A DNA stretch of 35,948 nt. It comes from Polaribacter sejongensis. GTDB taxonomy: Bacteria > Bacteroidota > Bacteroidia > Flavobacteriales > Flavobacteriaceae. Every line of letters begins with the position of its first letter. Position 1 is the first letter of the stretch. The position numbers and the translations under genes were made by a program. The notes below the pieces were generated by a model, which was given only the letters and a program-made list of their open reading frames with translations, was not told the DNA's origin and did not search any database. Below are positions 1 through 35,948 of this stretch, in pieces. The stretch lies in the NCBI GenBank assembly GCA_949545755.1, contig CATITK010000085.1, positions 1 through 35,948 on the forward strand, written 5' to 3'.

Positions 1-181
1 CAGCTTGGTCGTCTGGAATTTGAATATCAAATTCTTTTTCGAATTCCATAATTAACTCAACAGTATCTAATGAATCTGCTCCTAAATCGTTAGTGAAGCT
101 TGCTTCGTTAGTTACTTCGTTATCGTCTACTCCTAACTTGTCTACGATAATTGCTTTTACTCTTGATGCAATGTCTGACAT
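1..181 (-). CDS. acpP: Acyl carrier protein (partial, C-terminus beyond window)
   Basis: Carrier of growing acyl chains in type II fatty acid synthesis, acting in the cytosol. The reverse complement from the ATG at 181 reads [18 protein letters not shown] and continues to the DSLDTVEL motif, in which Ser is the 4'-phosphopantetheine attachment site. About 60 of the usual 77-80 residues are visible; the rest lies left of position 1. The acidic composition and the helix II region are typical. It is divergent from purN across about 170 bp. A TATTTTTG box on the minus strand (212-219) is a good promoter candidate. In flavobacteria fabF usually follows, but it is outside the window. Confidence 0.95.
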
Positions 182-211
182 AATTTTTTAATTTTAAATT
201 TTAAATCTGGG

Positions 212-219
212 CAAAAATA
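212..219 (-). promoter_or_regulatory. Probable acpP promoter, -7 box TATTTTTG
   Basis: On the minus strand this octamer fits the Bacteroidota -7 consensus TAnnTTTG, about 30 bp before the acpP ATG. No clear TTTG -33 element is seen at the usual spacing. Confidence 0.5.
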
Positions 220-351
220 CAAATCTTATTAATTATAACTAATATTTGCCCTAAAAATGATTATTAAATGTAAAGAAAATTATTTAATCTTTCCGTAAAA
301 TAATCAGTTTGTTAATAATTATTCCTTTTTTTGTACCTTAGAAACATAGAT

Positions 352-924
352 ATGAAGCGTATTGTTATTTTTGCATCTGGTTCTGGTTCGAACGCAGAAA
401 ATATTATTCAGTTTTTTAAAAACACAAAAATTGCAAGGGTGACTACCGTGTTGTGTAATACTGAAAATGCCAAGGTTTTTGACCGATGCAAAAAACTAGA
501 CGTCAAATGTTTACACTTCAAAAGAAGTGATTTTTCTACATCAGACAACGTCTTGAATCTCTTAAAAAAAGAGGCAGACTTCATTATCCTTGCGGGCTTT
601 TTATGGAAGATTCCACAGTCTATTATTGATAATTTTCCGAATAAGATCATCAATATTCATCCTGCTTTGTTGCCAAAATATGGCGGAAAAGGAATGTATG
701 GAATGAACGTTCATAGGGCGGTAAAAGAAAATAACGAAACAGTAACTGGAATCACAATTCACTTCGTAAATGCCAATTATGACGAAGGGGCGATTATTTT
801 TCAGGCAAAAACGGCATTGGATCATCAAGATTCTCCTGAAAGCATTGCGCAAAAAATTCACCTTTTAGAACAAAAACATTTTCCTAACGTCATTGAAACT
901 ATAATTTTAAAAGAAAATGCCTAA
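352..924 (+). CDS. purN: Phosphoribosylglycinamide formyltransferase
   Basis: Transfers the formyl group of 10-formyltetrahydrofolate to GAR, the third step of purine synthesis. I start at the ATG at 352 (MKRIVIFASGSGSNAENI), which places the nucleotide-binding ASGSGSN loop at residues 8-14 and gives 190 aa, normal for PurN. A TTG 21 bp upstream is in frame but only adds residues not found in the family. Visible catalytic elements are N101-I-H103-P (formyl transfer) and D144 in NANYDEGAI. The stop overlaps the start of the RNase H gene by 8 bp, so the two are probably co-transcribed. Divergent from acpP, an arrangement common in Flavobacteriaceae. Confidence 0.93.
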   Translation: MKRIVIFASGSGSNAENIIQFFKNTKIARVTTVLCNTENAKVFDRCKKLDVKCLHFKRSDFSTSDNVLNLLKKEADFIILAGFLWKIPQSIIDNFPNKIINIHPALLPKYGGKGMYGMNVHRAVKENNETVTGITIHFVNANYDEGAIIFQAKTALDHQDSPESIAQKIHLLEQKHFPNVIETIILKENA

Positions 925-1552
925 AAAAAAGTTTTATGTTGTTTGGAATGGTCATAAAAAAGGGGTTTTTACTTCTTGGAAAGTCTGTAAAGCACAAATA
1001 GAGGGTTTTGAAGGTGCACAATATAAATCTTTTACTGACATCAACGAGGCTGAAACTGCAGCCACGAAAAGATATGAAGATTATAAAGGAAAGAATACCA
1101 AGAAACCGACACTCTCTCTTGCTGAGAAAGCAGCCTATGGTAGGCCAAATTTAGAAAGTATTTCTGTAGATGCTGCCTGCTCCGGAAATCCCGGTAAAAT
1201 GGAATACAGAGGGGTTTTAACCCATAATAAAAAAGAAATTTTTAGAAAAGGTCCTTATAAAAAAGGAACGAATAATATTGGTGAATTCCTCGCTTTAGTT
1301 CACGGTATTGCCTTATTAAAAAGTAAAAATAAAGAAACCGTTCCTATTTATTCTGATTCTAAAATCGCCATGAGTTGGGTCAAAAAAAAACAATGTAGAA
1401 CCAATCTTGCTTTTGATGCTGCTAACAAAGACTTATTAAAAATGATTCAAAGAGCCGAAAACTGGCTAAAAGAAAATACCTTTAAAAATCCAATTTTAAA
1501 ATGGGAAACTAAAGCTTGGGGAGAAATTCCTGCCGATTTTGGAAGAAAATAA
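917..1552 (+). CDS. rnhA: Ribonuclease HI with N-terminal viroplasmin-like domain
   Basis: Cleaves RNA in RNA-DNA hybrids. Residues 5-50 (KFYVVWNGHKKGVFTSW) form the caulimovirus viroplasmin / RNase H1 N-terminal hybrid-binding domain. After a Lys-rich linker the RNase H fold runs from about 80 to 211. The catalytic acids are visible: D85 in SVDAACSGNPG, E123 in IGEFLALVHG, D147 in YSDSKIAMSW and D207 in IPADFGRK near the C-terminus. The 211-aa length is usual for the Bacteroidota and eukaryote-like RNase H1 architecture. The start overlaps the purN stop by 8 bp, suggesting translational coupling. Gene symbol by family; rnhB-type enzymes are unrelated. Confidence 0.92.
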   Translation: MPKKKFYVVWNGHKKGVFTSWKVCKAQIEGFEGAQYKSFTDINEAETAATKRYEDYKGKNTKKPTLSLAEKAAYGRPNLESISVDAACSGNPGKMEYRGVLTHNKKEIFRKGPYKKGTNNIGEFLALVHGIALLKSKNKETVPIYSDSKIAMSWVKKKQCRTNLAFDAANKDLLKMIQRAENWLKENTFKNPILKWETKAWGEIPADFGRK

Positions 1553-1591
1553 AACCCAATTGAATATCGAGATTAAAATTAATTATAAATT

Positions 1592-1614
1592 TGTCTACCC
1601 TTTGGGGTGCAGTC
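1592..1614. repeat. Possible solo terminal repeat of an IS3/IS150-type element
   Basis: The stretch begins TGTCTACCCTTTGGGGTGCA. It recalls from memory the TGTC...TGCACCC-type ends of IS3-family (IS150 group) elements. No transposase gene and no second end are seen nearby, so at best it is a remnant. It sits at the boundary between the conserved purN-rnhA pair and the accessory genes to the right. Confidence 0.25.
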
Positions 1615-1650
1615 TAAAATCCGCATTTTTTTACACGGGGTTGTAAAACG

Positions 1651-2211
1651 TTAATTCAGCGGAAATGTTATTCCAACGGCAAATGCTCCAACAAACTGTT
1701 CAACGGATGGTTGAAAATAATAAGTAAATCCTAAATCAACGTTATTATTTTTGCCCAATTCCAGTCCAATTGAAAAGGGAATGTGATAAATAATTCCGCT
1801 TTTGTCAATATTATCAAATACTGTCAATGTTTCAAACTTTCCGATTGAAGTTCCAATTCCAATTTCAAGATATGGAGCTACCCAAGGAATTGGTGCTCGA
1901 ACTCTAGCTTTTCCACCTAATAAAAAAGCTTTTGATACGGCTTTTTCATCTGTTAGATTCCCATCTAAGTCTTTTCCTTTTGAGTTTGTGAAGATAATAC
2001 CTGCATAAGGTCTAAACTCAATCCAAGAAGCGACTTTCAGGACTAATTCTCCTTGTATAAAAAAACCGTCATCAACAGTTCCATCAACACTATTATTTGG
2101 AGCACTAAGTCCGTAGCCAATTTGAGCATTTATTGATTTTTCCTTTATAAACTGTGCCTCAACTATATTTGAAGCCAAAACTATTATTAATAATATCAGC
2201 TTTTTTTTCAT
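1651..2211 (-). CDS. Small outer-membrane beta-barrel protein, function unknown
   Basis: 186 aa. Residues 1-19 (KKKLILLIIVLASNIVEAQ) are a Sec signal peptide, probably cleaved after VEA. The mature part has alternating polar/hydrophobic strands and Gly/aromatic turns (NAQIGYGLSAP, FRPYAGIIF, APYLEIGIGTSIG, VDLGFTYYFQPS), with a final strand AFAVGITFPLN ending in a hydrophobic residue, as in eight-stranded OmpA/OmpW-type barrels. No enzymatic motif is seen. It is an isolated gene with no clear promoter box. It lies between a possible IS remnant and the ABC-3C operon, so it is probably accessory. It could be an adhesin-like, stress or immunity-type barrel; I cannot choose. Confidence 0.7.
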   Translation of the reverse strand: MKKKLILLIIVLASNIVEAQFIKEKSINAQIGYGLSAPNNSVDGTVDDGFFIQGELVLKVASWIEFRPYAGIIFTNSKGKDLDGNLTDEKAVSKAFLLGGKARVRAPIPWVAPYLEIGIGTSIGKFETLTVFDNIDKSGIIYHIPFSIGLELGKNNNVDLGFTYYFQPSVEQFVGAFAVGITFPLN

Positions 2212-2326
2212 AATGTGTTACGTGTTTGTGTATGAAGCGTTGGGTGTTTAGAAGCACTTCTTTTCGGTTTATCTCTATCTTTATTAAAATGCACCAACTT
2301 TGAATTAATCACTTGTTGACCAATGA

Positions 2327-2348
2327 TTTATACACATTGTTAGCGGTC
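2327..2348 (-). repeat. Left flanking inverted repeat of the ABC-3C operon
   Basis: This 22-bp stretch contains the core TGTTAGCGGTC and TTTATACA. The reverse complement of 5488-5508 gives the same two blocks with one mismatch and a 1-base gap between them (about 20 of 22 positions). It begins about 13 bp beyond the ATPase stop codon. It also holds part of a CAATG...CATTG hairpin (2321-2339). Confidence 0.65.
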
Positions 2349-2360
2349 GTTTTTTCCTAT

Positions 2361-4271
2361 TTATACTTTTAATGTTTTATTGTTTTGGTCATAATCATCT
2401 CCTACACAATAAGGTGTATTATTCAAATTATCTGCAATCATTGAAGTACTAAATATTATTTGATGTTCAACTTTATCGCTAAATGAATTAGATATTTTGA
2501 CTATAAGATTTTGTAAATTTTGAGTTCTTTCTTTTTCCATTCCTTTGTCCTCCATATTATCACAAAAAATGAATTTAGGATAACGCATAAAACCTAATTG
2601 TAAACTTGAAAAGAAAATAGCAAAACGAATTGCATTTTTAAAATAAGTATTTGAACTTGCTGAAAAATTAAAATTACCATCTAAAGAAAAGGAATCACCA
2701 TAAAAATCGATATCTACCTTTCTTGCATTCATAAACTCACCTTGTCTATCAAGGTCACTTTTTAATATTTTCACAGTATTTATACCTATTTGCATCATTG
2801 CTTTATCTCTATTCACTTTTTGCGAATAATCTTTTTGCTGAATTGATAGTTTTAAATTTTCAATTAATAATTTCAATTCTGAAAGTTCTTTTTTTAATAA
2901 CTCTAATAGGTCAATCCCTTTAACTTGTTGCATTAATATTTCTAATTCTTTTTCGGTATTACCTTTTAGAATATACAAATCATCAATCTTATTATCTCTT
3001 GAAGACTGACTTTCTGAAATTGCTAAATCTAAATCTTTTTGTAAAATATTTATTTTTGATTTCCATTCAGGTAAGGAACTTCTTTTTTCTACAATTCTTC
3101 TTTCTTTTTTAATTAATAATCCTTGAGATTCTTTTATTTGAATTTCAATTTCTTGTTTTAATCTCTTAGCGTGACTTCTTTCTTCATCTTCATCTAATGA
3201 TTGTTTACATAAAGAACAATGACCAACTGGCGTATGATTTTCAAGTGGATTCAAACATTCTGGACAATGAGAAAGAGTTAATTCGCCTAATACTTTTTTT
3301 GCAAGAATAGAATTATTAAGTTCAATAACTCTTTTTTGAAGCATTTCAATAAAATATTTTGAATCTATAATATCTAAATCTAATTGATAAACTTCAGAGT
3401 TTAATTCTCTAAATTTTTGTTTTATTGGTAGTAACTCTTTTTGAATTTTACCAACTCGTGTAATTGAATTTTTAGAAATTTTTATTTTTTGTGACCCATC
3501 TTTTATTTTAGTTATATCAAGTTGAGTGTCATTTAGTTTCTTGTTTAGAAATTCAATATTTTTGTTTAACTCGGTTATTGATGTAGCATTTCCTGATTGA
3601 GAATACAATTTAGTTAAACTATCAAACTCTCTTTTTTTAACATCATAGTCCTTATTTGCTTTTCTTAATGTCAATCTACCATTATAGAGTGAATCATCAT
3701 ATACACCTAATAACATTTCAGATACGGCTTGTCTTATTGCAGGCAAATCAAAATTTTCTCTCCTAAATAAACATTGTGTTGGTGAATCTTGGTCAATATA
3801 TATCAATCTTAATAACTGATGTAGCGTAATATTATTATCAGATTCACTTCTAACTTCCGTATAGGATAATGCTTTAAATAGAATACTTGAAAAACTTAAT
3901 CTTTCATCTGATTGAGAATACGAAAATGTCTTCCAATTTATTATATCTGATTTCGCTTGTTCGAAATTACCCCAAAAAACACTCATTGGTTGTTTTAAAG
4001 ATGTGGTTATCGTTCTTTTTAAAGTGTAAGTTGCATTGTTAATTGAAACTTCTGCAAAGACTTCTCTACATTTTAAAGATTCTGCATTCCAGTTATTGTA
4101 ATCACCACCTAAAATATAAAAGATAAAATTTGAAATGGTAGATTTACCAGAACTGTTTTTTCCTCTAATTATATTTACGCCTTTATGAAATAATTCATCA
4201 TATGCGTATGCACCAGTATGTGTTGTGACGATTAGTCTATTAAGAAATATGTATGAGTTATCTTGGGTCAT
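2361..4271 (-). CDS. Rad50/SMC-like ATPase of an ABC-three-component system
   Basis: 636 aa, predicted cytosolic ATP-driven sensor or motor. Walker A is GKNSSGKST at 37-45. Two long Lys/Glu-rich coiled coils (about 200-330 and 365-510) flank a Cys4 turn, C336-x2-C339 and C352-x2-C355, that resembles a duplicated zinc hook. A signature-like FSASS lies at 537-541. Walker B is FIFCDNMED (567-575), with D571 and a likely catalytic E574. The final strand IIFSTS (605-610) would carry the switch position. The length suits the reduced Rad50-like ATPases of ABC-3C conflict systems. The start overlaps the upstream middle-component gene by 14 bp. Alternatives such as RecN or a general DUF2326-type ATPase fit less well because of the neighbours. 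Confidence 0.8.
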   Translation of the reverse strand: MTQDNSYIFLNRLIVTTHTGAYAYDELFHKGVNIIRGKNSSGKSTISNFIFYILGGDYNNWNAESLKCREVFAEVSINNATYTLKRTITTSLKQPMSVFWGNFEQAKSDIINWKTFSYSQSDERLSFSSILFKALSYTEVRSESDNNITLHQLLRLIYIDQDSPTQCLFRRENFDLPAIRQAVSEMLLGVYDDSLYNGRLTLRKANKDYDVKKREFDSLTKLYSQSGNATSITELNKNIEFLNKKLNDTQLDITKIKDGSQKIKISKNSITRVGKIQKELLPIKQKFRELNSEVYQLDLDIIDSKYFIEMLQKRVIELNNSILAKKVLGELTLSHCPECLNPLENHTPVGHCSLCKQSLDEDEERSHAKRLKQEIEIQIKESQGLLIKKERRIVEKRSSLPEWKSKINILQKDLDLAISESQSSRDNKIDDLYILKGNTEKELEILMQQVKGIDLLELLKKELSELKLLIENLKLSIQQKDYSQKVNRDKAMMQIGINTVKILKSDLDRQGEFMNARKVDIDFYGDSFSLDGNFNFSASSNTYFKNAIRFAIFFSSLQLGFMRYPKFIFCDNMEDKGMEKERTQNLQNLIVKISNSFSDKVEHQIIFSTSMIADNLNNTPYCVGDDYDQNNKTLKV

Positions 4272-4767
4272 ATTTAAAATTTAATAATCCAGTTCTTGCT
4301 TTCCAGCCTTTTTGACCAAAAAGGGGTAAGTCTACTAAATCGCTTGTTACTAATTTTATAACATTCCCATTTTGATTTGATAAATCATTTAACTTACTAA
4401 GTAAATCTATTGGGATTTCTTTTTCTGTTCGTTTAATTTTGTTTTCAGATAACAGTTCTGAATCGATAAAACCATATGATGCTAAAGATTTCATTGCTGA
4501 AAGTTGATAGGGTTTCATTCGTTCAAAAATCTGTCTTTGATCAGGAATATCTTCATATGGATTTCTTTTTACTTTAAACACACTATTTTTCAATTTTCGT
4601 AAATCAGCAGGAAAAGAAATGTCTTGCACTAAATTTGGAAATGTTAAGTAAAAATCCCAAATACGGATTTTATCAAAATGTATTACTTCTTCTTTAGAAT
4701 AATTCATTAGTTGAAGCATTCTAAAAATACAATTATATAGGTCAAATGCAGGATGATAAACTATCAT
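4258..4767 (-). CDS. ABC-three-component system, middle component (probable)
   Basis: 169 aa with no signal or membrane segment. The N-terminus (MIVYHPAFDLYNCIFRMLQL) is followed by a helical, winged-helix-like segment: IRIWDFYLTFPNLV and then FERMKPYQLSAMKSLASYG. From memory this matches the family labelled ABC-three component middle component, which bridges ATPase and effector. I cannot confirm the exact subfamily number. It lies 4 bp after the membrane-anchored gene and overlaps the ATPase by 14 bp, so all three products should be made together and probably form one complex. No catalytic motif is seen. Confidence 0.65.
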   Translation of the reverse strand: MIVYHPAFDLYNCIFRMLQLMNYSKEEVIHFDKIRIWDFYLTFPNLVQDISFPADLRKLKNSVFKVKRNPYEDIPDQRQIFERMKPYQLSAMKSLASYGFIDSELLSENKIKRTEKEIPIDLLSKLNDLSNQNGNVIKLVTSDLVDLPLFGQKGWKARTGLLNFKYDPR

Positions 4768-4771
4768 AATT

Positions 4772-5443
4772 TCAATTCCATTTTAAGTGACAATTTCCAG
4801 TTAAAAAATGTAGCATACCATTTATGTCGTGAGCAGTAAAACCTAAATGATTTTCATCAAGTTCAGTCATTAATGGGTTTATAAGTCTTTCTGTAATCAT
4901 AGAATTTATCAGTTTCTCATCTTCACCTTTTTCTAATAAAGGATGTATTTCATTTTCAAAATAAGAGATTACCAAACCCAATAAGTGGATGTTAATTTTT
5001 TGAGCCGCTTCTGAAAATTGATATTTATATAATTTTCTATGGTATTTATCCTTTGCCTCAACTGCAAAATCAATAAAGCCTTGTCTTCTATTCGCATTTG
5101 ATAATTTTTCCTCTAAACCAATTACATCATCTTTTCTTTTGTTGTAGTAATAATCTAAATCGTCTATGAATTCAGTAAGTTTAGAATCACTTTCTTGTTC
5201 AGTTTTAAATTTTTCTAAAAGAACACTCATATATGAAGACTTTGAACCAGTAAATACATATTTACTTGATTTATCAATATTGCCACCTGCAACATCACCA
5301 CCAATTTTACTATCTTTTATATTTACTTGTCCAGGATTTTTGTTTCTGTCCTTTTTTACAATAAATTTAAAAATAAGACCTGCTCCAACTATTGCTGCAA
5401 TTATTCCTATAATTATTTGTGTTGTGTTGTCTCCTAAATCCAT
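4772..5443 (-). CDS. ABC-three-component system, membrane-anchored effector-type protein
   Basis: 223 aa. A single transmembrane helix (about 8-28, IIIGIIAAIVGAGLIFKFIV) is followed by basic residues, giving an N-out, C-in topology. Then comes a short beta-solenoid-like stretch NIKDSKIGGDVAGGNI (41-56), of the type found in effector subunits of conflict systems. The helical C-terminal region (70-223) ends in INGMLHFLTGNCHLKWN (207-223), which resembles the conserved end of the ABC-3C C-terminal domain that docks onto the middle component. No nuclease, protease or NAD-consuming motif is visible, so the membrane segment itself may be the effector. First gene of the operon; no convincing promoter box in the 45 bp between the flanking repeat and its ATG. 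Confidence 0.65.
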   Translation of the reverse strand: MDLGDNTTQIIIGIIAAIVGAGLIFKFIVKKDRNKNPGQVNIKDSKIGGDVAGGNIDKSSKYVFTGSKSSYMSVLLEKFKTEQESDSKLTEFIDDLDYYYNKRKDDVIGLEEKLSNANRRQGFIDFAVEAKDKYHRKLYKYQFSEAAQKINIHLLGLVISYFENEIHPLLEKGEDEKLINSMITERLINPLMTELDENHLGFTAHDINGMLHFLTGNCHLKWN

Positions 5444-5487
5444 TTTTATCTTTTTTTGTTATGTAATTCTCAGTTCAGTTTTTATAT

Positions 5488-5508
5488 GACCGCTAACACT
5501 TGTATAAA
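5488..5508 (+). repeat. Right flanking inverted repeat of the ABC-3C operon
   Basis: Begins GACCGCTAACACTTGTATAA. It is the inverted partner of 2327-2348 (shared blocks GACCGCTAACA and TGTATAAA), 45 bp before the start codon of the effector-type gene. Weak similarity seems to continue outward through ATTG on both sides. Confidence 0.65.
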
Positions 5509-5710
5509 CGCTATTGTTGATATATTGCTTATAGCAACACGATTCATTTTCTTTTTTTTTCGAAACTTTTTCAAGAAAGAGAAACTTAAAGGTCTTACTT
5601 ATTTTCTAACAAAAGGAAATTATTCGTTGAAAGACCGTTTTCTGTCGGTGAGTGGAAAAAAAGGATAAGAAATTAGAGTGCTTTTTTTAAAAATAATGGC
5701 ATTTAGGCAT
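5509..5710. other. Intergenic stretch without a convincing gene
   Basis: AT-rich DNA between the right flanking repeat and the porin terminator. One forward reading frame is open but begins in the flanking repeat area, has no family resemblance and has low-complexity Phe/Lys runs. A loose inverted repeat GGTCTT...AAGACC (5592-5597, 5630-5635) is present. I see no tRNA or known RNA fold. Confidence 0.4.
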
Positions 5711-5737
5711 AAAAAAATCCCTCAAAAAGAGGGATTT
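5711..5737 (-). terminator. Rho-independent terminator of the nrt-porin operon
   Basis: Inverted repeat AAATCCCTC (5715-5723), loop AAAAA, GAGGGATTT (5729-5737). Read on the minus strand the stem is followed by a run of seven T, about 70 bp after the porin stop codon. Confidence 0.85.
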
Positions 5738-5743
5738 AGAATA

Positions 5744-5788
5744 TTAGCAAGTATCGATTATTAACACTAAAACTCACGATACTGCTAA
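5744..5788 (-). repeat. Second hairpin in the 3' region of the porin gene
   Basis: TTAGCAAGTATCG (5744-5756) pairs with CGATACTGCTAA (5777-5788), with a single bulge and a loop of about 20 nt. It lies between the porin stop codon and the terminator, so it would be in the mRNA 3' end, where it could stabilise the transcript. Confidence 0.5.
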
Positions 5789-5808
5789 TCGTAGTGTGGT
5801 TGCTTTTT

Positions 5809-7077
5809 TTATTTTGAACCGCTTAAAAATTTAGGCTTAATGACTAACATTGCCCATGCCCAATTCTGAGTTCCTGACGCCAATGCTTTTGTTGTCCCTT
5901 TTAATTCATAAAGACCATCGCTTGCAAACATTTGAGAGTATCCAAGAACCAAAGCATATCCTTTAAACTTCTTCTTAAAAACCAAATCAATCTCAGTTCC
6001 TAAAGATTTTTCTCCGCTTGGTAATGCTTCTGCTCCTCTAAAATTTAATGCTTTGATCATTAAACTTGACGTTTTATCTATGGTAAATTTTGCACTTAAA
6101 TGAAGATCAACCAATCCAATAGAATTTGCATGATTACCCACATAAAAATAATCCATAAAACCATTAAATTTATGATTTGTACCATACAATGGGAAAAAGG
6201 CAGCACTGTCCTCTTTTTTTCCGCTAATACTTTCAATTCCGATACCTAATCCTACTTTGGGTGCTACTTTATACGTTGCATCTAGGCTGAACAAAGAAGC
6301 GCCTTTTACAGCGACATCTCCCTGGCGTTTTCCTGTCTGTAAATAAGCATTTGCAGCAAGTCCAAAACTTCCATTCTTATAGTTTAAATGGGTTCCAATG
6401 GTTTGTAAATTACTGATACCATCTGCATCTCCAGCAAGGTCAAATTCTTGAAATCCATTATTCATCAACAATAAACTACCGGATAATTTTTCCCATTTTT
6501 GCTTCGCATGCAACATTTGCATTGTTTTATAAGAGAAAAATCCTTTGGTGTTATAAGCCGTTCCAGAAGAAATAAAACCTGTTGGATGGGAATAATCTTG
6601 GTTATATGCCAATGCAAGATCTAAAGCAAACTTATTTTTTTTGTATTTGATCAAAGCGGCATCATGATTACGTCCTTGTTGTGCCCAATCCAATCCTCCT
6701 AAGATTCTCTGGTCATCATAAGAAAGTACTTGACGTCCAATTTTTGTAGACCAACCAGAACCTAATTGTAATTCTGCCCAAGCCTGAAAAACGGCAAAAG
6801 AATTGTTTTCATCATAAGGTAAAATTTGTCTGTTCTCTCCCCAAACCAAAACATCTTGTAAACTGATGAATACCTTGTAAGCCTCGGTTTTAAAACCTGC
6901 TTTTAATCTTGCTCTTGTTGAAATTCCAAAACCAGCGTCTGCGCCGTCTGAAATTAAATTTCCAAATCCATGACGGTATTCGGATCTTGTTCTAAATTCT
7001 CCATCTAAAGTAAATTGTGCATTTGCAAATTGAAAACTTGCTAGCACTAGGGCTAAAATTAGGTGTTGTTTTTTCAT
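5809..7077 (-). CDS. Outer-membrane porin, alginate-export-like, probable nitrate porin
   Basis: 422 aa with a Sec signal peptide (residues 1-20, ending in FANA before QF). The mature protein reads as a 16-18-stranded barrel of the alginate_export family: FRTRSEYRHGF near the start, IGRQVLSYDDQRILGGLDWA (about 117-136) and QGRNHDAALIKY are typical of that family in Bacteroidota. It is the last gene of the importer operon, 36 bp after the second ABC ATPase, and is followed by a strong terminator. The context implies passage of nitrate or nitrite across the outer membrane rather than alginate. The substrate is inferred only from position. Confidence 0.8.
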   Translation of the reverse strand: MKKQHLILALVLASFQFANAQFTLDGEFRTRSEYRHGFGNLISDGADAGFGISTRARLKAGFKTEAYKVFISLQDVLVWGENRQILPYDENNSFAVFQAWAELQLGSGWSTKIGRQVLSYDDQRILGGLDWAQQGRNHDAALIKYKKNKFALDLALAYNQDYSHPTGFISSGTAYNTKGFFSYKTMQMLHAKQKWEKLSGSLLLMNNGFQEFDLAGDADGISNLQTIGTHLNYKNGSFGLAANAYLQTGKRQGDVAVKGASLFSLDATYKVAPKVGLGIGIESISGKKEDSAAFFPLYGTNHKFNGFMDYFYVGNHANSIGLVDLHLSAKFTIDKTSSLMIKALNFRGAEALPSGEKSLGTEIDLVFKKKFKGYALVLGYSQMFASDGLYELKGTTKALASGTQNWAWAMLVIKPKFLSGSK

Positions 7078-7113
7078 TGTTCTTTGTTTTTAATTGTGTG
7101 TTGTTGTTTATGG

Positions 7114-7944
7114 TTAATGTTCTAAAAAGTCTATTAAATGTTTTCTATACGTGTAATAATCGTCGTGCTCTAACACCGATTTTCGGGTTCTTGGTCTTTC
7201 AAAATTAATGTCTAAAATATCTCCAATTTTTGCCCTGGGCCCACTGGTCATCATAACCACTCTGTCTGCTAAAAAAATAGCTTCATCCACATCGTGTGTA
7301 ATCATCACTGCAGTAATTTTTTCTTTATTCCAGATTTCAATTAAGATATCTTGGAGTTCTCCTCTTGTTAAAGAATCTAACATCCCAAAAGGTTCATCTA
7401 ACAATAACACCTTTGGTTTTATGGCAAATGCTCTTGCAATACCAACTCTTTGTTGCATTCCTTGTGATAATTCACTTGCTTTTTTATGAAAAGAATCTTC
7501 CAAACCTACCTTTTGCAAATAGTATTTTGCAATCGTATTTCTTTGTGATTTTGTTGCATCAGGAAAAACTTGATTTACTCCTAACAATACATTTTGTAAG
7601 GAGGTCATCCAAGGCATTAAACTTGGGGATTGAAAAATAACACCTCTGTCGGGCCCTGGACCTCGTATGTGTTTTCCTAGTACAGAAATGTTCCCTCCAG
7701 AAATTGGATTTAATCCTGCAATCATCGAAAGCATCGTTGTTTTACCACAGCCTGAATGTCCAATAATCGTTACAAATTCTTCTTTTTTTATCTGAAGGTT
7801 TAAATCCTCTAAAACCACATAATCCCCTTTTGGAGTAGGATACACTTTTTTAAGATTTTTTAAATCTAGCATGACTTCGTTCGAAGGAAAAGGAGTACTT
7901 TTTGTAATAATTTTAGGTATTTTTTGTTCTATTATAGTACGCAT
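7114..7944 (-). CDS. Nitrate/nitrite-type ABC importer ATPase (NrtD-like, canonical)
   Basis: 276 aa, NrtD/SsuB/TauB class ATPase. Walker A GHSGCGKTT (62-70), Q-loop GVIFQSPSLMPW, signature LSQGM (159-163, with Gln in place of the first Gly), Walker B VLLLDEPFGMLD with E184 as base, and H-loop H217 in MITHDVDEA. It lacks the C-terminal solute-binding-like regulatory domain of cyanobacterial NrtC. The ATG shares one base with the TAA of the upstream ATPase gene. An N-terminal tail of about 24 residues precedes the core; an internal Met at 25 is an alternative start. It would pair with the upstream ATPase, supplying the complete Walker A/B and His of one ATP site. Confidence 0.85.
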   Translation of the reverse strand: MRTIIEQKIPKIITKSTPFPSNEVMLDLKNLKKVYPTPKGDYVVLEDLNLQIKKEEFVTIIGHSGCGKTTMLSMIAGLNPISGGNISVLGKHIRGPGPDRGVIFQSPSLMPWMTSLQNVLLGVNQVFPDATKSQRNTIAKYYLQKVGLEDSFHKKASELSQGMQQRVGIARAFAIKPKVLLLDEPFGMLDSLTRGELQDILIEIWNKEKITAVMITHDVDEAIFLADRVVMMTSGPRAKIGDILDINFERPRTRKSVLEHDDYYTYRKHLIDFLEH

Positions 7945-8801
7945 TAGTTTCCAAATTTAAACTGATTAACAAAATCTTTTGGAACTAAATCTGGCAATAT
8001 ATACGCTTCTTTAGCTTCCGTTTTTCGCTCGTTTCCGATATCCATCAAATACTCAATAATGGCGTTTCTTGTTTTCTTAAAATTCGCATTATCGTTCATT
8101 GCTGTTTTGTCTCTTGGACGCTCCAAATCAATTTTAAACTCTGGGCCTAAAGTTGCATTAGGTCCTGGCCTTAAAGGAATAATTCTATCTGCCATATAAA
8201 TTCCTTCATCAACATCATTGGTAATCAACAAAGCGGTTCTTTTGTCTTTTCCCCAAATATTTAAGATTTCATCTTGTAAATTTCCACGAGTTAAAGCATC
8301 TAAAGCTCCCAAAGGTTCATCCATAATGATCATTTCTGGCTTCATTGCCAAAGCTCTTGCTACTGCAACTCTTTGACGCATTCCTCCAGATAATTCTTTA
8401 GGTCTTTTGTGCATCGCTGGAGTTAAACTCACCATTTCTACATAGTCTGCAACGATTGTCTTTAATTCCTTTTTATTTTTCTCTGGAAAAGCTTCCTTCA
8501 CAGCCATAAGCACATTCTGTTCTACAGTCAACCAAGGCAATAATGAATAATTTTGAAAGATGACTCCACGCTCATGACTTGTGTCAACCACGGGCGCTCC
8601 TTTAAATAAAACGGCTCCGCTTGTTGGTGCTAACAAACCATTAATTAAGTTCACTAAAGTTGTTTTTCCACTTCCCGTAAAACCAACAATGGCAACAAAT
8701 TCTCCTTCCTCTATTTTCAAGTTGATATTCGATAAAACCTCCATTTCATTGGCTCCTTGTCCATAGGTTTTACAAATATTATTTAGTTCTAAATATGCCA
8801 T
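7944..8801 (-). CDS. Nitrate/nitrite-type ABC importer ATPase with degenerate H-loop
   Basis: 285 aa. Walker A GFTGSGKTT (40-48), signature LSGGMRQRV (137-145), Walker B MIIMDEPLGALD (E162). The switch histidine is replaced by Asn (N195 in LLITNDVDEG). The C-terminal 50 residues are short and charged, without the NrtC regulatory domain. The gene lies 81 bp after the permease and overlaps the next ATPase by one base (TAATG). With the partner's LSQGM signature, the composite site that uses this subunit's Walker motifs would be degenerate, as in asymmetric ABC transporters. The family is sure; the substrate is inferred from the locus. Confidence 0.85.
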   Translation of the reverse strand: MAYLELNNICKTYGQGANEMEVLSNINLKIEEGEFVAIVGFTGSGKTTLVNLINGLLAPTSGAVLFKGAPVVDTSHERGVIFQNYSLLPWLTVEQNVLMAVKEAFPEKNKKELKTIVADYVEMVSLTPAMHKRPKELSGGMRQRVAVARALAMKPEMIIMDEPLGALDALTRGNLQDEILNIWGKDKRTALLITNDVDEGIYMADRIIPLRPGPNATLGPEFKIDLERPRDKTAMNDNANFKKTRNAIIEYLMDIGNERKTEAKEAYILPDLVPKDFVNQFKFGN

Positions 8802-8882
8802 CCTTAAAATATTTATTCGTTTCTCTGTTTATGTGATTGTCTGATGCTTCTCTGATTTTGTTTTAAACGAATCTAAAGCTCT

Positions 8883-9989
8883 TTATATCGCATCTGTTTT
8901 ATCAAAAGAGACCCAATTTTGAATCGTTAACATCAATCTGTCTAATAAGAATCCTATAATTCCAATAACAAACATGGCCACAATAATTTTTGCATTCGAA
9001 TCATTTGCACCATTCTGAAATTCTTCCCAAACAAACAATCCTAAACCAGGACTCTGGGCCAAAAGTTCAATCGCAATTAAAACCATCCAAGCTACCGATA
9101 ATGTAATCTTTAATCCCGTAAAAATTAGAGGTAAAGAGGATGGTAAAACAACTTTAAATATCTTTTGAAAAGTACCTAATTTCAAAACTTTTGCAACATT
9201 TATATAATCTTTATCTACCGTTGAAACACCCATGGCAGTATTTACCAAAGTTGCCCACATAGAACAAAAACCAACACTTATAAAAGAAATGGTAAATGAA
9301 CTATCTTCATTTGAATCTATTAATAACGTTTTTACAATCATAAAAACTAATAAATACCAAACTACGGGTGATACTGGTTTAAAAATTTGAATGAACCAAT
9401 TAAAAGCACTTTTTAAAGTTGGACTCAGTCCAATGAAAATTCCAAGAGGAACTGCAATTAATAATGCCAATAAAAAACCTGCAAATACAGTTTGTAAACT
9501 TCTAAAAATTTGATCTACAAAAGAGGGCCTACCCGTATAGGTAATTGCCGCTTTTCCTGCTGCAATTCTTTTGGCATTTAAAACCGCTGTTTTTTCAATA
9601 AAAGCGGCTTTGTCTGAACTAATAATATGATGATCTCTTAACAACGATTTGTACGATTCCCAGACCTGAGCAGGAGACGGCAACGTGTTTGGTTGACAAG
9701 TAGATTCACCAGAAGCAATACATACTTTTAAAGCATCTGCAGCAGTTTGACCTTGATCTTTTAGCGCTTTTTCTATTTTAAATTTGGCTTCTATATTGTA
9801 CAAAGATTTGGCACCTAAATGCCACAAACCAATGAACAAAACAATGGAAGCAAGTGGCACTATTGTCTTACGTAAAAGGACTTTAAAATCTTCTTTTTCT
9901 AACTTACCCGTAAAAAGGTTTTTTAAGGTAGAAAAGAATCCTAATCCTAAAAAATTAGTGACTTTCCCAAATGTTATACTTGCTTTCAT
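8883..9989 (-). CDS. nrtB: Nitrate/nitrite-type ABC importer permease (NrtB-like)
   Basis: 368 aa binding-protein-dependent permease. The first membrane helix is at about 43-60, and the transport core follows from about 160 (SLQTVFAGFLLALLIAVPLG). The EAA-like loop is the YINVAKVLKLGTFQKIFKVV region, followed by LPSSLPLIFTGLK. It is about 90 residues longer than typical NrtB/SsuC. The extra sequence lies between helix 1 and the core (64-101, with C90 and C98, and 119-152), on the periplasmic side. Operon position is between the lipoprotein and the two ATPases. The first segment before the helix (1-40) is basic and cytosolic. Confidence 0.85.
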   Translation of the reverse strand: MKASITFGKVTNFLGLGFFSTLKNLFTGKLEKEDFKVLLRKTIVPLASIVLFIGLWHLGAKSLYNIEAKFKIEKALKDQGQTAADALKVCIASGESTCQPNTLPSPAQVWESYKSLLRDHHIISSDKAAFIEKTAVLNAKRIAAGKAAITYTGRPSFVDQIFRSLQTVFAGFLLALLIAVPLGIFIGLSPTLKSAFNWFIQIFKPVSPVVWYLLVFMIVKTLLIDSNEDSSFTISFISVGFCSMWATLVNTAMGVSTVDKDYINVAKVLKLGTFQKIFKVVLPSSLPLIFTGLKITLSVAWMVLIAIELLAQSPGLGLFVWEEFQNGANDSNAKIIVAMFVIGIIGFLLDRLMLTIQNWVSFDKTDAI

Positions 9990-10091
9990 CTCTTTTTATT
10001 TACTTTTTTTTATGATCTCAAACAATTTTCGATGCCTCTTTTACTTAAAGAATCCTATTTTGCTTTGCTCGTTTGATCATTTCTTTTATCC

Positions 10092-11489
10092 TTATTTTTT
10101 ATCCTTATTTCCAATTGAAAAGCTATTGATGTAGCCTAAAGGATCTTTTGCATCGAATTTTGTACCATCAATAAAATCTGCTGTAGCTGGCTTATAACCA
10201 TCTGTTGTTGGAATGTCTTTTGCAGGAATGTTTCCTTCTTCAACTAAAAGAGCGGCTGCTTTTTTCCAAATATCTGGTCTGTAAATTTCTTTAATTGTGT
10301 TTGCATACCAGGCTGCTGATTTTGCGTCAGGAATTTGTCCCCATCTTCTCATTTGAGTTAAAAACCAAATTCCATCAGAATAAAAAGGATATGTTGCATT
10401 GTATTTATAAAAAACATTAAAATCTGGCATGTCTCGTTTGTCTCCTTTTTCAAACTCAAAAGTACCTGTCATAGAATTTGCTAAAACAGCTTCTGGTGCA
10501 CCAACATATTGAGACATGGATAAGATTTTTACCGCTTCTGTTCTGTTTTCGGGTTGGTCTAACCATTTTCCTGCTCTAATTAATGCTTTGGTCACTGCAA
10601 TTGCTGTGTTTGGATTTTCATCCACAAATTTTTGCGTCATTACAAATACTTTCTCTGGATTGTTTTTCCAGATATCATAATTGGTTACTACAGGAACTCC
10701 AATTCCTTTAAACACTGCTTGTTGATTCCAAGGCTCACCCACACAGTATCCAAAAATAGTACCCGCTTCTAAAGTGGCTGGCATTTGTGGTGGAGGTGTT
10801 ACAGATAATAAAACCTCAGCATCTATTTGACCTTGTACATTTTCTTTGGTATACATTCCTGGATGAATCCCTGCTGCTGCTAACCAATATCTAATTTCAT
10901 AATTGTGTGTGGATACTGGAAAAACCATCCCCATTTTAAATGCTTTACCTGAGTTTTTATATTGAGTAATTACGGGCTTTAAAGCGTTTGCTGTAATAGG
11001 ATGCACCGGTTTCCCATCTTTATCTTTCGGTACATTTGGCTTCATTTTAGACCAAACATCATTAGAAACTGTAATTGCATTTCCGTTTAAATCCATAGAA
11101 AAAGCAGTTACTAATTTTGCTTGACGACCAAAACCTGCACCTGCAGCGATGGGTTGACCTGCCAACATATGGGAGCCATCTAATTGCCCATCAATAACTC
11201 TATCCAATACATTTTTCCAGTTAGATTGTGCTTCTACAGAAACAAATAAGCCTTCTTCTTCAAAGAAACCTTTTTCTTTCGCAATTGCTAAAGGTGCCAT
11301 ATCCGTTAATTTAATAAACCCAAAAGTTAATTGTGGTTTTTCAATCGCTAACATTTTTGTTTTTGATGCTGTTGCCTCCTCAATTGTTGTCTCAACAATC
11401 GGAGTCTTTTTAGTTTCTTTACCTCCACAAGCAAAAAGTAACATTGCTACAGGTAAAATGTAAATTGATTTTTTAAATAGAGTTTTCAT
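10092..11489 (-). CDS. nrtA: Nitrate/nitrite-type ABC importer binding lipoprotein (NrtA-like)
   Basis: 465 aa. A lipoprotein signal peptide ends in LLFAC, with lipidated C21. The mature part is of the NrtA/CmpA family: [20 protein letters not shown] at the N-terminus, then [27 protein letters not shown] and [11 protein letters not shown]. In this family it captures the anion in the periplasm and delivers it to the permease. Nitrate rather than bicarbonate or cyanate is inferred from the reductase genes next door. It is the first gene of the importer operon, with 102 bp to the permease. A palindrome shared with the nirB and narB promoters lies 22-37 bp upstream of the start. Confidence 0.88.
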
Positions 11490-11510
11490 TTTTAGTAAAT
11501 TTTAAAGATG

Positions 11511-11526
11511 TACGTATTAATACTTA
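11511..11526 (-). promoter_or_regulatory. Nitrate-locus palindromic operator, nrtA copy
   Basis: TACGTATTAATACTTA on the plus strand, containing the perfect 10-mer GTATTAATAC. It differs from the narB copy at two positions and from the nirB copy at two. It lies 22-37 bp upstream of the nrtA ATG. The octamer next to it on the nrtA side (TACATCTT, 11505-11512) is only a weak -7 box. Confidence 0.65.
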
Positions 11527-11534
11527 TTTTTTGA

Positions 11535-11542
11535 CAAATATA
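11535..11542 (-). promoter_or_regulatory. Candidate nrtA promoter, -7 box TATATTTG
   Basis: A perfect TAnnTTTG on the minus strand, 46 bp before the nrtA ATG. If this is the real promoter, the palindrome would lie just downstream, at the transcription start, in a repressor-like position. No good -33 element is seen. Confidence 0.4.
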
Positions 11543-11717
11543 TACCTAGATGTACTTTTAATGTATGCGGTACAACATGTTAAAACCTCTTTTTAAAACA
11601 TATTAAAATCTGCTATAAAACAGCTTATAAGTCTAATTTACTTATAACCAATGAAATGAAAAATAAAAAATATACGTACCCTTTCTACGTAGTTACTCTT
11701 TTACTCCTTTTATCCCT

Positions 11718-11754
11718 AAAAAAACCTATCAGGTTTTAAAAACTTGATAGGTTT
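11718..11754 (-). terminator. Terminator downstream of the Crp/Fnr gene
   Basis: Near-perfect inverted repeat: AAACCTATCAGGTTTT (11722-11737) pairs with the arm ending TTGATAGGTTT (to 11754), with one G-T wobble. Read on the minus strand it is followed by a T-rich tract, so it would end the narB-rubredoxin-crp transcript before nrtA. Confidence 0.8.
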
Positions 11755-11809
11755 GGGTCTAAGACCAATTTGGTAATTAAGGTCGTATTATAAATTTTTA
11801 AGACATTGT

Positions 11810-11836
11810 GCCGAGCGCTATTTTAAGAAGGGCTTA
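11810..11836 (+). repeat. Dispersed intergenic repeat, copy 1
   Basis: 27 bp that match the reverse complement of 32888-32914 at 23 positions, including the exact 16-mer TTTTAAGAAGGGCTTA. It starts with GCCGAGC. Confidence 0.55.
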
Positions 11837-11919
11837 TTCCAATATTTGAAACACAGAAATATATTAGAAGGAAATTAGGATTGAAAAGAGTAGGCTGCTG
11901 AAATTTCGGGAAGTAATCA

Positions 11920-12690
11920 CTAAAAATCTAAAAAATAATTATGCTCACTAATTTCGTTCTTTAAATTCTGAACATTCGTAATTCCTATTTTTTTTCCTTG
12001 TGCTGTAATTAACTTTTCTTTTTTAAGTGTCGAAAAAATTCGAATCACCTGCTCTTCTGTGGTTCCTGCATAGTCTGCATATTCTTTTCTACTTAAAGAC
12101 AAATTAAGAAACCCTCTTAAATTGCCAAATTTTCTATAGATATATAACAACGTATCAATAACTCGTTCCCGAACTGTCATCTGAGAAATGGACTTTACTT
12201 TGGATTCACTTCTATTCAATTCATTTGCGTAAAACAACATCATGCTGTAGGCAAATTTTGGGTTTTCCAACAAAGCTTCCTGTAAATCGTCTTTTGAAAA
12301 ATAACATAAAACCACATCTTCTAAAGCAATTGCGCCAATAGAATAATATTCTTCTGTACCAAAACCACGATGCCCAATAATCTCTCCTTCTTTGGCAAAA
12401 CGCACAATTTGTTGCCGACCATTAATACCCGTTCTAAAAACTTTTACAGTTCCTCTTAGAATAAAAAATAACCCATTTACAGGAGCTCCTTCAATAATAA
12501 ATTGTTGCCTTTTTTTACATTTTAAAGTTTTCTTATGTGCTACAAAATCCACATTGGAAAAATTTTCTAAATTCTGATTTATCAAACAACTAGAGTTCAC
12601 GCAAGAAATACAAGAAGCATCCTGAAAAGCTTTTGTTGAATTTTTAAATTCGATATTTTTGTGTAAAGTCAATGGTCTTTTATTGGTCAT
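11920..12690 (-). CDS. FNR-like Crp/Fnr family regulator with candidate [4Fe-4S] cysteines
   Basis: 256 aa. An N-terminal cysteine cluster C27-x2-C30-x4-C35 is followed by the cyclic-nucleotide-binding-type barrel (about 50-140). C129 in VVLCYF aligns with C122 of E. coli FNR, and C58 is additional. The dimer helix (about 145-180) and winged helix-turn-helix follow, with LSRKEYADYAGTTEEQVIR (199-217). E213 and R217 sit where FNR and CRP have their Glu and Arg base contacts, while FNR's Ser is Ile here. The family and cysteine layout suggest an oxygen or NO sensor. It is the last gene of the narB operon, 10 bp after the rubredoxin fusion gene. It is a candidate regulator of the three nitrate promoters. 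Confidence 0.85.
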   Translation of the reverse strand: MTNKRPLTLHKNIEFKNSTKAFQDASCISCVNSSCLINQNLENFSNVDFVAHKKTLKCKKRQQFIIEGAPVNGLFFILRGTVKVFRTGINGRQQIVRFAKEGEIIGHRGFGTEEYYSIGAIALEDVVLCYFSKDDLQEALLENPKFAYSMMLFYANELNRSESKVKSISQMTVRERVIDTLLYIYRKFGNLRGFLNLSLSRKEYADYAGTTEEQVIRIFSTLKKEKLITAQGKKIGITNVQNLKNEISEHNYFLDF

Positions 12691-12700
12691 TAATAATTAA

Positions 12701-14134
12701 TTATTTTACAAATACTATCTTTTTGAAATTGGTTTTTGGAGCCTCACAAAGTGAACATTTATAACTTTCCGGGAGGTCTTTAAAAAATGTTTTTGTTCTA
12801 ATTTTTTGAGTAACGTCTCCATAAGATTCATCGTAAATAGTGAAACAATCTGCGCATTGATATACTTCCAATTCAATCGCTTCTTTTGGTGCTTCAACTT
12901 CTTTTTCAATTTCCTTTTCACTCCCTAATTGATCAAAATATAGCTGACTTAACTCCATCAATAAACCAGGCAATTCAACCTTATCCACGTCTTGAACGTG
13001 TAGAATATACTTTCTTGTATTTGGATCAAAATTTTTAGCATATAAGAGATTATACGTATCTCTTATTTGAAAATTTCCAAGCATTGTTGGTTGCTTGTTT
13101 TTTTCAATAACGATGGAGGTAAAATAATAACAAGCTTTGGTATATGTTGTAATTCCAAAAGTTAAACCATAGGTACTAATGTCATTTTGATCGAAGTTAG
13201 AAACTAAGTATTTCTTAAGATTTAGGGCGTCTTTATTTGCTACAGGGATATGCCAATTCAACTCCAGCATTGAGTGTCTTACGTTAATCCCTCTTTTTCC
13301 TAAAAATTTTTCCCAAACCAATTTAGATTCCCTTGGAATTCCTTTTACAATAAATGATTTCCAAGGTGTAATTGAAATTTTACCAATCTTGTTTTCTGAA
13401 CACAATTCACACATGTCTTTCAAAAAAGAGATATCATATTTGTTATTTCTCCAATAGAGACCCAACCAATATTTATCCATCCCAATTTTATTCATCCCTT
13501 CAAAATAAGGAAAAGGATAAAAAGGAACTTCTAACGGCTTATCTACAGTTCTATTATTTGTATCAACTCCATCACTTACCAACTCAAAAATAGTTTCTAT
13601 TGTTTCAGGTTCTTCGATAAGGATATTTTCAATGGCAGCTTCAATTTTACCTAAATCCCAACTATAAATTAATGCTGGATACATTTGTGTGCTTTTCCAA
13701 TCTGGAAGTCTCACATATAAATACCAATAATCTTCGTGTTCTGAAGCTATAAAATTGATATTTCCTGTAAACAAAGGGACTAAACGTTGTTTTGGGTCTG
13801 TAATGTTTATTTTTAATTTAGATTTAGAATGAAATTGCTCTAAAAGATACAAATACCGATCTCCGGTTAACCAAGAAGTGCTTGGAAAAATATCCGCACA
13901 AACATAAGACGAGACAATGTTTTCAATCCTTGTTTCATTTGCTGCAACAATTTTTAATTTTTCAAACTGTTCAAGCTCTTCCTGATTTACTTCTTTTGGT
14001 AATAAAATATCTTGTCTAGATCCAAAAGAGATGGTTTTTAAACCTAAGCTTTCTACCGATTCGCAAATGTATCTTAGCTCTCCAGGAGATAATACTCCTC
14101 CTTTTATTATCAATCTATTTAACTGCTTGCTCAT
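12701..14134 (-). CDS. Nitrite/sulfite reductase-like protein without siroheme cysteines, fused to rubredoxin
   Basis: 477 aa. Residues 1-410 resemble the ferredoxin-like half-domains of siroheme reductases (LIIKGGVLSPGELRYICESV at the start; INITDPKQRLVPLFTGNINF in the middle). The C-x5-C ... C-x3-C motif that holds siroheme and [4Fe-4S] is absent: the matching region reads SSYVCADIFPSTSWLTGDRY. An acidic linker precedes a rubredoxin domain (425-477) with C427-x2-C430 and C460-x2-C463. The ATG overlaps the TGA of the nitrate reductase gene (ATGA), so coupled synthesis is likely. I infer an electron carrier or docking subunit for the nitrate reductase, not a nitrite reductase. The family is common in Bacteroidota but uncharacterised as far as I know. 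Confidence 0.75.
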   Translation of the reverse strand: MSKQLNRLIIKGGVLSPGELRYICESVESLGLKTISFGSRQDILLPKEVNQEELEQFEKLKIVAANETRIENIVSSYVCADIFPSTSWLTGDRYLYLLEQFHSKSKLKINITDPKQRLVPLFTGNINFIASEHEDYWYLYVRLPDWKSTQMYPALIYSWDLGKIEAAIENILIEEPETIETIFELVSDGVDTNNRTVDKPLEVPFYPFPYFEGMNKIGMDKYWLGLYWRNNKYDISFLKDMCELCSENKIGKISITPWKSFIVKGIPRESKLVWEKFLGKRGINVRHSMLELNWHIPVANKDALNLKKYLVSNFDQNDISTYGLTFGITTYTKACYYFTSIVIEKNKQPTMLGNFQIRDTYNLLYAKNFDPNTRKYILHVQDVDKVELPGLLMELSQLYFDQLGSEKEIEKEVEAPKEAIELEVYQCADCFTIYDESYGDVTQKIRTKTFFKDLPESYKCSLCEAPKTNFKKIVFVK

Positions 14135-17100
14135 ACTCCTACTTTTGCGTTGTTCAATATCTCTCTCACCTCTGTTTTACAACTACCGCAACCTAAACCA
14201 GCTCCTGTTTTGTTGCATAATTCTGTGAAATTTGTACACCCTTTTGCGATTGCTTCTTCAATATTTCCTGCACCAACCTGGCTGCAAGAACAAACTAATT
14301 TACCTAAAACAGGCGTATCGTTTGAAGCGCCTCTTAACAAGGTATCCCGTTTGTCAGACATTTCAATTTTGCTTTCAATCAAAGTTTTGAATTCTGCAAA
14401 CTCATTTTTATCACCGACCAAAACAGCACCAATTAACAAGTCATCTTTTACAATACATTTCTTATAATACCGCTTAGAGAGGTCTGTAAATATAATTTCC
14501 TCATAACTTGGGTCATTTTCAGGAACCGAAATTTCGCCAATACTACAAAGGTTTAAATCGTTAAATTTTAAAATATTCATTAATACAGAACCTTTGTAAG
14601 CTTCACTTATATCGCCTGCGATAAAATTGGCTAAAATACCTGCTTGTTCTTCTGCCGCAGATGTAATTCCGAATAACTTATTGTTAAATTCTGCAATTTC
14701 TCCAATAGCAAAAATATCTGGATGTGAAGATTGTAAATGCTGATTTACTTTCACTCCGCGTCCGCAAACAATGCCGTTATTTTTAGCAATTTCTATATTT
14801 GGACGTGTACCAATTGCGTAAACAATTGCATTGGCAGTTATGTATTTTCCACTCTTTAGATTAATTGTTAATTCGCCCGTATCTTCATCGTCAAAAACAG
14901 TACTTACTTCGTTATCAAAATAAATTTGAATGCCTCTTTCTTGTACATTCAAAGACAATAATTTACTAGATATTTTATCTAATTGACGCTCCATTAATCG
15001 AGAGGCTCTTTGCACAATTGTAATCTTTACACTCTTATGCTTCATTGCTGCTGCCAATTCCAATCCTAACAAACCTCCTCCAACAATTACAACATGTTGC
15101 TCTTCTGGAGGTAAACCCGTATCGTCAAGGTATTTTTTAAATTGATCCGCATCAACTTTGTTGCGCATGGTAAATCTGCCTCGCAAATCTATTTGTACAT
15201 CTTTTGGAACAAAAGGTCTACTTCCCGTTGCTAAAATTAACCGATCAAACAGATGTGTTTTTCCTTTAGAGTCTGTAACTACTTTTGTCTCTTTATCAAT
15301 CTTCTCAATAGTCGTTTCAGGATGAATTTTAATGTTTAAATTGTTCAATTCAACATTTTTTATCTTCAATAATTGTTCCCAACTTAATTCTTCCGTAATA
15401 TATTCTGGTAATAAAACTCGATTATAAAATAAGTTTGATTCTTTTGAAAATACATGAATTTCGTCTACCTCATTATAATCTCTATAATTTTGTAAAAACC
15501 GAAAAGCAGCAGCTCCTGCTCCCGCAATTATTATCTTTTCTTTTGGCTTTTTATATTTAGAAACAGACACTGAAGTATACTTAAAATCAGGTTCTTTAGA
15601 TATAGGGTCTATATGTGTGTTGGTTAAATTATTCGCTCTGTTTAAATTACTTTGCAGTACTTTTCCCCAATGCATGGGCAAGAAAACGACACCTTCTTTT
15701 ATAGTATCTGTAACTTTTGCGCGAACTCTAACAACCCCATTTTGACTTTTTATTTCGGTAATATCTCCATCTTTAATATTATTTAAATACGCATCAATAG
15801 GGTTAATTTCTAAAACAGGCTTTGGATAGTGTGTTTTTAATCTGGAGACTTTTCCTGTTTTAGTCATGGTGTGCCACTGATCTCTAATTCGCCCAGTAGT
15901 TAAAATTAACGGAAATTCTTCGTTCGTTTTAACGGATGGATTCTCTATACTAGAGGGAATATTAAAAATTGCTTTTTGAGAAGGCGTATAAAACTTTTTA
16001 TCTTCAAAAAGACGGGGCGTCCCTTTATGACGGTATTCATTTACGGGCCACTGAAAAGTTCCTTCACTTTTTAAACGATCATAATTTAAAAAAGAAACAT
16101 CAATATTTGTGCCTTTTGTCATTAAGGCATATTCATCGTATATTTCTTCTGTACCATTATAATTAAAACCTCTAAAACCCATTCTTCGTGCAAAATCACA
16201 GAAAATTTCTACATCGGGTCTTGCTTCTCCTGGAGCTTCAATTTCTTTTGGTAAATAGGAAATTCTACGTTCAGAATTTGTCATCGTTCCTTCTTTCTCT
16301 AACCACGCAGCAGCGGGCAAAACCAAATCTGCATAGGCTAAAGTATCTGACTTATGAGAAATTTCTTGCACTACCACAAATTTAGAATTTGCCATTGCTT
16401 TTTCAATTCTGTGCGAATTTGGCATACTCACTAACGGATTTGTACAAGCAATCCAAACTGCTTTTAGTTTTCCACTTTCTAAAGCATCAAACATTTCTGT
16501 GGCTGTTAATCCTGGTTTTGGTGATATTTTATCAACCCCCCAGAATTGTGCAACTTCTCGTCTATGTTGTTCGTTTTGTAAATCTTTATGAACCGCTAAT
16601 AAATTTGCCATTCCTCCAACTTCTCTACCTCCCATTGCATTTGGCTGCCCTGTTAAAGAAAAAGGACCCGCTCCTGGCTTACCAACCTGACCAGTAATCA
16701 ATGACAAATTTAAGAGGGATGTGTTTTTATCCGTTCCAATTACACTTTGATTTAAACCCATCGCCCACATACTGATGAACCCTTCAGAAAGACCAATCAT
16801 TGCTGCCGCCTTTTGAATCTCTTTTACAGGAACTCCGCAAATTTTGGAAGCTTCTTTTAAGGAAGTTTCAAAAATCACTTTTCTATAAGCATCAAAACCT
16901 TCTGTGTGTTTTTTAATAAAATCTTCATCTATTAAACCACTTTTATACAAACACCTACCAATGGCGTTATACAAAACAACATCTGTTCCTGGCGTTAATT
17001 GTAAGTGTAAATCTGCAAAACTTGCTGAATCTGTTTTACGCGGATCTATCACAATAACTTTTACATTGGGATTTTCTTCTTTGTGTTTTTCAATTCGTCT

Positions 17101-17652
17101 AAATAAAATAGGATGACACCAAGCAGGGTTTGCGCCTGTTATTAAAAAACAATCCGCTAATTCTATATCTGCATATGAAATTGGTACACTATCTTCTCCA
17201 AATGTTTTTTTGTAGCCAACCACAGCTGAACTCATACATAGACGCGAATTAGTATCTATATTATTGGTTCCCAAAAAACCCTTTGTCAGCTTATTTGCGA
17301 TATAGTATTCTTCCGTTAAACTTTGTCCGGAAACATAAAAAGCAACAGCATCTGGACCATGTTTTTTTATAATTGATTTAAAAACATTGGCAGCTCTATC
17401 TAAAGCGGTATCCCAACTTACTCGCTCACGAGGATGAGAACGACTCCATCTCATCTCTGGATATAAAATTCGATCGGACGTATCATTGGCAACATAATGT
17501 AAATTCATCCCTTTGGAACACAACATTCCTTTATTCACAGGGTGGTCTTTATCACCTGCAACAAAAACCTTGTTATTGATGTCTTTTTTTACAATAATAC
17601 CACAACCAACTCCACAATAAGAACAGGTTGTTTTAATTTCATTTTTCATCAT
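14131..17652 (-). CDS. Assimilatory nitrate reductase fused to FAD reductase and BFD [2Fe-2S] domain
   Basis: 1173 aa, no Tat signal, cytosolic. Residues 1-690 are a Nas/Nap-type Mo-bis-MGD subunit: [4Fe-4S] ligands C10, C13, C17 and C45, and Mo ligand C139 in SRLCMSSAV. Residues 700-1090 are a NirB/NasB-type FAD/NAD(P) reductase (IIIAGAGAAAFRFLQNY, and VVIVGGGLLGLELAAAM for the nicotinamide nucleotide). Residues 1119-1165 are a BFD-like [2Fe-2S] domain (C1121, C1123, C1155, C1158). The chain could pass electrons from NAD(P)H through FAD and Fe-S to Mo without a separate reductase. The start has two adjacent Met codons; either fits. First gene of its operon, with a strong palindrome 150 bp upstream. 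Names in use for relatives are nasA and narB. Confidence 0.92.
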   Translation of the reverse strand: MMKNEIKTTCSYCGVGCGIIVKKDINNKVFVAGDKDHPVNKGMLCSKGMNLHYVANDTSDRILYPEMRWSRSHPRERVSWDTALDRAANVFKSIIKKHGPDAVAFYVSGQSLTEEYYIANKLTKGFLGTNNIDTNSRLCMSSAVVGYKKTFGEDSVPISYADIELADCFLITGANPAWCHPILFRRIEKHKEENPNVKVIVIDPRKTDSASFADLHLQLTPGTDVVLYNAIGRCLYKSGLIDEDFIKKHTEGFDAYRKVIFETSLKEASKICGVPVKEIQKAAAMIGLSEGFISMWAMGLNQSVIGTDKNTSLLNLSLITGQVGKPGAGPFSLTGQPNAMGGREVGGMANLLAVHKDLQNEQHRREVAQFWGVDKISPKPGLTATEMFDALESGKLKAVWIACTNPLVSMPNSHRIEKAMANSKFVVVQEISHKSDTLAYADLVLPAAAWLEKEGTMTNSERRISYLPKEIEAPGEARPDVEIFCDFARRMGFRGFNYNGTEEIYDEYALMTKGTNIDVSFLNYDRLKSEGTFQWPVNEYRHKGTPRLFEDKKFYTPSQKAIFNIPSSIENPSVKTNEEFPLILTTGRIRDQWHTMTKTGKVSRLKTHYPKPVLEINPIDAYLNNIKDGDITEIKSQNGVVRVRAKVTDTIKEGVVFLPMHWGKVLQSNLNRANNLTNTHIDPISKEPDFKYTSVSVSKYKKPKEKIIIAGAGAAAFRFLQNYRDYNEVDEIHVFSKESNLFYNRVLLPEYITEELSWEQLLKIKNVELNNLNIKIHPETTIEKIDKETKVVTDSKGKTHLFDRLILATGSRPFVPKDVQIDLRGRFTMRNKVDADQFKKYLDDTGLPPEEQHVVIVGGGLLGLELAAAMKHKSVKITIVQRASRLMERQLDKISSKLLSLNVQERGIQIYFDNEVSTVFDDEDTGELTINLKSGKYITANAIVYAIGTRPNIEIAKNNGIVCGRGVKVNQHLQSSHPDIFAIGEIAEFNNKLFGITSAAEEQAGILANFIAGDISEAYKGSVLMNILKFNDLNLCSIGEISVPENDPSYEEIIFTDLSKRYYKKCIVKDDLLIGAVLVGDKNEFAEFKTLIESKIEMSDKRDTLLRGASNDTPVLGKLVCSCSQVGAGNIEEAIAKGCTNFTELCNKTGAGLGCGSCKTEVREILNNAKVGV

Positions 17653-17795
17653 TTAAGCGACTATTTTATACGAAATACGACATTAAAACCTGACCAACCA
17701 AAGGTTGATTTTATTTTTCTGAATACCCTAAAAAAAAGGATCTTGAATTTTTCAATTAATAAAATATACATTAAAAATTGAAGTAATAATAAACT

Positions 17796-17803
17796 CAAAA
17801 GTA
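17796..17803 (-). promoter_or_regulatory. Nitrate reductase operon promoter, -7 box TACTTTTG
   Basis: A perfect TAnnTTTG on the minus strand, about 145 bp before the nitrate reductase ATG. Its TA is also the outer TA of the palindromic operator. Confidence 0.6.
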
Positions 17804-17822
17804 AGTATAAATACTTACTTTT
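17797..17822. promoter_or_regulatory. Nitrate-locus palindromic operator, nitrate reductase copy
   Basis: A perfect inverted repeat with 12-bp arms (AAAAGTAAGTAT and ATACTTACTTTT) around a 2-bp centre. The 16-bp core TAAGTATAAATACTTA (17802-17817) is shared with the nirB and nrtA upstream regions. A separate GTACGTAC palindrome lies at 17835-17842. Confidence 0.75.
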
Positions 17823-17947
17823 CAAGCTAAAAAAGTACGTACAATATAATTATTAGTAAATTAAGAATGAACCAATAGTGATTTTAAGAATTTGACAAAA
17901 TTGAGGGTAAAAAACAGTGGGGATTAAAAAAATAGCTTCATTAGAGA

Positions 17948-18607
17948 CTATATCAGTTGGTATTCTTTCGCTTTATTACTCAGTTCCATTAAATTTTTAG
18001 CCTCTAATTTCTTCATTAAATTAAAACGATGCACCTCTGCAGTGCGCTTGCTAATTTGTAATTCTTCGGCAATATCTTTATTGTTCTTTAACTCTAAAAC
18101 TAAGGTTAATATTTGCTTTTCTCTTTTGGTTAATTTAAAAGGAAGTTCTTGAAACTCCTTTTGAGGTGTTCCTTTTTTAGTTGTAGCTCCATCTACAAAA
18201 TTGTTCATTATAATAGAAGAAACATCTCCTGTAAAATACCTACCACCAGAAGCAACTTTACTTATTGCTTTCAAAAATTCTTTCTTACTTGCTCCTTTCA
18301 ACAAATAACCATCAGCTCCTGCTTGTATCGATTTTAAAACATATTCTTCAGAATCGTGCATCGAAAGCACCAATGTTCTTACATCTGTGTACTGTTTATT
18401 AATTTCAGTAACCACTTCAATTCCATTCATTTCTGGCATGCGAATATCAACAATAAGGATATCAGGTTTCTTTTTCGAAATGACCTCTAAAGCTTCTTTT
18501 CCGTTGGATGCTTCATCTATAACAGTAATTCCTGACTGGTCTTCTAAAAGTGCTTTAATGCCATCTCTTACCAAAACATGGTCGTCTGCTAAAACTATAT
18601 TAATCAT
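17948..18607 (-). CDS. NarL/FixJ-family response regulator
   Basis: 219 aa. The receiver domain (1-120) has acidic pocket D8-D9, phosphoacceptor D54 in LIVDIRMPEMNG, and the Lys of the LLKGASKKEF segment. The LuxR-type helix-turn-helix (about 152-215) contains FKLTKREKQILTLVLE and ISKRTAEVHRFNLMKKLEAK. It is the last gene of the nirB unit, 54 bp after the sensor kinase gene, with which it surely forms a two-component pair. A TACTTTTG box and several TACTTA-like heptamers precede it, so it may also be transcribed alone and autoregulated. E. coli NarL binds TACYYMT, which these resemble. Confidence 0.9.
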   Translation of the reverse strand: MINIVLADDHVLVRDGIKALLEDQSGITVIDEASNGKEALEVISKKKPDILIVDIRMPEMNGIEVVTEINKQYTDVRTLVLSMHDSEEYVLKSIQAGADGYLLKGASKKEFLKAISKVASGGRYFTGDVSSIIMNNFVDGATTKKGTPQKEFQELPFKLTKREKQILTLVLELKNNKDIAEELQISKRTAEVHRFNLMKKLEAKNLMELSNKAKEYQLI

Positions 18608-18623
18608 AACTGTAGATAATTTA

Positions 18624-18660
18624 TACTTACAAAAGTAGCCATTTTAAGTAAAACTAAGTA
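18624..18660 (-). promoter_or_regulatory. Response regulator promoter with clustered TACTTA-like heptamers
   Basis: On the minus strand TACTTAG (18654-18660), TACTTAA (18644-18650) and a TACTTTTG -7 box (18630-18637) follow one another. TACTTAC is on the plus strand at 18624-18630. The spacing to the ATG at 18607 is suitable for a promoter. Confidence 0.45.
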
Positions 18661-18661
18661 T

Positions 18662-20473
18662 TTAAATAGGGATATTTAATGTTACTCTTGTGCCTTTTCC
18701 AAGTTCAGAATTCAAGAACAATCGACCTTCAACAAACGTAATTCGTTCCTTCATAAAAGTCATGCCCATTCCTCCATCTCCATTCTTTACGTGCTTTACC
18801 TTTGAAGGTTCAAAACCTTGTCCATCGTCATCCACAACGATACTTAATATTTTTTCACTGTGAGAAACTGCCACCAAAATATGAGAAGATTCAGCATATT
18901 TAATAGCGTTATTTATTGCTTCTTGAACAATTCTATAAATATTAATTTCAACAAGGGAATCTAAACGCTGATTATAGTCTGTTTTATTTAGAAATAAGAT
19001 TTCTTTTCCCGTTAATCTTCCTAATTCTTGGGTTAGTTTTATCATTGCAGGAACCACTCCATGATCAGATAATTCTGGTGGAGTTAAATTAAAAGTGGCA
19101 GCTCTAACACCTTTTATAATATTTGTAGTTAAGTCCTTTAAATGTTCAATCTTAGCAGTTGTTTTCTGAATATCATTCATATTAATGCTTTCTAAATTGT
19201 ATTTTAATCCAGTTAACATCTGACCAATTCCATCATGCACATCCTTTGCAATTCTATTTTGTTCTTTTTCTTGGTTTTCTATAATCTTACTTGAAATTAT
19301 TTTTTGCTGACTCATTTTCTCCTCAAAACTCTCTTTGGTCAATCTTTCAATTTCTATTTGACCTGCTTTTTTAGCAGTAATTTCTGAGGCGATAATTAAC
19401 AATTCAGACTTATCTTCTGTGGGCCTATAGGGAACTATTGACATTTCTAACCAAATAGTTTCAGCGTCTTTTGTCGTTGCCTTAAGCTCGCCTTGCCATC
19501 CCGTTTTTTTATGTTTTGTAATTAAATCTTCAATTATGAACTGTTCGTTTTCATTATTTGATAAAATGTTCCAAAAGAACGTTTCTTTTTTAAATTTTGT
19601 GAATTTAAACAACCTTGAAAACTTATTTCCTATGTGAATTAAATTTCCGTTTGGAGAAATTCTTGCAAACAATAATGTTTCATCAATTGCTTGACTTAAA
19701 GCACGCAACTCTCTAATCGATTTTTCTTTAACAACACTCAACTCATCTGCATTAAAAGCCATCTTTTTAGCTTTCTTTTCTGCCGACAACAATTCTGAAA
19801 GTATCATTTTTATAGATTTTGCAGTAGGCAAAAAGATGAACACTAACTCCCCCAAAAGCAGCAACAATGTTAGTCCCATTAATAAGAACTCTAACTTTCT
19901 CAACCAAGCAACTTTCTCATTCGCTTCTAAATCATATTGATTCACAATTTCATCCATTATCAACAAAAAAGAACCTTCATTATTGGTTATTTTTTTGATT
20001 TCAGACACCAAGTAATCAATAGAAATTAAAGGATTTTTTTCTAGTTTTCGAAGGATTAATTTTGAAGCTTTCTGTATGGTATCAAAAACAGGATTAATCG
20101 CAGTAAACTTACTTTTTATTTGCACACTATTTTGTTTAGGAAGCCCCAAACTATCATTTCCTTTTTGAAGAGAGTTATGAGATAACTCCCATAGAAAAAG
20201 TGTTCTTTTTATATTATTTTTGAGAGAAATTCTATTTTTTTCATCCGAAGAAACTGAGAGGGAAACAATTTCTTTTGTTAGTTTCTGACTCAACATTCTT
20301 TGCCTACCAGCAATATTTATCACCGTAGAATCACTTTGTTGTTTGTCTAAATGATTGCGAACTAAAACCTGACTAATAATTACAGAAAAAGCAATGGTGC
20401 TTAAAGCAATAATATACAAACGACTTAATTTATCAAACGTTCTTTGGTCTAATGAATTGCCTTTTTTTGTCAT
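18662..20473 (-). CDS. NarX-like sensor histidine kinase with PilJ-type input domain
   Basis: 603 aa. Membrane helices at about 17-37 and 196-215 bracket a periplasmic helical domain. INIAGRQRMLSQKLTKE (52-68) resembles the PilJ-type input domain and the P-box of NarX/NarQ, where an Arg binds nitrate or nitrite. A cytosolic signalling helix, a PAS-like domain (about 260-365) and a HisKA_3 dimerisation helix with H413 in AKDVHDGIGQ follow. The HATPase domain has NAIKYAE, DDDGQGFEP and GGMGMTFMKERI. It lies 15 bp after the DUF4202 gene and 54 bp before the response regulator gene. A role in nitrate or nitrite sensing is inferred from the input domain plus the locus. Confidence 0.87.
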   Translation of the reverse strand: MTKKGNSLDQRTFDKLSRLYIIALSTIAFSVIISQVLVRNHLDKQQSDSTVINIAGRQRMLSQKLTKEIVSLSVSSDEKNRISLKNNIKRTLFLWELSHNSLQKGNDSLGLPKQNSVQIKSKFTAINPVFDTIQKASKLILRKLEKNPLISIDYLVSEIKKITNNEGSFLLIMDEIVNQYDLEANEKVAWLRKLEFLLMGLTLLLLLGELVFIFLPTAKSIKMILSELLSAEKKAKKMAFNADELSVVKEKSIRELRALSQAIDETLLFARISPNGNLIHIGNKFSRLFKFTKFKKETFFWNILSNNENEQFIIEDLITKHKKTGWQGELKATTKDAETIWLEMSIVPYRPTEDKSELLIIASEITAKKAGQIEIERLTKESFEEKMSQQKIISSKIIENQEKEQNRIAKDVHDGIGQMLTGLKYNLESINMNDIQKTTAKIEHLKDLTTNIIKGVRAATFNLTPPELSDHGVVPAMIKLTQELGRLTGKEILFLNKTDYNQRLDSLVEINIYRIVQEAINNAIKYAESSHILVAVSHSEKILSIVVDDDGQGFEPSKVKHVKNGDGGMGMTFMKERITFVEGRLFLNSELGKGTRVTLNIPI

Positions 20474-20488
20474 TTTAAATTACAATTA

Positions 20489-21073
20489 TTATGAAATGGC
20501 TTGCTTCACCAGCGCTAAACTTGCTTCAGAAAAAGGAATTAACAAAGCTGCAGCGTGTCCTTTTTCAGACATTTTAACCCATGTTTTTTTAAGAATATCA
20601 ATTACTTTTTCATCTGTATGTTTTGCTGCAAATGCGACAAGATAATACTCTAAAAAAACCAAACAGATAGTGTCTTCTAATATTTGAGACTCTTCATTTT
20701 TTTTGATGCCTTTTTTTAAAATAATTTTCTGAACTCTCTCAATAAATTGAGTTTCAAAACCAACTTCTTGCAAAATTTCTCCCGTAATCTCAGCATGCAT
20801 CATTTTTAATTTTTGACGCCATTTTAAATACCCAACTCTGTCCATTGGATACTCGTTTCGCTGAATTTTCCAACGACAAATATGCTGTGCTCTTGCAGCA
20901 ATCTTAAGGGCATCAGAGGCACTTGGATTAAAAGCTATCAACCTTCTTGTCATCCTTTGAGAGTACAATAGTTCTTTTGGATAGGCTAAGTCGAGCACTT
21001 GATACGTATCTGCATCTTCAGCATTTTTCTTATCAATAATTGCAATGGCAGTTTCAAATTTTGTTGGCTTCAT
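20489..21073 (-). CDS. DUF4202 family protein
   Basis: 194 aa, soluble, no signal. Family hallmarks are ID(K)KNAED near 14-20, PKELLYSQRMT (32-42), ARAQHICRWKIQRNEYPMDR (60-79), a conserved HAE (93-95) and LEDTICLVFLE (132-142). The spaced H64, H93, E133-D134 and E142 look like an HD-type metal-binding set, so a hydrolase-like fold is possible but unproven. Genes of this family tend to lie near nitrite or sulfite reduction genes. Here it is between nirD and the nitrate sensor kinase, with 63 bp to nirD, so it probably serves nitrite assimilation or siroheme use. Function unknown. Confidence 0.8.
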   Translation of the reverse strand: MKPTKFETAIAIIDKKNAEDADTYQVLDLAYPKELLYSQRMTRRLIAFNPSASDALKIAARAQHICRWKIQRNEYPMDRVGYLKWRQKLKMMHAEITGEILQEVGFETQFIERVQKIILKKGIKKNEESQILEDTICLVFLEYYLVAFAAKHTDEKVIDILKKTWVKMSEKGHAAALLIPFSEASLALVKQAIS

Positions 21074-21136
21074 TTTTCCTTTTTATTTAAATGATTACTA
21101 CCAAGTCTTTACTTGACAGTTTTCCTTTAAAATTAT

Positions 21137-21514
21137 TTATTCTAAAAAGCCAATATACACATTTCCGTCAATAATTTTAACAGGATAGGTGGCAATTTTT
21201 AAATCTTCGCCAGCTAAATTAGTACCATCTTCTAAAGAAAAATTCTTTTTGTGCAATGGGCAAGCAACTTTTGGAATTCCATCTTTATCACCAATCATTC
21301 CTAAAGATAATACCATTTCCATTTTATGTGGACATAGGTTTTGAGTAGCATACCATTTACCTGTTCTCACAAAGTTATACACAGCGATTTGCTTGGTTTT
21401 GTATTTTATACAAGCACCCGTATTTTCAGGAAAATCTTCTGTTTTACCAACTTTAAACCATTGATTTACATTTTCTTCTGAAACTGATTTGTATTTTTCT
21501 AATATTTCTTGCAT
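21137..21514 (-). CDS. nirD: Nitrite reductase small subunit (Rieske-type)
   Basis: 125 aa from the ATG at 21514 (MQEILEKYKSVSEENVNQWF). A longer reading from GTG at 21595 adds 27 residues unlike the family, and the AT-rich leader before 21514 suits a start. The Rieske [2Fe-2S] motif is intact: C61-P-H63 and C85-P-L-H88, with the usual FSLEDG after it. It is the partner of NirB in NADH-dependent reduction of nitrite to ammonium in the cytosol. Some NirD proteins lack the cluster ligands; this one keeps all four. It follows nirB by about 107 bp to the chosen start. Confidence 0.88.
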   Translation of the reverse strand: MQEILEKYKSVSEENVNQWFKVGKTEDFPENTGACIKYKTKQIAVYNFVRTGKWYATQNLCPHKMEMVLSLGMIGDKDGIPKVACPLHKKNFSLEDGTNLAGEDLKIATYPVKIIDGNVYIGFLE

Positions 21515-21621
21515 GGTTTTAAATTTTAATGGTTGATAAAAATAGGTTTCTTTAGGAAGACTTATGAAGCCCTGTAAAACCTGAATAGTAGCCACTTATT
21601 TATTGTTTGCTGGAAACTAAT

Positions 21622-24135
21622 TTATACCCAAGCTTTTGGCTTTTTCTGATCACGCATAGGAACAAACTCAATAGTATCATCTGTGTCATCTGAATTCACA
21701 AAATGCTTAAAACGCTTCATTACTTCTTCACTTTCTATGGCTTGTTTCCATTCACATTCGTATCGATTTACAAGACCTTGCATTTCGATTTCTAAGTCTT
21801 CAGCAATACCCAGAGAATCTTCAACAACCACTTGCTTTAAATAAGCTATTCCTCCATCTAATTTGTCTAACCAAGGTGCAGTTCTTACCAAAGGACCCGC
21901 TGTTCTTATATAGAACATTAAAAATCTGTCTAAATATTTAACAACCGTTTCATCATCCAATTGTTCTGCTAATAAAACGGCGTGTTTTGGGGTTGCTCCA
22001 CCATTTCCACAGACATATAAATTCCAGCCCCCCTCAACAGCAATCAAGCCAAAATCTTTACCCCTTGCTTCTGCACATTCTCGAATACAACCCGAAACGC
22101 CTCCTTTTAATTTGTGCGGAGAACGCAGACCTCTGTATCGATTTTCAATATCGATAGCAAAGGTCACACTTTCATGCATTCCATACCTACACCAAGTTGC
22201 ACCTACACAACTCTTTACAGTTCTTAACGATTTTCCATAGGCATGCCCACTTTCAAAACCAGCGGCAATTAGTTCTTTCCAAATCATTGGCAATTCATGC
22301 ACTTGTGCACCAAATAAATCAATTCTTTGTCCTCCAGTAATCTTTGTATATAAATCGTATTTTTTTGCAACTTCTCCAATAACAATTAATTGATCTGGCG
22401 TAATTTCTCCAGCAGCAACTCTTGGCACAACAGAGTAAGTTCCATTTCTTTGGATATTTGCCAAAAAGCGGTCATTTGTATCTTGAATGGTCGGTTGACG
22501 GTTTGGAGTCTCCATCGTTACCGTTGCAAAAATTGAGGCCACTAAGGGCTTACATATTTCACAACCATGACCTTTCCCAAAAGTATTTAAAACCTCTTCA
22601 TAATCAGAAACTTGACTTACTTTTACCAAATCATACAGCGCTTGTCTATTGTAATCAAAATGCTCACAGATCGTTTCTTTTACTTCTTTTCCTAGTGATT
22701 TTAAGGTTTCATTTATCAAATCCGTAACCATGGGCTTACAACCTCCACAACCAGTTGTTGCTTTTGTTTTGTCAATTACATCGCCCAAATTATTGCAACC
22801 CCCTTCGGTAATTGAAGAGCAAATATCTCCTTTACTAATAGACTCACAAGAACATACTTGGGCAGTATCTGGCAACTCTAAAACACTCCCAAAAGAGGAA
22901 CCTCCTTCGCTTGCCGGCAAAATTAATTGAGACGGATCTTCAGGAATTTTCATTCCATTTAAATAAACTTGGTGCAACATATTATAGTCAGATGCATCGC
23001 CAACTAAAATTCCACCTAATAAACTTTTACCATCTAAACTTATGTTGATTCTTTTGTATAAATGCTGCGTTTTATTTTCAAAAATTATAGAATGTCCTTT
23101 TGATGCAGGCATAAAAGGTTCACCAAAACTTGCGACATCTACACCAATCAATTTTAATTTGGTAGACATATCTATTTCGTCTGGCATTTGACACGCTACT
23201 TTACTAATAATTTGATTTACTGCAACATCAGCCATATCATAACCTGGCGCAACTAGACCATAAATCATTTCGTTATACAAAGCAACTTCACCAATTGCAA
23301 AGATATGTTCGTCTGAAGTTTGCATTTTGTTATTGACTACGATTCCTCCACGAGCTCCCATTGTCAGTCCACAAATTACTCCCAACTCATCTCTTGGACG
23401 AATTCCTGCAGAAACAACCAACATTTCTACGTCTAAAATATCCTCTTCTCCAAATTCCATTCCGACAATCGCCTCTTCTCCTAAAATTTGTTGAGTTGCT
23501 TTGTTAAGATGGATGTTTAATCCGATGGACTCTAATTTTAATTGTAATACTTTACTACTTCTAGCATCCAATTGTCTGGGCATTAATTTAGGAGCAAATT
23601 CTACAATATGGGGTTCTAAACCCATATCCATTACCGCTTTTCCTGCTTCTAAACCCAGCAAACCTCCACCCAACACCGCAGCTCTTGCATGTGGATTCTT
23701 CGCTTTTAGTTTTGCTGCATACCCCAACATTCCTTCTAAATCTTCAATCGTTCTGTATACAAAAACACCTTCTTTTTCTACTCCTTTTATTGGTGGAACA
23801 AATGCAGATGAACCGGTAGCTAAAACTAAATAATCGTATGTAAGCTGGCGACTCTTTGCTGTAATTATTGTTTTGGTTGTCCTAAAAATGTTGTCCACTT
23901 TTTCATCAACAATTAAATCAATATTATTTTCTTTATACCAAGCTGCAGGAGCCATTTCCAAAGCTTTTGCATCTTGGTTTTCAAAAAAGGCACTTAAATG
24001 AACTCTGTCATAAGCGGGTCTTGGCTCTTCACCAAAAACAGTGATTTTAAAATTTTTACTTTCTGATGAAGCGACCAATTTTTCACAAAACTTATAACCA
24101 ACCATCCCATTACCGACTACAATAATTTTTTTCAT
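21622..24135 (-). CDS. nirB: NAD(P)H-dependent assimilatory nitrite reductase, large subunit
   Basis: 837 aa from the ATG at 24135 (MKKIIVVGNGMVGYKFCEKL). An in-frame TTG at 24156 is unlikely because it lies almost against the operator. Domains in order are FAD/NAD(P) reductase (1-300; GNGMVG and AVLGGGLLGLEAGKA), two BFD-type [2Fe-2S] domains (about 415-465 and 480-530), the ferredoxin-like half-domain (about 545-615) and the siroheme/[4Fe-4S] domain with C643-x5-C649 and C683-x3-C687. It reduces nitrite to ammonium with six electrons. Length and domain order match assimilatory NirB/NasD. First gene of the nirB-nirD-DUF4202-kinase-regulator unit. Confidence 0.95.
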   Translation of the reverse strand: MKKIIVVGNGMVGYKFCEKLVASSESKNFKITVFGEEPRPAYDRVHLSAFFENQDAKALEMAPAAWYKENNIDLIVDEKVDNIFRTTKTIITAKSRQLTYDYLVLATGSSAFVPPIKGVEKEGVFVYRTIEDLEGMLGYAAKLKAKNPHARAAVLGGGLLGLEAGKAVMDMGLEPHIVEFAPKLMPRQLDARSSKVLQLKLESIGLNIHLNKATQQILGEEAIVGMEFGEEDILDVEMLVVSAGIRPRDELGVICGLTMGARGGIVVNNKMQTSDEHIFAIGEVALYNEMIYGLVAPGYDMADVAVNQIISKVACQMPDEIDMSTKLKLIGVDVASFGEPFMPASKGHSIIFENKTQHLYKRINISLDGKSLLGGILVGDASDYNMLHQVYLNGMKIPEDPSQLILPASEGGSSFGSVLELPDTAQVCSCESISKGDICSSITEGGCNNLGDVIDKTKATTGCGGCKPMVTDLINETLKSLGKEVKETICEHFDYNRQALYDLVKVSQVSDYEEVLNTFGKGHGCEICKPLVASIFATVTMETPNRQPTIQDTNDRFLANIQRNGTYSVVPRVAAGEITPDQLIVIGEVAKKYDLYTKITGGQRIDLFGAQVHELPMIWKELIAAGFESGHAYGKSLRTVKSCVGATWCRYGMHESVTFAIDIENRYRGLRSPHKLKGGVSGCIRECAEARGKDFGLIAVEGGWNLYVCGNGGATPKHAVLLAEQLDDETVVKYLDRFLMFYIRTAGPLVRTAPWLDKLDGGIAYLKQVVVEDSLGIAEDLEIEMQGLVNRYECEWKQAIESEEVMKRFKHFVNSDDTDDTIEFVPMRDQKKPKAWV

Positions 24136-24153
24136 AACTACGTATTTTAAAAA

Positions 24154-24161
24154 CAAAATTA
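24154..24161 (-). promoter_or_regulatory. nirB promoter, -7 box TAATTTTG
   Basis: A perfect TAnnTTTG on the minus strand, 18 bp before the nirB ATG. As at the nitrate reductase promoter, its TA is the outer TA of the shared palindrome. On the other strand the palindrome runs into TATTTTTG (24174-24181), a possible rightward box. Confidence 0.6.
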
Positions 24162-24175
24162 AGTATTATTACTTA
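24160..24175. promoter_or_regulatory. Nitrate-locus palindromic operator, nirB copy
   Basis: TAAGTATTATTACTTA, inverted repeat with 6-bp arms TAAGTA/TACTTA. It shares 14 of 16 bases with the nitrate reductase copy and 14 of 16 with the nrtA copy. TACGTA hexamers lie on both sides (24139-24144, 24203-24208). Confidence 0.75.
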
Positions 24176-24332
24176 TTTTTGTGTTGATTATTCAACTGTT
24201 TTTACGTAGCAATCAAATTTTTATTAATTTGAAAATATAGCACCTTCTTATTAAATATTCCATAAAATAAAATTGCAGGAAATAGGAATTCTGCATTTCA
24301 AAAGTTTGGGGTAATAATGATTTGTTTTTAAT

Positions 24333-24340
24333 ACCTTTGA
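24333..24340 (+). promoter_or_regulatory. Promoter of the HupE/UreJ-like gene, -7 box TACCTTTG
   Basis: A perfect TAnnTTTG 18 bp before the ATG at 24359. A TTTG at 24306-24309 lies 23 bp upstream and may be the -33 element. Confidence 0.55.
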
Positions 24341-24358
24341 ATTTCCTAAAATTAAAAA

Positions 24359-24940
24359 ATGAACGAATTTATCCTTTTCTTTAAAATAGGTCTTAACCAT
24401 GTGTTAGACTTTTCAGCATATGATCATATTTTATTTTTAGTTGTTTTGACTGTTGTTTTCAGTTTTAACCAATGGAAAAAAGTACTTTGGTTAGTTACTT
24501 TTTTTACAATTGGCCATGCGCTTACTTTAGCTTTATCTACCTATGGTATTTTAAAAGTAAAAATGAATTTGATTGAGTTTTTAATACCACTCACCATTCT
24601 TATCACAGGAACTGTAAATGTTTTCACCGCTAAGAGTGCCTCCACAGGAAAAGAAAATACCAACTTTATTTTTGCGGTCTTTTTTGGCTTAATTCACGGG
24701 TTTGGTTTTTCTAATTACTTTAAATTAATGGTTGGCAAAGGAGACGATACCTTTTTTCCTTTATTAGAATTTGCTTTAGGAATAGAAGCTGCACAAATTA
24801 TTATTGTTTTAGGGATTTTAATAATTGCAACAATTCTTCAACATTTCTTTAGAACTACCAAAAGAGATTGGATCTTAGTTTGTTCGTCTATTGTAATTGG
24901 TTTTGCTTTGCAAATGATGCTAGCGCGCGTATTTTGGTAA
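24359..24940 (+). CDS. HupE/UreJ-like integral membrane protein
   Basis: 193 aa, almost entirely membrane helices (about six). His-bearing motifs typical of HupE/UreJ_2 proteins are GLNHVLDFSAYDHILFL (12-28), FTIGHALTLALS (48-59) and FGLIHGFGFSNYF (106-118). Members of the family are linked to nickel or cobalt entry and to hydrogenase or urease genes, but this flavobacterial subgroup often stands alone. It is divergent from nirB and has its own promoter box. No nickel-enzyme gene is in the window, so the substrate is open; a metal ion is the family-based guess. Confidence 0.75.
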   Translation: MNEFILFFKIGLNHVLDFSAYDHILFLVVLTVVFSFNQWKKVLWLVTFFTIGHALTLALSTYGILKVKMNLIEFLIPLTILITGTVNVFTAKSASTGKENTNFIFAVFFGLIHGFGFSNYFKLMVGKGDDTFFPLLEFALGIEAAQIIIVLGILIIATILQHFFRTTKRDWILVCSSIVIGFALQMMLARVFW

Positions 24941-25056
24941 AACGAAATTTAGAAGGAACATCAATAGAAAACCAAAAATGAAACAGCCCTTTTTTATTCA
25001 AAATTTTGTTTGTTAATTAATGACTTATTTCTGCAAATATTTTTACTTTCGTTCTA

Positions 25057-25485
25057 ATGACTGAAAAAAAACAATTAAAATACGATAAGGCCTATTTAAA
25101 AATGGCTCTTGAATGGGGTAAACTCTCCCATTGTAAGCGAAAACAAGTCGGTGCTTTGATTGTAAAAAACAGGATGATCATTTCGGATGGGTTTAACGGA
25201 ACGCCTACTGGTTTTGATAACTGCTGTGAAGATGAAGAAGGTGTAACAAAATGGGAAGTATTACATGCAGAAGCCAATGCAATATTAAAAGTTGCATCCT
25301 CTACTCAATCTGCAAAAGGAGCTACGCTATACATTACTTTATCTCCTTGCACACAATGCAGTAAATTAATTCATCAAGCAGGAATAAAGCGTGTTGTTTT
25401 TGCAAACTCATATAAAGACAAATCTGGAATCGATTTTTTAGAAAAAGCAGGCGTAGAAATCATGCATTTACCTTATGAAAAATAA
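25057..25485 (+). CDS. Deoxycytidylate (dCMP) deaminase
   Basis: 142 aa. Zinc motif H70-A-E72 and C98-T-Q-C101 (LSPCTQCSKLIHQAG), plus FNGTPTGFDNCCED (46-59) with two more cysteines, as in dCMP deaminases of the ComEB type. It converts dCMP to dUMP, feeding thymidylate synthesis. A weak TACTTTCG box precedes the start. The 3' end overlaps the protease gene by 11 bp, so the two are probably co-transcribed. Confidence 0.9.
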   Translation: MTEKKQLKYDKAYLKMALEWGKLSHCKRKQVGALIVKNRMIISDGFNGTPTGFDNCCEDEEGVTKWEVLHAEANAILKVASSTQSAKGATLYITLSPCTQCSKLIHQAGIKRVVFANSYKDKSGIDFLEKAGVEIMHLPYEK

Positions 25486-27046
25486 CAATAACTTTCCGAT
25501 ATACTTCTCTTTTGCTATTGTATTTGGTATCATCATTGGTACTTCCCTAAATGGAAATCCAACCGATATATTCTCTTTAACTAAAAAATCTTCACAAGAA
25601 AAGAAGATAAAAAGACTCATCAATTTTATTGAAAAAGAGTATGTAGACAATATAAATACTGACGAACTTTTAGACGGAGCAATAACACAAATGCTAGGTA
25701 AATTAGACCCACATTCTGTATATATTCCTAAAGAAAAACTACAAGAAGATAGAGAAAGGTTGCAGGGTAATTTTGTAGGAATTGGCGTTCAGTTTAGAAT
25801 GATAAACGACTCAATTACTGTTATTCAACCCATCAAAGGGGGACCAAGTATTCTTGCAGGCATAAGAGCTGGAGACAGAATTTTAATGGCAGATAAGGAT
25901 ACTTTATTTGGTAAAAACATCTTAAGCAACAAAGTGCCCAATTATTTAAAAGGAAAGCCTGGAACGAGGGTTGCACTTCAAATTTACAGAAAAAGTACTG
26001 ATTCTCTTTTTAATCTTGCTATAACGCGTGGAAAAGTCAACATTAAAAGTGTTGATCTCGCCTATATGCTCAACGATCGTCTTGGGTATATAAAACTAAA
26101 TCGATTTGCAGAAAATGCTTTCACAGAATTTAAGTCTTCTTTAAACAACTTGTTGGCTGCTGGAATGACCAATTTGGTCTTAGATCTCCGAGGAAACGGG
26201 GGTGGTTTTATTCACATTGCAGAGCGTATTATTGACGAATTTTTAGAAGAAGACACCTTGATTGTGTTTACCACAAACAACAAAAATGAAACAGAAGAAT
26301 ACTTTGCAACGGCTCAAGGCGATTTCGAAAAAGGAGGTTTGTATGTTTTAATTGATGAAAATTCCGCATCTGCTTCCGAAATTGTTGCAGGGGCTTTACA
26401 AGACAATGACAAAGGAACTATTATTGGTCGCCGGTCTTTTGGAAAAGGGCTTGTACAAGAAGACATGGATTTGGGAGATGGTTCTTTCGTTCGTTTAACA
26501 ATTTCTCGTTACTACACACCAACAGGGCGTTCCATTCAAAAAAAATATGCTAAAAACGGCAATAAAAATTACTACAGAGAATCTCAAGAAAGAATTTCTA
26601 GCGGAGAACTATTAAACAAAGACAGTATAAAAGTGGTAGATTCCTTAAAATTTATTACTCCAAAAGGGAAAGTCGTTTATGGTGGAGGTGGAATTATTCC
26701 AGATATTTTTGTACCCATAGACACCACTTCTTATTTCTCTAATTCCTACTTTAATTTTATAAATGATTTTGCCTTTAAATATGTAGACAGCAATCGAAAG
26801 TCATTAGAAAAATGGACAATAGATGGTTTTATTAAAGACTTTGACAAAAGCGAAACTGTTTTAAATCAATATTTATCTACTCTTAAAAACAGCACAGCAC
26901 CTTCTTTTAAAATTAAACAAGGTTTAAAGAAATACTTAAAAGCCGCTATTGCAAATACTCTTTTTGGCGATGTCGGTTTTTACCGAATCATCCATCAAAA
27001 TGATAAAATGCTACAAAAAGTAATCGAAATAGAAAATTCAAACTAG
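25475..27046 (+). CDS. C-terminal processing peptidase, S41 family (CtpA-like)
   Basis: 523 aa. The N-terminal membrane anchor (about 8-24) places the enzyme in the periplasm. The PDZ domain covers about 95-175 (GIGVQFRM, VIQPIKGGPSILAGIRAGDR). The peptidase core has LVLDLRGNGGG (234-244), S299 in ENSASASEIVAG and K324 in RRSFGKGLVQ, the Ser-Lys dyad of the family. A C-terminal tail of about 150 residues follows, as in other Bacteroidota members. It overlaps the dCMP deaminase gene. The family trims or degrades proteins from their C-termini. Confidence 0.92.
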   Translation: MKNNNNFPIYFSFAIVFGIIIGTSLNGNPTDIFSLTKKSSQEKKIKRLINFIEKEYVDNINTDELLDGAITQMLGKLDPHSVYIPKEKLQEDRERLQGNFVGIGVQFRMINDSITVIQPIKGGPSILAGIRAGDRILMADKDTLFGKNILSNKVPNYLKGKPGTRVALQIYRKSTDSLFNLAITRGKVNIKSVDLAYMLNDRLGYIKLNRFAENAFTEFKSSLNNLLAAGMTNLVLDLRGNGGGFIHIAERIIDEFLEEDTLIVFTTNNKNETEEYFATAQGDFEKGGLYVLIDENSASASEIVAGALQDNDKGTIIGRRSFGKGLVQEDMDLGDGSFVRLTISRYYTPTGRSIQKKYAKNGNKNYYRESQERISSGELLNKDSIKVVDSLKFITPKGKVVYGGGGIIPDIFVPIDTTSYFSNSYFNFINDFAFKYVDSNRKSLEKWTIDGFIKDFDKSETVLNQYLSTLKNSTAPSFKIKQGLKKYLKAAIANTLFGDVGFYRIIHQNDKMLQKVIEIENSN

Positions 27047-27093
27047 ACAATCGTCATTCCAATAAACAGGAAACACCAATTGTTATCAATCCT

Positions 27094-27234
27094 TTAATTT
27101 TTAAAAATCTTATTGGTTTTACATACCTGCACAAATCCTCCTATTTTAAAGTTTTTTTGCTGTCTCTTACCAATTATAATTTCATCAATAATCGTCACAC
27201 ACAACAGAATCAATAAAACCAATTCATGTATCAT
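27094..27234 (-). CDS. Possible small membrane peptide, 46 aa
   Basis: An ATG at 27234 opens MIHELVLLILLCVTIIDEII, a hydrophobic helix, followed by a basic tail (GKRQQKNF) and a TAA at 27094-27096. No family is recognised and no promoter is evident. It fills the otherwise empty gap between the protease gene and the SUF operon. It may be a chance reading frame or a gene remnant. Confidence 0.2.
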   Translation of the reverse strand: MIHELVLLILLCVTIIDEIIIGKRQQKNFKIGGFVQVCKTNKIFKN

Positions 27235-27276
27235 ATTTGTTAATGAAAGTTTCACTGTTTTCTGCGACTTATATTG

Positions 27277-27284
27277 TATATTTG
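27277..27284 (+). promoter_or_regulatory. SUF operon promoter, -7 box TATATTTG
   Basis: A perfect TAnnTTTG 31 bp before the sufA ATG. No exact TTTG is found at the -33 position (a T-run ending in CTG lies near 27257-27264). Confidence 0.65.
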
Positions 27285-27293
27285 CATACTATT

Positions 27294-27306
27294 TAGATTT
27301 AATCTA
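27294..27306. promoter_or_regulatory. Palindrome at the start of the SUF transcript, candidate operator
   Basis: TAGATT-T-AATCTA, 6-bp arms around one base, starting 10 bp after the -7 box. It would cover the expected transcription start, a position that suits a repressor. Confidence 0.4.
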
Positions 27307-27315
27307 TATAAAATT

Positions 27316-27645
27316 ATGATAAAAGTTTCAGACACAGCAAAGAAAAAAGTCGAACAATTAATGACCGATGACGGTTTTGATGTAACGAAAGACTTTGTAA
27401 GAGTTGGTGTAAAAAGTGGTGGTTGTTCGGGTTTGTCCTATGACTTAACCTTTGATAATAAAAAAGAAGAAAACGATAAAGTTTTTGAAGAAAATGATGT
27501 AAAAATTATTGTAGACAAAAAAAGTTTTTTATATCTCGTAGGAACTACTTTAGAATTCTCAGGAGGATTAAACGGAAAAGGATTTGTATTTAACAATCCA
27601 AACGCAAACAGAACTTGTGGATGTGGAGAGTCCTTTAGTTTGTAA
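27316..27645 (+). CDS. sufA: A-type iron-sulfur carrier/scaffold (HesB/IscA/SufA)
   Basis: 109 aa from the ATG at 27316 (MIKVSDTAKKKVEQL). An upstream ATG in frame would start inside the promoter region and is rejected. The three conserved cysteines are C37 in KSGGCSGLSY and C101-G-C103 at the C-terminus (RTCGCGESF). It carries Fe-S clusters from the SufBCD scaffold to targets. First gene of the SUF group; naming as sufA rather than iscA or erpA rests on position. Confidence 0.88.
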   Translation: MIKVSDTAKKKVEQLMTDDGFDVTKDFVRVGVKSGGCSGLSYDLTFDNKKEENDKVFEENDVKIIVDKKSFLYLVGTTLEFSGGLNGKGFVFNNPNANRTCGCGESFSL

Positions 27646-27751
27646 AAAACTACAAGAATTTAGTAATTGAGAGTAAAAATATCTCTAAACAATTATTGAG
27701 ATTCATTAACTATTTAAGAAAGAGTCAGATTTATTAAATCTTTTAATAACT

Positions 27752-29197
27752 ATGAAATATACAGAAGACGATTTAGAAAAAGAATTAGAAACCCAAGAAT
27801 ATAAATACGGTTTTTATACAGATATTGAAAGTGAAACCTTTGCAAAAGGGTTGAATGAAGAAGTAGTAATTGCAATTTCTAAAAAGAAAAATGAGCCCCA
27901 ATGGATGACAGATTGGCGTTTAGAAGCCTTTAGAGTTTGGAAAAAAATGGAGGAACCAGAATGGGCAAATGTTCGTTATGAAAAACCAAAATTTCAGGAC
28001 ATTGCGTATTACTCTGCACCGAAAGAAAAACCAAAATTAAATTCTTTAGATGAAGTAGATCCAGAATTACTAGACACTTTTAAGCGTTTAGGAATTTCTC
28101 TGGATGAACAAAAAAAGTTAGCCAATGTTGCCGTAGATATTGTAATGGACTCTGTTTCTGTAGCAACTACTTTTAAGAAAACATTAGGCGAAAAAGGGAT
28201 CATTTTTATGCCAATTTCTGAAGCAATTCAAGAACATCCCGCATTGGTTAAGAAATATTTAGGAACTGTTGTTCCCACAACAGACAATTTTTATGCAGCA
28301 TTAAATTCAGCAGTATTTTCTGATGGCTCTTTTTGTTACATTCCAAAAGGCGTTCGTTGTCCTATGGAATTATCTACCTATTTTAGGATTAATGAAGGAG
28401 GAACAGGGCAGTTTGAAAGAACGTTGGTTGTTGCAGACAAGGGAAGTTTCGTTTCCTACCTAGAGGGTTGTACGGCGCCAAGTAGAGATGAAAATCAATT
28501 ACACGCTGCCGTAGTAGAATTAATCGCAATGGATGATGCAGAGATTAAATATTCTACCGTACAAAATTGGTATCCAGGAAATAAAGAAGGAAAAGGTGGT
28601 GTTTATAATTTTGTAACCAAAAGAGGTATTTGCGAAAACAATGCAAAAATTTCATGGACACAAGTAGAAACAGGTTCTGCTGTAACTTGGAAATATCCTT
28701 CTTGTATTTTAAAAGGGAACAATTCTGTGGGTGAGTTTTACTCAATTGCAGTGACTAACAATCATCAGCAAGCAGATACAGGGACAAAAATGATTCACTT
28801 GGGTAAAAACACCAAGTCAACTATTATTTCTAAAGGAATCTCTGCAGGACATTCTCAAAATTCTTATAGAGGATTAGTTCAAATAAATTCTAGAGCAGAA
28901 AATGCTCGTAATTTTTCTCAATGTGATTCTCTATTAATGGGAAATGCATGTGGTGCACACACGTTTCCTTATATTGAAGTAAAAAATAAGTCAGCGCAAA
29001 TTGAACATGAAGCAACGACAAGTAAAATTGGTGAAGAACAATTATTTTACTGTAATCAACGTGGAATTGATACTGAAAAAGCAATTGCATTAATTGTAAA
29101 CGGATTTAGTAAAGAAGTGTTGAATAAATTGCCAATGGAGTTTGCCGTCGAAGCGCAGAAATTGTTGGAAATTAGTTTAGAGGGTTCCGTAGGTTAA
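27752..29197 (+). CDS. sufB: Fe-S cluster assembly scaffold SufB
   Basis: 481 aa, soluble. It shows the SufB N-terminal region and the beta-helix core with its typical runs: [55 protein letters not shown] and the C-terminal [20 protein letters not shown]. It receives sulfur and builds the cluster in the SufBC2D complex. It starts 106 bp after sufA and is followed by sufC with a 126-bp gap. Confidence 0.96.
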
Positions 29198-29323
29198 ACT
29201 TTTGAAGGTTTATTTGTTTGTGCGCTGAGTCGTTTCAACTTCAAACCAAATAGATAGACAAAAAATATCAATTATTAAATAATGCTTATAGCCAAAAAGC
29301 TAAAAGCCAATAGCATAAATAGA

Positions 29324-30073
29324 ATGTTAAAAATAGAAAATTTACAAGCAAGTATCGATAATAAATCAATTTTAAATGGATTGAATTTAGAAGTGAAAGC
29401 AGGAGAAGTACATGCAATTATGGGACCAAATGGTGCTGGAAAAAGTACCTTAGCGAATATTATTGCAGGAAAAGAAGAGTATGAAGTTACAAACGGAACC
29501 ATTGAATTACATGGGGAAGACATTAGCGAATTAGCACCCGAAGAAAGAGCTCATAATGGGGTCTTTTTATCGTTTCAATATCCTGTAGAAATTCCTGGAG
29601 TTTCTGTTACAAATTTTATTAAAACCGCTATCAACGAAACTCGAAAAGCAAAAGGTCTAGAAGATATGCCTGCAAAAGACATGTTAAAAATGATTCGTGA
29701 GAAATCTGAATTATTAGAAATAGACCGCAAGTTTTTGTCTCGTTCTTTAAACGAAGGTTTTTCGGGAGGCGAAAAGAAACGTAATGAAATATTTCAAATG
29801 GCAATGTTGGAACCAAAGTTAGCCATCTTAGATGAAACAGATTCTGGTTTAGATATTGACGCTTTGCGTATTGTTGCAAACGGAGTAAATAAATTAAAAT
29901 CTAAAGACAATGCGGTCATTGTAATTACGCATTACCAACGTTTATTAGATTATATTGTCCCTGATTTTGTTCATGTTTTATATGATGGTAAAATCGTGAA
30001 ATCTGGCGATGCTTCTTTAGCTTTAGAGTTAGAGGCAAAAGGATATGATTGGATAAAACAAGAATTGGTATAG
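29324..30073 (+). CDS. sufC: Fe-S cluster assembly ATPase SufC
   Basis: 249 aa from the ATG at 29324 (MLKIENLQASIDNKSIL), the usual SufC start and length. An in-frame ATG at 29282 adds 14 residues encoded by a simple repeat of GCCAAAAAGC/GCTAAAAGCC type and is unlikely. Walker A GPNGAGKST (34-42), signature FSGGEKKRNEI, Walker B LAILDETDSGLD and H-loop VITHYQR, with the SufC-specific acidic residues after Walker B. It powers conformational change of the SufB-SufD scaffold. Confidence 0.95.
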   Translation: MLKIENLQASIDNKSILNGLNLEVKAGEVHAIMGPNGAGKSTLANIIAGKEEYEVTNGTIELHGEDISELAPEERAHNGVFLSFQYPVEIPGVSVTNFIKTAINETRKAKGLEDMPAKDMLKMIREKSELLEIDRKFLSRSLNEGFSGGEKKRNEIFQMAMLEPKLAILDETDSGLDIDALRIVANGVNKLKSKDNAVIVITHYQRLLDYIVPDFVHVLYDGKIVKSGDASLALELEAKGYDWIKQELV

Positions 30074-30139
30074 TAAACAGAGTTCCTAAAGTTTATAAGG
30101 TTAAGTCATTAACTTTTCAACTTTCAAACTAGAAAAACA

Positions 30140-31453
30140 ATGGAATTAAAAGAAAAAATAGTATCCTCTTATGTTGCTTTTGAAAACAAAGTAGACATGA
30201 ATTCTGACATACACGAAATAAGATCAAAAGCACTTCAAAATTTTGAAGATTTAGGTTTCCCTACTAAAAAATTAGAAGCATGGAAATACACTTCTTTAAA
30301 CGCTGTTTTAAAGGAAGATTACAGCTTATTTCCAGAAAAAGAAAACACGATTGAATTAGCAGATGTAAAAAAGTATTTTATCGATGATATCGATGCATAT
30401 AAACTTGTTTTTATTGATGGAAAATACAGCTCTTTCTTATCAGAAACTACCCATGATACTTTTGATGTTTGCTTAATGTCTTCTGCACTGGCGAAACCAA
30501 AATACAAAGCTGTTATTGAAAACTACTTCAATAAAATAGCAAAACAAGACAATTTAACTTCTCTGAACACGGCTTTTGCAAATGAAGGTGCTTACATCTA
30601 CATTCCTAAAAATGTTGAAGTAGAAAAACCAATTCAGATCCTCAATTTTACGACTGGCTCTGAAGCGGCAATCTTATTACAGCCTAGAAATTTAATTGTA
30701 GTTGAACAGAATGCACACGTTCAAATCATAGAGCGTCATCAAAGTTTAACTTCCCATCCTGCTTTAACAAATGCTGTTACGGAAATTTTTGCAGCAAAAG
30801 ACGCAACTGTCGACCTTTATAAAATTCAAAACGATGCTACAAATGCTTCTTTGGTAGACAATACTTATATCGAGCAGAAATCGAATAGTGTTGTTTCTGT
30901 ACATACTTTTTCTTTTGGTGGAAACATTACTAGAAATAACCTAAACTTTTATCAAAGAGGAGAACACATTGATTCTATTTTAAAAGGAATAACAATTATT
31001 GAAGGAAAACAACACGTAGATCACCATACTTTAGTGCATCATATTGAACCTAATTGTGAAAGTCATCAAGATTATAAAGGAATTTATGATGAGCGCGCTA
31101 CAGCCGTATTTAATGGTAAAGTTGTTGTAGATAAGGAAGCTCAAAAAACAAATGCATATCAGCAAAATAATAATATTTTAATAAGTGATAAAGCAACGAT
31201 CAATGCCAAACCACAACTCGAAATATTTGCTGATGATGTAAAATGTTCTCATGGTTGTACGATTGGACAATTAGATGATGCTGCATTATTTTATATGCAA
31301 CAACGTGGAATTCCTAAGAAAGAAGGGAAAGCATTATTAATGTATGCCTTTGCAAACACAGTTTTAGAAAGTGTAAAAATACCAGAAGTAAAACAACGAA
31401 TTACCAAGTTAATCGCTGAAAAATTAGGCGTTGATATTGGTTTTGATTTATAG
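30140..31453 (+). CDS. sufD: Fe-S cluster assembly protein SufD
   Basis: 437 aa, SufB/SufD beta-helix family. The N-terminal helical part contains LGFPTKKLEAWKYTSL (38-53), typical of SufD. The core has IYIPKNVEVEKPIQI and LVHHIEPNCESHQDYKG. The C-terminal QLEIFADDVKCSHGCTIGQL segment carries the conserved KCSHG with the His and Cys used at the SufB-SufD interface. Last gene of the sufA-D run; a double hairpin terminator follows at once. Confidence 0.95.
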   Translation: MELKEKIVSSYVAFENKVDMNSDIHEIRSKALQNFEDLGFPTKKLEAWKYTSLNAVLKEDYSLFPEKENTIELADVKKYFIDDIDAYKLVFIDGKYSSFLSETTHDTFDVCLMSSALAKPKYKAVIENYFNKIAKQDNLTSLNTAFANEGAYIYIPKNVEVEKPIQILNFTTGSEAAILLQPRNLIVVEQNAHVQIIERHQSLTSHPALTNAVTEIFAAKDATVDLYKIQNDATNASLVDNTYIEQKSNSVVSVHTFSFGGNITRNNLNFYQRGEHIDSILKGITIIEGKQHVDHHTLVHHIEPNCESHQDYKGIYDERATAVFNGKVVVDKEAQKTNAYQQNNNILISDKATINAKPQLEIFADDVKCSHGCTIGQLDDAALFYMQQRGIPKKEGKALLMYAFANTVLESVKIPEVKQRITKLIAEKLGVDIGFDL

Positions 31454-31507
31454 GCAACAAGTTGCTTTTTATATAAAATTTAACCACGCTATTTGCGTGG
31501 TTTTTTT
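31454..31507 (+). terminator. Tandem terminators after sufD
   Basis: Hairpin 1 is GCAAC-AA-GTTGC (31454-31465), followed by TTTTT. Hairpin 2 is AACCACGC (31482-31489), loop TATTT, GCGTGGTT (31495-31502), followed by a T-run. The first begins inside the sufD stop codon region. Confidence 0.85.
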
Positions 31508-31525
31508 GTGAATTAAAAAAATCGA

Positions 31526-32845
31526 CTATTTTACACTTTCTAAAACCCCTTTCAAAAACTCGTTTTCGTCAAAATTAGACAAACCAAAACGTACTATTAC
31601 CATTTCTTGACTAGGCAAAACGTAGACTCTTTGACCTTGATAACCGTCAGCAAAATACATGTTTTTTGGAACATCTTTGAATAGGTTTTTTGTATTTAGC
31701 CAAAATTGTGCACCATAAGTTCCGTTAGACGTTGGTGTTGGTGTGGTTATATAATTTACCCAATCTTTGGCAAAGAGTTGTATGCCATTCCAATTTCCAT
31801 TATGAAGATATAACAACCCAAATTTCCCCCAATCTCTAGCTGTTGCCCAAGAATAAGAGGACGCTACATAATTCCCACTTAAATCAGCTTCTAAAACCAT
31901 GGAATGCATTCCTATCTTATCAATAAAATCTGCATACCAAAAATCTAAATACGCTTGGTGTGTTTTAAACTGGCCTCTTAAAATTCCTGATAATAAATTG
32001 GTTGTTCCAGAAGAATAATTCCAGGTTTCATTTGGAGCACCAACGAAAGGTTTATTTTCTTGCATCTTTGTCATATCGCGCTCTAAAAATAACATTTTAG
32101 TCGCGTCAGAAATTTCATCATAATTTTCATCCCATGCTAAACCAGAGTTCATTTGTAATAAATTATGAATGGTGATCTCTTTTCGCGCATCCTTTTGCCA
32201 AGAGGCAATTGGTGCCTTGTCTTGCACATTAATTTTCCCTTGGTATTGCAGCACTCCAAAGACAGTACTCAAAATACTCTTGGTCATCGACCATCCTAAA
32301 ATTTTAGATTTATTATGAAATCCTTCCGCATACTTTTCTGAAATAATTTGATCTTTATAAAGAACAATTACTGCTCTTGTTTTATTCTTTTTTTCGAATA
32401 CTGAATCCATTACAATATTCAATTTTTGATAGTTTATCGTTGAAAACAGGGTGTCCTTTTGCATTCCATTTCCGTATGGATAAGGAGCTGTGTTGCTCAT
32501 AGCAACTCTTTTAGGGACTAAGTATTTTGCTGTTTCATCTTTTTCATTCAATGTTAAAACACTCCCTAAACCTTCTCTAAATACTGCCTTTCTTGTCAAA
32601 AGTCCAAAAACAGAAGAGGTTGCTCTCTTCTTTTCTAAATCAATCGCGTTTGAAGCCAAATTTACGGGTGAAAAATTATTGTCAGTACGATCTGTAAAGG
32701 CTAAAGTTCTCTCTGCAATAAAAACAGCCGAAGCGGTGTTTTTTGCAGAATAACCTGCTAAAATGTTCAATTTTGAATAATTGTAAACTACTAAAATTGT
32801 GATTACAACAGCGAATAAAAGTAAAATTCTCTTAAAAATTTTCAT
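31526..32845 (-). CDS. Serine hydrolase, class C beta-lactamase/penicillin-binding-like
   Basis: 439 aa with an N-terminal membrane anchor or signal (about 4-21). The catalytic S186-M-T-K189 (SxxK) lies in LGWSMTKSILSTVFG. Supporting motifs are LLQMNSGLAWDENYD, NYSSGTTNLLSGILRG (the Tyr of the YxN-type motif) and WGKFGLLYLHNGNWNG near the end. The family includes esterases, D-aminopeptidases and peptidases acting in the envelope; the substrate cannot be told. It is on the opposite strand between sufD and sufS. Confidence 0.85.
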   Translation of the reverse strand: MKIFKRILLLFAVVITILVVYNYSKLNILAGYSAKNTASAVFIAERTLAFTDRTDNNFSPVNLASNAIDLEKKRATSSVFGLLTRKAVFREGLGSVLTLNEKDETAKYLVPKRVAMSNTAPYPYGNGMQKDTLFSTINYQKLNIVMDSVFEKKNKTRAVIVLYKDQIISEKYAEGFHNKSKILGWSMTKSILSTVFGVLQYQGKINVQDKAPIASWQKDARKEITIHNLLQMNSGLAWDENYDEISDATKMLFLERDMTKMQENKPFVGAPNETWNYSSGTTNLLSGILRGQFKTHQAYLDFWYADFIDKIGMHSMVLEADLSGNYVASSYSWATARDWGKFGLLYLHNGNWNGIQLFAKDWVNYITTPTPTSNGTYGAQFWLNTKNLFKDVPKNMYFADGYQGQRVYVLPSQEMVIVRFGLSNFDENEFLKGVLESVK

Positions 32846-32887
32846 TAAAAATATAGTTTATACTGCGTTATGTTTTAACTGGCTCAG

Positions 32888-32914
32888 TAAGCCCTTCTTA
32901 AAACATTGCTCAGC
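32888..32914 (-). repeat. Dispersed intergenic repeat, copy 2
   Basis: The reverse complement matches 11810-11836 at 23 of 27 positions, including the exact block TTTTAAGAAGGGCTTA. It lies 43 bp upstream of the serine hydrolase start, in the gap before sufS. Confidence 0.55.
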
Positions 32915-33022
32915 GTGATACATTAAAATTTATAGGTCTGCATTAAGTTATTAAATTGGTATTATTTATGTAAAAATAAGAAAATCATATTGTCTTTTCC
33001 ATCAGTTTAAAGCTTCATCGTT

Positions 33023-33030
33023 TATCTTTG
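33023..33030 (+). promoter_or_regulatory. sufS promoter, -7 box TATCTTTG
   Basis: A perfect TAnnTTTG 21 bp before the sufS ATG. This suggests sufS is transcribed on its own, since the sufD terminators and an opposing gene separate it from sufABCD. No good -33 element is seen. Confidence 0.6.
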
Positions 33031-33051
33031 TCCTATTAAATTAACATTCCT

Positions 33052-34266
33052 ATGATAAATGTTGCTAAAATTCGTGAAGATTTTCCCATTCTAAAAAGAA
33101 CTGTTCATGGAAAACCTTTAGTATATTTTGATAATGCGGCTACTTCACAAACGCCACAAGTTGTTATTGACACGATTGTTGCTTATTACAGCAATTACAA
33201 TTCGAATATTCACAGAGGTGTGCATACGTTGAGTCAAGAGGCTACAGACAAATATGAAGAAGCACGAATCAAAGTACAACAGCATTTTAATGCAAAAGAA
33301 GCCTATGAAATTATTTTAACTTCTGGCACAACGCACAGTATCAATATGGTTGCCGCTGGCTTTGAAACGCTTTTAAAAAAAGGTGATGAAGTGATTGTTT
33401 CTGCTTTAGAACACCATTCTAATATTGTTCCTTGGCAAATGTTATGCGAAAAAACAGGCACTGTTTTAAAGGTAATTCCGATGTTAGAAAATGGTTCTTT
33501 AGACATGAATTCGTACCATAAACTATTGAATGAAAGAACAAAATTGGTGTTTTGTAATCATGTCTCAAATGCTTTAGGAACGGTAAATCCAATTGAAGAA
33601 ATTATTGAAGCGGCACACAAAGTGGAGGCAGCTGTTTTAATTGATGGCGCACAAGCAACTCCTCATATAAAGCCAGATGTACAGGCTTTAAACGTTGATT
33701 TTTATGTGGCTTCTGCTCATAAATTATGTGGACCAACAGGGGTTGGTTTGCTATATGGAAAACAAGAATGGTTAGAAAAACTACCTCCCTATCAAGGGGG
33801 TGGAGAAATGATTGCTACAGTTTCTTTTGAAAAAACAACCTATGCAGGTTTGCCTCATAAATTTGAAGCAGGAACACCCAATATTTGTGGTGGAATTGCT
33901 TTTGGAGCTGGACTAGATTATATGAACGCAGTGGGTTTTGAAAACATTGCTTCTTATGAACACGAACTATTAGTATACGGAACACAAGAACTCTTAAAAA
34001 TTGAAGGCGTAAAAATATACGGAACCACTGCTGAAAAGACGGCTGTCATCTCTTTTAACGTGGGTGAAATTCATCCGTATGATATTGGTGCCATTTTAGA
34101 TAAACTTGGCGTAGCGGTGAGAACAGGACACCATTGTGCACAGCCCATTATGGATTTCTATCAAATACCAGGAACCGTCAGAGCTTCCTTTTCTTTTTAC
34201 AACACAAAAGAAGAAATCGATGTTTTTATTACAAGTCTTAAAAGAGCAGTAATGATGCTTTCTTAA
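33052..34266 (+). CDS. sufS: Cysteine desulfurase SufS
   Basis: 404 aa, group II PLP-dependent desulfurase. PLP lysine K224 lies in VASAHKLCGPTG, and the cofactor His region in SALEHHSNIVPW. Catalytic C362 lies in RTGHHCAQP, with the short active-site loop of SufS types. It releases sulfur from cysteine for the SufBCD scaffold, normally through SufE or SufU; neither is in the window. It has its own promoter box and ends at a bidirectional terminator. Confidence 0.95.
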   Translation: MINVAKIREDFPILKRTVHGKPLVYFDNAATSQTPQVVIDTIVAYYSNYNSNIHRGVHTLSQEATDKYEEARIKVQQHFNAKEAYEIILTSGTTHSINMVAAGFETLLKKGDEVIVSALEHHSNIVPWQMLCEKTGTVLKVIPMLENGSLDMNSYHKLLNERTKLVFCNHVSNALGTVNPIEEIIEAAHKVEAAVLIDGAQATPHIKPDVQALNVDFYVASAHKLCGPTGVGLLYGKQEWLEKLPPYQGGGEMIATVSFEKTTYAGLPHKFEAGTPNICGGIAFGAGLDYMNAVGFENIASYEHELLVYGTQELLKIEGVKIYGTTAEKTAVISFNVGEIHPYDIGAILDKLGVAVRTGHHCAQPIMDFYQIPGTVRASFSFYNTKEEIDVFITSLKRAVMMLS

Positions 34267-34284
34267 TCGAACTATTTCATTAAA

Positions 34285-34326
34285 ACAAAAAAAGGGTTGA
34301 GAATTAAATTCTCAACCCTTTTTTTT
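34285..34326. terminator. Bidirectional terminator between sufS and the SGNH lipoprotein gene
   Basis: A 12-bp stem, GGGTTGAGAATT (34294-34305) with AATTCTCAACCC (34307-34318), has an A-run on its left and a T-run on its right. It would work for both converging genes. Confidence 0.9.
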
Positions 34327-34344
34327 ATAACTAATTGTATTCTC

Positions 34345-35948
34345 TTATTGTAATGTTGGAGTATAATTTGTTGGGTAATCGTCTGCTTTTGCCAAACCAT
34401 TTGTAGCGGTTGTAAAATTAGAACCAAATTTAGCGTCAATAGCTCCTAAAATTCTATTAGCCATTAATGCATATCCTCTAGCTGTTAAATGAATTCCATC
34501 TAAACTTACCAAACCTCCAGTGACTAAACTTGTTGTCATTGTATACCTATCAAATTGAATACCGCTAGCAGCTTCTCTTAAAATTGCATTTAAATCTACA
34601 AATGCTAATCCTTTTGCGTTAGCAATACTAGTAATCGTAGCATTGTAACCATCCGTCGCTGTTTTAATTTCTAATTGCTCTTCAGGTGTTAAGACCCATT
34701 TGTCTGCTAATGGAAGTGTAACTCCTTCTGCTGAAAATTGTCCTGCTAGAGTTGCAGTTAAAAGTCCTCCACTTGTAGCAATTAAGCCTCCAGCATGAGT
34801 CATATTTACGGTTCCTATAACACTACTACTCGGCAATACAAATAAATCTGAAGAAGTTGCAGGTCTAGCTTTTCCATATTGCTGTCCTAATAAACCCGCC
34901 ACTAAAGGAGCTGCTGCTGCAGGCAAACCTAAAGACTCTACAAAAGGTATAAAAGTAGGACTTGCTCCTAATGTAGCCGTAATTGCAGCAGATAAATCTG
35001 TAGCATCTTCGTCATATATAACTACAGCGTTTGTTTCTGTTTCAGAAAAAACAATAGCACGTTCTGGTTCTCCAGCACCCACATATATTTGGTTAACTGC
35101 ACCATAAACAGAGTTTAATAAAGGAATTTGAGCTTTTAAATCGGCTCCAGTATCTAGGTCATTTGGGTCTAAAGGATTATAAGGTACAGTAGTAAAATGT
35201 GGCAAAGAAGTAATATAAGGCACATTAGTAATAACGCCTTCTGGACAAACAGCTGTTAATTTATTCACCATGTCATTAAATACAAAATTAAAAGTTGCTA
35301 CAGGTGTAATAGGATCCGTTCCATCTCCACCTGTTCTTGCATACCCTAAAACATCATTTCCTCCAATTTCACTTAATGTAAAAAATGTTGGCTCTTGTGC
35401 AATAGCATATTCTAACATTGAAACTGTTGGTGAATTTGCAAAACGCCCAAAATATGGGTTAAGACTAGCATAACCGTTATAATCAATATGTGTACTTTTA
35501 GCTCCAGGAACCCCAACATTTTTAAAGATACTACCATCAGTTGCTAAACTTACTCCAGCATTTGTGTTTACTGTTGGAACTGGAAGTCCTATACCTGAAA
35601 GAAATTCATTTACTCTTTCAGGTGTCTTTCCGTTAAAAATTAAGCGATAAGGCAAATCATCAATTCCAGGAATTGGAATTATCAGACCTCCAGTATTATC
35701 TTCCATCAAAGGTTGATTAAAATCCATCGTTCCAAATTTATTTGCCAAAATACTTGGATAAGAATTTTCTTGCCCTGCTTTAAATAAAGCCCCATCCGTT
35801 AACCCTGCGCTAAGTGAAGCGCCTACTGATATGTAACTAGAGAAATCTAATCCATTGGTATTTAATGCTACCTCTGCCTGAACTGGGTCCGTTATTTTAT
35901 CTAATTCGTTGTTTACATCACAAGACGCAACGCTAAATGACAAAAGTA
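34345..35948 (-). CDS. SGNH/GDSL-family hydrolase lipoprotein (partial, N-terminus beyond window)
   Basis: About 530 residues are visible. The first codons inside the window read LLSFSVASC, the end of a lipoprotein signal peptide (lipobox VASC), so the true start lies right of 35948; the TTG at 35943 is not a start. SGNH blocks: the nucleophile Ser is in ISVGASLSAGLTDG, the GxND block in SEIGGNDVLGYA, and the catalytic Asp and His in LDGIHLTARGYALMANRI near the C-terminus. The blocks are far apart because of long insertions. Probably a surface or periplasmic esterase or lipase; the substrate is unknown. Confidence 0.85.
   Translation of the reverse strand, partial: LLSFSVASCDVNNELDKITDPVQAEVALNTNGLDFSSYISVGASLSAGLTDGALFKAGQENSYPSILANKFGTMDFNQPLMEDNTGGLIIPIPGIDDLPYRLIFNGKTPERVNEFLSGIGLPVPTVNTNAGVSLATDGSIFKNVGVPGAKSTHIDYNGYASLNPYFGRFANSPTVSMLEYAIAQEPTFFTLSEIGGNDVLGYARTGGDGTDPITPVATFNFVFNDMVNKLTAVCPEGVITNVPYITSLPHFTTVPYNPLDPNDLDTGADLKAQIPLLNSVYGAVNQIYVGAGEPERAIVFSETETNAVVIYDEDATDLSAAITATLGASPTFIPFVESLGLPAAAAPLVAGLLGQQYGKARPATSSDLFVLPSSSVIGTVNMTHAGGLIATSGGLLTATLAGQFSAEGVTLPLADKWVLTPEEQLEIKTATDGYNATITSIANAKGLAFVDLNAILREAASGIQFDRYTMTTSLVTGGLVSLDGIHLTARGYALMANRILGAIDAKFGSNFTTATNGLAKADDYPTNYTPTLQ

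Follow-up and report, generated by a model that had tools for sequence, protein, structure and literature searches.

The window analysed here, a stretch of 35,948 nucleotides from the 2.11 Mb draft genome of Polaribacter sejongensis, carries an assimilatory nitrate cluster on its minus strand. In the order of that strand, it begins with nirB and nirD, coding for the siroheme nitrite reductase (21137-24156), a DUF4202 gene (20489-21073), narHK, a histidine kinase of the nitrate-sensing type with a PilJ sensor and a PAS domain (18662-20473), and narRR, a LuxR/NarL-type response regulator (17948-18607), the last two assigned from their domain matches and from the group in PMC8199190. Next come a fusion protein of nitrate reductase, NirB-like flavin reductase and BFD domain (14131-17652; nearest NCBIfam models Fdh-alpha and NasC, both below cut-off), a nas-operon protein joining a NIR_SIR half domain to a rubredoxin (12701-14134, from domain matches), and a CRP/FNR-family regulator gene (11920-12690). 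The cluster continues with nrtA, the binding protein of a nitrate/nitrite ABC importer (10092-11489; NMT1_2), the nrtB permease (8883-9989; BPD_transp_1), two ATPases, nrtC (7944-8801, named from its operon position and its own sequence) and nrtD (7114-7944; TIGR01184 ntrCD, above cut-off), and an outer-membrane porin (5809-7077; Alginate_exp). The regulator gene thus lies, as the initial annotation had placed it, inside the assimilatory nitrate cluster, with the genes for the assimilatory nitrate reductase on one side and nrtABCD on the other. The position of the DUF4202 gene, between nirD and the nitrate-sensor kinase, is also seen in several other nas clusters. Elsewhere in the window are iron-sulfur assembly genes (sufB, a sufC-like ABC ATPase and a sufD-like gene; 27752-31453) and, near the porin gene, a CTD9 protein of the ABC-three-component type with an AAA_23-like protein just below cut-off (2361-5443), which are possibly a defence system.

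The regulator starts at an ATG codon and is 256 residues long, with cysteines C27, C30 and C35 in its N-terminal part, C58 in the first beta strand and C129 in a core strand. Among the best 80 of 287 relatives, the closest named ones are Polaribacter proteins (identity up to 83%). Two Pfam domains above cut-off, PF00027 cNMP_binding (64.6 bits) and PF13545 HTH_Crp_2 (50.2 bits), place it in the CRP/FNR superfamily. Concerning the curated NCBIfam models, Fnr (NF008365) scores best, yet below its cut-off (75.4 vs. 228 bits); the cAMP receptor CRP (NF008732; 65.4 vs. 266 bits) and NtcA (TIGR03697; 43.9 vs. 244.95 bits) are below theirs too. The AlphaFold model (pLDDT 78; residues 1-24 under 50) matches P. 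gingivalis 2gau (Z 23.9) and the cAMP-binding GlxR (Z 23.4) above holo-FNR 5e44 (Z 21.2, rmsd 3.3 over 224 residues), so that the fold alone does not point to FNR. The recognition helix, T-E-E-Q-V-I-R, retains the Glu and Arg of FNR and has Ile where FNR has Ser, as described in the initial annotation.

That annotation had also likened C27, C30, C35 and C129 to the [4Fe-4S] ligands of E. coli FNR, C20, C23, C29 and C122. The observation is confirmed: the four cysteines are at the claimed positions, and a phmmer search against solved structures paired C129 with the cysteine in the core of FNR from A. fischeri. A fifth cysteine, C58, had gone unmentioned. Orthologues were compared in an alignment of 107 distinct proteins, including the window's own (108 rows when the window is counted as an extra row); since the 80 named loci are those ranking highest among 287, the cysteine counts lean towards close relatives. 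The N-terminal spacing, one residue under that of FNR as had been stated, is CX2CX4C in 106 of 108 rows (window included). Cysteine is retained in 105 of the 107 orthologues at position 27, in 106 at positions 30 and 35, in 103 at position 58 and in 95 at position 129, so C58 is as conserved as the other four. Read in the order 27/30/35/58/129, the patterns are CCCCC (90), CCCCH (8), CCCCY (3), CCCYC (2) and, once each, CCCLC, CCCIC, FCCCY and IYSCC. Exceptions to the conservation are the orthologue of genome G113, which lacks all three N-terminal cysteines, and that of P. aquimarinus, which lacks C27. As a whole, the proposed set withstood the comparison of orthologues by which it was to be judged; it is not invariant, as C129 is missing in 12 of the 107 proteins.

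These twelve share a further feature. Position 102 is Cys in all of them (12/12) and Gly in 96 of the 96 other rows; His38 is found in ten of the twelve vs. one of 96 elsewhere, and Lys78 and Gln113 differ too. In the tree the twelve proteins form one clade (support 100/99, with a bootstrap that had not settled), which makes the C129/C102 swap one event and not twelve. Within the clade, C102 is invariant, with either His or Tyr at residue 129.

The same pairing of cysteines was found outside the orthologues. In 27 paralogues drawn from the window's own bacterial family, the C129 column holds Cys in 14 of the 14 proteins with an N-terminal CxxC vs. two of the 13 without (Fisher 6e-6, relatedness ignored); the CxxC was judged by eye from the alignment rows, and the 20 distant paralogues were hand-picked. 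Together with the CX2CX4C of 106 of 108 rows, this pairing indicates that the cysteine pattern is more than chance. The set appears to behave as a unit, with three N-terminal cysteines and a core cysteine at the FNR position (moved to 102 in one clade), which supports an FNR-like iron-sulfur or metal site, and a cluster is most likely how these cysteines are to be read. The cysteines might instead bind zinc or form a thiol/disulfide switch, and the regulator would then activate nrtA in response to redox state or metal. We regard this as unlikely, even if CX2CX4C plus further cysteines could bind zinc, five cysteines rather than four are conserved, and an O2-labile cluster would often be absent in aerobic hosts, as these largely are. 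Against it, the set occupies the FNR ligand positions, including the C129 column, and the CxxC with C129 recurs across the CRP paralogues of the family. Moreover, the replacement of C129 by C102, residue 129 having become His or Tyr, would be easier to explain for a ligand than for one half of a disulfide.

The distribution of the regulator was then compared with that of its neighbours. Among 149 genomes of the family, 23 hold an orthologue (identity of 53% or more) and 24 hold nrtA, with both present in 23, while the rubredoxin-NIR protein of the nas operon is found in 31 (one weak match not counted), including all 23 regulator genomes. The regulator is therefore missing from one of 24 nrtA genomes vs. 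eight of 31 rubredoxin-NIR genomes; in the family sample it tracks the nitrate importer more closely than the nas operon, and nasC/rubredoxin-NIR was dropped as its main partner in favour of nrtA. In 296 genomes of the order the link is looser: 18 hold the regulator, 11 hold nrtA and nine hold both, nine of the 18 regulator genomes lacking nrtA (eight of these from one genus) and two of the 11 nrtA genomes lacking the regulator. Within the best 80 of 287 loci, those that are named, nrtA lies downstream of the regulator, on the same strand and within 6 kb, in 67.

Activators of the CRP and FNR type occupy class II promoters at -41.5. The nrtA promoter of the window has an ATG-N8-CAT palindrome, ATGTTGTACCGCAT (11565-11578, minus strand), separated by 22 bp from TATATTTG (11535-11542, minus strand), a match to the sigmaA box TAnnTTTG. 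As this box spans -12 to -5 in F. psychrophilum (PMC9723704), the start of nrtA is predicted at 11530 and the palindrome is centred at -41.5, a class II CRP/FNR-type dyad insofar as the box position of F. psychrophilum can be transferred; on the promoter comparison, it is the proposed activator site of the regulator. Directly upstream is a conserved block, AAAAAGAGGTTT (11583-11594, minus strand), and 45 bp upstream of the main site a distal (A/C)TG-N8-CA(G/T) palindrome, CTGTTTTATAGCAG (11610-11623, minus strand), was seen, though not counted; it is possible that it is a second site or a terminator hairpin.

The spacing is strikingly constant. With spacings of 18 to 26 bp allowed, ATG-N8-CAT followed at exactly 22 bp by TATATTTG was found in 69 of 84 nrtA regions (some genomes being counted twice). 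These 84 regions gave 76 distinct promoters, with CAT at -37 to -35 in 75 and ATG at -48 to -46 in 62. When spacings from 10 to 40 bp were scanned, operator-bearing sites occurred only at 22 (75 matches, again with some genomes counted twice). The stricter pattern AAAAAG-N10-ATG-N8-CAT-N22-TATATTTG was found in 18 of the 149 genomes, once in each; every copy lies upstream of nrtA, at a distance within 150 bp, and every one of these genomes has the regulator. The reversed control was found in none of the 149.

Considering all genomes with nrtA, the site is present in 24 of 30 with the regulator (23 from the family sample plus seven more from the order sample) and in none of three without it (Fisher 0.015, relatedness ignored), a small control consisting of G143, G412 and G400, the last from a distant family. 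The 24 comprise the 18 with the strict pattern, G019 with an ATGAGTGGCATCAT-N22-TACATTTG match, and G397, G421, G218, G162 and G348. The full site is absent from the other six (G002, G075, G113, G127, G262 and G285), whose whole loci were rescanned; the right half-site is kept in G075 and in G113, the latter being the genome whose regulator has lost its N-terminal cysteines. In G162, from a different family of the order, two tandem orthologues lie just upstream of nrtA (contig 43, 15638-17211; L161 and L172), one of them with Tyr replacing C58, and the nrtA promoter retains ATG-N8-CAT at the same spacing.

The initial annotation had predicted a half-site other than TTGAT, and the promoters point the same way, to ATG-N8-CAT, if this is indeed the site that the protein reads. 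Judged by the contacts that the FNR helix makes with its bases, the T-G core of ATG-N8-CAT and the Glu and Arg of the helix would fit the CRP/FNR family, and an A where TTGAT starts with T would fit the change from Ser to Ile. A nitrate leader RNA before nrtA was also considered and set aside: when the window, L045 and L049 were searched with Rfam at gathering thresholds, the sole match was a Flavo-1 RNA, in L045, and a DNA element is preferred over a leader RNA because the -7 box comes downstream of the conserved block. The Flavo-1 RNA (RF01705; L045, 13179-13277) is located between nrtB and nrtC and was seen in one genome.

The site is not confined to nrtA. In 1.78 Mb of loci, 13 of 15 further N22 sites (12 loci, two of them from a single genome) precede a porin-like gene, recognised by its first residues, and in other genomes the porin's own promoter has the same -41.5 site. 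One site with a spacing of 23 is followed by a gene that we take to be moeA-like. As for the related box ATGA-N6-TCAT, placed 21-23 bp before TAnnTTTG, 151 matches vs. 13 in the reversed control were found in 22 genomes with the regulator (22 of the 23, G127 being left out), and 157 vs. nine in 22 hand-picked genomes without it, a strong enrichment over the 44 genomes (308 vs. 22). A box at about -41.5 is present in all 22 genomes with the regulator and in 21 of the 22 that lack it; being about equally common in both, it was dropped as a marker of the regulator. Many of these genomes have a close FNR-like paralogue with CxxC, C129 and the same E..IR helix, and ATGA-N6-TCAT is probably the box of this commoner protein.

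Such a paralogue, with its shared helix and its box at about -41.5 with or without the regulator, might itself read the nrtA and porin sites while the window's regulator acts elsewhere. This is distinctly unlikely for nrtA and porin taken together: A is found at -45 in three of the 76 nrtA sites and the full ATGA-N6-TCAT in just one of 76, and none of the three genomes that have nrtA but not the regulator has the nrtA site. For the porin, where seven of 13 distinct promoters have ATGA-N6-TCAT, the paralogue is a serious candidate, and it could engage in cross-talk with the nrtA site.

If the regulator does hold a cluster, C58 bears on where that cluster would sit. This cysteine stays in all 12 proteins without C129, and no orthologue without both C58 and C129 was found among the 107. 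Such retention, with Cys in 103 of 107, is what would be expected if C27, C30, C35 and C58 held the cluster in an N-terminal four-cysteine site unlike that of FNR, C129 or C102 being structural. We consider this very unlikely, given that four proteins have lost C58 and kept C129, that 2gau has Cys at the aligned position (in an alignment covering just query residues 56-244), and that the N-terminal CxxC of the paralogues is tracked by the C129 column and not by C58, whose column is Cys in just one of 27.

A second palindrome, TAAGTA-N4-TACTTA, marks three promoters of the cluster, all on the minus strand: nrtA, as TAAGTATTAATACGTA (11511-11526, at +5 to +20 from the predicted start), nasC, where it abuts the -7 box TACTTTTG upstream of the gene (17802-17817), and nirB, where it abuts the -7 box TAATTTTG (24160-24175). 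Its centre is at about -18.5 at nasC and nirB, and the three positions look repressor-like. In the 2.11 Mb genome, TANGTA-N4-TACNTA has three perfect copies, all in the cluster, and its reversed control gave 10 per strand. Consensus sites of NarL and of CRP are known for comparison. The palindrome also occurs in the nas loci of all five regulator-less genomes fetched (G001, G024, G121, G129 and G143, of eight such genomes), each retaining a response regulator, and at nrtA of G412, another genome without the regulator. That the regulator binds these operators instead, as a repressor of the whole cluster, is hardly probable despite the three perfect sites, all within the cluster, and the FNR-like 5-4-5 spacing of AAGTA-N4-TACTT, since the palindrome persists where the regulator is absent and another factor must bind it.

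The binder is probably to be sought in the neighbouring nitrate-responsive pair narHK/narRR. Kinase and response regulator fit a group of Bacteroidetes in which a nitrate sensor with PAS has been described (PMC8199190), and represent a partner system rather than the finding itself. Upstream of nasC, a conserved TATTCAGAATAAT block followed by CTTGTTTGGTG was also observed in L033, L057, L053 and others; these elements are partly present in regulator-less genomes too (L065, L054 and L067).

In comparison with known systems, the regulator resembles E. coli and A. fischeri FNR in its fold (5e44, Z 21.2), in having a core cysteine besides three N-terminal ones, in the Glu and Arg of its helix and in its class II position. 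It differs from FNR by CX2CX4C in place of CX2CX5C, the extra C58, an E-x2-IR helix with Ile for the Ser of E-x2-SR, the presumed site ATG-N8-CAT instead of TTGAT-N4-ATCAA, and its link to assimilatory nitrate import. On account of the helix, the site and the curated score, we do not class it as an Fnr orthologue, though it would work like FNR. Cyanobacterial NtcA is likewise a CRP-family regulator of nitrogen assimilation, and is not known to have such a cysteine set. It differs by sensing 2-oxoglutarate (PMC12937710) and by the low score of our regulator with the NtcA model.

Paracoccus FnrP, which carries its [4Fe-4S] on Cys14, 17, 25 and 113 (PMC4771820), has the same three N-terminal cysteines plus one in the core; unlike our regulator, it has a CX2CX7C spacing and respiratory targets, and it shows that the N-terminal spacing varies among FNR orthologues. 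In B. subtilis, the [4Fe-4S] NO sensor NsrR binds the promoter of the nitrite reductase gene nasD in an NO-sensitive manner (PMC4432287), and is likewise an iron-sulfur regulator on a nas promoter, although it belongs to the Rrf2 family (PMC10783083) and not to CRP/FNR. To call an oxygen- or NO-sensitive factor unexpected at such a locus, as the initial annotation did, was therefore too strong. Other CRP/FNR homologues of Flavobacteriales are predicted to be MalR-like sensors of carbon supply (PMC8510549). No description of the present regulator was recognised among the open-licence PMC papers searched.

The conserved cysteines, the C129/C102 swap, the co-occurrence with nrtA and the site at its exact spacing all come from comparison of sequences, and from them we infer the cluster, the pairing of protein and site, activation and the signal. 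The earlier interpretation is in this sense partly supported: the conserved set holds and the promoters favour a non-TTGAT half-site, while a cluster is the likely reading, through which O2 or NO might be sensed. We think it somewhat probable that the protein is an FNR-like, cysteine-cluster activator dedicated to nitrate import by way of ATG-N8-CAT at nrtA. The three N-terminal cysteines and the core cysteine (C129, or C102 in one clade) would most likely hold a [4Fe-4S] cluster, and the cluster-loaded dimer would bind ATG-N8-CAT at -41.5 of the nrtA promoter and act as a class II activator of nrtABCD and the porin. Upon loss of the cluster, through O2, NO or a shortage of iron or iron-sulfur, import would fall, and nitrate would be taken up only as long as the iron-sulfur-rich reductases can be kept functional. 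TAAGTA-N4-TACTTA at nrtA, nasC and nirB would be the target of another factor, probably narHK/narRR.

Iron-sulfur sufficiency as the natural signal is an attractive guess, to which we give a little less than an even chance; in its favour, the reductases contain many clusters, and most of the hosts are aerobic marine flavobacteria. More tentatively still, a flavobacterial FNR-like family may use iron-sulfur status to gate nitrate import, in addition to a network of nitrate-responsive operators, one ligand having moved from 129 to 102 in one clade and C58 serving as a spare ligand.

The C129 to C102 change would be an example from nature in which a probable cluster cysteine has shifted its position. 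The locus also offers a testable regulon, nrtABCD plus the porin, and a promoter grammar for a group in which CRP/FNR regulation seems little charted (none is described in the open-licence papers found). If the proposed mechanism is true, nitrate uptake in marine flavobacteria is linked to the status of iron-sulfur, O2 or NO, and marine nitrate assimilation would be tied to iron supply.
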